Shown: one piece after another, positions 1 to 64,000 of the stretch
Numbering within the stretch: position 1 is the first letter of the stretch
How the letters are laid out: each line of letters opens with the position of its first letter
DNA from: Hemileia vastatrix
Lineage: Eukaryota; Basidiomycota; Pucciniomycetes; Pucciniales; Zaghouaniaceae
Direction: 5' to 3'
Length of the DNA: 64,000 bases
Assembly (NCBI GenBank): GCA_030280995.1
Contig: JASXTE010000001.1
Location: 27,659,106 to 27,723,105 of the forward strand
Position numbers and translations under genes: made by a program
Notes under the pieces: model-generated
The model's database searches: none
The model's input: the letters and a program-made list of their open reading frames with translations, nothing else
What the model was told of the DNA's origin: nothing

Positions 1-1630
1 TGGGATTAGTTAAAGAAGAAATGAAACTCTCATTTTCTTGTCCATTAACTGATATACCACCTAGCTTAAAGAAGAAGCCTTATCCTGCTTCTTCCACGAA
101 GAGAAAAGATATTGAAGACAATATCTCTACCCTTTTAAAAATGAATATTATTGAAAAGGTAGTTGAAACACCTTAATATTGTGTTATCTCACCTGTCCTA
201 ATTTCTTATGAGAAAGATAAATCCAGGTTATGTGGTGATTATAGAGCACTAAATACTTATACTGTTGATGATATCTATCCTTTGCCTAGAATTAGCTCTA
301 TACATGCTACCTTACAGGGTGCTAAATATATCAGCTGTTTGGATGGTAATAAAGGATATCACCAGGTACCTGTTGAGAAAAATTCTCTGAATTTTCTCAT
401 GATTGCTACTCATATGGGTATTTATAAGTATGTTAGCATGCCATTTGGCCCTAAAAATGCCCCTTCAGTTTTTTAAAAAGTCATGGATAACACATTCCAT
501 CAAGAGATAATTGAAGGATGGCTGATGGTTTATATTGATGATATCATTATATTCTCAAAAACATTTGAGGACCATCTCAACCACCTGTGTAAAGTGTTCC
601 AAAAAACGGATGAGATAAATATGACACTTGCTTTGAAGAAATGTAAATTTGGTTTCCATTCTTTAAAATTTCTTAGTCATGTTGTTTCAGGCTTACAGAT
701 ATGTGTTTACCAAAACAAAGTGGCAGCCATACAACAGGTGAAGGCTCCTAATACAGTTAGAGAGCTACAGAGCTTTTTGAAAATGTGTGGATACTATAGA
801 CAGTATATTAAAAATTACCAAGTCATAGCTTTACCCCTTACCCAATTAACTAGAAAGAATATTGCTTTTGTCTGGAATAGTGAAAGACAAAGAGCCTTTG
901 ACACTATAAAACACTGTTTGATGTCAGCACCTATTCTTGCTTTACCTGACTTTAATCAAACATTTGTTTTATATACTGATGCCAGTTTTATTGGTCTGGG
1001 TGCTTCCCTCCATCAAAAACAAGTGATGAATGATAAAGTATCAGTAGTAGTAATTTGTTATATTTCAAGAACCTTGAGAAATAGTGAATTGAAATATGGT
1101 GCTACTCAATTGGAATGCTTAGCTGTAGTGTGGGCTCTAGAAAAGCTACATTATTACCTAGATGACCAGAAATTTGAACTTGTAACTAACTTCAGTGCAG
1201 TTAAATCCCTTTTAAACTTGAAAATACCTAACAGACATATGTTCAGATGGCAGTTAGCTGTTCAAGAATACAGAGGGAGATTGAAAATTATTCTTAGGGC
1301 TGGTATTGTTCACTCAAATGTGGATATGTTATCAAGGTTACCTTTACCAAATGATGACTCTAATCCTGCTTATAATCCTGAGGATGAAATTATTCATATT
1401 CATGGGATATATGTGGTTGATATGAAGGAAGAGCTATTACAGCTTATTCTGGATTCATATGATAAGGACACTGAATTAAAAAAGTTCTGCACCATATTAA
1501 ATGATCCAAAGAATGCTTCAATACAAGAATTAACTAAAACACTCCTACCAAAATACCAGAAGGCTTTGGAAAAAGGTAAATTTTTAATTGATGAAGGCTA
1601 CCTATATTATAGAAGAAAGTTGAGTAATGT
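1..1630 (+). pseudogene. gypsy A pol: reverse transcriptase and RNase H (degenerate)
   Basis: Translation shows a Ty3/gypsy reverse transcriptase with MPFGPKNAPSVF and the catalytic VYIDDIIIFS box (about 528-557). It is followed by RNase H with YTDAS (first acidic residue) and LECLAVVWALEKLHYYLDD. Stop codons near 175 and 476 break the frame. In RNase H the usual VTD motif reads VTN (about 1183-1191), so one catalytic aspartate is lost. The linker that follows leads to the integrase zinc-binding region. The closest relative in the window is element B on the other strand, which aligns throughout. It is a dead retrotransposon gene. Confidence 0.88.
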
Positions 1631-2971
1631 TCTTTTTATTCCTCCTTCTATGAAAGAGATCATCTTGAAAATTTGTCATGATGACATATTGGCTGGAAAT
1701 TTTGATCTTAAAAAACAATGATCAGAGTTAAAAACACTGCTTGGTGGGTTAATATGTCTGAAGACACCAAATTATATGTTGAATCTTGTGATTCTTGCCA
1801 AATATAAAAAAGATTGACTGGTAAAAGAGCTGGATTAATGCAACATATTGAACCTCCTGATGCACCATGGCAGATATTAAACATGGATTTTGTAGCAGGA
1901 TTACCTATTGCTAGAAAAGACAGTTATAACTCTTGTTGGGTTATTGTGGACAGATTCACAAAAATGTGTAAATTTATCCCTACTCACAAGGATGTTTCCA
2001 CTAAAGAATTAGCTTTCTTATGGTGGTCTAATATGTTTAATACTGCTGGTTTTCCTAAAGCCATAATCTCTGACAGAGACCCTAAATTTACTTCTGAATT
2101 TTGGATGTCTCTGATGGATGTTTGTGGTTGTGATCTGAAACTATCTACTGCCCATCACCCTCAGACTGATGGATTAGCTGAAAGAATGATTCAGACTCTA
2201 GAGGAAATGATAAGAAGGTACTGTGCTTTTGGCCTTGAGAATAAAGATAATGACAGATTCACTCATGATTGGGTTACCTTACTTCCTGGGTTAGAATTTG
2301 CCTATAATAGCACTATTCATTCTGTTACTCAAAGAAAGCCTTTTGAGCTCTGGCTTGGATATGTTTCAAATACTCCTGCCCAAATTCTCAATTACAAAAT
2401 ACCTAAATTGGATATACACCCTTGTGTAAAATCTTTTCTTCAAATGCAACTACTTTTCAGAAATCATGCTCAAAAATGTATTGAAAATAATTTGAATATG
2501 AGAAGAAGAGATGGGACAAATCCCATAAAGAATACACTTTTATAAAGGGTGATGAAGTGTTGATTTCTACAGTCCAATTCAATTTACAAGGAAATAACAA
2601 ATTAAAAGACCCATTTGTTGGTCCATTTGTTGTCAGAAGAATGATTGGAAACAATGCAGTTGAGGTTATTTTGTATTCTCCATATGACAGAAAACGTCCA
2701 GTTTTTCCAATATCTCTTCTGAAACCTTACACATCCAATAGTGATTGATTTCCAAAAAGGAGGGGAAGACCAAAGAAAACCCCAAATGAAATCACTAAAA
2801 CAGCAGAAATTGAAAAAAATTCTGAATGACAGAATAGTCACTGCTGAAAAAGGTACAGAATACTTATTGAGATTCAAGAATAAATCATCTGAATATGATT
2901 CTTGGATACCTGGGAAGGAGATATCTAATCTTTCTACTCTACTAAAAAAGTATAAAAAGAAAAAATCATAG
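1631..2971 (+). pseudogene. gypsy A pol: integrase, GPF module and chromodomain (degenerate)
   Basis: The HHCC zinc-binding segment starts at KICHDDILAG; the second histidine appears as asparagine (GNFD against GHFD in copy B) and stops interrupt the segment near 1720 and 1806. The catalytic core keeps all three acidic residues: NMDFVAGLP, IISDRDPKFTS and DGLAERMIQTLEEM. A frame break near 2540 precedes the DPFVGPFVV module. The C-terminal chromodomain (EKILNDR, then EYLLRFKNKSSEYDSWIP) ends at 2971 in a lysine-rich tail. Chromodomains direct chromovirus integrases to modified chromatin. The gene is broken and cannot yield a full protein. Confidence 0.87.
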
Positions 2972-2991
2972 AATTTTTTTTATTTTTTTTT

Positions 2992-3003
2992 GGAGTGAGG
3001 GAG
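2992..3003 (+). other. polypurine tract of gypsy A
   Basis: GGAGTGAGGGAG lies directly against the TGTCAGCC start of the LTR, where a plus-strand primer site is expected. The same purine run, reversed, adjoins the LTR of element B at 4559-4570. Confidence 0.75.
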
Positions 3004-3819
3004 TGTCAGCCGGGCTACTAGACTTACCTTGTAAAATAATTAATTATTTTACTAAGATGAAGCCACACCTTTTTAAAATACTTATTAATATTTAATTATT
3101 TAACATTTACTTATAATTTACTTACAACCAACTAACCTAATTATATAAAGTAGTGTAAATAATAAATTTAAGTAAGTGTCCCATACATTTTTACTCCCTA
3201 ACACCGTTCTCAATAGTATAGTTGATTGGGAGTAAAAATTTATAATAAAATTATAATAAAAAAAACTTAAGATTATTATATTACTTCATTGAGAGATCTG
3301 GAATTCCGTGAAATTAATATAATTAATTTAATTGTGATGTAATTAATTGTGACAGTCCAAGGAACTCATACTTTATTACTAATAAAATTGACTCCCTTGT
3401 TGATGTACCAATTAATTTATTTTCTTATGTCATATATATACTCCTTTTAGTCATCTTATTTCTCACATTCTTACAGTAGATGGTGTAAATTCCGTGTTTT
3501 TATTTCCCTCATTTTTTGCCTATAGAAGGCCCTCACTTTTGTGCTTTTCAGAACATTCATTACTTACTTACTTACTTACTAATTTTATTACAACTACTTA
3601 AAAAACTATTAATGATTATTTTTGTATTTACATTTAGCCGTAATTCTAAACTTTTAAATAAAATATTAATTATCCGTTTACCTCTTTAAATGATTTGAGT
3701 AAAAATCTTCAAAAAAAGATAAGAGAAATACGTAAACATTTTGAATCCTTTGAAATCCACTGTTGCCGTCCTTGAAACTCCTTGAAAACTCTTCTAGACT
3801 TGAAGGACCACCCAATAAG
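3004..3819 (+). repeat. 3' LTR of gypsy A (family 1), 3' end lost
   Basis: The LTR starts TGTCAGCCGGGCTACTAG and aligns with the family-1 LTRs at 11593-12416, 26907-27685 and 60415-61216. It includes the CTTCTAGAC block near the end (3791-3799). The expected terminal TTGACA is missing because the sequence switches to the reversed LTR of element B around 3815-3822. Confidence 0.8.
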
Positions 3820-4558
3820 GTACGTATAATTTATCTCCTTTTTTAGTTTACTCAATTTAAAGAGGTAAAAAATGTATAAATATTATTATATTTAATAATT
3901 TAGAATTATGTGTTAGTAAATACTAAAAAAAATAAGTAATAGTAATAAATATTTGATTTTAGTAATTATTTTGATAAAGTAATAAGTAAGTAATGAATGA
4001 CCAAAAACAACCAGAAAGAGAGGCCTTATATAAGCAAAGGAGAGACAAAGCATGGAGTCAAAATTTCTAAATACAAGTGTATGAGAGAAAAGGAATTTTC
4101 CAGATGAAGAAAGAATATTTCTAATATTAAGAATGTTCAATAAGGAATGTTTTAAAATATTGTATTTACAGTACATGTCAAAAGAACTTGATTTATTTAA
4201 AAATTCTAGTATTTGTCATTTTTAAATAAGTCATTTGATGTTGTTGTATATATTTAATTTTAATTTTAAATTGTATTTCAAATATTAAATTTTATTTTAA
4301 TATTAAATTGTATTTTTATATTGAATTTTATTATCTTTAAATTGTCATTGAGCACGGAGTTAGAAAATAAAATATATGTGACAATTAATATAAAGCTTCT
4401 TTTTTACTAGTTTTACTCTTTCATAACTAGTTAATTTATTACAAGTAAATTTGAAGTAATTATAATAAAATTGATAATAATATGTAATGAAAAGGCGTGG
4501 CTTCATCCCAGGAAATAATTAATTATTTTACTGGGTGAGTCTAGCAGCCTGGCTGACA
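3820..4558 (-). repeat. 3' LTR of gypsy B (family 1), truncated
   Basis: Read on the minus strand this starts TGTCAGCCAGGCTGCTAG at 4558 and matches the 5' LTR of the same element (11593-12416). It lacks roughly the last 85 bases present there, because it is joined tail to tail to the LTR of element A. Confidence 0.8.
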
Positions 4559-4590
4559 CTCCCTCACTCTAAAAAAACAATAAAAAAATG

Positions 4591-5999
4591 CTATGATTTT
4601 TTCCTTTTATATTTCTTTAGCAGAGTAGGGGGATTTGATATCTCCTTCCCAGGTATCCAAGAATCATATTAAGATGATTTATTCTTGAATCTCAATAAAT
4701 ATTCTATACCCTTTTCAGAAGTTACTATTCTGTCATTTAGAATCTTATCAATTTCCGCTGTCTCAGTGATTTCATTAGGGGTTTTCTTTGGTCTTCCCCT
4801 CCTTTTGGGAAATAAATCACTATTGGATGTGTAAGATTTTAAAAGAGATATTTGAAAAACAGGATGTTTTCTGTCATATGGAGTAGATAAGATAACTTCA
4901 ACTTTATTATCACCAACCATTCTTTTGACAACAAATGGACCTACAAATGGGTCTTTCAATTTGTTAATACCTTGTAAATTGAAGTGGACTGTAGAAATCA
5001 ACACTTCATCACCCTTTTTAAAAGTGTATTCTTTATGAGGTTCTTCCCATCTCTTCTTCTCATATTCAAATTATTTTTCAATACATTTTTGAGCATGACT
5101 TCTGCAAAGTTGTTGCATTTGAAGAAAATCTTTTACACCAGGATGTAAATCCAATTTAGGTATTTTATTATTGAGAATTTTTGCAGGAGAATTTGTAAAA
5201 TATCCAAGGCAGAGCTCAAAAGGCTTTTTCTGAGTAACAGAATGAACAGTGCTATTATAAGCAAATTCTAAACCAGAAACTAGGGTATCCCAATCATGAG
5301 TGATTCTGTCATTTTCTTTATACTCAAGGCCAAAGGCACAATACCTTCTTATCATGTCCTCTAAAGTCTGAATCATTCTTTCAGATAATCCATCAGCTTG
5401 GGGATGATGGGCAGCAGAAATTTTCAGATCACAGCCACAAAAACTCATCAGAGACATCTAGAATTCAGAAGTAAATTTAGGGCCTCTATCAGAGATTATG
5501 GCTTTAGGTAAACCAGCATTATTAAACTTATGAGACCACCACAAGAAAGCTAATTCTTTTGTGGAAACATCCTTGTGAGTAGGGATAAATTTACACATTT
5601 TAGTGAATCTGTCCAAGATAACCCAACAAGAGTTATAACTGTCTTTCCCAGAAATGGGTAATCCTGTTACAAATTCAATGTTTATTATCTGCCATTGTGC
5701 ATCAGAAGGTTCAATATGTTGCATTAATCCAGCTCTTTTACCAGTCAATCTTTTTTATTTTTGGCAAGAATCACAGGATTCAACATATAGTTTGGTGTCT
5801 TCAGACATATTAACCCACCAAGCAGTGTTTTTAATTCTGATCATTGTTTTATCAAGATCAAAATGTCCAGCCAATATCTCATCATGACAAATTTTCAAGA
5901 TGATCTCTTTCATAGAAGGAGGAATAAAAAGAAAATTACTCAACTTTTTTCTATAATAGAGGTAGCCTTCATCAATTAAAAATTTACCTTTTTCCAAAG
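4591..5999 (-). pseudogene. gypsy B pol: integrase and chromodomain (degenerate)
   Basis: The HHCC zinc-binding region is complete (ICHDEILAGHFD, then VESCDSCQK). In the core the first catalytic aspartate reads glutamate (NIEFVTGLP). The second lies in IISDRGPKFTSEF, which is followed at once by a stop (5458). The third is the glutamate in DGLSERMIQTLEDM. The DPFVGPFVV module and the chromodomain follow, with a stop inside the chromodomain near 4669, before YDSWIP. The reading runs to a stop at 4591, next to the purine tract. It aligns with element A along its whole length. It is not functional. Confidence 0.87.
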
Positions 6000-7530
6000 C
6001 CTTCTGGTATTTTGGTAGGAGTGTTTTAGTTAATTCTTGTATTGAAGCATTCTTTGTATCATTTAATATGGTACATAACTTTTTTAAGTTAGAGTCCTTA
6101 TTATATGAATCCAGAATAAGCTGTAATAGCTCTTCTTTCATATCAACCACATATATCACATGAATGTGAATTATTTCATCCTCAGGATCATATGCAGGAT
6201 TAGATTTATCATTTGGAAAAGGTAACCTTGATAGCATCTCCACATTTAAGTGAACAATACCGGCCCTATGAATTATTGTCATCCTCCCTCTGTATTCTTG
6301 AACAGCTAGATGCCATCTGAACATATGTCTGTTAAGTTATTTCAAGTTTAAAAGGGATTTAACTGCACTGCAGTCAGTTACAAGTTCAAATTTCTGGTCA
6401 TCCAGATAATAATGTAGTTTCTCTAGGGCCCACACTACTGCTAAACACTCCAGTTGGGTGGCACAATATTTCAATTCACTATTGCTCAAGGTTCTTGAAA
6501 TATAACAAATTAATACCTCTGATACTTTATCATTTATCATTTGTTTCTGATGGAGGGCAGCACCAATACCAATAAAACTGGCATCAGTGTATATAACAAA
6601 TGGTTGATTAAAGTCAGGCAAAGCAAGAATTGGTGCTTACATCAAAAAATGTTTCATAGTGTCAAAAGCTCTTTGTCTTTCACTATTCCAGACAAAAGCA
6701 ACATCTTTCCTATTCAATTGGGTAAGGGGTAATGCCATGACTGGGTAATTTTTAATTTACTGTCTATATTATCCACACATTCCCAAAAAACACTGGAGCT
6801 CTCTAGCTGTGGTAGGAGCCTTCACCTGTTGTATGGCTGCCACTTTGTTTTGGTCAACACATATCTGTAAACCTGAGACAACATGGCCAAGCACTTTTAA
6901 GGAATGAAAACCAAATTTGAATTTCTTCAAAAAAGTGTCATATTTGTCTCATCCATATTATGGAAAACTTTACACAGGTGGTTTAGATGGTCCTCAAATG
7001 TTTTAGAGAATATAATGATATCATCAATATAAACCATCAGCCATCCTTCAATTATTTCTTGATGGAATGTGTTATCCATAACTTTTTGAAAAACTGAAGG
7101 GGCATTTTTTGGGCCAAATGGCATCCTAATACACTTATGAATACCCATATGAGTATAAATCATCAGAAAATTCTGAGAATTCTTCTCAACAGGAACCTGG
7201 TGATATCCCTTATTACCATCTAAACAGCTGATATATTTAGCACCTTTTAGGGTAGCATGTATAGAGCTAATTCTGGGTAAAGGATAGATATCATCAACAG
7301 TATAAGTGTTCAACTCTCTATAATCACCACATAACCTGGATTTATCTTTCTCATAAGAAATTAGAACAGGTGAGATAACACAATATTAAGGTGTTTCACA
7401 CACTTTTTCAATAATATTCATTTTTAAAAGGGTAGAGATATTGTCTTCAATATCTGTTCTCTCTGTGGGAGAAGCAGGATAAGGCTTCTTCTTTACACTA
7501 GGTGGTATTTCTGTCAATGGGCAAGATAAT
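6000..7530 (-). pseudogene. gypsy B pol: reverse transcriptase and RNase H (degenerate)
   Basis: Reverse transcriptase shows DDIYPLPRISSIHATLKGAK, MPFGPKNAPSVFQKVMD and the catalytic VYIDDIIIFS (about 7010-7040). RNase H keeps YTDAS, LECLAVVWAL and VTDCSA, so its visible acidic residues are intact here, unlike copy A. Stops interrupt the frame between the fingers and thumb (near 6925) and elsewhere. It is part of one gag-pol order running right to left across the element. Confidence 0.87.
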
Positions 7531-7539
7531 TAAAGTTTC

Positions 7540-8404
7540 ATTTCTTTCTTTACCAATCCTAATTCATGTGACACATGAGCAAAGGCCATAGGAAATGATT
7601 TTATCAATTTAATGATGAAATCTTTATCCTCACCAGAAAGTTTTTCTCCAAAAGAAGAATTGTCGATTTCAGACACAAGGGCAGGCATTTCTCTTGTATA
7701 TCTTCATTTATATTGAACTACAGAATTACATGTGTTCAATCCTGGTGTTAATAATTTCTTGGGGAGAAAATTTAAAATTTTCTCTTCCCATTCATCCCCA
7801 TTGTGAAAAATTGATATGAAGGATATATTTTTATACCATATATGGTTAAAATTTCATTTCCCACAATGAACTGACTACTCAAGTTATCATTTTTCATGAC
7901 AAAAAAATCACATATAGCCCTTAAAATACCATGGTTATATTTGAAAAATTCTGTGGCTTTGTATTTACCAATGGGAGAAAAAACCGAGCCATAACCTCTT
8001 CAATTCTCAGAAATGATTGGAATAATTTTTGATTTATAATCTTGGTCCACTGAAGTAAGTGCTTTTTCAGATACTACACTTCTTCCAGCTCCAGAATCTA
8101 AGACAACCTCAATGTTGTTTCCATTGATCAATACTGGTGCCTTAAGAGGGGAAATAATAATTGAGCTATCCTCAAGATTGCTTATGATCTCAGCATCTTC
8201 TACTGTAGATAAATCATTATTCTCGATATCAATATTATTTAAATAATGAATATCCTCTTCCAGAATTAAAATTTCTTGGTGAGATTCTAATGAAATATTT
8301 CTGGCACAATCACTTGAAGTATCATCCAGTGCTATTGTGTCATCAGCATGTTCCTCTGTCTGTTCAACAAGATTTATCTTCTTGAAACAAACATGGCCTT
8401 TCTG
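7540..8404 (-). pseudogene. gypsy B aspartic protease region (degenerate)
   Basis: Minus-strand translation gives VVLDSGAGRSVVSEKAL around 8060-8105. This is the DSGA active-site box of a retropepsin, which would cut the Gag-Pol polyprotein. The segment lies between the zinc-knuckle end of gag and reverse transcriptase, as expected for Ty3/gypsy. Stops and frameshifts prevent a continuous reading toward the reverse transcriptase. Confidence 0.75.
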
Positions 8405-10626
8405 CTAAGGCTTGCTGCATTTGAAGCAATTTTTTGTTGCAAACTTTTGGGGTGCAACAGGGGCAGAAGGTTTACCAACCTTTTCCAGAGGTTTCTGTTG
8501 GTAATTGGAGGTTTTCTCCAATGAAGTTCTAGAAATAAATCTTCTAGAATCATACTTGTTGTTTAGAAGGATCTCATTACAAGTATTAATGAAAGAAGAA
8601 GGTTCCCTTGAGAACTCAGTCCTAGCAACTATTAATTCTCTCAGAGACATAGGTAATTTATAGAGGATCCTCTCCTTCCATAACTCAAACTCCATATTGG
8701 GGTCCATTTCCCTCAATATTTTCACAAGTTTCATCAGGAACTCAATAAGTTTTTTAGTAGAAGAGCTATATCTTGTTTCTTCATATTGCCTGTGTTGAGC
8801 TAATCTAAACTTGGAACCACCAAATTGTGCTTTAATTTATTTTTTCCAATCTTCCCATGAGTAGTCATTTTTATCCAAGAGAAAAGATTCATACCACATT
8901 AGGGCTACATTGGTAAATAAAGATATTAATTTTGACACGATTCCTTCATCTGGGATTTTGTAAGAATATTTTAGATTATCAATCCTGCAAATGAATTTCT
9001 TCAAATCAGAGGAAGAGTCACCATCAAATGTTGGATACTGGTCAAGTTTTGTACAATTTGTTTGATTTGAAGTAGTCCCTTTGTTACAAGCTTGTTTTTG
9101 AATGAGAAGGATCTGTAACTTCTCCAATTGGGCAGTAATTTCATTGTTTAATCCTTCTGTGGATGATCCAGATACATCATAAAGTTTTAATGGAAACTCA
9201 GTGGTATCAACAGGAATTTCTGGCACTAATTTTACTTTGGATGAACTAGGAACAGGTACAATTGGGGTATCATGCACAACAGGTTCTTTCAAGGAAATTT
9301 CAGAAAACTTTTGATCATGTAACAATGAATTCAATTTCTCTTCAATGGTTGTTAACCTAGTTTTTTCTCTTTGAACACTATATAAACTCTCATTGATGGT
9401 TGCAAAAGATAACTGGTTCTTATTTTGGAATAATGAATAATGGTCACTCAATCTTTCTAAGTTCATCTTATGTCCCTCTAGCTCCTGGAAACAGATTAAC
9501 ACAGTATCATTTAATTTAGACAAATCATCCTTGATATTTTACCATAAAGCAAATTTCATTTCATGAGTTACTTTGTAATGAAACAAATCATCAGAAACTC
9601 TTTGTAACTCACTCCTCAATGCTTGATAACCCTGTTCAGTTAACAAGATATTATATTTCTGATTCAATTGCATGTTGTTCATTATATGATTTTTTTTAGC
9701 AATAATATCCCTCAAATATTTATCATTAATGTTAGCTACATCTGGAGTATTTCTCAATAGGGAAACAGAATAACTTTCCATATTCTCATAAAACTCAGGA
9801 TGAAGTGTCTCATCAATAATAGCCATATCAAGATTTATCATTGAATTAGCAATCAAAACCAAAGGATTAGATACATTAGAATATTCAGCAATTTTTCTAC
9901 TATTCTCAGCCTCTACTGGTCTCACAGTCTCATCTCCTCTTCTAGAATTACCTGAAGGAACTGAATTGGTTACAAGAAATGGTACTTGAGATTTAATAGA
10001 GGGGCTTACCATGGCTTGGGAAAGACTTTAATGTGATTTTTTTTCTCTTTCTTCCTCCTTGGAAGGGATGAGAAGGTGTGGGGCTGAACTGATTTGTTCT
10101 TGAAGGACCTGCCTGAGGTACTTGTTGCTTTTGTTGTTGGGACAGATAATCCCACTGGGTGTTCAGCAGATCCCACTGCCACCTTGAGACTTCCACCTTT
10201 TCTTGTTTCTGGGGGGCCAATTGTGGAAGGGCTTTTGGAGGAGGAAGTTTCCACTTCTCTTGAAGGTAGGACTCTTTTTTTCTTACCTTATCTTCTAGAG
10301 AGTCTGTTTTTGACCTCATCTTGAGGTTTTCTGTCCTCAACTCCTTGATGTGGGTGGAGAGATTTTTGACTTGCTGACTCAAGGGCAACTTTATTATTTT
10401 GAAGCCTTTTGGAAGCTCTTCTGGGGGGTTGATAGAAGGCTTTTGATCCTGAGAAGTTGTCTCCACTAATATCTCCATCTCCTGCATTTCCACATCCTGA
10501 TTGGTCCAGTAATTGATTAATTTGAGCCAGTTTTGTAGTCAAAGGTTAACTTACAGAAGAAGCTTAATCATAATCAATTAAATGAAGTTCCTCATCACAG
10601 CCAGAAGAAGCACCATGATCAGTCAT
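8405..10626 (-). pseudogene. gypsy B gag (degenerate)
   Basis: The likely start is the ATG at 10626. After it come at least two frame changes and several stops (about 10566, 10288, 9993, 9539, 8837 and 8405). The N-terminal part is rich in proline, glutamine and lysine. The middle is predicted to be helical. The capsid-like part includes YPTFDGDSSSDLKKFI, and a WYESFLL segment typical of gypsy capsids. The end carries a cysteine pair (NCFKCSKP) then a stop and GHVC, a broken zinc knuckle. Gag would form the particle in which the element is copied. Confidence 0.78.
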
Positions 10627-10699
10627 AGTTGTAATTAACCTGAACTGAGAGAAAGAAATATTATAATTTAATCAGTTATTATTTTTACTTTATTTAAAA

Positions 10700-11200
10700 A
10701 AAATAAGGAAAAAAAATTTTAGTATATAAGTAATTATCAGGATTTTGTAATCAACTTGAATAATTAAAATATAATGTTTTTCACAACAAAAAATAACTTA
10801 AATAATTATCACAATTTTTATTAATTAAAATAATTTTATTACCAGGATTAAAATAAATCAACTGAAATAATAAAATAATTTAATAATTAGTAATGTATAT
10901 GTTGAAAATTATCAGGACTAGAAGTCAAATGAAGAATTTAATTACCATGACTTAAAGTCAACTGAAAGTAATTTTAATTACCAGGACTTAATTTCAACTG
11001 AAATAATTTAATTACCAGCACTTACTTTCAACTGAAATAATTTTAATATAATCAATTCAATTATATTTTAAATATTATTAATTTACTTCCAGGAAATTTG
11101 TCAACTGAAACAATAATGTAAAAATTTTAATTATCTGGACAGAAGTCAACTGAAATAATTAAAAAAATTTAATATAATTAATTCAATTTTTTATATCACT
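10700..11200 (-). repeat. imperfect tandem repeats in the gypsy B leader
   Basis: Between the gag start and the 5' LTR the sequence repeats a motif of the form ATTACCAGGACTT, then TCAACTGAAATAATT, at least eight times with irregular spacing of about 35-60 bases. Most bases between the copies are A or T. No gene is visible here. Such leaders may hold packaging or translation signals, but that is not shown by the sequence. Confidence 0.7.
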
Positions 11201-11429
11201 TGTAGGACTAAGAACAATATAGTTCTATTTTGGTCAACTAGGAAAAAAAATATTTTATTTACCGGGCACCTCCCCCTGTAAAATGAGCAAGTTAATGCCA
11301 CTTACAGAGTGCTGAGTAAAAAAGATATACATGGACAATGAAATGTGTAAAATGACCCACAAATAGTAATCAATATAATTACCAAAATTATATATGACTA
11401 TTGCAAATATATGAACCTAAATTTTGGAG

Positions 11430-11453
11430 TGCGGTTTGATTCCCGGTTGCAGC
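11430..11453 (+). other. tRNA 3'-end-like / B-box-like sequence in the gypsy B leader
   Basis: GGTTTGATTCC (11433-11443) matches a pol III B box and is followed by CGGTTGCAGC, resembling a T arm plus acceptor strand. No matching 5' acceptor half is seen within 80 bases upstream and no CCA follows, so this is not called a tRNA gene. Confidence 0.3.
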
Positions 11454-11592
11454 AAATAAATAAGTCATGTGGTTGATGATGTTCATTGTTTTTTTTGTCT
11501 ACTCGTCCTACTGGTACCTCATCGTTGATAGTCCCTCAGTTTCCAGCTTCAAGATGTCAATGCACCATTGACAATTTGTAAAGTACCCAAAG

Positions 11593-12416
11593 TGTCAAAG
11601 GGTCCTGATGGTCTAGAGGATTTTAACAGAGGTCCAAAGGCGGTGATAGGTGGATTTTGAAGGTTTCAAAGTCAAGGTATGTATAATTTATCTCCTTTTT
11701 TAGTTTACTCAATTTAAAGAGGTAAAAAATGTATAAATATTATTATATTTAATGATTTAGAATTACATGTTAGTAAATACTAAAAACAATAAGTAATAGT
11801 AATAAATATATGATTGTAGTAATGATTTTGATAAAGTAATAAGTAAGTAATGAATGACCAAAAACAACCAGAAAGAGAGGCCTTATATAGGCAAAGGAGA
11901 GACAAAGCACTGAATCAAAATTTCTAAATACAACTGTATGAGAGAGAAGGAATTTTCCAGAAGAAGAAAGAATAATTCAAATATTAAGAATGTTCTATAA
12001 GGAATGTTTTAAAATATTGTATTTACAGTATATGTCAAAAGAATTTGATTTATTTAAACATTCTGGTATTTGTCATTTTTAAATAAGTCATTTGATGTTG
12101 TTGTATATATTTAATTTTATTTTTAAATTTTATTTCAAATATTAAATTTTATTTTAATATTAAATTTTATTTTTATATTGAATTTTATATTCTTTAAATT
12201 GTCATTGAGCATGGAGTTAGAATATAAAATATATGTGACAATTAATATAAATTTTATTTTTACTAATTTTACTCTTTTGTAACTATTTAATTTATTACAA
12301 GTAAATGTGAAGTAGTTATAATAAAATTAATAATAATATGTAATGAAAAGGTGTGGCTTCATCGCAGGAAATAATTAATTATTTTACTGGGTGATTTTTG
12401 CAGCCTGGCTGACAGG
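11593..12416 (-). repeat. 5' LTR of gypsy B (family 1)
   Basis: On the minus strand it starts TGTCAGCCAGGCTGC at 12416 and ends CCCTTTGACA at 11593, about 824 bases. A TATA-like stretch occurs at the reverse of GGCCTTATATAGGC (about 11879-11892). A primer binding site should lie just left of 11593. Two candidates are the reverse complement of GTACCCA (about 11583) and of TGCACCA (11561-11567); neither is assigned with certainty. Confidence 0.78.
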
Positions 12417-12679
12417 AATCCACAAAAATGCATTATCCCACCTCTTATACCCCGATTTCCATTCCTAATTCTTGATTGAAAACTCATCACATCCATGATG
12501 AATTTTTAAGAAATTCACATGACTTATAATTTCTGATGTCATCCTTAAGTCTTTCCTCACTCTATGCTACTTAATTTTGGTGGCAAACACTTAAAGTTTT
12601 TTTCTATCTACACACCCCAACTGCACATTAGGTGGTGAATTCCCACTTCCCTCATCACATAAGCCTTCCACCAACAACT

Positions 12680-13941
12680 ATGAAACACTCTCTACTAGGC
12701 AGCTACTTCACTCAACTATGAATTCTATTTCTTTACTTTTAGTTCTTTACTATAAAACAGACTCTGATTTGGAAGATGCTTTAGCCTATATGTATTTTCT
12801 TTCCAAAAAGCATTACATAAACCCAAGGGTGCCTAATCTTCATCATGATCCCAGATATGATCTCCGCTCCATTCTCAAAATTCCTCTATTAAACTTCACT
12901 TAACTATTTCGAACTTCTCATGATTCTTTCTTCAAACTTTATCAACTCATCTCCAAACATCCTATATTTTATAACAATTCTCAAAATAAAAAGAGTGATC
13001 ATGCTATTCAACTTGCTGTTTCACTATGTCACTTTGGCTCAAATGAAAATGGTGCTGCTTTAAGATGTTTGGAAAATATCTTTACCATAGGATATGGAAA
13101 GGTGATATTATACACCAAGCGCTGTATGATTTCTATCCTTTCTCTCAAGTCTCAAACACTTGCTTGGCCAGCTCCACAACAGCAACTTGAATCCTCTCAA
13201 ATAATGCAAGCTGAAGGTTTCCCTGGATGTGTAGGATTTGTTGATGGCACAACTATAACTTTGAGTCAAAAGCCTGTTTATGATGGCAACCATTATTTTG
13301 ATCGCAAAAAAAGGTTTCTTCAAAATTTTCTCCAATTTCAAATCTATCATAAACTGACTTTTTGTCTTCTTTCTAGATACTACATTGCCATTCAAATTTT
13401 ATGTGATGTCAATAAAAAATTTATTGCTTTTCATAGTGGCTACCCCAGCTCATGTCATGACACTTCTATCTTCCAATGAATGAGGATTTCTTAAACTCCT
13501 GACTCATACTTTGACAAATCTCAGTACCTCCTTTCAGACTCAGCATATGCAAGTGGAAAGTACATTATACCTACTTTCCTTGGCGCAAGTATAGAAAATG
13601 ACCACAAAACCACCTTTAATTATCACCTTTCCCAATCAAGAGTACAGATTGAAAATGCTATTAGGATTTTAAAGGGAAGATTTTCTAGTCTCCAAGAACT
13701 CAGAATCCAATTTCAAAAAAAAATGGAAATCAAAACTTCAAATCATTCGATAATGACTTGCGTTATACTCCGCAATATCCTAGCTGATTTAAAGGATGGG
13801 TGGAATGATCTTTATGAAGAAGAGGATTCTGAACCAGCACCGTCTCTACCCTCCCTTGAATCACAAAACATTCATTAAACCGGCATATGCTCTGTCATTT
13901 TGCCTATTACTCTCCTAAATTTCTCTTCACCACCCTTTTAA
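12680..13941 (+). pseudogene. Harbinger DDE transposase, H0 (degenerate)
   Basis: It aligns end to end with the intact 419-residue transposases at 33501-34760 and 45287-46546. Recognisable segments are MNSISLLLVLYYKTDSDLED, the first catalytic aspartate in GFVDGTTITLSQ, the second in CHDTSIFQ and a QIENAIRILKG stretch where the catalytic glutamate of RIEHAIGILKG would be. Stops at about 12901, 13477 and 13876 break the gene. The usual RIEHAI reading appears as QIENAI, so the acidic residue survives although the surroundings have changed. It would have been the cut-and-paste enzyme of H0. Confidence 0.87.
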
Positions 13942-14088
13942 ATTATTTTTTTGTACTCTCCCAATTTTCAACTTCCTTGTTTTTTTCACTTGTGTTATTT
14001 TCATGTTCCATGTTTTATTCACTTTGATAAAGTAACTTTAAAGCTTTAGTATCCTATGTAAAATACTAATTTATGTCTAAAACTACTT

Positions 14089-14300
14089 TGAAGTTAACTT
14101 TTTCACGTTAAATATTTCATTTTTCAGCTTATATTTAATGGAAGTGAACTCTGTTCTTTGCCCAAAGAACAGAGCCCATCCTCCTATTTTCTGAAGTTAA
14201 TTTTTTCACCTTATATATTTCATGTTTCAGCTAATATTTTATGGCAGTGAACTCTTTTCTTTGCCCAAAGAACAGAGTTTATTCTCCTATTTTCACACTC
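14089..14300 (+). repeat. tandem direct duplication of about 104 bp in the H0 spacer
   Basis: Two adjacent units, starting GAAGTTAACTTTTTCAC near 14090 and GAAGTTAATTTTTTCACC near 14194, both run through GTGAACTCT and TTTGCCCAAAGAACAGAG. The rest of the spacer (13942-14745) is pyrimidine-rich on the plus strand, with no gene recognised. Confidence 0.7.
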
Positions 14301-14749
14301 AGTCTGCACCAATCCCCATCCCTTTCAATTCTATCAACACATGCTTGTCTTCCCTCCCCACCCCTTTTGCTCCCCTCCCAGCCCCATTGTATGCCATCCT
14401 CTTTTGATCCCCGTTTCACCCCTCCCAACCTCTCCCCAACCCTTTTCTTCATTCAAACTTCCTCAGAAACCCTTAATCTTCCCTTCCAACTCTTTCACAA
14501 CCTTTTTGCTACCTCATATATCCTTCCTCACCCCTCTCTCCAGCCTCCCCAACCCTTGTAGCCCCATTCCTCCCTTTTACATTGCCTCCACAATCTTTGA
14601 GCACCAATTTCCGTTACATCAAGATAGATTACTGTTTTTATATAATGGTGCATCTGGCCTTAGTTTTTTCAACTGGCTATTATATAAAATAGGAAAACTT
14701 GATTGAGACTGGTGAAAATAATTGGTTGAAGAAATTTTCATTTTTAATT

Positions 14750-15000
14750 TTTTTTTCCATTTGATTTCTTTGATTCAATAAATTGCAGGGGGAGTATTGC
14801 CAAATTTTCATATGAGACTTGCAAAAAAAAATTGAATTGAAATTTTGGTGATACTCATCCCTTACTTCAATAAAATGCAGGGGGGAGTATTGCCAAAATT
14901 TCATACAAGACTTTCAAAATTCTTTACTTGAAAGAATTTTGGTGATATCTACCCCTTAGTTCAATCAAATGCAAGGGTGGGATTGGGAAATTTTCAAATA
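14750..15000 (+). repeat. minisatellite of the Harbinger family, H0 copy
   Basis: Units of roughly 70 bases contain AAATGCAGGGGGGAGTATTG, CCAAATTTTC and a TTTTGGTGATA segment. The same units lie between the converging genes of H1 (38161-38600), H2 (42660-43105), H3 and N. Confidence 0.8.
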
Positions 15001-15474
15001 TGACTTGAAAATTTTAACTAAAAAAGAACTTTTAAAATTTAAAATTCTTGAAAATTTTATTTAAAAAAGAGTTTATAACATTAAAATATGAAAATTCAAC
15101 TAATGATTGATAGAGTAAAGAAATACAGGAAATTAAGATAAAATTTTATGTAAAATTAATTATGAACATTTGAAGTGTGAGAGAAATAAAACAAACTAGT
15201 CATCAGAAAATTTCTTTAAACATTCAATTTCCTCAACAGATTTATTAGCTTTAACACATTCTATCAAGAAATCTTTCTTTTTAGAATTTTCTTCACAATC
15301 AAGCTTATATTTCATCTGTTCCATGAGGTTTTGATGCTCGAGTGTTTTCTCCTCTTTCTTTGATTTTTCAATACTTAGAGATAACTCAAATTTCTTCTCC
15401 TCCAAGTCTTGTGCCCTATCATCCTTCTGTAAAGAGAGCTTGTACTTCCTCTCCTCCAAGACTTGTGTCCTATC

Positions 15475-15599
15475 TGTTGAGACCCAAGACATATATATAT
15501 TAAGTTACTTGACTACATAACAGCATGTATATAAAATAAAGTAGATAGTAGTGATTGAAGAACTAAGAATTAAGCAAATCCACCATAATGACCTTCTCA
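15475..15599 (+). repeat. 5' LTR of Ty1/copia element
   Basis: It runs from TGTTGAGACCCAAGACATAT to ACCTTCTCA and pairs with the copy at 21759-21883. It is a short LTR, but complete. Confidence 0.9.
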
Positions 15600-15615
15600 G
15601 GTTATGGTCTATCCC
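15600..15615 (+). other. candidate primer binding site of copia element (initiator tRNA-Met half)
   Basis: GGTTATGGTCTATCCC follows the LTR immediately. GGTTATG is complementary to CATAACC in the anticodon loop of initiator tRNA-Met, so the site resembles the half-tRNA primer of Drosophila copia and not a 3'-CCA primer. Confidence 0.55.
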
Positions 15616-16247
15616 ACCAAATAAAATATATATATATATATATATAGTTTTATTTACTTCTTGCTTGGGTTTTCTTACCTCAGTGGAATTCATATCAACT
15701 TGCAAAGGGTTACCTTAACATAGCAGAACATCCTTTTCTCATATTGCTCTCAATTTTATTTTTTCTTTCTCTCTCTCTGTTTTTTTATTTTTTATTTCAT
15801 CTCTTCCTATTTCTTTTTCTGTTTATCTCTATATTTCTTTTATTCTCTTTCTATTAAAAACAAAAATAAAATAATATTAATATAAAATTAAAAGTACAAT
15901 TAGGTCATTTTTGGTAGCCCAAAAGTGAGCCATTCTAATTGGTGTGGACACACCCAATTACCAAAATTACAAAATAAAAATTAAATTAAATTAAAATTAA
16001 AAATAATATAATTTTTTTCCTCTTTCTCTATCTTTTATCTATGGTTTCCGTTTTCCATTCTCTTTTTTTCTCTCTCCTATTATCTTTCTTTTTCTTTCTT
16101 TCTATTCTATCATCAATTATCAATGCCTCTACCATCTTCCTCCTCAAGGAGAAAACTTCCAGATCCAGCTACAACGCCAGGTGAATCTCTGGCAAACACA
16201 ACATAACAGCAAGAAGTACCCCCCAAACGCAAAGGAGTCAGGGTTTT

Positions 16248-17532
16248 TATCAGCCAGGCTATACCAGGAGCCCAGTAAATGATATGTTAATTTATTGGAC
16301 CTGAAAGAGGGCGTAAAAATTGTATTTTATGTATATAAATTAATATTTTATTCCATAATAAAATTATATAAGTATCTTATTAAATATAAGTGTTATATTA
16401 ATTTTTTTGTTATATAAATTTTTTATACATTTAAATTAAGCATAATATATTTTATATTCTACAAATAATGGCGCATTTTTATGTTTTTAATAATTATAAA
16501 TTAATAATTAATTAATTACAAACATATATTATAATTATATATGTAAAATTGACTTATAATGTAATTAAATTAATTATTTAAATTTATATATTAAATAAAA
16601 CTTCATATATTATTAAACAATAATATTGGGCGCTTCTTTTGACCCTTAATTGTGTCAGAAAAAATTATTAAATAAATTATAACACTTATTTAATAACAGA
16701 GTATTAAAATCCCCACTTTAAATTACAAATATCATTAAATTAATTATATGTTTCATTTAAACTAATTATTGAATTAATTACATAGTTAAAACAATTAATT
16801 AAAATTGCTTTAAACTGGATTGAATTTATTATATGAATTTTTGGTGTGAAAATAATTTTATTTGTTTTACTTAAACCCTTTACATGTCACTATAATGTCT
16901 GTTTTTGATTATTTTACTCATTGTTCTCATGTTTCAGACTTACTTGGTTACTAATTATTTTAATTAAGTGTTTTGGGAAATCATGGTGGGAAAATGGTTA
17001 ATTACTCATGGGTTTTAGTTAATTGTTTCATATTTTTCTCTTAATATCCATGTTTCATTTCTACTCTTTTATATTCTTGTTTTAGCTTATTACTATTTTG
17101 TATTTACTGATTTGTGGCGCTTCAGAGGTCCCTTGGTCTATAAAAGGGCCTTGGGTAATCCCTTTTAACCCATCACTTATTACACTCACCTTTTATTACA
17201 TATTAAAATATTATACAAAATTATTATTATTATTATTAGTATCATAGTTCTAATATAAATTTTAATAAATTTCTATGGTTTCTCTAAGTCTAATAATAAA
17301 TATAAGTGTTTTCGCACATTGAAATTAAATCGTTACTTAAATGAATATAGTCATTGAATAACCCTTACTTTTGTGTCAACTCTCAAGTAACTCGTCATTG
17401 CTTCCCTTTAAATAACTTAAATCATTTTATTATTTTATTTCTTTTACTCTTTATAATCCTTTTTCTTCGTAGTCTTCTTTCCTCCTCTTCTTCTTTCCCC
17501 TTTCATTCCTTCTTCTAGACGACCGGCCGATA
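16248..17532 (+). repeat. solo LTR, family 2, inserted in copia gag
   Basis: This 1285-base LTR starts TATCAGCCAGGCTATACCAG and ends ACCGGCCGATA. Exact 5-bp duplications GTTTT flank it (16243-16247 and 17533-17537). The interior is AT-rich with no gene. A TATAAAAG box and a CTTCTAGACGACCGG end match the other family-2 LTRs. Confidence 0.93.
17139..17146 (+). promoter_or_regulatory. TATA box of family-2 LTR
   Basis: TATAAAAG followed by GGCCTTGG recurs at the same relative place in the family-2 copies at 26527 and 40770, which suggests the conserved retrotransposon promoter. Confidence 0.6.
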
Positions 17533-18579
17533 GTTTTCACTGAAGCCAGTTGGGATGAGGATTTTGCGTTTTCCAAACTCACTAAATCTAAACCTTGGAT
17601 TGACACAACACCAAAATTAAATACAACTGGAGATAACTTCCAAAGTTGTTCACAAAAATTTTGAAAATTGATAAGAAAGGTAATATGAGACGAATGCTAT
17701 GCAGATAATCAAAAATGGCGAATTAATCTGCAAAGACTACCTGATCAGAGAATTGTTGATCAAATGTGTGGAAGATGGTGTTCAAGATCTCATTGAAAAT
17801 GGCACTTATCCAAATCTGTTTGGCCTACTGGATTTCTTAGTTACACACTTTAACCAAAGTACCTGTATTCATCACATCAATCTCTGGAAAGAGCTGCTTA
17901 GCATTCACCTCAAAGACAACAAATTTGGTGTTGAATATATGCAAGCCATTTACAAGAAATTTAGGACTATAAGAGAATTGGGGCTTGAACTAAATATAGA
18001 TAACATTATTGGTCTAATTCTTCAACATCAATCCCAGGGTGAACCATGGTTGGAAGATGATATAATGATGCAAATAAATACCCTATACTGTCTTAGTGAT
18101 ATACCTTCATCAAAAGAGATTTAAAAAGTCATAATCAATTGTCAAAGATAGGAGTCTTTAAAATCTTCATCTTCCAACAATAAAATCATGGTTCTACAGC
18201 AAATGGGAGTAGAGAAACAAGACAATCCTGAAATGATCAATGTGGACTTTGCAAAGAAAACATCTATCAAAAGTTTTTGTTACAGATGCAACAGACCAGG
18301 TTACTTTTCCTCAGATTGTTGTGCATCAACAAGACAACAATCTTCAAACAACAATAATCCAAATTACACTTCTCATTATCCAGCTCCTTTCTACCTGACT
18401 CTCACTCCAAATGCCATATATCCTATGATGCCACAATTTCCCTACACTTTGCCACCAAATTCTTATCCTTTTCAAATGCCTTACCAACAACTGCTGCAAA
18501 TAGCTCCACAACATAACCAAAAAAATGACAAAAAAGCTGACTATTATCTCCCCAACTACAACAAAGATAAGAAACAAGT

Positions 18580-21500
18580 AAAATCAAGATTACTTGGAAT
18601 TGGAGATTCAAGAGAACCATCAGAAGTAAAAATAGAGATACTTTCAATATCTGATGATGGCCCTCTACCAATTCTTGATAGAAGGGCAACAAATCATGTC
18701 ACAGGAGACAAAAGGAATTTCTCACTGTATGTTACTCTGCCAAAACCAATTCCACTCAAAGTAGCAACTAATGGGTCTCCTAATTTTATTACAGGCAAGG
18801 GATCTCTAATTTTACCAGGGCCAAATGGGAATAACTTCAAATTAAAAAATGTTTATTATTGTGAGAAGGCTTTGGGTACCCTTATCTCACAAGCATCTTT
18901 GATACTAGCTGGCTGTCAGATATATTTCAACTACAAAGATATGGAAATTTTTAGCAATGATGGAACACTAATATTTACGGCAAAATTCAATAACAGGAGT
19001 TGGACTCTACCACGACCCTTTCCTAATCACTTACTTAACATGTTACTGTGTGCCGATTATTTTGTACCTAGTTCATCTCTATCTGAAATAAATACAAAAC
19101 TTTTGCACAATGATACCTGACCAATAGATCCTCAAATAAAGAAAGTAAAATTATATATTGAAAGATATGAGATGTTAAGATACTGGCATAGAATTTTTGG
19201 TCACAGGAGTCTAATACAAATAAGAAAATTATTCAACCATAATTTTGCCAACAGTATCCCTGACATATTGCCATCAGGTGCAATTGATTGTGAAGATTTC
19301 AAATTTGAAAAATCAAAAAGGTCAGATCCATTAAATCCATCCAACCAAGAACATTCAATAGGAGAGACTTTAGCAGTTAATCTCATGGGTCCTTTTGAGG
19401 TAAATACAACAAATGGAGGTATGTACCTGCTTACAATGTTAGAATTAGGTTCAAGCTATGGTAATGTAGAAATTCTCAAAACTAAATATGAAGATAATAA
19501 CATTATATAAAGTTATATTACATGGTTAGAGAGAAGAGCTGATGTAAAATTTAAGGTTTTAAAAAGTGAAAACGGCAGTGAATTTGTCAACAAAAGGATG
19601 CAAGAATGGTTGTACTTACATGGTATAGAACACAAATGTTCACTCCCATATTACCATGAACAAAACAGGGATATTGAAATATTCATTCAAACAATTTATG
19701 ATATGGGTTGTACAATTTTACTGGACAGTGAATTTCCAGAAACTTTTTGGGGACCAGCTTTCAATTGGGCTGTGTACACTCACGATTGACTTCGGAGCAC
19801 ATGTAGCAGTGATATGACGCCTTATGAGAAGCTTTTAAGAATAAAACCAAGACTAGATCACTTGCAAATCTTTGGGTCAACAGCTTACATTCATATACCA
19901 AAAGAAACCAGAAAGAAACTAGACAACAGAAGCAGGAAATGAAAAGTTATTGCGTATTTAGAATCTTCTAAATGTTGGTTATTTGTCTATATAGAAAATG
20001 GCAAACTAATATCTTCTGCATGGGATGCATTTAGAAAACAAGAACCAAAAGTAAAAAATGTAGACATCACTGATAAAAAAGATAGAATGTCAATTGACTT
20101 TCTGATTAAAAAACTAACTTTTAACAATTTTACAGAAGAAACTATTTTTTTTGAACAAGAAGATACAATAAATGAGATTGAGGCCAGATCTAGATCAATC
20201 GCAAGTGGAACACCAACTGCATTTTTACAAGCAATGAAGAGCACAGAGAAGAAAGAATGGTTAGCGGCATGTAATGAAGAAATTGAAAATATTAAATATC
20301 TAAATGTATGGTACAAATGCGTTCCTCCAAAAAATGCAACAATTACCAATGCAAAATGGGTTTTTGCAGAAAAAACAGACAATGAAGGAAATCTAATAAA
20401 AAGGAAGGAAAGGTATGTAGCCAAAGGTTACCTGCAAAAAGAGGGTGTATATTATTCAGAAAATTTTGCACCAACAGCTACATTCACATCATTGAGATTA
20501 CTTTTAACAATTGCAGCAGCTAACAAATGGCCAGTTCACAATTTCAATGTAGTGGCAGCTTACCTGAATTCTCCAATCAATGATGATATTTGGGTGAAAG
20601 CCCCTCCTGGTTTTGGAGGTGGTAAAGGAAAAATTATGAAACTAAAGAGAGCACTCTATGGTACATAACAAGCAGCAAGATGTTGGTGGAAGAGCCTTGA
20701 AACAGAACTTAGATCTATGGGATATATTCCTAGCTACTACAACAACTTGCTTTACATCTTATGAAACACGGACAATTCAGGCATATTATGGATTCATGTA
20801 GATGATGGTGTAATTACAGGTAATTGTGAAGTGAAATTGAAATTTTTTCAACAAAAATTGGCAGAACTTGTAAAAATAAAATGGGAAGACAAACTAACTA
20901 ACATAATTGGAGTAAAGGTAATCCGTAATAGAAGCAGATTTATTTTATCTCAACCTACTCTCATTAAAAAGATAACTGACAAATCAAAAGATACCATAAC
21001 AACAAAAATAACTATGCTACCAAAAGACTGCAAGCTGAAAAATGGTGAAGGTGAAAAAGTAAAATGTACTGAATATTTAAACCTGATATGCTCTTTAAAT
21101 TATCTGGTGGTAGGTTCACAACCAGATATTTCTTATGCCATCAATTATCTGGCAAGGCTTGCAAATCATCCCAACAGTTCTCACTGGGAAGCACTAATAC
21201 ACCTAGCACAATACGTAATCTTAGCTAAAGATTACCATTTTCATATTTTTCCCAACTTAGATAAAGGTATTGAAGCTTTTGGCAACACCAACTGGAACAA
21301 TGACATTTCAAGGTGTACAAATGGAGGCATTATCTTCTTCAAAGGAGTCCTGGTAAATTGGTCTTCAAAAAGGCAACAACTGGTTGCACTATCAACATGT
21401 GAATCTGAATTGGCAGCTTTGGAAGCCGTAAAAAAACAGCTATGTGGATACAAAACATTTTAGAAGACATTACAGGCAATAAACTAATAGTAAAAATTTT

Positions 21501-21770
21501 CTGTGATAATGAATCAACCATCAAAGTTGCAGTGGACCAACCATCAAATAAAAGAATCAGACACATGGAAATAAATTTCTTCTATGTCAATTTGCAATTA
21601 TTCCTTAAAAGAGCTACATTAGAATGGATAAGTACTAAAGAACAAAAAGCAGACATACTAACAAAAAATTGGGGTCCAAATTTAGTAGACAAATCTAGAA
21701 AATATATTAATGTTCATGATACAAGGTTAGGATGGGGGAATGTAGTCAAGGGAGGGGGTGTTGAGACCTA
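18580..21770 (+). pseudogene. copia pol: protease, integrase, reverse transcriptase, RNase H (degenerate)
   Basis: The protease site reads ILDRRATNHVTGD where DSGATNHVTG is usual, so the active site is altered. The integrase zinc region contains YWHRIFGHRS; the core shows SENGSEF, and decayed surroundings follow. Reverse transcriptase shows KWVFAEK, AYLNSPINDDIWVKAPPGF, LKRALYG and IHVDDGVITG, the last in place of the usual YVDD. RNase H shows WSSKRQQLVALSTCESEL and ADILTKNWGP. Stops occur near 19118, 19508, 19787, 20666 and 20761, with a frameshift near 21445. The product would be an integrated copia polyprotein, but this copy is inactive. Confidence 0.9.
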
Positions 21771-21883
21771 AGACATATACATATTAAGTTACTCAACTAC
21801 ATAACAGCATTTATATAAACTAAAGTAGATAGTAGTGATTAAAGAACTAAGCATTAAGCAAATCCACCATCTCAACCTTCTCA
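21759..21883 (+). repeat. 3' LTR of Ty1/copia element
   Basis: It starts TGTTGAGACCTAAGACATAT directly after the purine tract AAGGGAGGGGG and ends ACCTTCTCA. It is 125 bases long, like the 5' LTR. Confidence 0.9.
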
Positions 21884-23289
21884 TTATCACCCTTCCGTAA
21901 AGAGAGTTCAAACTTCTTCACTTCCAAATCATGTACCCTGTCATCCCTCCTTAAAGAGAGCTCTTATTTTTGCTTTTCAAACTTTAGAGTCTTTTTAGCA
22001 ACTTCCACTTGTTCTAGAGTGATAATAAATATTAACAAAAAGTAGAATAAAAGCAGATTAAAGTATTAAGAGGTTTGGTATCACTTACCAGCATCACGTT
22101 TCTCCAAAAATTCTTTGATAGAACAAAAGGGGCTTGAGATGAAGTATCACTTTTTCTTCTTCTTTGAGAGTGGAAATTTAGACTACTTGAAGCCCTTTGC
22201 TTTTTGTTCAAGGTCACATTTTCCTCCTCATCATATTCACTGGCTTCTGACTCAGTTGATTGTAGCTCCTGCATTTGTTCTTCAGCCTTTTTAGAAATAA
22301 GAAAATGTAAATAAAAAAAAGAATTGGTAAGATAAAAGAAAAAAACATACTTGAGTTAGATCAGGTTGGTTTATATTGCCATAAGGATCTATTGAAAAGA
22401 TATCTTGATTTGTGGAAGTTAAATGAGGGGAGGCTTGAGTAGAAGAAGAAGGAAAAATATTTCTTTTGACATCATGTTTGGAGATAGCATCTTCACCATC
22501 CAACATGTTTGCAGGATTAACATCAGCTCACTCTCCAAAAATAGCATCCATCTCTTTAAAGTAAGGACATAAAGAATCAAGTATATCATCTATGGATTTG
22601 ATGCTCTTACTGATATTGAGGTCAGTAATACCAAAACCAGTAGAAGATGAAAGAGTCTTTGCCTTCTTGTATTTGGCTCAATCATGCTTGAAGCGTTCAG
22701 ACATCTGTTTAGGTAAAAGATCTATCCTTCCCTTGGTCTTATTCCATAATTTGTTGGCCATTAGAAGATAACCATTAACTTTTGATGCTGGGGGCCATCC
22801 TACTTTAGTTGCATTTTTGGTACCAAAACAAGAATCATAGTTAGATTTAGCTTTCAGCCAGTTGATAAGAATGAGATGATCATCTTTTTTTAATTGAACG
22901 GTCTTTGATTTCTCAGCTGAGCAGGGGAAAGAGGGAGTAGTGCAATTTGAAGAACAACTGGGGGAAGGCTGCCTTTGAGAAGATCTATGATGACAGGGCA
23001 TGTTAAGATAATTGAAGATGAAAAGGAGCAAAAACAAGTAGATGAGATGGCAAGGTGTTTTGAATGGAAGAATAGACAGGATGAGATGAGAATGGGAGTG
23101 TGCAGCAAGGTAGAAGGCATATCCAGAGAGTAGTCAAAGATGTGGTTATGAATGAAAGTAGGCCAAGATGTGGTTATGAAAAATTAAGTAGAAAAATGTT
23201 GGATAAGAGGTCAACTTTGACACATAAAATGTCTAATAACCCAATTATTAGCAAAAATAATTGCAGAAGATAATTGGGGTATAAGGATT

Positions 23290-23338
23290 TTTATCCACAA
23301 TTAATTTAATTGCAGATCAGTCAACTTTGATACCCCCT
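23290..23338. repeat. right terminal inverted repeat of H0
   Basis: The end reads CAACTTTGATACCCCCT then ATT. The subterminal ATTAATTTAATTGCAGATC matches H1 and H2, but here GCGG is GCAG. Confidence 0.8.
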
Positions 23339-23811
23339 ATTAAGTCCAACATTTCAGCTGGTTGAAGCATTAGTTGAGAAATATATTAAGTCTTCAAAAC
23401 AATCTAGCCATCTCATGAAAGCTATCTCTCCACATTTGCACATCAGATAAGTGGATTGAATTCTTCAACATATACATGCCTTTGAAAAGTTACCCATACA
23501 GGCATAACACTTTGTTGACCCTATTCAAACACTCTTAGATGCTAACAGGTTGTAATTCATTGGGTCATGAGATGTATATAAAGAGGGTGAATTGTATATC
23601 AACACAATAATTATGGCGTTAATCTTAAGCTTGACTTTTCATATAGGTAGCGTCACTTAATTGAGAAGGGGAAATGTGTATGCTATGTAGGATCCTGACT
23701 ATAAGATGCAAGGGTGGATGAAATGAATTTCTGAGAACATTAACCATTTGAATTTTCTTTGATATTTCATGATACTGTGTCTCTTGAAGCAATCCATCAT
23801 ACTCTGCTTAT
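23339..23811. other. intergenic stretch between H0 and RPL8
   Basis: No gene or repeat is recognised. It is the 3' flank of the RPL8 gene and probably includes its 3' untranslated region. Confidence 0.6.
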
Positions 23812-24921
23812 TTAAACCTCCTTCTTTGACACTGTACCACGCAATCGACCTGTTCGGCGAGCTGCAATCAAACCCGCCTTTTGACCAGGAACAGCAGATC
23901 GAGAAACGGTGGATGCGTGCCCGATGTGTTGATGATTACCACCACCATCTGCAAATGATACAAGTAATGAGTGCGCTGAATTTGTCTGCAATCTTATCCA
24001 TAGTTTACTTACGAGGATGGTCCGCAGGGTTCATAGCCACACCACGAGTCTTGGGCCAGCAATTTCGCTTAACTCGGAATTTGTGGTATGCACGACCAGC
24101 CTTGAGCATTGGTTTATCTAATTTGGAAAATGAAAAACAATGAGCCAGTAATTCAATCTGGAATACCTGTAATGGAAAAATATTTAGAATTGATATACCT
24201 ATTCGGCCTCCACCGGCAACAATACCAACAATAGCACGGACAGAACTGTGAACTGTTTTCTTTGTTCCACTAGGTAACCGGATACGTGATCTTTGAGAGT
24301 CAACATCATGACCAATCACTGTGGCATAGTTTCCGCTAGCTCTTGCCAAACTGCCCCGGTCACCAGGTTTCTCTTCAACGTTGCAAATAATGGTTCCCTC
24401 AGGAAGTGCACCAACCGGCAAAACATTGCCAACGGTCAAGTTGGCTTTCTTGCCACAATAAATAAAGGAACCAGTAGCAAGACCTTCAGTTGCAATGAAT
24501 GTTTCAGTGCGTGTTTTGTATCGGTACGGATCTCTGAAAACAACTCGGGCTAAAGGTGCGCCTCTGTTAAAAAAAACATCGATTAATGTTTCATATTTTC
24601 CATCAGCCCCCAAATTTATACTAGAATGTTTAGAGAAACCCATTACGCGACTTACCTTCCAGGTTCATGAATGATTTCCTTAACCAGGCCACGGATGTAT
24701 CCATTTTTTTCGGCATAATCTAAAGGTCGAAATGCGGCAGGGGCGACTCGATGTTTCTGGTGAGCCCTGAAAATACCACCACTCTTACGCTGATTTCGGA
24801 TAACTATCCCATTAAATTACGGAAAGTATGATTAGTAAACAGCAAAAATAACCCAGTTTTTAATTTTGAATAGTAAACCCAAATATTTAAAATGAGGTGA
24901 ATGAGTCTTACCGCGACCCAT
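23812..24921 (-). CDS. RPL8: large-subunit ribosomal protein uL2 (L8/L2), five exons
   Basis: The protein is a core part of the 60S ribosomal subunit near the peptidyl transferase centre. Exons on the minus strand are 24921-24912, 24803-24656, 24563-24199, 24117-24013 and 23948-23812. All introns are GT-AG and 64-108 nt long. The joined reading is 765 nt, 254 residues, the same length as yeast uL2. It starts MGRVIRNQRK and contains [47 protein letters not shown] and [16 protein letters not shown]. The highly conserved [20 protein letters not shown] segment, next to the catalytic centre, is split by the last intron. It ends SKKEV. No damage is seen, so it is probably expressed. It lies between H0 and a cluster of solo LTRs, and its base composition is visibly less AT-rich than its surroundings. 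Confidence 0.97.
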
Positions 24922-25039
24922 TGGTGTTGTTTGAAGAGTTGATGGAAGTTGATACTACAGGATGTGAGGTATCGCAAGTTGAGGAAAACGAGAATGCGAA
25001 GGGCCTGAGTGGAGATAAACCTAACTAACTGAGATTGTT

Positions 25040-25110
25040 CGGGTTGTCTCACTGCATTAGGGTTGCGAGATTGGTTTCAGTCGCCGCCACAAACTGGACA
25101 TCGCACTTTC
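25040..25110 (-). promoter_or_regulatory. probable RPL8 promoter region
   Basis: About 130 bases upstream of the ATG the minus strand reads TCGCAACCCTAATGCAG. AACCCTAA-type boxes are known from ribosomal-protein promoters in several eukaryotes. The patch is richer in G and C than its flanks. The assignment rests on position and motif only. Confidence 0.35.
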
Positions 25111-25656
25111 ATATACCATATTTTTTGAATGCCACCCACTCCCAAATATTTAATAGTGCTGAGGACAATCTGTGGTAATAACAAAAGGGAGGTTGGACAA
25201 ACATGCCTTTCATGAGATTCTCTATACTTCTTTTTAATTTTGATACACTTTTACAGAATAGTCGGGATATATAATATTGATAATCTTTCTATAGGCAAAA
25301 GTGGTGCCATTTAGTTGACCCAAATAAGAGTGAAAGAAAAAAAAAAAAAAAAAAAAAAGGGAAATATAATTGAACAAGGAAAAAGCCTAGATACTTGTTT
25401 ATTCAAGTAAGAATTTTGGAAAAAAAAAAAAGGATTATAATCTTACCATAAAATGTTTATCCCTGTTTTCACTAGAAAATTTGCTGTAGACACCAGGAAA
25501 AAAATGTTGGAACCTGCTAGCAGGTGTCTCACCACAATTAAACTATCATAGTTCAATCAGGAATAAGCAACTGCTGGCAGGTGCCAGCTTTCTTTTTTCA
25601 GGTGAAAGATTGGCTTTTTTAGCATTTGTTTTTGTTTTTGTTTTTGTCAAGGGGTC
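25111..25656. other. intergenic stretch upstream of RPL8
   Basis: No gene is recognised. Two poly(A) runs lie at about 25338-25358 and 25421-25431. Confidence 0.5.
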
Positions 25657-26896
25657 TGTCAGCCAGGCTATTCCAGGAGTCCAGTAAATGATATGTTAAC
25701 TTATAGGACCTGAAAGAGGGCGTATGAATTATATTTAATGTATATAAATTAATATTTTATTGCATAATAAAATTATATAAATATCTTATTACATATAAGT
25801 GTTATATTGATTTTATTGTTTATATAAATTTTATACATTTAAATTAAACATAATATATTTTATATTCTACAAATAATGGCGCATTTTTATGTATTTAATA
25901 ATTATAAGTTAATATTTAATTAATTGAAAATATATATTATAATTATAAGTGTAAAATTGACTTATAATATAATTAAATTAATTATTTACATTTATATATT
26001 AAATTACATCTTTCATATAGTATTAAACAATAAGTAATGACGCTTCTTTTGACCCTTAATTGTGTCAGGAAGAAAATTAAATAAATTATAATACTTATTT
26101 TATAAAATAGTATTATAATTTCTCAAATTAATTTAATTAATTGTTTCAGTTAACTAGTATTTAACTACATAAGTGAAAACAATTAAATTATATAAACTTA
26201 TGCTGAATTAAATTGATTGCATACCTTGTTGTGTCAAAACATGTCAATTGTTTCACTTAGAAATACTGAAAACAGATTGTATTACTTGTTTTGATTTGTT
26301 TTTCCCATAGTTATTAGATCACATGGTTGTTTAGTTACTTATTAATCTATAGAAACTAATTTGGGGAATTTGGGATGGGAATTTTACAGTCTTAATTGGG
26401 ATACTTGTTATTTTTCGTATATTTTTCTCTTAGTTACTATGTTACAAATGTCTACTCTTATTATTTTGTTTTACTTCATTACTCTTTTGTATATAGTCAT
26501 TTGTAGCGCTTCAGGGGACCATTGCCTATAAAAGGGCCTTGGATAATCCCTTGTAGAGGCATCACTTACTATATACTCAACAATTTAACATATTTTATTA
26601 TAACCATTTGATTATTATTTTTATTAGTATTACAAATCTAATTTAAATTTTATATAACAAATTAAAGGTTGCAATAAGTCTGATAGTAATTACAGTGCTT
26701 GCCGCGCAGAACCCTTACTTGAAATAATAATATTATTAATAAAACCTCATCTTTTGTCACCTCTCAAGATACTCGTTGTTGGTTTTCTTTTAAATAAATT
26801 AAATAATATTTTACATCTTGTTTTCTTTTTATCTTCTCCTTGTCCTCCTCCTTTTCTCCCTTTTTCCTCTTCCCTCTTCTAGACAACTGACCGACA
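25657..26896 (+). repeat. solo LTR, family 2
   Basis: It starts TGTCAGCCAGGCTATTCCAG and ends CTTCTAGACAACTGACCGAC plus A, 1240 bases. Exact 5-bp duplications GGGTC flank it (25652-25656 and 26897-26901). It aligns with 16248-17532 over its whole length. No internal coding region is left. Confidence 0.94.
26527..26534 (+). promoter_or_regulatory. TATA box of family-2 LTR
   Basis: TATAAAAG followed by GGCCTTGG, at the same relative position as in the other family-2 LTRs. Confidence 0.55.
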
Positions 26897-26906
26897 GGGT
26901 CCTAAT

Positions 26907-27703
26907 TGTCAGCCAGGCTACTAGACTTAACCGGTATAATAATTGATTATTTTACTGATTTGAAGCCACGCCCCTTCTTCTTACTAATAATTAATTATCT
27001 ACTTAAGTATTACTTACAATTAACTAGTTAAGTACAATAAGTAGTATAAATAAAATGTCCCCTACAATTTTACTCCCTAACACCGTGCTCAATAGTATAA
27101 GTCAATGGGAATAAAATTTAATAATAAAATTATAATAAAAAAACTTTAAAACAATTATATTACCTCAGTGAGAGATCTGGAATCCCGTGAAAGTAATATA
27201 ATTAATTAATTATTGTGTAATTAATTGTGACAGTCCAAGGAACTCAAACTTTATTGCTAATAAATTTGATGCCCTTGTTGACGTACCAGTTTATTTATTT
27301 CTTATGTCATATATGTACTCCTTTTCTTTGTTATCCTTTTTCTCACACTCTTACAGTAGATGGTGTAAATTCTGTAAATTTATTCCCTCATGTTTTGCCT
27401 ATAAAAGGCCTCTTACTTTGTGCTTTTCAAGATATTCCTTCATCACTTACTTTATTATTACAATTACAATACAACACTTATTTCTATATTTTATAACCTT
27501 AGTATTTACAACAGCGTAATTCTAATCTATAATCTATATTAAAATTTTAAAACTACCTCTTTTAATTGAGTAAATCAATCATTTTGATTAAAAAATATGT
27601 ACTATTCTTTGAGAGTTCAATAAAGCCCTAAATTTCCTCGTAAAAACCTTGAACCAATCTTCTAGACCAAATAAACCCCTTGACACTAGCAGCCTGGCTG
27701 ACA
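26907..27703 (+). repeat. solo LTR, family 1, with an inverted 18-bp tail
   Basis: It starts TGTCAGCCAGGCTACTAG, five bases after the preceding LTR's target duplication. The family-1 body ends CCCCTTGACA at 27685. CTAGCAGCCTGGCTGACA (27686-27703) follows; it is the reverse complement of a family-1 LTR start. The flanks are CTAAT (26902-26906) and GTAAT (27704-27708), one mismatch. It is related to the LTRs of gypsy A and B. Confidence 0.88.
27400..27407 (+). promoter_or_regulatory. TATA box of family-1 LTR
   Basis: TATAAAAG followed by GCC. Family-1 copies at 60415 and in gypsy B have a TATA-like segment at the same place. Confidence 0.5.
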
Positions 27704-28041
27704 GTAATAATAAATAAATAAAAAATAAAATTACAAAGTTTTTTCAGTATTTTTTTTGAGTCATAATTATATTCTAAGACTAATTGATAAAATACAATCA
27801 AAAACAACTATATGATACAAGGGTAATTCTTAACATCTTACATCCTTTTTAAGTCTACAATATAAAATGGGATACAAAAAAAGCTAAAAAAAATAATAAA
27901 TAAATAAAAGACAAAAAAAATAGTGTTGGTTAAACTTTAGTCATCATACAAGCCAAATTTCTCTTCCCCCCAAACCCTTAATCTTCATAAAAAAATAATA
28001 ATAAAAATTGAAAAAAATGAAAATGGATTAACACTCTCACT
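27704..28041. other. AT-rich stretch between solo LTRs
   Basis: No gene recognised. It ends with CTCAC, one copy of the next LTR's target duplication. Confidence 0.5.
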
Positions 28042-29543
28042 GTCAGCCTGTATATCCCCAGGACTGAGTAAAAAGTACTTATAAGTTATGTTAAACACAT
28101 GAACTAGACATGGGAATAATAAATAAGAGTACACAAATAGTATACATAAGTAAAATTATGATAATACACAAAACAATGCCATTATAACACCTTATATACA
28201 CGCATATATCCACCTTTTATAGGTCTTATGTACTTAATATTAAGTTGGAATATGTTAGGGTAATCTTAAGAACCTTAAGTATAAGGCTACATAATTTTTA
28301 AGTACACTTAAAGCTGTTATATTCATTGTTTTATGCAAAAAAACAAGAAATGCGCTTTATTTCACTTAAAAGTTGACTATATGCGCTATAAAATTGAGAA
28401 TATCAAAATTGTGCTTTGACATATCAATTGGGCTCATTTAGAACTATTGATTTGGCTATTTAAATGCATAAAAATAACACTTTTCAAATTTGGTGTTTTT
28501 TATGCCAGAAATGGCTTCTGTGTACTGGCCACATACTGCCTGCTTTTTTCCCGTGTGAATAGCTTCATTTTTAGCAAAGTTAGCTTTTTCACACTATAAT
28601 TACCCCACATTCTACGCCCACTGTGGGGAAACACACTAAAATAGGCGACAGGCGCTTATTTAGTGTCCTAGCTTAATTAATAATGCATTGACCTTGTTTA
28701 TATGCACTAATTTCATTAATAACCTCACTCTTGGCACTTTATTTCATCACCACGCTTAAATTCGCCTAATTTTAGTCAAGGATTTACCCGTGCAAGCGCC
28801 TGCCAAGAACTGCATGTAGTTACCCCACATCTCACGCTCTTTTTTAAGCTTTTGGGTGGTTTCTCAGTCAATTTTGGTTATTTTTGAATGGGAATTTCAC
28901 ATAGTATAATGTCAGGATTAGCCCCATTATTTCTACAGTCAATCCCCCTTATTATTAAGCTATTATTAACCTTAAAAAGTCTCCTTTAGTCTTTAATATT
29001 ATTGTTTTATACGCATATACTCTCTTTTTGTCTTTTTCTTTAATTTTGATGGATTTCCCTTATTATTACAGGATTTTGGCGGTTGTTACTCTTCTAATTA
29101 TGTCATGGGTTACTAGGAATGTTGATGGGCATGTCTATTAGTTGTTTAGAGGCGTCATTAACTGTGTATTGGGTGGTACATCAAGGGAATCATTGGGGAA
29201 CTCAGTGTGTATAAAAGAAGGAGGTTTTTGGGTTGTATTTCTTCATTCTTTATCATTTACAATTTACACAATATAACCAAACCAATTACAATACATATCA
29301 ATTAGTACTTTTATAAGACTTTTGAATAGTATCTGAATTATAAAATCTATTTTTCTACCAACTACAAAGATTGTAAGCCATATATAAAATTAGTGAGAAT
29401 TATATTACTGAGACCTTTAATTTTGATTAAATTTTACAACTTAGTGGATTAGTACTACAGTATTCATATAGGACCATTAAAATCTTCTAGACAACTGACT
29501 ATTCAAGCTAGTTCACGTCCTTGTACTTGACCTTAGCCTGACA
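28042..29543 (+). repeat. solo LTR, family 3 (1502 bp)
   Basis: It starts TGTCAGCCTGTATATCCCCA and ends CTTAGCCTGACA. Exact 5-bp duplications CTCAC flank it (28037-28041 and 29544-29548). It aligns with 62110-63806. It shares the CTTCTAGACAACTGA block near the 3' end with family 2. Confidence 0.93.
29210..29217 (+). promoter_or_regulatory. TATA box of family-3 LTR
   Basis: TATAAAAG followed by a purine run; the second family-3 copy has the same box at 63481-63488. Confidence 0.55.
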
Positions 29544-29639
29544 CTCACACACACGCACACACAAAAAAAAAACTTTATCACCATCACCAAAAAATAAAAA
29601 CCTCCCCATTCTCATAAAATTTCCTAACCAAAAAAAACA

Positions 29640-30180
29640 AACTAAAAAGTAAAAGAAAGAAAAAAAATAAATAAAAATAAATAAATAAATAAAAATAAAA
29701 ATAAAAATAAAAATAAAAATAAAAATAAAAATAAAAATAAAAAATAAAAATAAAAATAAAAATAAAAATAAAAATAAAAATAAAAATAAAGATAAAGATA
29801 AAGATAAAGATAAAGATAAAAATAAAAATAAAAATAAAAATAAAAATAAAAATAAAAATAAAAATAAAAATAAAAATAAAAATAAAAATAAAAATAAAAA
29901 TAAAAATAAAAATAAAAATAAAAATAAAAATAAAAATAAAAATGAAAATAAAAATAAAAATAAAAATAAAAATAAAAATAAAAATAAAAATAAAAATAAA
30001 AATAAAAATAAAAATAAAAATAAAAATAAAAATAAAAATAAAAATAAAAATAAAAATAAAAATAAAAATAAAAATAAAAATAAAAATAAAAATAAAAATA
30101 AAAATAAAAATAAAAATAAAAGGAAAAAGAAAAAGAAAAAGGAAAAGGAAAAGAGAAAAATAAGAATAAAAAGAAAAAGA
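29640..30180. repeat. (TAAAAA)n hexanucleotide microsatellite
   Basis: About 70 nearly perfect TAAAAA units run from about 29690 to 30120. An internal block of TAAAGA variants lies at about 29787-29819, and an AAAAAG/AAAAGG-type tail follows to 30180. The long hydrophobic or lysine-rich readings here are products of the repeat, not genes. Confidence 0.95.
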
Positions 30181-30757
30181 AAAATGAATTTTTTGTTTCT
30201 CTGTTCTTTCATTTCCTTTGACTCAAATAAGAAATTTAAGCAGTTTTTTTTCACCAATTTTATCAAACACCGAGTGAATAGTCAGAATAAATCTTACTCT
30301 CTCATTCTCTCTCTCTTTTAACTCCTAGAAGCAGTATGAAAGACCTTTACTTGAGTACAATGAATGGATCAAAAAGGATGTATTATTTGATGTAACCAAA
30401 CAAAAAATTTTCATCAAATTTTCCTATTTCTACATTCAGAATTTTATCCCACATCCTTCTAGTAAAGTTACATTTATGATTACCTGTAGATGTTTCCTTC
30501 CTCTTCTTGAGTAATGCTGATAGTATGTTCATGAGTAAAATCAACCACGAAATCCTAAATGCCCCACAAACATTCAAGTCAACATACATTGATAAGTCAA
30601 AGGAAGATAAAACTTTTGAATCAATTTTTGAAGAATTTAATTGGTTAGTATAATATGTATATATATATGTAAAAGTCTACTACAATATTATAGATGGTAG
30701 AAGAATAAAATTTTAAATGAAAGCGCATAACAATAGATAGTCTGGGGCAGGAATTTT
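30181..30757. other. stretch downstream of TSNAX
   Basis: No gene is recognised with confidence; it probably includes the 3' untranslated region of TSNAX. Confidence 0.45.
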
Positions 30758-32076
30758 CATACAGTCTGAATTGAAATGAATAGTCACATGAATTCGTTTC
30801 ACGTACCAAAAGATGATCGGAAATCCATTTCTCATTATCTCCATACTCCGCACTCCCGATTACAATCGCATAGGCAGCACGCTCAATTTTGATAATTGAG
30901 CTATCTAAAGTACTCACTGAATTCAAATGAAACAAATGGGGAGAAGGAAACAACAGTCAAAATACAACATACTGATAAATCAGGCCCTTTATCGAATTAA
31001 TGAACCAAAAACAAAACTTGACATACTCTTTTTAGATAATTGCCAAACTCTGGGTACAAGGGGGTCCAATTCTGTACAAGAGAAGTCAAAATGTTTATAT
31101 TTGAAATTAGATTAGCAGGTCTTGTATAACAAATCAAATTAGTGAGATGAATTGAAACGATCCAGCTGCACAGACCTGATTTTAAAGTTCTAAGGAACGC
31201 ACAAACATCTCTAGCACAGCCACGACTGCCTCTCCCAATAGCATTGATTGCATACCTATTTAGGTGACATTCGACCAATTTAAAAATACGATATAAAGAG
31301 ATTAGACCATCTTTCGCAAACGAACATATTCGATAATAGTAAAATTGAAAATAAAAAGGTTGACAAAGATTCCTTTTACAAACCTAGTCAGCTCACCAGC
31401 AAGATCGGCAATACCAAGCAAATAATTCTCCTCAGAAAATATAACCCTAACCATCAAATCATAATCTTTGGAATTATCGGCTGGGCGTGTCACGAATTTC
31501 ATCAAGTCTGTGAGAGATACTAAAGATTGAGTGCGAAGATAGTGAAGATAGGATATTGCTTCAGTCTAGAATAGATTTAATCAATTAGATTAGATTTCAG
31601 CCCAGAGCTACGGATAGCAAATCAGATGAGACTGACAAACTCTTGAATAGCAGGAGAAAACGCGCGTTGATACCTAAGCCAGTGAAAACAGAACCATCAT
31701 GATAAGTGTGCAATAAATAAGACAAATGAAATCAAAAGGGGAAGATGTACTTGTAGAAAAGAGTAGGATCATCGACGAGAGAGAAAAGGAGATGAAAAAG
31801 GGAATTGATGTGATCTAAAAGGTTGTTAGCCTGCGTAAAGCGTGAACGCGTCGAGGAAGCAGGCTGATGTTGTATGCGGTGTAGGGCAAAGATGAGTTTT
31901 TTGGACTGGGCAGTAATGTCACGTGACGTCTTGATGATGGCTTCTCGCGTGTTGTGCTAAGGGACAAAAAGAGATAATTGAGAGCTCAGAGCGAGGACAG
32001 AAGATGAAAAACACAAGTCCTCTGCTGCACACACTTCATTGTCCAGTTCATCGCACAGGGCAGCAAAGTTGGCCAT
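30758..32076 (-). CDS. TSNAX: translin-associated factor X (TRAX) homologue, eight exons
   Basis: TRAX is the catalytic partner of translin in the C3PO endoribonuclease, which clears RNA fragments and processes tRNA. Proposed exons on the minus strand are 32076-32035, 31956-31751, 31673-31637, 31565-31384, 31255-31176, 31071-31027, 30916-30807 and a short last exon 30766-30758. All introns are GT-AG, and the frame stays open for about 236 residues; fission-yeast Trax has a similar size. REAIIKTSRDITAQSKKLI matches the N-terminal translin helix. QEFTEAISYLHYLRTQSL holds the two glutamates that correspond to human E126 and E129. YLLGIADLAGELTR holds the aspartate and glutamate that correspond to D193 and E197. 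The catalytic set is thus complete. The C-terminal end is uncertain, since reading through the last donor gives a longer tail. It is flanked by a microsatellite and an LTR. Confidence 0.88.
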
Positions 32077-32560
32077 GTGTTTCGTGTTGTTTCTGCCTGT
32101 GATGGGTGGCGAATTTGCAGGCTGGACGACCAAGTGTTTAAGGTTTTAGCGGAATCATCTTATGCATCGCGATCGATATTGCATGTCCTTCTTCCCCTTC
32201 ATAATGCTTTGGCAAGGATCTCTTTCTGCATTCAAAGTGTTTTCGTGCTACTTGGGAGATACAATTTTAGAAAAATTAATGTCACAGTGGTGCAAATTAA
32301 TCAGATGTTTTTTCTATTTAATTGAAAATAGGTTTTCTACTCTTCATCTTTTGATCTATGAAGTCTCATTTGGCGTGGGCTAAAAATTTCAGCATTTAAA
32401 TCAAGAAAAAGTAAGAGAAAATGGGCGAGCAATAAATCTCTTTTCCATCAGCCTTCGAAAAAACAAAAAAAACAAAAAAATGAAAGGGTTATAAAATTAA
32501 ACATACCAAATAAAAAATAGAAAGAATAAGAACTACTTTGACTGGAGGATTGGTGGTTTC
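32077..32560. other. upstream flank of TSNAX
   Basis: An open plus-strand reading of about 80 codons occurs but shows no recognised domain; it overlaps the region where the TSNAX promoter should be. No gene is called. Confidence 0.45.
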
Positions 32561-33120
32561 TGTCAGCCAGGCTATCTCAGGAGCCCAGTAAATTATATAA
32601 TAAATTAATGGAATCATTTAAGGGAATAATGCTATACATTTTATGTAGCTACAATAAAATATCTTATTGAATAAAATTATATAAATATTTTATAAGTAAA
32701 ATAATTATTATATTCATTGTTAAGAAAATTTTTATTGCATAAAAAGATATTATATTCTATAACATCATGGCGCATTTTGTATGTATTTAAAATTTCTAAA
32801 TTAATAAATTGATTATTTAAAGTTATATCATAAGTGTAATAATAAATTTAACTTATAATGTAATTACAATTTAAATGATAAAAATAATATAAACTAAATA
32901 CAACTTATCATATAATACTATCCATAAATATTGGGCGCTTCCTTGACCCTTAAGTGTGTCACTAAAATTACTAAATTAATTAAATTACTTATTTAATATG
33001 ATAAATTTAAATTCTCACTATAAATAAGTTTTTTTTAAATTAATTAATTGTTTCAATTAAATTACTTGAAATAGTTAAAAAAATTAATTTAATTTTCATT
33101 ATACTGAATTAAGATTTATT

Positions 33121-33260
33121 AGGGGGTATCAATGTTCAGGGATCCGCAATTAGGGATCAGGAATTTTTTTTCCCGGGATCAGACATTATTAATTGCGGAA
33201 GATTCTTATCCACTAGCCCCAGGGCTAGTGGATAAGAAATCCACGATAATGCATTATCCC
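33121..33260. repeat. left terminal and subterminal repeats of H1
   Basis: After AGGGGGTATCAATGTT come CCGCAATTAG and its inverse TAATTGCGG. Then a near-perfect palindrome (about 33205-33235) has 14-bp arms, TTATCCACTAGCCC and its complement. The matching end of H2 is its inverse at 46800-46926. Confidence 0.85.
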
Positions 33261-33500
33261 GCCTCTTATACCCCAATTTCCATTCCTAATTCCTGATCCC
33301 AAACTCATCTCATCCATGATGGATTTTTAAGAAAGTCACATGACTTATAATTGCTGATGCCATCCTTAAGTATTTCCTCACTCTATGCTACTTAATTTTG
33401 GTGGCGAACACTTAAGTTTTTTTTCTATCTACACACCCCAACTGCACATTTGGCAGTGAATTCCCACTTCCCTCATCACATAACCCTTTCACCGGCAACA

Positions 33501-34760
33501 ATGAAACACCTCTCTACTAGGAAGCTACTTCACTCAACAATGAATGCTATCACTTTTCTTTTAGTTCTTTACTATAAATCTGACTCTGATTTGGAAGATA
33601 CTTTAGCTTATATGTGTTTTCTTTCCAAAAAGCGTTACATCATCACCAGGGGGCCAAATCTTTATCATGATCCCCGATATGATCTGGCCTCCATTCTCAA
33701 CATTCCTCATTTAAACTTCACACAACTTTTTAGAACTTCTCCCGATTCTTTCTTCAAACTTTATCAACTCATCTCCAATCATCCTATCTTCCATAACAAT
33801 TCTCATAACAAACAGCGTAATCGTGCCATCCAACTTGCTGTTGCTCTATGTCGCTTTGGCTCAAATGGAAATGGTGCTGCCGTAAGACATTTGGATAATC
33901 TCTTTAACATAGGATATGGTACCGTGATATTATACACCAAGCGCTGTATGATTGCTATCCTTTCCCTCAAGTCTCAAACTCTTGCTTGGCCAACTCCAGA
34001 ACAGCAACTTGAATCCTCTCAAGTAATGCAAGCTGAAGGTTTCCCTGGCTGTATAGGTTTTGTTGATGGCACAACCATCCCTTTGAGTCAAAAGCCTGCT
34101 CATGATGGCAACCATTATTTTGATCGCAAAAAAAGGTTTCTTCAAAATCTTCTCCAAGTTCTTATCTTTCACAATCTAACTTTTAATCTTCTTTCTAGAT
34201 ACTCTATTGCCGTTCAACTTGTATGCGATGTCAATAAAAAATTTATTGCTTTTCACAGTGGCTGCCCTGGATCATGTCATGACTCTTCCGTCTTCCAAAG
34301 AATGAGGATTTCTCAATCCCCTGAATCATACTTTGACGAATCTCAGTACCTCCTTGCAGACTCAGCATATGCAAGTGGAAGGTACATTATACCTGCTTTC
34401 CGTGGTGCAACTTCAGAAAATGACCCCAAAACTAAATTTAATTATCACCTTGCACAATCAAGAGTACGAATCGAACATGCTATAGGTATTTTAAAGGGAC
34501 AATTTTCTAGTCTTCGGGAGCTCAGAATCCAATTTCAAAAAAAATTGGAGATCAAAACTGCAAATCATTGGATCTTGACTTGCGTAATACTCCACAATAT
34601 TCTAGCTGATTTAAAGGATGAGTGGAATGATCTTTATGAAGAAGAGGATCCTGAACCACCACTGGCACTCCCCTCCCTTGATTCACAAATCATTCAATCA
34701 ACCGGCATACGCCCCATTATAATGCCAATTACTCTTCAACATTTCTCTTCACCCTTTTAA
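33501..34760 (+). CDS. PIF/Harbinger DDE transposase, H1 (intact)
   Basis: The ATG at 33501 opens 419 residues (MKHLSTRKLL) without introns or stops. The fold is of the DDE_Tnp_4 type. The proposed catalytic residues are D189 in GFVDGTTIPLSQ, D261 in GSCHDSSVFQ and E325 in RIEHAIGILKG. A helical N-terminal region with an FRTSPDSFFKLYQLI helix may bind DNA. It cuts the element out and inserts it with a 3-bp duplication. It differs from the H2 copy at roughly twenty residues. The acidic C-terminus (YEEEDPEPPLA) is shared. An upstream in-frame TTG would extend it by 17 residues, but ATG is the likelier eukaryotic start. Confidence 0.95.
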   Translation: MKHLSTRKLLHSTMNAITFLLVLYYKSDSDLEDTLAYMCFLSKKRYIITRGPNLYHDPRYDLASILNIPHLNFTQLFRTSPDSFFKLYQLISNHPIFHNNSHNKQRNRAIQLAVALCRFGSNGNGAAVRHLDNLFNIGYGTVILYTKRCMIAILSLKSQTLAWPTPEQQLESSQVMQAEGFPGCIGFVDGTTIPLSQKPAHDGNHYFDRKKRFLQNLLQVLIFHNLTFNLLSRYSIAVQLVCDVNKKFIAFHSGCPGSCHDSSVFQRMRISQSPESYFDESQYLLADSAYASGRYIIPAFRGATSENDPKTKFNYHLAQSRVRIEHAIGILKGQFSSLRELRIQFQKKLEIKTANHWILTCVILHNILADLKDEWNDLYEEEDPEPPLALPSLDSQIIQSTGIRPIIMPITLQHFSSPF

Positions 34761-35109
34761 TTTTTAATTTTTATGTTTTCATACTTTCCAAATGTCCTCT
34801 TTGTGTACTTTAATCACTTGGTTTTGTATTTTGGTTTGTTGCATATTCATTTTTTTTTTTGAATTTACGGTGAATATCTTTTTTTTGGATGGCTCATTGG
34901 TTTTCTTTCACTTCCTCAACATGAAATCGCATATTTTCTTATATCGCATATTTTGTCAGTGATTTTTTTTTTCATTCATCACTCATATCCTTTTCATCCT
35001 CTCCTCAAACATCCCTCAAATATTTTGGTTGCATTTATTTTCTCAACTCAACTCACCAGGTAGGTCATTTTTTTTCTTTTTTCATGGTTTTTTATTTGCT
35101 AATCATGAT

Positions 35110-35140
<31 letters not shown>

Positions 35141-35278
35141 TGCTTTTTTTTTGCTTTTTTTTTTGGTTTTTTTGTTTTTTTTGTAAGTGCTTCTATTATT
35201 TTTGTTCTAGGGTAAACTAATTTTTGTTTTGCTTTTTTCTCTTTTTTATCTTTTTATTTTTTTGTTTTTTTTTCTCTC

Positions 35279-35990
35279 CTTCACCTCTCTTTATGATCCT
35301 CAAGCCCCCCCTTTTTCCCTCTCTTTACCTGTCTCTGACCCCCTTTTTACCCCCTTTTTAGCTGCCTCAAATCCCCCCTTTCCCCCCTCTTTAGGTCCCT
35401 CATCACCCCCTTTCCCCTCTTTTTAGGTGCTTCAATACTCCCCCCTTCCCCTCTCTTTATGTCCCTCAAACCCCCCCCTTCACCTCTCTTTTGGCGCCTC
35501 AAACCCCCCCTTCACCTCTCTTTACCCACATCAAACCCCCCCTTTCCCTCTCTTTAGGCGCCTCAAACACCCCCCCTTCCCCCCCTACCTAATCATTATA
35601 TCCTCCTCTACCCCCCCCCCCCCCCCCCTGTTTATTAACGAACGATCGTTATAGATCGTTTGTTAACATGGAGGTGGGGGGGGGGTGGGTGTTGGGGAAA
35701 GGGTTTGGGAGGGGGTAAGGAGATTGGAAGGGGGGGGTTTGAGGTACCTAAGGAGAGGGGAATGGGGGGGTTTGAGGTGCCTAAGGAGAGGGGAATGGGG
35801 GGGTTTGAGGTGCCTAAGGAGAGGGGAATGGGGGGGGGGGTTTGAGGGAGCTAAAGAGGGGGGAATGGGGGGGGTTTGAGGCAGCTAATGAGGGGGGAAG
35901 GAGGGTGATGAGGGACCTAAAGAGGGGGGAAAGGGGGGTATTTCAGGGGGATTTTGAGGCAGGCAAGGAGAGCATTTGAGGGGGAAAAGG
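35279..35990. repeat. large C-rich/G-rich imperfect palindrome in H1
   Basis: The left arm (about 35279-35630) repeats CTCTTTAGG and long C runs. The right arm (about 35660-35990) repeats GAGGTGCCTAAGGAGAGGGG and long G runs. The centre holds AACGATCGTT and AGATCGTTTGTTAAC. The arms are inverted copies and tandemly repetitive inside, so the region could fold into a long hairpin or G-quadruplexes. H2 and the other copies lack it. Open readings rich in proline or glycine here come from the repeats. Confidence 0.85.
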
Positions 35991-36049
35991 GGACTTTAAT
36001 GGGAGATAAAGATGGGTTACTAACTTTCAAATAAAGATACTAACAAATT

Positions 36050-36606
36050 TTTGTTTGTAATTTTGATTATTTTTTTTATTTTTTTTGCAGTAATATAGAA
36101 AAAAAAAATTTTTTTTTGCTGATAAGGACTGTCCCTCTTATTTACAAAACAAAAAAGGTTTATAATTTTATTTTTATTTTTTCTATCATTAATTTTTGTG
36201 ATTTTGATTTTAATTAAATAATTTTTTTAATTTTTAATTTTGATTTTACTGATTTTTTTTTTTTTTCATGATCTTGTGAGAAGGTTTTTAATAACCAATC
36301 TTCAGGTTCACTTTTAATTTTTTTTTTTTTTTTTTGTGTTTTAATTCTTACTGAAATTTTCTTTTTTGAATGAATTTAATTATTAATTTTTTTTAATAGG
36401 ATTTTGCTTTGATTGTGTTTTTTAAAATAAAACCTCAGGTTTTTTTTTTTTATAATTTTTTTTTTTGGAAAAATTTTTACTGATTTTTTGGTTTTTTTTT
36501 CAATTTTATTTTTAAAATAAAAAAACAGCTTTTTTTATTATTAGGTAGGAATTTTTTTTAAAAAAAATTTGAGTTAAAATTTTATTGACAATTAATTTTT
36601 TTTTCA
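36050..36606 (+). other. T-rich stretch before the Tet-like gene (possible 5' UTR intron)
   Basis: Almost all of it is poly(T) with short interruptions. It ends in TTTTTTTTCAG directly before the exon with the proposed start. A possible donor CAGGTAGGTC lies near 35058, so it may be part of a long leader intron. Confidence 0.4.
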
Positions 36607-36616
36607 GATCAAAAAA

Positions 36617-37865
36617 ATGTCTTCTTCTTCTGATTCACCCCTTACTTCTCTCTTATCTTCATCTTTATCTTCTTTATCATCTTCATCTTTATCATCTCTA
36701 TCATCTTCTTTGAAATCAACTCTATCATCTTCTTTGAAATCAACTTCCATACAATCATCTTCTAAATCATCAAAAAAATTAAAGATAATCAGTCTCATCA
36801 GAAGAAAAGATATTTAAAAAAAAAGTCTCTCTGCAAAAGTTATTTTTGTCATATCCCAAACATTTTTTTTTATAAAACTAAAGTAGATAAAAAAAATCAA
36901 TATCCGAAAAAATTACCAGAAGATATCAAATATCTAACAGAATTTGGAGATGATTGAGTTGTTGCAGTTATCAGCAATGCTTTTAAGCCTCAATTCATTT
37001 TGGAAGTTCATTCATTCGATGGTGTAAAAGATGAAGCTTTTAATCAACTATCCGATCTTATCATAACTCTTTATCAAATGGCTTTGGTTCGATTAACTAT
37101 AAGGAATAAGAATTTGTTGGGTGGTATCATGATTGGTTTTGGTTGGAGACCTGGTTTTGTCAAAGGATATTCTCTTGGTATGTCTAATAATTTTTGTTCC
37201 ATTCTTAATATCATTTCACTTATTTCAATTATATAGGTATATATTCATTGCTCAATAATATCACTAAAGCTCAAAAAGATGAAGATTTTCGCTTATGGGA
37301 CACTCTACCCTACTTTAATTCTTTTCTTGCTCTTCGACTCAAAAAGCTCTGTAATAAGGCATTTGAAAAAAATCATGACCTTGCAACCAAAGTTGGAATA
37401 CCAAATTGGTGTGACTCTGAATGGGAAGATATCAGCCACGAATATCTTTTATTTTCTAATGTTATTATCACTCATTCTGGATTCCACAATAGGATTCATA
37501 TCGATAGGAATGATGCCAATTTTCTTACTTTTGGTATATTCTCATATATCAAACCGATTACTGGGCAACCAATACCATCTCCAGCTAAAATCAAAGGACA
37601 TGGTTTATATTTTCCAGACCACCGGTGCATCATTGATTTTGGTTTGTGAAATGGTATCATCGAAACTATTTGGAATTCTTCTAAGGATAATCATCAAACG
37701 ACCAAAGCTCCTCCTGGTTTGAAATCCTGTCAAGATTTCACTCATTTCGGTTGCTCATTTCAAATCAGTAATAAGTTGATACAAAGAATCAATAAGGTAA
37801 AGAAAGAAGGTAAAGTTATTCGATTTAAAAAAACTTTATCTAGATCCAAAAAGTATGGGGATTAG
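36617..37865 (+). pseudogene. Tet/JBP-like 2OG-Fe(II) dioxygenase, H1 cargo (damaged)
   Basis: The encoded family oxidises a base, probably methylated cytosine or thymine, using iron and 2-oxoglutarate. The ATG at 36617 starts a serine-rich leader. The conserved domain begins near VVAVISNAFKPQFILEVHSF. A GT-AG intron (37178-37236) follows VKGYSLG. The iron-binding HxD is H-I-D in FHNRIHIDRND (about 37497-37505). The likely distal histidine is in DNHQTTK (about 37692). The conserved end reads FTHFGCSFQIS. The gene has stops near 36815, 36958 and 37649 (TGA after IIDFGL) and a frameshift between 36817 and 36960. It lies downstream of the transposase in the same direction. The call rests on the order of motifs that matches the rust Tet-like (2OG-FeII_Oxy_6) family. 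Confidence 0.82.
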
Positions 37866-37958
37866 AGTTGTCACCGAAAATTTTATATTTTTTCATAAAT
37901 TTTTAATAAATATTTTTTATATATCAATTTTCTCAAATAATGTGATGAGCCATCGACC

Positions 37959-38162
37959 TTGTTTTGTATAACAGGTAATCATGATAACATTTATTTGTTT
38001 CATGGGGTTCCTCTTTCCTATACCTGTAGAAAGTCCCAAACTTATGTATCTCGACTTGGTCTGCATTTTGGCTTGAGGGATTGTCATTACATTAAACTAG
38101 GGAAATTGATATATATTAGATATTTATTTAATAATTTATGTAATTATATTAAATTTAGATGA
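37959..38162 (+). other. conserved segment downstream of the Tet-like gene
   Basis: An open segment containing CITGNHDNIYLFHGVPLSYT is preceded by an acceptor-like TATAACAG. It recurs in N (53337-53540) and, decayed, in H2 and H3. Its conservation could reflect an extra exon or an untranslated region. No domain is recognised. Confidence 0.4.
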
Positions 38163-38600
38163 CTTCCACCCCTTACTTCAATAAAATGCAGGGGGGGGGT
38201 ATTGCCAAATTTTCAAATCTGACATGTGAAATTGATGACTTAGAAAAATTTTGGTGATACCCACCCCTTGCTTCAATAAAATGCAGGGGAGAGTATTGCC
38301 AATTTTTTTAAACAGATATAGAATTTTTTTGACTTGTAAATATTTTTGTGATACCCGTCCCTTACTTCAATAAAATCCATGGGGGGTTGTGCCAAAATTT
38401 TTTATAAGACTTGTGAAATTCTTGACATGTAAGAATTTTTAGGATACCGGTAAAATGCAGGGGGTAGTAAAGCCAAATTTTCATATAAAACTTTCAAGAT
38501 TCATGACATGAAAGAATTTTTGTGATACCCACCCCTTACTTCAAAAAAATCCAGGGGTGGGGGATTGTCAAATTTTCAAAGGAGACTTGAAAATTTTATT
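38161..38600. repeat. minisatellite between the converging genes of H1
   Basis: About six units of roughly 65-75 bases, each with CCACCCCTTACTTCAATAAA, ATGCAGGGG, TATTGCCAAATTTT and a TTTTGGTGATAC-like end. It sits between the dioxygenase and the 3' end of the Myb-like gene. Confidence 0.85.
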
Positions 38601-38714
38601 TAAAAAAAGAATATTTATCATTAAAATACGATATTTCAAGAAATACAGAAAATAATTGTAAAATTTATGTACAAATAAATATGAACACATGAAGTGTGAG
38701 AGAAATAAAAGAAA

Positions 38715-40112
38715 CTAGTCAACAAAAAATTTCATTAAACGTTCTATTTCTTCAACAGATTTGTTTGCTTTAATGCATTCGATCAAGAAATCTTTCTTTT
38801 TAGAACTTTCTTGGAGATCATGCTTATACTTCATCTGTTCCATTAAGTTTTGATGCTCGAGTGTTTTTTCCTTATTTTTGGATTTTTCAATACTAAGAGT
38901 TAACTCAAACTTCTTCTCCTCCAAATCTTGGGCCCTACCATCCTTCTGTAAAGAGAGCTCAAACTTCTTCTCCTCCAAATCTTGGATCCGATCATCCTTC
39001 CGTAAAGAGAGCTCATACTTCCTCTCTTCCAAATCTTGTACTCTGTCATCCCTCCTTAAAGAGAGCTCGTATTTCTTCTTTTCAAAGCTCAGTGTCTCTT
39101 TAGCAATTTCCACTTGTTCTAGAGTGAGAATAAAAATTAACATAAAGTAGAAGAAAAGCAGAGTAAAGTAATAAGAGGTATGATATCACTTACCAGCATC
39201 ACGTTTCTCTAAAAACTGTTCCATCGAAGAAAAAGGTGTTTGTGATGAAGTATCACTTTTTCGTCTTCTTTGGGAGAGGAAATTTAGACTAGTTGAAGCC
39301 CTTCTCTTTTTGTTCAACGTAGCATTTTCCTCCTCATCATTGTCACTAGCTTCAGACTCAGTTGATTGAGGATCCTGGGTTTGTTCATCAGCCTTTTAAG
39401 AAATAAGAAAAATATAAGTAAATAAAAAAATAGAATTGATAAGATAAAAGAAACAGACCTGAGTTAGATTGGGTTGGGTTAAATCGCCAATAGGATCAAT
39501 AGCAAAGCTATCTAGATTCGTAGAATTTAGAAGAGGGGAGGCTTGAGTGGAGGAAGAGGATGGGAAAAGATTTGCTTCGACATCATGTTCGGAGATAGGA
39601 TCTTCTCCATCCAACATGTTTACAGGATTAACATCGGCTCGCTCTCCAAAAATTGCATCCATCTCTTTAAAGTAAGGACATAAAGAATCAAGTTTATTGT
39701 CTATGGATTTTATACCCTTAGTTATATCAATGTCAGTAACCCCAAAACCAGTGGAAGATGAAAGAGCCTTTGCCTTCTTGTATTTTGCTCGATAATGCTT
39801 GAAGCGTTCAGACATCTGTTTAGGCAAAAGATCAATCCTTCCCTTGGTCTTATTGCGTAATTCATTTGCCATTAGAAGATAGCCATTAACTTTTGATGTG
39901 GGGGGCCGTCCTACTTTAGTGGCATACTCAGTACCAAAACAAGAATCATAGTTAGATTTGGTTTTCAGCCAATTGATAAGAATGAGATGATCATCTTTTT
40001 TTAATTGAACAGTCTTTGATTTCTTGGCTGAGCGGGGAAAAGAGGAAGTAGTGGGAATTGAAGAACAACTGGGTGATAGCTGCCTTTGAGAAGATCTAGG
40101 ATGACGAGGCAT
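38715..40112 (-). CDS. Myb/SANT-like Harbinger partner protein, H1 (intact, three exons)
   Basis: Exons on the minus strand are 40112-39459, 39392-39194 and 39118-38715. The introns (66 and 75 nt) are GT-AG, and the joined reading is 1257 nt, 418 residues, from MPRHPRSSQR to the stop at 38715. The N-terminal third is a Myb/SANT or trihelix-like DNA-binding region (KKDDHLILINWLKTKSNYDS, then GRIDLLPKQMSERFKHYRAK). An acidic, serine-rich middle carries a basic KKRRAS stretch. The last exon has four copies of a 16-residue charged repeat with core QDLEEKKFELSL, probably a coiled coil. In known PIF/Harbinger elements a Myb-like second protein helps transposase bind the ends and enter the nucleus. 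An in-frame upstream ATG at 40148 would add a hydrophobic stretch and is less likely. Confidence 0.9.
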
Positions 40113-40359
40113 GTTATTATAAATGAAGATGAAAAGGAGCAGAAACAAGCAGATGAGATAGCGAGATGAAAAGGAGAAGAATCAAATAGATGAAATGGGG
40201 AGAAATTCTGAGCGGATAGAATGAACAGGATGGGATGAGAATGGAAGTGCGCAGCAAGGTAGAAGGCTGGGATATCCAGAAAGTTGTCCAAGATGTGGTT
40301 ATGGAAAATTGAGTAAATAAATGTCGGATAAGAGGTGAACATTGACACGTAAAGTGTCT

Positions 40360-40463
40360 AATAACCCAATTATTAGCAAAAATAATTGCGGATGATAATT
40401 GGGGTATGCAGATTATTTTCCGCAATTAATTTAATTGTGGATCGGTCAACATTGATACCCCCT
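40360..40463. repeat. right terminal and subterminal repeats of H1
   Basis: The end reads CAACATTGATACCCCCT, preceded by TTCCGCAATTAATTTAATTG and by AATTGCGGATGATAATT. It is the inverse of the H2 left end at 40816. Confidence 0.85.
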
Positions 40464-40815
40464 ATTATATACATTAAAGCATGAAAATAATTCTGTTTTT
40501 TTAATTAAACCCTTTTCAGCTATATGTACTACCTGTTTTAGATTTTCTTTCTCATAGTTCTCAGGTTTCATACTTATGTAGTTATTTATTATATTAAATA
40601 TTTTTTTGGGACTTTATGGTGGGAGAAGTTGTTATTTATTCACGGGTTTACTTTATTGGTTCAATTTTCCTTTTATTTTGTATGTTTTAATTAAATCCCT
40701 TTAATTGTTTGTTTCACATTAATATTATTTTTGTATATACAATTGAGGCGCCTAAGAGGTATTCTTACCTATAAAAGGGCTTTGGAATTCCCCTTTGGAA
40801 GTTATCATTTAAATT

Positions 40816-40900
40816 AGGGGGTATCAATGTTCAGGGATCAGCAATTAAATTAATTGCGGATAAAAATCCTTATACCCCAATTATCTTCCGCAATTATTTT
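40816..40900. repeat. left terminal and subterminal repeats of H2
   Basis: The end AGGGGGTATCAATGTTCAGG is followed by AGCAATTAAATTAATTGCGG and TATCTTCCGCAATTATTTTT. Confidence 0.83.
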
Positions 40901-41181
40901 TGCTAATAATTGGGTTATTAGACACTTTACGTGTCAATGTTCACCTCTTATCCAACATTTTTTTACTCAATTTTTCATATCCACATCTTGGACAACCTTC
41001 TGTCATAACCACATCTTGACCTACTTTCTGCCATAACCACATCTTGGACTACTCCCTGGATATGCCTTCTACCTTGCTGCACACTTCCATTCTCATCCCA
41101 TCCAGTTCATTCTATCCGCTCAGAGCCCCTCACCATCTCATCTGCTTGTTTCTGCTCCTTTTCATCTTCATTTATAATAAC

Positions 41182-42504
41182 ATGCCTCGTCATCCTAGAT
41201 CTTCTCAAAGGCAGCCATCACCCAGTTGTTCTTCAATTCCCACTACTTCCTCTTTCCCCCGCTCAGCCAAGAAATCAAAGACCATTCAATTAAAAAAAGA
41301 TGACCATCTCATTCTTATCAACTGGCTGAAAACCAAATCTAACTATGATTCTTGTTTTGGTACTGAGTATGCCACTAAAGTAGGACGGCCCCCTGCATCA
41401 AAAGTTAATGGCTATCTTCTAATGGCAAATGAATTACGCACTAGGACCAAGGGAAGGATTGATCTTTTGCCTAAACAGATGTCTGAACGCTTCAAGCATT
41501 ACCGAGCAAAATACAAGAAGGCAAAGGCTCTTTCATCTTCCACTGGTTTTGGGATTACCGACAACAATATAACTAAGGGCATAAAATCCATAGACAATAA
41601 ACTTGATTCTTTATGTCCTTACTTTAAAGAGATGGATGCAATTTTTGGAGAGCAAGCCGATGTTAATCCTGTAAACATGTTGGATGGAGAAGATCCTATC
41701 TCCGAACATGATGTTGAAGCAAATCTTTTCCCATCCTCTTCCTCCACTCAAGCCTCCCCTCATTTGAATGAGACATATCTAGATAGCTTTTCTGTAGATC
41801 CTATAGATGATTTAACCCAACCAAATATAACTCAGGTCTGTTTCTTTTTTCTTTTCTCTTATCTTTTCTATTTTTTATTTACTTATCTTTTTCTTATTTC
41901 TTAAAAGGCTGATGAACAAACCCAGGATCCTCAATCAACTGAGTCTGAAGCTAGTGACAATGATGAGGAGGAAAATGCTACATTGAACAAAAAGCAAAGG
42001 GCTTCAAGTAGTCAAAATTTCCTCTCCCAAAGAAGACGAAAAAGTGATACTTCATCACAAACACCTTTTTCTTCGATGGAACAGTTTTTAGAGAAACGTG
42101 ATGCTGGTAAGTGATATCATACCTCTTATCACTTTACACTGCTTTTCTTCTACTTTATGTTGATTTTTATTCTCACTCTAGAACAAGTGGAAATTTCTAA
42201 AGAGACTCTAAGCTTTGAAAAGAAGAAATACGAGCTCTCTTTAAGGAGGGATGACAGAGTACAAGATTTGGAAGAGAGGAAGTACGAGCTCTCCTTACGA
42301 AAGGATGATTGGGTCCAAGATTTGGAGGAGAAGAAGTTTGAGTTAACTCTTAGTATTGAAAAATCCAAAAAAGAGGAAAAAACACTTGAGCATCAAAACT
42401 TAATGGAACAGATGAAGTATAAGCATGATCTTCAAGAAAGTTCTAAAAAGAAAGATTTCTTGATTGAATGCATTAAAGCAAACAAATCTGTTGAAGAAAT
42501 ATAA
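41182..42504 (+). CDS. Myb/SANT-like Harbinger partner protein, H2 (shortened by nine residues)
   Basis: Exons are 41182-41835, 41908-42106 and 42182-42504. The GT-AG introns are 72 and 75 nt. The joined reading is 1176 nt, 391 residues, closely matching the H1 copy in the DNA-binding region. A TAA after VEEI removes the last residues (ERLMKFFVD in H1). The coiled-coil exon has three 16-residue repeats against four in H1. The protein may still work, as the lost end is short. It runs toward the minus-strand transposase of the same element. Confidence 0.88.
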
Positions 42505-42659
42505 CATTTAATGAAATTTTTTGTTGACTAGTTTCTTTTATTTCTTTCACACTTCATGTGTTCATATTTATTTGTACATAAATTTTACAATTATTTTCTG
42601 TATTTCTTGAAATTTCGTATTTTAATGTTAAATATTCTTTTTTTAAATAAAATTTTCAA

Positions 42660-43105
42660 GTCTCCTTTGAAAATTTGACAATCTCCCACCCCTGGATTTT
42701 TTTGAAGTAAGGGGTGGGTATCACAAAAATTCTTTCATGTCATGAATCTTGAAAGTCTTATATGAAAATTTGGCTTTACTACCCCCTGCATTTTACCGGT
42801 ATCCCCGAAAGTCTTACAAGTCAAGAATTTCACAAGTCTTATAAGAAATTTTGGCAATACCCCCCCTGGATTTTATTGAAGTAAGGGACAGGTATCACCA
42901 AAAAAATTTCACCAAAAAATTTACAAGTCAAAAAAATTCTATATCTGTTTTAAATAATTGGCAATACTCTCCCCTGCATTTTATTGAAGCAAGGGGTGGA
43001 TATCACCAAAATTTTTATAAGTCATCAATTTCACATGTCAGATTTGAAAATTTGGCAATACCCCCCCCCATGCATTTTATTGAAGTAAGGGGTGGAAGTC
43101 ATCTA
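42660..43105. repeat. minisatellite between the converging genes of H2
   Basis: Units of about 65-75 bases contain TTTGGCAATACCCCCC, TGCATTTTATTGAAG and TAAGGGGTGGGTATCACC, the inverse of the H1 array. Units vary in their C run and linker. Confidence 0.85.
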
Positions 43106-43395
43106 AATTTAATATTATTACATAAATTATTAAATAAATATCTAATATATATCAATTTCCCTAGTTTAAAGTAATGAAAATCCCTCTAGCGAAAATGCAG
43201 ACCAAGTCTAGAAACAAAAGTTTGGGACTTTCCACAGGTATAGGCTAGAGGAACCCCATGAAACAAATAAATGTTTTCATGATTACCATTTATACAACAC
43301 AAGGTTGTTGGCCCATTACTTTTGTTGAGGAAATTGATACATAAAAAATATTTATTAAAAATTTATGAAAAAATATAAAATTTTCAATGACAACT

Positions 43396-44030
43396 CTAAT
43401 CCCCATACTTTTTGGATCTAAATAAAGTTTTTTTAAATCGATTAACTTTACCTTCTTTCTTTACCTTATTGATTCTATGAATCAACTTATGACTGATTTG
43501 AAATGAGCAACCAAAAGGTGTTAAATCTTGACAGGATTCCAAACCAGGAGGAGCTTTGGTCGTTTGATGATTATCCTTAGAAGAACTCCAAATAGTTTCG
43601 ATGATACCATTTCACAAACCAAAATCAATGATGCACCGGTGGTCTGGAAAATATAAACCATGTCCTTTGATTTTAGCTGGAGATGGTATTGGTTGCCCAG
43701 TAATCGGTTTGATATATGAGAATATACTAAAAGTAAGAAAATTGGCATCATTCCTATCGATATGAATCCTATTGTGGAATCCAGAATGAGTGATAATAAC
43801 ATTAGAGAATAAAAGATATTTGTGGGTGATATCTTCCCATTCGGAGTCACACCAATTCGGTATTCCAACTTTGGTTGCAAGTTCATGATTTTCTTCAAAT
43901 GCTTTATTACAGAGCTTTTTGAGTCAAAAAGCAAGAAAAGAGTTAAAGGAAGGTAGAGTGTCCCATAAGCGAAAATCTTCATCTTTTTGAGCTTTAGTGA
44001 TATTCTTGACCAACAAATATATGCCCATCT
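43396..44030 (-). pseudogene. Tet/JBP-like 2OG-Fe(II) dioxygenase, H2 (exon 2 only)
   Basis: It aligns with exon 2 of the H1 gene: NITKAQKDEDFRLWDTLPSF, VGIPNWCDSEWEDI, FHNRIHIDRND with the iron-binding HxD, KGHGLYFPDHRCIIDFGL and DNHQTTKAPPGLESCQD. The same TGA after IIDFGL is present as in H1, and there is a further stop after FLAF. No exon 1 is found upstream; instead a repeated module (44105-44460) abuts the intron remnant. It cannot make an enzyme. Confidence 0.8.
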
Positions 44031-44104
44031 AATTGAAATGCCTAGATAATAATCATATAAGAGTTTCAGAATCCTTATCCTCTAAATATGCAATATAAAA
44101 ATGT

Positions 44105-44460
44105 GAAATAAGACAAGTGAAATTTGGAAAAAAGGCTCAACTTCAAAGGTCAAAATCTCAGCAACCACTGAACCTAGTTCAAACCTGTTTGTGGGAAATG
44201 AAAGATATGCTTTAGTAGAATCTTCAGTTAAAGGACATGTGATTTAAATAAACCTAACCCTAATTTGTTACATAAAAAAATGAAATAAAAATTTAAATTG
44301 GGAAAAAAAAGGCTCAACTTTAACGGTCAATATCTCAGCAACCACTGAATCAAATTAAAATCTGTTTGTGGGAAATGAAAAGTAGCCTTCAGGAGAATCT
44401 TCAGTAAAAAGAACATTATATTTGAATAAACCTAACCCTAATTCCGAGTCTGATTTTCAA
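44105..44460. repeat. duplicated ~170-190-bp module upstream of the H2 Tet-like segment
   Basis: Two units share AAAGGCTCAACTT, TCTCAGCAACCACTGAA, GTTTGTGGGAAATGAAA and GAATCTTCAGT. The module recurs in H3 (50660-50830 and 54680-55030) and N (52200-52530). Confidence 0.8.
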
Positions 44461-45286
44461 AATTTTACAAAAACTTGAAAAATGGTAATGAAGATGAGAT
44501 CAAAAGGAGTTTTATAAGTTCACCGTTATCCAGATAAGAGTCATAAATATATTTAAGTATAAACTTTTCATAAAAGGAATGAGATATCATATAGGCATGA
44601 AAAAAAGGAGATGAAACTTACCTTGATTGAAAAGTAGGAAAAATAGAGTGAGAAAGATTGATGTTGGAATTGTGGGGAAATTGAATATGGAGTAAGTGAA
44701 ATGCATAAAGAATGTGCAATGTATGTGTTTCAATGAAATGGAGCCAAAAAAAAGTGAAATAAGGGAAAGGGGGGATAATGACAATGCCAAGGAGGGATGA
44801 AGAGTAGGGTGATGGAGCTAAAAAAGAAAGTAAAGAGGGAGAGAAAAAAAAGGTTAATTATACAATTGAAATCCAAAATAACCACTTACAAAAAAAATTT
44901 AGATAAAAAAATAAAATAAACAGAAAAAAACAAAAAAAAATATAATTAGTAATCAAAAAATCAAAAAAAATGAATAAAATGACTTACCTGGAGAGATGAG
45001 ATGACAAAATGAATGAAACCAAATTGTTTAAGGGATGTTGGAGGAGAATAGGAAAAGGATATGAGGGATGAATGAAAAAAAAAATCACTGACAAAATATG
45101 CAATTTCAGAAAATATGCGATTTCATGTTGAGCTGGTGAAAGAAAACCAATGAGCCATCCAAAAAAAAGATATTCACCGTAAATTCAAAAAAAAAAATGA
45201 ATATGCAACAAACCAAAATACAAAACCAAGTGATTAAAGTACACAAAGAGGACATTTGGAAAGTATGAAAACATAAAAATAAAAAA
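44461..45286 (-). other. H2 spacer between transposase and Tet-like segment
   Basis: It matches the segment after the H1 transposase (34761-35060) and the captured piece in N (about 51385-52070). A donor-like CCAGGTAAGTCA occurs near 44985 on the minus strand, so part of it may be a leader exon. No protein domain is recognised. Confidence 0.5.
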
Positions 45287-46546
45287 TTAAAAGGGTGAAG
45301 AGAAATGTTGAAGAGTAATTGGCATTATAATGTGGCGTATGCTGGTTGATTGAATGATTTGTGAATCAAGGGAGTGGAGTGCAAGTGGTGGTTCAGGATC
45401 CTCTTCTTCATAAAGATCATTCCACTCATCCTTTAAATCAGCTAGAATATTGTGGAGTATTATGCAAGTCAAGATCCAATGATTTGCAGTTTTGATCTCC
45501 AATTTTTTTTGAAATTGGATTCTGAGCTCCCGAAGACTAGAAAATCGTCCCTCTAAAATACCTATAGCATGTTCAATTCGTACTCTTGATTGTGCAAGGT
45601 GATAATTAAATTTAGTTTTGGGGTCATTTTCTGAAGTTGCACCACGTAAAGCAGGTATAATGTACTTTCCACTTGCATATGCTGAGTCTGCAAGGAGGTA
45701 CTGAGATTCGTCAAAGTATGATTCAGGGGATTGAGAAATCCTCATTCTTTGGAAGACGGAAGAGTCATGACATGATCCAGGGCAGCCACTGTGAAAAGCA
45801 ATAAATTTTTTATTGACATCGCATACAAGTTGAACAGCAATAGAGTATCTAGAAAGAAGATTAAAAGTTAGATTGTGAAAGATGAGAACTTGGAGAAGAT
45901 TTTGAAGAAACCTTTTTTTGCGATCAAAATAATGGTTGCCATCATGAGCAGGCTTTTGACTCAAAGGGATGGTTGTGCCATCAACAAAACCTATACAGCC
46001 AGGGAAACCTTCAGCTTGCATTACTTGAGAGGATTCAAGTCGCTGTTCTGGAGTTGGCCAAGCAAGAGTTTGAGACTTGTGGGAAAGGATAGCAATCATA
46101 CAGCGCTTGGTGTATAATATCACGGTACCATATCCTATGTTAAAGAGACTATCCAAACGTCTTACAGCAGCACCATTTCCATTTGAGCCAAAGCGACATA
46201 GAGCAACAGCAAGTTGGATGGCAGGATTATGCTGTTTGTTATGAGAATTGTTATGGAAGATAGGATGATTGGAGATGAGTTGATAAAGTTTGAAGAAAGA
46301 ATCAGGAGAAGTTCTAAAAAGTTGTGTGAAGTTTAAATGAGGAATGTTGAGAATGGAGGCCAGATCATATCGGGGATCATGATAAAGATTTGGCCCCCTG
46401 GTGATGATGTAACACTTTTTGGAAAGAAAACACATATAAGCTAAAGCATCTTCCAAATCAGAGTCAGATTTATAGTAGAGAACTAAAAGTAAAGTGATGG
46501 CATTAATAGTGGAGTGAAGTAGCTGTCTAGTAGAGAGGTGTTTCAT
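45287..46546 (-). CDS. PIF/Harbinger DDE transposase, H2 (intact)
   Basis: The ATG at 46546 opens 419 residues without introns or stops, as in H1. The catalytic residues lie in GFVDGTTIPLSQ, GSCHDSSVFQ and RIEHAIGILEG. Substitutions against H1 are scattered, for example LEGR against LKGQ and SHKS against SLKS near the catalytic core. The upstream sequence contains the same subterminal palindrome as H1. With a nearly complete Myb-like partner in the same element, this copy may be active. Confidence 0.95.
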   Translation of the reverse strand: MKHLSTRQLLHSTINAITLLLVLYYKSDSDLEDALAYMCFLSKKCYIITRGPNLYHDPRYDLASILNIPHLNFTQLFRTSPDSFFKLYQLISNHPIFHNNSHNKQHNPAIQLAVALCRFGSNGNGAAVRRLDSLFNIGYGTVILYTKRCMIAILSHKSQTLAWPTPEQRLESSQVMQAEGFPGCIGFVDGTTIPLSQKPAHDGNHYFDRKKRFLQNLLQVLIFHNLTFNLLSRYSIAVQLVCDVNKKFIAFHSGCPGSCHDSSVFQRMRISQSPESYFDESQYLLADSAYASGKYIIPALRGATSENDPKTKFNYHLAQSRVRIEHAIGILEGRFSSLRELRIQFQKKLEIKTANHWILTCIILHNILADLKDEWNDLYEEEDPEPPLALHSLDSQIIQSTSIRHIIMPITLQHFSSPF

Positions 46547-46799
46547 TGTTGCCGTTGGAAGGGTTATGTGATGAGGGAAGTGGGAATTCACCGCCAAATG
46601 TGCAGTTGGGGTGTGTAGATAGAAAAAAAACTTAAGTTTTTGCCACCAAAATTAAGTAGCATAGAGTGAGGAAAGACTTAAGGATGGCATCAGCAATTAT
46701 GAGTCATGTGACTTTCTTGCAAATCCATCATGGATGAGATGAGTTTGGGATCAGGAATTAGGAATGGAAATTGGGGTATAAGAGGCAGGATAATGCATT

Positions 46800-46926
46800 A
46801 TTGTGGATTCCTTATCCACTAGCCCCGGGGCTAGTGGATAAGAATCTTCCGCAATTAATAATGTCTGATCCCAGAAAAAAAAATTCCTGATCCCTAATTG
46901 CGGATCCCTGAACATTGATACCCCCT
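46800..46926. repeat. right terminal and subterminal repeats of H2
   Basis: A perfect 30-bp palindrome (about 46809-46838) with 15-bp arms TTATCCACTAGCCCC and complement lies inside. It is followed by TTCCGCAATTAATAATG, TAATTGCGGATCCCTG and the end AACATTGATACCCCCT. Confidence 0.88.
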
Positions 46927-47283
46927 ATTACAAACATTTTAAATCTTACAATACATTATTATTTTTTATTAGTATTACAAATCAAGTATGAATATTCAAT
47001 AAATAATCTAAGGTTACTTTAATTTTATTAATAATAATAATTGTTAGCGGCACAGAGAAATCTTTACTTACTTGATTAAATATTTATCAATAAACCAGTC
47101 CTTACTGTTGTGTCATTCCTCATTAATTTTGTCATTGCAACTCTCTCTTTTGATTTAATAATTTTATTACTTATATTCTTTTCATTCCTTCTATATTTTG
47201 TTATCCATTCTTAATTTCTTCTTCTCTTCTGCCTTATCTCTTCTCCTCCTTCTCCATCTTCTAGACAACCCACTGACAGTTTC

Positions 47284-47570
47284 CGTCAGCCAGTAACTTA
47301 TTTATGATATATAAACTGTACTGATAAATATTTTAACCCAATAATTATTGAAAATATTAAAATATTATTAAATTAATATTTTAATTTCATTAAGTAATAT
47401 AATTCATTATGTTACTAATTTATTTCATTTTTGAAACTTACTTAAACTTATTATATTTTTAATATTTTTACTTCTTTAAGTAATTTTTTTATTTTTTTAA
47501 CTGAAGTTATTTTAACTAAATTGAAAATTAATTTTATTTTATAATTGAGTTAAAAAATTAAAGATTAATT
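47284..47570. other. AT-rich stretch between the family-2 LTR and H3
   Basis: It begins CGTCAGCCAG, resembling an LTR start, but the following sequence does not match the LTR families here. No gene is recognised. Confidence 0.4.
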
Positions 47571-47874
47571 AGGGTGTATAAATGTTGACTGATCCACAAT
47601 TAAATTAATTGCAGATAAAAATCATTATACCCCAATTATCTTCCGCAATTATTTTTTCTAATAATTGGTTTATTAGACCTTTTACATGTCAATTTTCACC
47701 TATATCTGACATTTTTATCCTCAATTTTTCATAAAAACAGCTTGGACAACTTGTCGGATGTGCCAGCCTACCTACCTTGCTGCACACTCCCATGCTATCT
47801 ATTCATTTCTGTTCAAAACCCCTCCCCATCTCATCTGCTTTTTTCTTCTCCTTTTCATCTTCAAATATCTCAAC

Positions 47875-49263
47875 ATGCCCAATCATCATAGATCTTCTCA
47901 AAGGCAGCCTTTTCCTAGTTGTTCTTCAATTCCTATTACTCCCTCTTTCCCCCGCTCAGCTGAGAAATCAAAGACTTTTAAAGTAAAAAAATATGATCAT
48001 CTCATACTTATCAACTTCTGAAAAAAAAACTAATTATGATTCTTGTTTTGGTACTGAGAATGCAACTAAAGTAGGATGGCCCTCTGCATCAAAAGTTAAT
48101 GGTAATCTTCTAATGGCCAACGGATTACAGAATAAGACCATGGGAAGGATAGATCTTTTACCTAAACAGATGTCTGAATGCTTCAAGCATTATCAATCCA
48201 AATACAAGAAGGTAAAGACTCTTTCATCTTCTAATGGTTTTGGTATTACTGAACTCAATATTAGTAAGAGAATAAAATCCATAGATAATAAACTTGATTC
48301 TTTATGTCCTTACTTTAAGGAGATTAATTCTATTTTTGGAGAGAAAGCTGATGTTAATCCTGCCAACATGTTGGATGGTGAATATGCTATCTCCAAACAT
48401 GATGTAAAAAAATCTTTTCCAATCCTCTGCCTCCACTCAAGCCTCCCCTGTTCTAAATTTAGCAAATCCAGATAGATTTCCAATAGATCCTTATGGTGAT
48501 ATAAACCAATATGACCCCACTCCAGTAAGTTTTTATCTCTTGTCTAGTTCTTTCATTTTTTTTATTTCTAAAAAGGCTAATGAAAAAACCCAGGATCCTC
48601 AAGAAAGTGAGTCTGAAGCTAGCATCAATGATGAAGAGGAAAATTTTACCTCCAAAAAAAAGTTAAGACCATCAACAACTTTGAATTTCAACAGTAATAG
48701 AAAGCAAAACAGAGATAGTCTTTCCCAAACCCCTTTTTCTTCCATTGATGATTTTCTGGAGAAACATGAATCTGATAAGTGATAGCATACCTCTTAATAA
48801 TTAAGTGAGCTTTTCTTTTCTTTTGTTAATATTCCTTTTCACTCTAGATAAAGTTGAAGTTGCAAGATATACTCTCAACTTTCAAAAGAAACAATACAAG
48901 CTCTCTTTATGAAAGGATGATAGGGTACAAGACTTGGAGGAGAAGAAAGATGAGCTTTCTATACAGAGGGATGGGAGGGTACAAGACTTGGAGGAGAAGA
49001 AATTTGAGCTTTTTTTAAAGAGGAATGAGAGGGCACATGACTTGGAGGTGAATAAATTTGAGATAAAGAAAGGGGAGAAGGCTCTAGAGTACAATTTCCT
49101 ATTGGATCAAATGAAACTCAAGTATCAACTTGAAGATGGCTTGAAAAAGAAAGATTTCTTGAGAGAATGTGTTAAAGCTAATAAATCTATTGAGGAAATT
49201 GAACACTTATTGAAAATTTTTGATAACCAGTTTTTTTTTATTATGTTTAGAAAGTTTTCTTGA
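47875..49263 (+). pseudogene. Myb/SANT-like Harbinger partner gene, H3 (degenerate)
   Basis: The ATG at 47875 begins MPNHHRSSQRQPFPSCSS. A frame change near 48020 falls in the DNA-binding region, which then continues as NYDSCFGTENATKVG and GRIDLLPKQMSECFKHYQSK. Exon 2 (about 48574-48779) and exon 3 (about 48850-49263) follow in the order of the intact genes. Exon 3 keeps three or four charged repeats (VQDLEEKKFELFLKRNER) and CVKANKSIEEIEHLLKIF. A further stop near 48910 interrupts exon 3. Confidence 0.83.
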
Positions 49264-49794
49264 TAGCATGCATTAAATCTAATAATCAATCTTTGGCACA
49301 CACTCTTCACTGAGATGTGAAACATTTTATTGCAACATTTAAGATTATTTGTTTGTTTGGTTAAATAGATTTTGTTTTACTTCTTTTTGGTGATAATTTC
49401 ATATGTTCTGACTTTTTAAAGGTCTTGATTCTAGATGATTTTTTTTTTCAAAAATTTGAAAAAACTCATACATTTTTTATTTTTGTTATGATTAAAGAAT
49501 TTTTCTTAATTTATTTTTCTTACTCTTAAAAGTTAAACTTGTTTCAGAAAAAGAAATCTTATGAAAAAACTGCAGAACCTCAACTACTTTTTGAGGAAAA
49601 GAAGTGGTTTCATTCACAATCAAAGTAAGAATAATGTTTAGAAATTGAGAAAGATTGTTTAGATTTGGAGAGGGAGAAGGTTAGGATTCAAAAAGAGAAT
49701 GATGAAAAATTCAAAAATTATCTATTTTAATTGGAAAATGCCAAAATTCAGTTACAAGCCAATGAATTAAAAATGATTTATGTCAAAAAAATTT
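49264..49794. other. H3 spacer after the Myb-like gene
   Basis: AT-rich; a purine-rich stretch (49550-49780) could be a decayed extension of the coiled-coil exon. Nothing else is recognised. Confidence 0.4.
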
Positions 49795-49935
49795 TTTTGG
49801 CAATACCCTCCCCTGCTATTTACCATAACAGGGGGTGGGGATCACCATTTTTTTCTCTAAGTCAGAAAAAAAATCTATGACAAAAAAAATGGCAATACCC
49901 TCCCCTGTGTTTTCTTGAAGTAGGGGCATATATTG
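49795..49935. repeat. minisatellite remnant, H3
   Basis: Two decayed units with GGCAATACCCTCCCCTG and GGTGGGGATCACC. Confidence 0.75.
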
Positions 49936-50389
49936 CCAAAGTTTATGTTCATTGCATAAATTAGCATGTAAAGAAGTCTTATAAGATAATTTAAAAAACC
50001 TAAATTAATGACAATTCAAGTAAAAATGAGAGCGGAAGTTGTCTGTGACCAAAGTCAATGAAATTAAACACAAATGTATACATGAACTTCATGAGAAAAT
50101 CAAATTTCCTTATGATTACTGTTATACAACACATGGCCAATGGCTCATTAATTTAGGTAAGTAGAGTATCATATATGACTTTTGAAATTTTAATTTGTGA
50201 AATAAAAATAAAAGTTTACTACCTATATTACACCTCATACTTTTTCTTTCTATTTAATGTTTTTTGTTTTACCTCAACTTTTTCTCATACCTTATCAATA
50301 CTATTGACCAGCTCCGTATTTATTTGATAAGAACAGCCAAAGTGAGTAAAGTCTTCACAGGAATTTTAAGGTTTTTTTATATTTGTTAA

Positions 50390-50640
50390 ATTTACCTTCT
50401 TTTTTTACCTTGTTTATTCTGTGGATTAATTTTTGACTGATTTGAAGTGAACATCCAAAATGTGTGAACTGTTGAGAAGATTCCAAGCCAGGTGGAGCTT
50501 TGGTTGTTTGGTGATTAACTTGAGAAACTTTTTTTAAGTAAAGAATAGATTCCTATGGAAATAAAATGAGTGACATGATTTTAAGAATGAAACATATATT
50601 ATCAGACATACCAAGAGAAAAGCCTTTAACAAATCCCAAT
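50390..50640 (-). pseudogene. Tet/JBP-like dioxygenase remnant, H3
   Basis: Minus-strand pieces read GFVKGFSLG followed by a donor-like GTATGTCTG (50600-50630). Then, after a large deletion of the iron-binding core, NHQTTKAPPGLESSQQFTHF appears. The family is recognised by alignment with H1; the enzyme is lost. Confidence 0.7.
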
Positions 50641-50659
50641 CTAAACATGAAATAAATTA

Positions 50660-50830
50660 AATGAAATTTAGAAAAAAGGCTCAACTTTAAGGGTCAATAT
50701 CTCAGCAATAAATAAGAAAAATTCAAATCCATTTATGGGAAATGAAAGATAGGCTTCAGAAGAATCTTCAGCTAAAAGAACATAAGATTTGATCAAACCT
50801 AACCCTAATTTTGACTCTGATTTTCATATT
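50660..50830. repeat. copy of the ~170-190-bp module, H3 left
   Basis: It contains AAAGGCTCAACTT, AATATCTCAGCAA, GAATCTTCAGC and AAACCTAACCCTAATTT, as in H2 (44105-44460). Confidence 0.75.
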
Positions 50831-50953
50831 TGCACAAAACTTTGAAAATTGATGATGAAAATTCCAACAAGATGGAGATATAAGCCTAGATAATCATCAG
50901 ATAAGAGTTTCAGAAGCCTTTTTCTCTAATTATGCAATATAAAAAGATTAAAT

Positions 50954-51010
50954 AGGGGGTGTCAGTTCTGGCAAATCCGCACTTAACTTAAGTGCGGATT
51001 TCAAACCAAA
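50954..51010. repeat. left terminal repeat of N
   Basis: After AGGGGGTGTCAGTTCTGGCA an AAATCCGCACTTAA and its inverse TTAAGTGCGGATTT form a subterminal palindrome. A further GTCAGTTATGACCTCAAATC and a GTCAGTTCTGACCTCAAATC copy follow near 51057 and 51297. Confidence 0.85.
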
Positions 51011-52199
51011 TCAGCACTTAAATTTTGCAAAAAAGTCACTTATTTCAAAAAAGGGTGTCAGTTATGACCTCAAATCAGCACTTTTTTCCCGTTATTTTTC
51101 ACAACCACATTTTGGCCACAAAACATCCCTTCCTTTCTTACCCCATCCCTGTCACATGTGACACACTGACCTTCCTCGCTACCTACCCATCAATCCTCGG
51201 CACACACCCCTTCCTGACATTTTCAATATTTTGACCAGGCATGTTTACATTCTTTTTTACTTATTTCTTCTACTTCTTAATCTTTTTTCTATGGGTGTCA
51301 GTTCTGACCTCAAATCAGCACTTTTTTCGTGATTTTTTTTTCAAAACCACATGTTGGCCACATCATCCCTTACTTTCCCATACCATTTTGTACTCTCCAA
51401 ATGTCCTCTTTGTGTACTTCATTCACTTGGGTTGGTATTTTGGTTTGTTGCATATTCATTTTTTTTGGAATTTACGGTGAATTTTTTTTTTTTGGATGGC
51501 TCATTGGTTTTCTTTCACCAGCTCAACATGAAATCGCATATTTTCTGAAATCGCATATTTTGTCAGTAATTTTTTTTTTCATTCATCCCTCATATCCTTT
51601 TCCTATTCTCCTCCAACATCCCTCAAACAATTTGGTTTCATTCATTTTGTCATCTCATCTCTCCAGGTAAGTCACTTTATTCTTTTTTTTTGATTTTTTG
51701 ATTACTAATTATAATTTTTTTTTGTTTTTTTCTGTTTATTTTATTTTTTTTATCTAAATTTTTTTTGTAAGTGGTTATTTTGGATTTCAATGTTATAATT
51801 AACCTTTTTTTTCTCTCCCTCTTTACTTTCTTTTTTAGCTCCATCACCCTACTGTTCATCCCTCCTTGGCATGGTCATTATCCCCCCTTTCCCTTATTTC
51901 ACTTTTTTTTGGCTCCATTTCATTGAAACACATACATTGCACATTCTTTATGCAATTCACTTACTCCATATTCAATTTCCCCACAATTCCAACATCAATC
52001 TTTCTCACTCTATTTTTCCTACTTTTCAATCAAGGTAAGTTTCATCTCCTTTTTTTCATGCCTATATGATATCTCATTCCTTTTATGAAAAGTTCATACT
52101 TAAATAAATGTATGACTCTTATCTGGATAACAGTGAACTTATAAAACTCCTTTTGATCTCATCTTCATTACCACTTTTCAAGTTTTTGTAAAATTTTGA

Positions 52200-52530
52200 A
52201 AATCAGACTCGGAATTAGGGTTAGGTTTATTCAAATCTAATGTTCTTTTTACTGAAGATTCTCCTGAAGGCTACCTTTCATTTCCCACAAACAGATTTGA
52301 ATTTGATTCAGTGGTTGCTGAGATATTGACCATTAAAGTTGAGCCTTTTTTATCCCAATTTAAATTTCTATTTCATTTTTTTATGTAACAAATTAGGGTT
52401 AGGTTTATTTAAATCACATGTCCTTTAACTGAAGATTCTACTAAAGCATATCTTTCATTTCCCTCAAACAGGTTTGAATTAGGTTCAGTGGTTGCTGAGA
52501 TTTTGACCTTTGAAGTTGAGCCTTTTTTCC
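52200..52530. repeat. duplicated ~170-190-bp module, N
   Basis: Two units with TTCAGTGGTTGCTGAGAT and AAGTTGAGCCTTTTTT are the inverse of the H2 copies and part of the captured segment. Confidence 0.8.
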
Positions 52531-52616
52531 GAATTTCACTTGTCTTATTTCACATTTTTATATTGCATATTTAGAGGATAAGGATTCTGAAACTCTTATA
52601 TGATTATTATCTAGGC

Positions 52617-53243
52617 ATGTATTCATTGCTCAAGAATATCACTAAAGCTCAAAAAGATGAAGATTTTTGCTTATGGGACACTCTACCTTCCTTTAACTCT
52701 TTTCTTGCTCTTTGACTCAAAAAGCACTGTAATAAAGCATTTGAAAAAAATCATGAACTTGCAACCAAAGTTGGAATACCGAATTGGTGTGACTCCGAAT
52801 GGGAAGATATCAGCCACAAATATCTTTTATTTTCTAATGTTATTATCACTCATTCTGGATTTCACAATAAAATTCACACTGATACCAAGGACACCAATTT
52901 TCTTACTTTTGGTATATTCTCATATATCAAACCGATTACTGGCCAACCAATACCATCTCCAGCTAAAATCAAATGACATGGTTTATATTTTCCAGACCAC
53001 CGGTGCATCATTGATTTTGGTTTGGGAAATGGTATCATCGAAACTATTTGGAATTCTTCTAAGGATAATCATCAAACGACCAAAGCTCTTCCTGGTTTGG
53101 AATCCTGTCATCATTTAACACATTTTGGTTGCTCATTTCAAATCAGTCATAAGTTGATTCAAAGAATCAATAAGGTAATGAAAGAAGGTAAAGTTAATCG
53201 ATTTAAAAAAACTTTATTTAGATACAAAAAGTATGGGGATTAG
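52617..53243 (+). pseudogene. Tet/JBP-like dioxygenase exon 2, captured in N
   Basis: It aligns with exon 2 of the H1 gene: NITKAQKDEDFCLWDTLPSF, VGIPNWCDSEWEDI, FHNKIHTDTKD, where HxD is kept as H-T-D, then FPDHRCIIDFGLGNGIIETI and DNHQTTKALPGLESC. Stops occur after FLAL and in place of the glycine after AKIK. The TGA after IIDFGL seen in H1 and H2 is GGA here, so N carries an older state at this site. It lies opposite to the N transposase. Confidence 0.82.
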
Positions 53244-53336
53244 AGTTGTCATCAAAAATTTTATATTTTTTCGTAAATTTTTAATAAATATTTTTTATGT
53301 ATCAATTTCCTCAACTAAAGTGATGGGCCCACAACC

Positions 53337-53540
53337 TTGTGTTGTATAAATGGTAATCATGATAACATTTATTTGTTTCATGGGGTTCCTCTAGCCTATA
53401 CCTGTGGAAAGTCCCAAACTTTTGTTTCTAGATTTGATCTGCATTTTGGCTTAAGGGATTGTCATTACTTTAAACTAGGGAAATTGATATATATTAGATA
53501 TTTATTTAATAATTTAAGTAATTATATTAAATTTAGATGA
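53337..53540 (+). other. conserved segment downstream of the Tet-like exon, N copy
   Basis: It contains CINGNHDNIYLFHGVPLAYT and matches 37959-38162 in H1. Function unknown. Confidence 0.4.
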
Positions 53541-53730
53541 CTTCCACCACTTACTTCAATAAAATGCAGGGGGGGTATTGCCAAATTTTCAAATCTGACA
53601 TGTGAAATTGATGACTTAGAAAAATTTTGGTGATATCCACCCCTTGCTTCAATAAAATGCAGGGGAAAGTATTGCCAATTTTTTAAAACAGATATAGAAT
53701 TTTTTTGACTTGTAAATATTTTGGTGAAAA
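53541..53730. repeat. minisatellite remnant at the right edge of the captured segment, N
   Basis: Two to three units with TTCAATAAAATGCAGGGG. The array ends abruptly in the N transposase sequence near 53730, marking the capture junction. Confidence 0.78.
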
Positions 53731-53735
53731 TTTTT

Positions 53736-54377
53736 GACGAGAATGTGAAAGTAATTGTTTCCACCTTGAGCAGGTTTCTGGCTCAAAGGAATAGCAGTAC
53801 CATCAACAAAACCAATACATCCTGGGAAGCCCTCTGTTTGCATAACCTGAGATGATTCAAGTTGCTCTTCTTTTGTTGGCCAGGTGAGAAGTTGAGATTA
53901 CAAGGAGTTGATGGCAGTGATACATTGTTTGGTATAAGTGTTAACTGAACCATACCCTAAATCAAAGACATTTTCTAAACGTTTCAAAGCGGCTCCATTA
54001 CCATTTGAACCCAAATGACATAGTGTGATGGCCAATTGAATTGAAGGATGTTGTTGTTCTTTTTGAGAATTATTGTGAAATATGGGATGATCCTGAATAA
54101 GCTCAAGCAATTTAAGGAAACATTCCTGAGAAGTCCTGAACAGCTCTCTAAAACTGGGTGTAGATAGTTTAAGAAGTGTTTGGATGGTGTACTTGGGGGT
54201 ATGAAGTACTTGAGGCTTTCTTGGAAGAAGGTAACGTTTCGTGGCCATTTTTGATAAAAAGACAAAATCTTCTTCTAGATCAGAATCAGAATCGCAATCA
54301 GAGTCCAAGAGCAGTTCAAGAGCCATGAAAGTCATTGCTTTATGTAATTTATCGCGATTTGAAAGTGAGGAAGGCAT
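53736..54377 (-). pseudogene. Harbinger transposase of family N, N-terminal half
   Basis: The ATG at 54377 begins MPSSLSNRDKLHKAMTFMAL. The sequence is clearly related to but distinct from the H transposase: FRELFRTSQECFLKLLELIQ, GSNGNGAALKRLENVFDLGY, and GFVDGTAIPLSQ with the first catalytic aspartate. A TAA interrupts at about 53895. After GNNYFH the gene is replaced by the captured H segment, so the second aspartate and the glutamate are missing. It cannot catalyse transposition. Confidence 0.88.
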
Positions 54378-54594
54378 AACTCTTATATGATATGATATGA
54401 AGATGTAAGTGATGTACGATGTTTGAGTTATGAAGTGTTATGCTGCGGAGTGCTGCGTATGAATGGGATGATGCTGACAAATCAGTGAAATGGGACTTGA
54501 TGGTGAAATCAGCACTTTTGGTTGAGAAAGTGCGGATTTGAGTGAAATAAGTGACTTATTTCATTTTGAAATCCACCAGTATTGGGGCTAGTGT

Positions 54595-54662
54595 GTTTTG
54601 GAAATCCGCACTTATTTAAGTGCGGATTTGTAAGTGCGGATTTGCCAGAACTGACACCCCCT
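54595..54662. repeat. right terminal repeat of N
   Basis: AAATCCGCACTTATTTAAGT precedes two AAGTGCGGATTTG copies, then CCAGAACTGACACCCCCT. Confidence 0.85.
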
Positions 54663-54679
54663 AATAAATTAAGTAACAT

Positions 54680-55030
54680 TCAGAAAAAAAGGCTCAACTT
54701 TTAAGGTCACAATCTCAGCAACCACTGAACCAAATTCAAACCTGTTTGTGGGAAATAAAAGATAGGCTTCAGGAGAATCTTCAGTTAAAGGAAATGTGAT
54801 TTAAACAAACATAACCCTAATTTATTACATAAAAATATGAAAAAAAAATTAAATTGGGAAAGAAAGGCTCAAATTTAAAGGTCAATATCTCAGCAACCAC
54901 TGAACCAAATTCAAATCTGTTTGTGGGAAATGAAAGGCACCCTTCATGAGAATCTTCACTAAAAAGAACATTTGATTCAAATAAACATAACCCTAATTCC
55001 AAGTCTGATTTTCAAAATTTTACAAAAACT
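54680..55030. repeat. duplicated ~170-190-bp module, H3 right
   Basis: Two units with AATCTCAGCAACCACTGAAC and GTTTGTGGGAAAT, in the same orientation as in H2. Confidence 0.78.
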
Positions 55031-55799
55031 TAAAAAGTGGTAATGGAGATGAGAACAAGACAAGTTTAATAAGTTCACTGTTATCCAGATAAAAGTCATG
55101 CATATATTTAAGTATGAAATTTTCATAGAAGGAAAGAGATATCATTTATTTATAAGAAAGGAGATGATACTCACCTTGATTGAAAAGTAGGAAAAATAGA
55201 GCAAGAAAGAATGATGTTGGAATTTGGGGGAAATTGAATATGGAGTAAGTGAAATGCATAAAGAATGTACAATGTATGTATTTTAATGACATGGAACCAA
55301 AAAAAAGTAAAATAAAGGAAAGGGGAGATAATGAGCATGCTAAGGAGTAGGGTGATGGAGCTAAAAAAGAAAGAAAAGAGGGAGAGAAAAAAAGGTTAAT
55401 TTTACAATACAAATAAAAAATAACTACTTACAAAAAAAAATTAGATACAAAAAAAATCAAAAAAAATATAATTAGCAATCAAAATATTAAATAAATGAAT
55501 AAAATGACTTACCTGGAGAGATGAGATGAGAAAAAAAATAAAACCAAATTGTTTGAGGGATGTTGGAGGAGAAGAGGAAAATGGTATGAGGGATGAATGA
55601 AAAAAAAGAAACAGTGAAAAATTATGCAATCACAAAAAATATGCAATTTAATGTTGAGCTGGTGAATGAAAACAAATGAGACATCCAAAAAAGAGACATT
55701 TGGTGTAAATTCAAAATAAAAATGAATATGCAAAATAAAAACACCAAACTACGTAAATATAGCACAGAAGTTGAACATTTGGAGAGTATGAAATAGAAA
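55031..55799 (-). other. H3 spacer matching the H2 transposase 3' flank
   Basis: It aligns with 44461-45286 of H2, including the donor-like CCAGGTAAGTCA near 55513 on the minus strand. No gene is recognised. Confidence 0.5.
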
Positions 55800-56075
55800 A
55801 TTAAAAGGGTTGTGTTTCAAAATGTTGGAGGGTAGTTGGCATAATGACAGAGTGTATGCTGGTGGAAAGAATGTTTTGTAATTCAAGGGAGGGGTGATCT
55901 GGTGCAAGTCTGGGATCATCTTCTTCATAAAGATAATTGAAAAGACATATAATCTAAAGTGTCTTCCAACCCAGAGTCAGAGTCAGATTCAGTGGCTAAA
56001 ACTAACATGATAGCATTCATAGCTGTGTGAAGTTGCTTCCCAGTAAAGAGGTTCTTCAATATTTTTGGTAGAAAA
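55800..56075 (-). pseudogene. Harbinger transposase with large internal deletion, H3
   Basis: The minus strand shows the N-terminal part (ATESDSDSGLEDT-like) joined near 55935-55945 directly to the C-terminal NDLYEEDDPRLAPD-like part. About 0.95 kb, including the whole catalytic core, is missing. The same junction occurs in H4. It cannot be a transposase. Confidence 0.8.
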
Positions 56076-56455
56076 GGTTGTCAGTAGAAGGTTTAGGTGA
56101 TGAGTGGGAAGTGGGAATTTTCCACCAAATGAGCAGATGGGGTGTGTGGATAGAAAAAAATGTTATTTGTTTTCCACCAAAATTAGGTATCATAGAGTGA
56201 TAATATACACAAGGATGGCATCCACAATTATATGTCATGTGACTTGCTTACAAATCAATCATGGATGTGATGAGTTAGGGATCAGGAATTAGGAACAGAA
56301 ATTGGGGTATAAGAGGCGGGATAATGCATTATTGTGGATTCCATATTCACTAACCCTGGGGCTAGTGTATAAGAATCTTCCACAATTAATAATGTCTGAT
56401 CCCAGGAAAAAAATCCTGATACCTAATTGTGGATCCCTGAACATTGATACCCCCT

Positions 56456-56803
56456 ATTATGGCAAAGTTGTAGGTCTAAGCTCACTGTATTTACTAGAAC
56501 TCATACTTTGCTTGAAGTCAGCTATATGGGGGCCAGGGAGAGCAAGAGAGGCTTAAGGTTTTTCTCTGAGACTTTAAGGGGGTTATTTTCACTTTATAAA
56601 TCATTTCTTTATTAAACTTTGATTCTTTATCTTGTTTTAATAAAAGTTTGATTTTTAATTTTTTTAATTAAATCTCAATTTTTCTTTTAACTCAATTTTT
56701 CTTTTCAAGGTTTAATTATCTTTAAATTATTTAATTTAAACCTTAGGGGCATCAATTTTGAAGTATCCACAATTAGGGATCAGGAATATTTTTTTTGAAA
56801 AAT
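56456..56803. other. spacer between H3 and H4
   Basis: AT-rich with no gene. Near 56747 a degenerate second terminal repeat (AGGGGCATCAATTTTGAAG) lies about 57 bases before the H4 end. Confidence 0.5.
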
Positions 56804-57782
56804 AGGGGGTATCAAAGTTGAGGGATCTATAATTAGGGACCAGGAATTTTTTTTCCCAGGATCAGAAATTAGTAATTGTAGAAGATTCTTATCCACTAGC
56901 CCCAGGGTTAGTGAATATGGAATCCACAATAATGCATTATCCCGCCTCTTATACCCCAATTTCTGTTTCTGATTCCTGATCCAAAACCCATCACATCCAT
57001 GATTGATTTGTAAGCAAGTCACATGACATATAATTGTGGATGCCATCCTTATGTATCTCATCACTCTATGATACTTAATTTTGGTGGCAAACACATAACA
57101 TTTTTTCTCATCTTTATGTGTCTCTTCACTCTATGATACTTAACTTTTGTGGCAAACACATAAAATTTTCTTCTATTTACAAACCCCATCTGCTCATTTG
57201 GTGTAAAATTCCCACTTCCCACTTCCCACTTATCACCTAAACCTTCTACCTACAACCTTTTCTACAAAAAATATTGAAGCACCTCTCTACTAGGAAGCAA
57301 CTTCACACAGCTATGAATGCTATCACTTTAGTTTTAGCCACTGACTCTGACTCTGACTCTGGGTTGGAAGACACTTTAGCTTATATGTCTTTTCAATGAT
57401 CTTTATGAAGAAGATGATCCCAGACCTGCACCAGATCTCCCCTCCCTTGAATCACAAAACATTTTTTCCACCAGCATACACTCTGTCATTATTCCAACCA
57501 CCCTCCAACATTTTGAAACGCAACCCTTTTTATTTTCTTTTTCATACTCTCCAAATATTTAACTTGTGTGCTTTATTTACTTATTTTGGTGTTTTTTTTT
57601 GCATATTCATTTTTATTTTGAATTTACAGTGCATGTCTCTTTTTTGGATGTCTCATTTGTTTTCATTCACCAGCTCAACATGAAATTGCATATTCTCTGC
57701 AATCACATAATTTTTCACTGTTTCTTTTTTCATTCATCCCTCAAAAAATTTGGTTTTATTTATTTTATCATCAAATCTCTCT
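56804..57782. mobile_element. PIF/Harbinger end H4, internally deleted
   Basis: It begins AGGGGGTATCAAAGTTGAGG with the ACTAGCCCCAGGGTTAGT subterminal palindrome and the transposase flank, in inverted orientation to the right end of H3. The match to the H transposase 3' flank stops at about 57782, where a possible LTR begins. No right end was identified in the window. Confidence 0.75.
57272..57540 (+). pseudogene. Harbinger transposase with large internal deletion, H4
   Basis: It reads MNAITLVLA, then SDSGLEDTLAYMSF, then jumps near 57393 to the C-terminal NDLYEEDDPRPAPDLPSLE region. The start ATG of intact copies appears as ATT (57275). It shares the deletion joint with H3. Confidence 0.8.
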
Positions 57783-58390
57783 GTCATGTGCCACATGACA
57801 CTCAAAGTCAGCCTTTTAGTCCATAAATACAGTACACAAATCCATACACAAAGTGCAGAAGTAAAATCTACATAGCAACTGTATTTCCCTATTTTTGTCT
57901 TGATTCAACTGAATTATAGGCAATTCTATCTAAATCTTAAATTATAAATTAGTCAATCATATTCTTATACTTTTCAATCTTAAGTAAATGAGTGGCATAT
58001 TAGTGCTATGGTTGATGGAATATTCTAAACGTGGGTAATTGTGTATCTGAGGTTAATTAAGGGTCTGTGAGTAGGGGTAGATAGTATGGTTAAAGGATCT
58101 ATGGGTAATATTGGAGGGTCTGTGATAGGGTAATAATGGTTTATTAAAGAGGTTAATGAAAGTTGGAGTTTTCTATATAAATGGGTTGGATAGGCTTGAG
58201 ATTCCTTAGAATTAAATTACAATATTATTGTGATAGTAGTTGAAATTATATAAGACTATTATTTTTTTCTACCTTTTCTTAATAACAAATTTTAATCAAT
58301 CCTAAAATTTCTAAATCCTTTCCTTGATTATTAAGTTCCAACACTTTGTGAGGTTAGTGCAAATAATTAGTGTCACTGCAAAACATACAT
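57783..58390 (+). repeat. possible LTR of an unclassified retroelement
   Basis: It starts TGTCATGTGCCACATGACA, a near-palindrome, exactly where the H4 homology ends. A CTATATAAATGGG box lies about 400 bases in. The 3' end is not defined and no second copy was found, so this is tentative. Confidence 0.3.
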
Positions 58391-59659
58391 TAATATTCCT
58401 CTTTAACCTATCACAAAGAAAAATCATGCCCTTTGAAATATATTCAAATCAGTTCTTTGAAGTCATAATCTGGGCTTCAAAGTAGTCCTCAATTTACTTT
58501 TTCCAATCTCACTTACTCAGGAACACCCTTGACCTTTTGCGTAGGTTGTGTGGTGAAAGTTTAACAAATTCCTTTATAGGTTCTCTACATGATGGCTCTA
58601 AAAATATCACCATCTAATCAGAAAGAGTACAGAAACAAATACTATAGGCTCACAAGGGGATACTGCATTTCTTTAACTTAATGTGAAAAGTGCAATTCTT
58701 ATTGTGTTAAAAACACCACATTAAAGGGATTCACTTCAGCTTGTGAATGGTGTCAATGGTGTCATTTATGATGTAATGTCCTTGAGCTCAATCAAGATAC
58801 TCAAGGCCAATTTACATATGCTAAGTACTGGTCTAATGAGGCATAAAGAAAGATTATTTAAGAGAAATTCCTGTATTATCTTTTTTTGATATCTTTTAGA
58901 TTGAAATTTATCAATTCTTCTAGGCCATTATATAAAACTACTTGAACTGAACAAGTTGTCAATAAAGAAGCTTCAACAGAAGAAAAAATTCTAAGAAAAA
59001 AGGATAAAGATAATTATTCCAAGTGAGTTTTATGTAGTTATTTGAAAAAGAAAATATATGACTAAGACTTAGAGCTTAATTAGTTAGAAAAGGATCACAC
59101 CATAATAGTATAGTATCAGAGGATGAAAATATTGTCTGGAATCAGAGATTGGAGTATGATGATACTAAGATAGAAAAAGCTATCATGGAGATGATTGATT
59201 AGTGAGTTGAAGGTTTGTAAGAAGGATTATACCAAAAATTTATTAGAAAAATGTAGGTTAGTGAGTAAAAACACATAAAAAAGGTTTAATGATGTAAAAA
59301 ATATTATACAAGATATGTTAAAAGACTTTTATAAGGGTATTAAAGAAGAAATCAAGAAAGAAGTTGAGTAATAGAAGATCATCAAGATGTATCTGAAAAA
59401 TAAGCAATAGTGACAAGACAAATTTCAGAATGCATTACATCTGGTTGAGATAAAGAACTGGAGGATGATTCAATAGTAGGAGGGGGAGAGGTGATTCAGG
59501 AATTTAATCTTCATATATATTGATCCATTCATTTTTTAAGTGTGGGAGGAGATGATGTAGTATCAAGCATTAAATGATCCAATCAATACTAATTTTCCTT
59601 TTTTTATCATTATTTAAAAGACTCCTCATTTATTTTAGTGAAGAAAATCAACCTTTTGA
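58391..59659. other. unrecognised AT-rich stretch
   Basis: No long open reading. A few cysteine-rich codon runs (around 58680-58790) and purine-rich plus-strand sequence (58980-59500) may be remains of a retroelement gene. No assignment is made. Confidence 0.4.
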
Positions 59660-60414
59660 AATTAAAATTTCATTCTAAATCTTTCTTGAGACTTGGAAAG
59701 ATGAGTGTTAAATTGGGATTTTCCACTCTTTTTTTGATCACCAGCTCCACAAAAAAATGCTGGAGATGAATTATGTATCACTTGTGTAAAATGATTCAGA
59801 AAGAAGATATTGATTTTTTTTAAAGTCATTCTCCTAGTTGTTGAGAAATCATTATCATCATCATTTTTTTTTTTGAAAAAATAAAGACTCATGGTAAGCA
59901 CTAGGAACACCAGTATGAAAAAGTGATAAACCTTATAATATTTATATCACACACCAATTGGAGAACAATAGAATACCTGGAAAAAAAAGCAAAGTTAGAA
60001 TGGATTAGTTATAGATGTATAAAACATGTAAGAGATAGGTAAGCACTGACCTCTTTTTTCCAATAAAAATATTTATTTCCATTCTTTGAATTATTTTGGC
60101 TCAAAGGGATGAATGGTTGTGCCATCAACAAAAAGCAATACAAAAAGTTAATCCTTTCATTTTTGCATGACCTGAGAGTTTTCCAGTCTAACCTTCTTAG
60201 TGGGCCATATTAGGAATGGTGATTGAATTGAAAATATTTCTATTATGGTTTACTTTGTGTATTGATCTACTGTTCTGTGACTTATACTGATGAGGTTCTT
60301 AAATCAAGTTATGGCAGCACTGTTCAAATTTGAGCCAAATTGGAAAAGTGCCACAAAGATTTGTATTTCAGGGTCCTTCTGTGGGTAATGAGAATTGTTG
60401 TGGTAAAGAGAATA
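59660..60414 (-). pseudogene. Harbinger transposase remnant, H5
   Basis: Minus-strand fragments align with the H transposase: the codons around GSNLNSAA-like sequence (60310-60350), the catalytic VDGTTI-like segment (about 60110-60125), the CSP-I-spaced LSRYSI-like region (about 59950-59975) and SQFNTHLSKSQERFRMKF near 59665-59720, which corresponds to KFNYHLAQSRVRIEHAI. Stops and frameshifts are many. It is cut at 60414 by a family-1 LTR. Confidence 0.72.
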
Positions 60415-61216
60415 TGTCAGACAGGCTACTAGACTTACCCAGTAAAATAGTTAATTATCTTACTGAGATGAAGCCACGCCTTTTAATCCTTATTAATAAT
60501 TAATTATTTACAAACTACTTATGTATTACTTACAACTAACTAGCTAAGTACAATAAGTAATGTAAATAATTAATAAGAAATAAGTAACTGTCACATACAT
60601 TTTTACTCCCAAACACCATGCTCAATAATACAGATGAGAGGGAATAAAATTAGTATTAAAAAATATAAAAATATAAAAAGAAGAAAACTTTTTAAATTCC
60701 TTTATTTAGATTTTGTTGAATCAATATTTTAAATCAAATGTTCTTGCACTAAATGTGACAGACCAAGGGATTCAGATTTTATTTCAAATAAAATAATACT
60801 TTTTATTTACGCACTATTTAGTATAACTATTATTATTTCACATACAATCCTTATTTAGTTTCTTTTTTCTCACACCCTTGTATTAGGTGGTGTTAACTCC
60901 GTATTTTTATTCCTCACATCTTTGCCTATAAAGGCCCTTCCTTTTTGTACTTTTGATTCATTCTTTACTTACTTACCAATTTTTATAACACATCAGTTAA
61001 AACAAATTTATTACTATTCTTTATAACATTAGTAGTTACAATACCATAATTCTAAAGATATAAATTATAATAATATTCAAAATCACCTCTTATAACTTGA
61101 GTAAAACAATCAAATATATTAAGAAATACGTACCTTGCTTTTGATATTTCATTAAACCCCTTCGAAACCTCGTTTAACCTTTGGCTAAATCTTCTAGACC
61201 AAAAGTTCCCTTGACT
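60415..61216 (+). repeat. solo LTR, family 1, inserted in H5
   Basis: This 802-base LTR starts TGTCAGACAGGCTACTAG and ends CCCTTGACT, where relatives end TTGACA. Exact 5-bp duplications GAATA flank it (60410-60414 and 61217-61221). A CTATAAAGGCCC promoter-like box lies near 60925. Confidence 0.9.
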
Positions 61217-62731
61217 GAATAATTGTCAGCCAGGCTATACTGAAAATCAGGTAAAATTCTATGTTAAAATACAATAAGAGACAAATTGAATTTAAATATA
61301 TACAAATTAAATATTATATTAAAATAAAATTATATAACAATATTTTTTAAAATAAATTTTTATATTAATTTTATTATTATATATACTGTATATAAATTTA
61401 AATAAAATATATCCTATAAAAAGGTTTACATATTTTTATGTAATTAATGATTATAAATTAATAATTAATTAGTTAAAAATTATTATAAGTAGTAAAATCC
61501 ACTAATAATGTAATTAGTTAATTATTTAATTATTTATATTAAATCATATAAATAAAATACTTTACAATAAAAAGTTATTGAGGACTCTTTGTACTCACAA
61601 TTGGGTAAATAAATAAATATATTAAAACAAGTTAACATATAACTTGATTATTTTAACAACATAGTGTTTTTATTAAAATATTTACTTGTGTAAATTTCAA
61701 TAATTATTATACTAGTACAAGTAGCTAATTTACTTACTCAATATTATTTTAAACTATATTAAATAAAGTTTTAAAAATTGTACATTAAAAAAAGTATAAT
61801 ATATTATGTTTCACTGAAACTTGGATTTAATACAATATGACAAAATTGTAATGTGTTTTGTAATTACTATAGTTACATTTTCTGTTCTTTACCAAATCAG
61901 TATCCTAGTTAGACTATTAAATTTTTACAGGATTTAAAGGGTTGATACATTGGGTTTTCTTTTATTCTGTTTTAGCAAATAGTTACATAGCGACCCTTAC
62001 TTTCCTTGTTACACTTCATTTCAATTGTTTCCTTTCTTTTATTTTGTATATACACTTAGTAATGTCTCAGATGGCCTCATTTGCCTATATAAAGGCTTTG
62101 GGTTCTCACTTTCAGCCTGGATATTCCAAGGACTGAGTGAGAATTACTTATAAATCTTTTTAAACACGTGTAGTATACATGGGAACAATTAATAAAGGCA
62201 CACAAGTTGTATACATAAGTGAAATCAATGATTAAACACAATATATAGAATTATAATACCTTATATATATGCATATATCCATCCTTTATAAGTATTATGT
62301 ACTTAATATTAGTTGTAATATGTCAGGAAAATCTTAAGAGCTTTAAATATAAGGCAACATAATTCTCAAATAGAATTAAAGCTCTTGTTTTCATTCATTG
62401 TTTTATGTGAAAAACAAGAAATGCACTTTAAATCACTTAAAAGTTGACTATATGCACTATAAATTTACTAATATTAAAAATACCCCTTGAAATATCAATT
62501 TGTCTTAATTAGGACAATTTATTTGGCTACTCAAATGCATAAAAATAACACTTTTCAAATTTGGTGTTTTTTATGCCAGAAATGGCTTCTGTGTACTGGC
62601 CACATACTGCCTGCATTTTTCCTGTGTGAATATATTCATTTTTAGAAAAGTTATATTTTTCACACTATAATTACCCCACATTATATGCCCAATATGGGGA
62701 AAGATGCTAAAATAGGCAACAGACACTAATT

Positions 62732-62931
62732 AGGGGGTATCAAAGTTAGAAATTTGTAATTCTTTAAAAGGTATTTCAAAACACAAAAAGAAAGCCACAA
62801 AATCAACATTAATTCTCAGTAAAAAGGTATTTTGAGGGCACAATATGGAATATTTTAAAAAATAATAATGGTTTATTTGGGGGAGAAAAGAGGTGTTTTT
62901 AAATGAAAGATTTCTAACTTTGATACCCCCT
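62732..62931. mobile_element. 200-bp MITE of the H-type Harbinger family
   Basis: It starts AGGGGGTATCAAAGTTAGAA and ends TTCTAACTTTGATACCCCCT, so the 20-bp ends are exact inverted repeats. ATT flanks both sides. The empty site is visible in the other family-3 LTR near 28660. There is no coding capacity; transposase from H-type elements could move it. Confidence 0.92.
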
Positions 62932-63480
62932 ATTTAGTGTCTTAATTTAATTATGGGTGCATTGAACTTATTATATGCACTAATTTCATTTATAATTTCA
63001 AACTTGGTTCCAAAAACATCACTACCATGCTTAAATTTGCCTAAATTGGTCAAGGATTTACCTGTGCAAATGCCTGCCAAGGACTGCATTCAGTTACCCC
63101 ACATCTAATGTCTTTTTTTGGGTTTCTCAGTGGTTTCTCAGCCAATTTTGGTCATTTTTGGATGGGGATTTCACATAGTAATTTGGAATAATCAGACTTT
63201 TCATTTCTACTGTCAATCCACCTTAATATTTTGTCATATTTTGTCATATTCTTTTTTTTAGTCTTTTATTTAAGGTATTACCTGCATATACTCTCATTTT
63301 TGCTTATTCTTTTATTTTGATTAATTATCCCTATCACACCAGGATTTGGTGCGTGATATAATTCTAATTATGTTATTGGTCATTTTTTATGTTTATGGAA
63401 AGGTGTATTAGCTGGAATGAGGTGTCATTAGCCATGTATAGGACTGGAAAATCAAGGGGATACATTGGAGAGTTATTGGG

Positions 63481-63488
63481 TATAAAAG
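63481..63488 (+). promoter_or_regulatory. TATA box of family-3 LTR
   Basis: TATAAAAG followed by GAGGGGGGTTTTTGG, matching 29210-29217. Confidence 0.55.
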
Positions 63489-64000
63489 GAGGGGGGTTTT
63501 TGGTCTTGTTTTCAACATTCTTTATCATTACACTCAAAATATGTAACCAATAAAATTACAATACATATCAATAGTACTTTTAAGTTCTTTTAATAGTATC
63601 TGAATTATTACATCTATTTTTCTACCAACTATAAGAATGTAACCCATTTATAATTAGTGAGATTTGAATTACTGAGACCCTTATATTGAGTTATATTTTA
63701 ATACTTACTTGATTTGTACTACAGTATTCATATAGGACCATTAAAATCTTCTAGAAAACTGAATATTCAAGCTATTCATGTCTCTGTACTTGAACTAAGC
63801 CTGACACTCACCTTGTAGTCCACATTACTTACATTACCTTTCAATTTATAAAATAACAATTTTTTACATCTTTACATATTTTTCTATCAATTTTATTACA
63901 GTGTTTTTAAAATACTATTAAAATTAAGAGCTATATCTAGATAAGAGGTTACTTTAAGAGCAGTTCAAGTATCATATATTTTCTTTGTTAAAGAAGACAG

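What the first reader, a model, noticed from the sequence alone, without database searches (positions are those of the whole stretch)
33121..40463. A Harbinger transposon that carries a Tet/JBP-like DNA dioxygenase gene
Seen: between exact inverted ends with ATT duplications lie a transposase, a Tet-like gene with HxD and distal-H motifs, and a Myb-like gene. H2 repeats the plan, and H3 and N hold pieces. Known: fungal TET/JBP expansions have been linked to KDZ-type DNA transposons. A PIF/Harbinger carrier with its own Myb-like partner would be a different vehicle. Inference: the element may once have used base oxidation to escape silencing by DNA methylation.
Basis: partly seen in the sequence, partly recalled or inferred. 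Interest (0 to 1): 0.92.

Follow-up and report, generated by a model that had tools for sequence, protein, structure and literature searches.

The report
Rust-fungus Harbinger transposon carrying TET gene
A very numerous jumping gene in a rust fungus carries, beside its own transposase, a gene for a TET-type enzyme that probably rewrites methylated DNA; such carriers were reported in December 2025, and this one looks like a distinct version with different insertion footprints.

Summary
33121-40463 is a complete PIF/Harbinger-type element: 16-bp exact inverted ends, ATT duplications, a DDE_Tnp_4 transposase, a TET/JBP-type (PF20515) gene and, on the other strand, a weakly Myb/SANT-like gene. 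H1's own TET copy is broken, but one family member (L028) has both TET exons open, and a sister family (B, L027) has an open TET core in the same position. Between families TET evolved under purifying selection (dN/dS 0.08-0.14). Genome-wide 43-mer counts: 4490 left ends, 2433 transposases, 1124 TET exon 1, 3104 TET exon 2, 3100 Myb-like. TET is a frequent, not universal cargo. The central idea is not new: Kojima (December 2025, PMC12730594) described TET-carrying Harbinger families ('PHISTA') in six rust species. Ours differs in 3-bp AWT duplications (PHISTA: TA) and a Myb/SANT-like third protein (PHISTA: none). Copies show strong C-to-T decay at CpG, highest at TCG, which fits methylation-linked silencing; no clear protection of TET-bearing copies was seen. 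Verdict: new variant of a known kind; anti-silencing likely but untested.

The parts
33121..40463 (+). complete family-A Harbinger-type element H1, 7343 bp
   Evidence: ends and flanks; 12 other family-A copies end at homologous positions, L011's right end altered
33118..33120 (.). left target-site duplication ATT
40464..40466 (.). right target-site duplication ATT
33121..33136 (+). left terminal inverted repeat AGGGGGTATCAATGTT
40448..40463 (-). right terminal inverted repeat, exact over 16 bp
33501..34760 (+). transposase ORF, 419 aa, uninterrupted in H1; probable in-frame intron about 34136-34198 (inferred from GT..AG borders and comparison with Puccinia relatives P0001, P0002)
   Evidence: PF13359 6.5e-26; rust relatives 46-52% identical over most of the length
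35304..35584 (.). C-rich tandem array, about 33-bp units; left break of the cassette replacement in L009/L013 lies here
   Evidence: comparison with L009/L013
35690..35960 (.). G-rich tandem array, inverted relative to the C-rich array
36617..37865 (+). TET/JBP-type dioxygenase gene, two exons (about 36617-37177 and 37237-37865, splice sites inferred); interrupted in H1
   Evidence: PF20515 3.6e-23 on the exon 2 piece; sister copies
38151..38610 (.). array of about 95-bp repeats; right break of the cassette replacement in L009/L013
38718..40112 (-). third gene: Myb/SANT-like exon (39459-40112), middle exon and coiled-coil-like exon (splicing inferred)
   Evidence: PF13837 sub-threshold in 4 of 5 members; ORFs
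40816..46926 (-). H2, 6111-bp sister element with TET exon 1 replaced
47571..56455 (-). H3, family-A element interrupted by a composite with B-type ends (50954-54662) that holds a TET exon 2 piece
12414..23338 (+). older TET-less sister (transposase 87%, Myb-like part 83% nucleotide identity to H1) interrupted by a Copia element; its left end was not found with up to 4 mismatches in the 18-bp end

Best explanation
H1 is one copy of a large Harbinger-type DNA transposon family (A) of a rust fungus that has long carried a TET/JBP-type dioxygenase as a third gene, as has its sister family (B). Shown: the anatomy, the 3-bp AWT duplications, the repeated genomic association of TET with these elements, past purifying selection on TET, and CpG/TCG-centred decay of the copies. 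Inferred: the transposase and the Myb/SANT-like partner do the moving, as in other Harbingers; the dioxygenase oxidises 5-methylcytosine (or a related base) on element DNA, loosening methylation-based silencing long enough for expression and transposition, probably in trans on sister and non-autonomous copies as well. The TET cassette lies between repeat arrays and has been lost or replaced repeatedly, so many copies travel without it.
For: PF13359 and PF20515 matches. Same gene order in family A and in B elements L022 and L027. Among exact matches on contig C2 and part of C26, 26 of 31 TET exon 1 hits lie 2.8-4.4 kb downstream of a transposase hit on the same strand, and 14 of 20 lie 3.8-4.6 kb from a left end, 0.2 expected by chance. 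Between-family TET exon 2 dN 0.13-0.16, dS 1.1-1.5, ratio 0.08-0.14 over about 200 codons. L028 has both TET exons open with HID and the distal His; L027 has one open frame over PF20515 8-211. C-to-T at TCG 0.156 per site and copy against 0.001-0.017 outside CpG, the context that PMC12730594 reports from other work for Pucciniomycotina repeats (section read).
Against: No activity, expression or methylation data. TET exon 1 is rarer than the transposase (1124 against 2433). Per-copy CpG transitions: TET-full copies 6, 10, 8, 11, 18; TET-less copies 4, 9, 7; exon-1-less copies 23, 18, 13, 13, 15. The exon-1-less copies carry more, but the TET-less ones carry no excess, so cis protection is not shown; age and shared descent confound this. 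Within family A most dN/dS values are about 0.3-0.5, as expected for decaying copies. Short B2 elements, apparently abundant, have neither TET nor Myb-like match. 2 of the 10 sampled open exon-2 copies lack the HID/HTD motif, and L017 and L023 have HxN.
Confidence: 0.6

Rival explanations
1. The TET gene is passive cargo: captured once, copied with the element and decaying, with no role in transposition.
For: TET is broken in H1 and in the other four full-length family-A copies first read (L011, L014, L015 by stops or frame breaks; L017 also loses the HxD Asp), and in 9 of 10 further copies chosen for an open exon 2 exon 1 is interrupted. TET-less and exon-1-less subfamilies with nearly the same transposase multiplied too. 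More transposases (2433) than TET exon 1 (1124) genome-wide.
Against: Strong past purifying selection between families A and B; an uninterrupted two-exon copy in A and an open TET core in B.
Confidence: 0.25
2. H1 is simply another PHISTA family of Kojima 2025, and the reported TA duplication is another reading of the same kind of ends.
For: Same host order and the same kind of three-gene content. In every scripted pair but L011, TA also flanks GGGGG..CCCCC, so a TA reading fits those pairs taken singly.
Against: Flanks match over 3 bp in 23 of 24 scripted pairs; L011, whose end was mis-set in the script, reads ATA/ATA by eye, where TA fails. A paralogous empty site fits 3 bp better than TA against L022, L023 and H2, equally against H1 and H3. 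The third protein has a weak Myb/SANT-like signal. The transposase tree puts H1 in a rust clade without P. graminis or P. triticina members among the 29 rows used.
Confidence: 0.3
3. The dioxygenase is a host gene that the element happened to engulf, serving the host.
For: Other PF20515 frames abound in this genome (150 of 10849 first-look candidates scored, all 150 over the cut-off).
Against: Exact exon-1 hits recur at similar spacing from element ends and transposase.
Confidence: 0.05

Closest known systems
TET+ Harbinger families 'PHISTA' (Kojima 2025, PMC12730594)
   Same: rust hosts, Harbinger-superfamily DDE transposase, TET/JBP gene, three genes
   Different: PHISTA: TA duplications and no Myb/SANT in the third protein; here 3-bp AWT duplications and a Myb/SANT-like third protein. 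The host here is unidentified, so it could be one of the six listed species; the best long transposase match is 52% and the highest 63% over a quarter of the query (best 120 of 151 hits listed)
Nuwa / canonical PIF-Harbinger elements
   Same: 3-bp duplications, DDE transposase plus Myb/SANT-like protein (as described in PMC12730594 and PMC9179366)
   Different: no dioxygenase; canonical target TWA (recalled) against AWT here
TET+ KDZ elements (Dileera, Kyakuja, Zisupton)
   Same: TET/JBP cargo in fungal DNA transposons
   Different: unrelated transposase group; 8-bp duplications for the Dileera element named in PMC12730594
HarbingerS (SET-domain carriers; title seen in the reference list of PMC12730594)
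   Same: Harbinger carrying a chromatin-modifying enzyme
   Different: a histone methyltransferase rather than a DNA dioxygenase

Membership tests
PIF/Harbinger superfamily | DDE_Tnp_4-type transposase | tested here: met
   PF13359 91.3 bits, cut-off 24.8; tree with rust DDE_Tnp_4 proteins
PIF/Harbinger superfamily | terminal inverted repeats with 3-bp duplications | tested here: met
   23 of 24 scripted pairs (22 of 23, plus L027); L011 ATA/ATA by eye; empty site
PIF/Harbinger superfamily | canonical TWA target (recalled) | tested here: not met
   target is AWT, once ATA
PIF/Harbinger superfamily | Myb/SANT-like second protein | tested here: inconclusive
   PF13837 in 4 of 5 members, best 0.00099, below the curated cut-off; P0121 no match at 0.1; structure model poor
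PHISTA | TA target-site duplication | tested here: not met
PHISTA | third protein without Myb/SANT | tested here: inconclusive
   weak Myb/SANT signal
PHISTA | groups with PHISTA transposases in a tree | not testable with these tools
   Repbase sequences and the paper's supplements were not available here
TET/JBP dioxygenases | PF20515 / Tet-like 2OG-Fe(II) oxygenase profile | tested here: met
   L011 exon 2 positions 49-211 of 211, 4.4e-29; the place of L027 8-211
TET/JBP dioxygenases | HxD and distal His | tested here: met
   8 of 10 copies HID with distal His; L027 HTD with distal His; lost in L017 and L023 (HxN) and not seen in L033, L034
TET/JBP dioxygenases | oxidation of methylated bases | not testable with these tools
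   needs biochemistry
KDZ transposons | KDZ transposase | tested here: not met
   the transposase matches only PF13359, PF01609 and PF04827 at E 1 or better

The most novel reading that the evidence does not exclude
A Harbinger lineage with 3-bp duplications and a Myb/SANT-like partner, separate from PHISTA, acquired the TET gene by its own route. Within it the TET gene sits in an exchangeable cassette between repeat arrays that has moved between families A and B, so that an anti-silencing gene is hot-swapped among the thousands of copies that help fill this large genome.
Probability: 0.3. Interest if true: 0.65.

Novelty: new variant of a known kind. Interest (0 to 1): 0.45.

Why it matters
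Rust genomes are rich in transposons although DNMT1 and DNMT5 genes were found in all 12 Pucciniomycotina genomes of one study (passages of PMC12210899). An abundant element that often carries a TET-type gene, with open and broken or missing versions side by side in one genome, gives a natural comparison for asking whether such genes let transposons escape methylation. It also questions whether TA duplications and absence of Myb/SANT hold for all TET-carrying Harbingers.

Tried and rejected
TA duplication: rejected because 3-bp flanks agree in 23 of 24 scripted pairs, L011 read by eye fits only 3 bp, and the nested insertion in L010 fits a 3-bp empty site better against three of five relatives and equally against two.

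TET as a transposon inside H1 with its own ends: none of the 25 longest of 196 inverted pairs brackets it.

Structure predictions of the Myb-like exon and TET exon 2 were too poor to use (mean pLDDT 45 and 37), so no fold search was run. PDB sequence searches gave only weak matches to designed proteins or nothing. Protein searches with the third protein and with TET exon 2 returned one relative each (P0121, P0122), so TET could not be placed in the published PU clusters.

Cis protection by TET: per-copy CpG transitions do not settle it.

Rows left out and biases: the family-A copies came from the 150 best-scored of 7944 first-look transposase candidates. One search compared 83 of the 150 transposase places with all 150 TET places and found 2 pairs, one of which became L027; the 67 omitted are 94.0-bit rows. 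Searches used only exact matches on contig C2 and, for the first two, part of C26. One search looked at 10 of 25 places that I counted by eye as 218-aa open exon-2 frames. The 35 of 150 stop-free TET cores is also a count by eye. One search's script took a wrong right end for L011.
Full report
Setting. The window lies at G000:C26:27659106-27723105 of a 747.6-Mb genome in 791 contigs; its G+C is 31.8%. The transposase's best named relatives are rust fungi: Puccinia coronata 52%, P. striiformis 51%, Austropuccinia psidii 46%. The species was not identified. Size and G+C resemble coffee rust (recalled, not tested).

Anatomy of H1. The ends are AGGGGGTATCAATGTT, exact over 16 bp, at 33121 and 40463, flanked by ATT. 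Inside are a 419-aa transposase frame with DDE_Tnp_4 at 6.5e-26, C-rich and G-rich tandem arrays in inverted arrangement, a two-exon TET/JBP-type gene, an array of about 95-bp repeats, and on the other strand a gene whose first exon has a weak Myb/SANT signal (PF13837, E 0.004-0.006, below the cut-off) and whose last exon looks coiled-coil (by eye). In H1 the TET gene is interrupted by two in-frame stops and a frame break near its start.

Target-site duplication. For 23 insertions with both ends located, the script found identical 3-bp flanks in 22, always ATT or AAT; L027 adds AAT/AAT. In the exception, L011, the script used a wrong right end; read by eye it is ATA/ATA. TA also flanks GGGGG..CCCCC in the others, but not in L011. 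The insertion in L010 lies inside a TET gene copy. Its flanks joined with one AAT removed score better than the TA reading against L022 (222 to 216), L023 (229 to 223) and H2 (228 to 225), and equally against H1 and H3. I conclude a 3-bp AWT duplication.

Copies. Eighteen stretches of about 10 kb around well-scoring transposase hits were read. Of the 13 family-A copies among them (L009-L021), 4 have full-length TET (L011, L014, L015, L017), 4 have TET exon 2 with another segment in place of exon 1 (L012, L018, L020, L021), 3 have no TET inside the element (L009, L010, L013), and 2 showed only the left half (L016, L019). H1 and H2 in the window are of the first and second kind. L009 and L013 share one noncoding replacement segment with breaks in the C-rich array and in the right-hand repeats; the TET-less copy at 12.4-23.3 kb has frames resembling it. 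I infer exchange or loss of an internal cassette between repeats.

Second family. Family B (ends AGGGGGTGTCAGTTCTGG, transposase 57-58% identical) has the same order of transposase, TET and Myb-like gene in L022 and L027; L023 shows transposase and TET, its right end and Myb-like gene not found in the stretch. L027's Myb-like gene has a stop. Short B2 elements of 2.8-3.5 kb (L002, L024, L025, L026; 4 of 4 with both ends located) have a transposase but no TET or Myb-like match.

Open TET genes. In L028 exon 1 is open from the start codon to the inferred splice site and exon 2 is open to the end, with HID and the distal His; this is 1 of 10 places, all chosen for an open exon 2. L027 carries one open 347-aa frame, reading through the inferred intron, that covers PF20515 8-211 with HTD and the distal His; its 5' start is not shown intact. 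By eye, 35 of the 150 scored PF20515 places cover at least 8-210 with no stop; the position of two of them beside a transposase was noticed, and one (L027) was read. L017 and L023 have Asn for the Asp, and L033 and L034 did not show the HID/HTD motif.

Selection. Between A and B copies TET exon 2 gives dN 0.13-0.16 and dS 1.1-1.5 over about 200 codons, ratio 0.08-0.14. Transposase and Myb-like genes are more diverged (dN about 0.28-0.36 and 0.33), with dS saturated or nearly so. TET may therefore have passed between A and B after they split, but the contrast is modest and could reflect stronger constraint. Within A, most ratios of about 0.3-0.5 fit mixed decay; pairs with dS of 0.08 or less were not printed.

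Genome-wide counts. With 43-mers at up to 3 mismatches (reversed-pattern control 0 each): A left end 4490, transposase 2433, TET exon 1 1124, TET exon 2 3104, Myb-like 3100. The 43-mers differ from the four B loci checked by at least 5 mismatches. Among exact matches on C2 and part of C26, 26 of 90 transposase hits have TET exon 1 downstream, and 26 of 31 TET exon 1 hits are so placed. On C2, 4 of 26 exact exon-2 hits lie about 2.8 kb from a left end with no exact transposase hit, pointing to transposase-less derivatives.

Mutation. Comparing 13 copies with their majority base, C-to-T per site and copy is 0.156 at TCG, 0.089 at CCG, 0.074 at ACG and 0.060 at GCG, against 0.001-0.017 elsewhere. 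PMC12730594 (section read) cites TCG hypermutation in Pucciniomycotina repeats and links TET cargo to countering it. This suggests that the family is or was methylated. It does not show that TET protects its own copy: CpG transitions number 6-18 in TET-full copies, 13-23 in exon-1-less copies and 4-9 in TET-less copies.

Literature. What I saw: PMC12730594 outline, passages, sections 3.1 and 3.4, part 1 of the Discussion and the figure legends; passages of PMC12210899 and PMC9179366; search listings otherwise. Kojima describes 15 TET+ Harbinger families in six rust species, with TA duplications and no Myb/SANT in the third protein, and names the lineage PHISTA. Iyer et al. 2014 is known to me only through that paper and recall. 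The listings of searches (20 of 69 papers shown; 8 of 8) showed no other title about TET-bearing Harbingers; the library is partial.

Mechanism. Most likely the Myb/SANT-like protein and the transposase move the element, as in other Harbingers (passages of PMC9179366), and the TET enzyme oxidises methylated bases on element DNA to ease silencing, probably in trans given how many copies lack it. The last step is inference.

Judgement. The finding is real and well read by the first stage. Its headline novelty was taken by a December 2025 paper. What remains new here, as far as these searches go, is the variant: 3-bp AWT duplications, a Myb/SANT-like partner, thousands of copies, replaceable internal cassettes, and open TET genes or cores in two sister families.

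Noticed in passing
62732-62931; L020:2974-3174: About 200-bp non-autonomous elements with family-A-like ends and ATT duplications, probably moved by the A transposase.
   Followed up: partly
L002, L024, L025, L026: Short transposase-only B2 elements; the many 94.0-bit rows suggest numerous young copies, not examined further.
   Followed up: partly
window 50954-54662: Composite with B-type ends holding an inverted family-A internal segment with TET exon 2, inserted in H3.
   Followed up: partly
L010:4440-9478: A family-A element inserted in a TET gene copy of another element.
   Followed up: yes
genome-wide: Many other PF20515 frames, including a recurring 393-aa open frame, suggest further TET families in this genome.
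   Followed up: no
24008-24664 minus strand: Ribosomal protein L2 C-terminal domain (PF03947, 3.8e-35), probably a host gene.
   Followed up: no
35304-35960; L027:2670-3114: C-rich then G-rich tandem arrays in inverted order between transposase and TET in both families; function unknown.
   Followed up: partly
29689-30163: Long hexanucleotide-like repeat open in several frames.
   Followed up: no
477-1721, 4669-10538 and 17684-21771: Reverse-transcriptase fragments of Gypsy- and Copia-type elements; strong CpG depletion at 4.6-10.5 kb and 17.6-21.8 kb.
   Followed up: no
59525-60414 minus strand: Fragment of a more distant Harbinger-type transposase, 33-48% identical.
   Followed up: no
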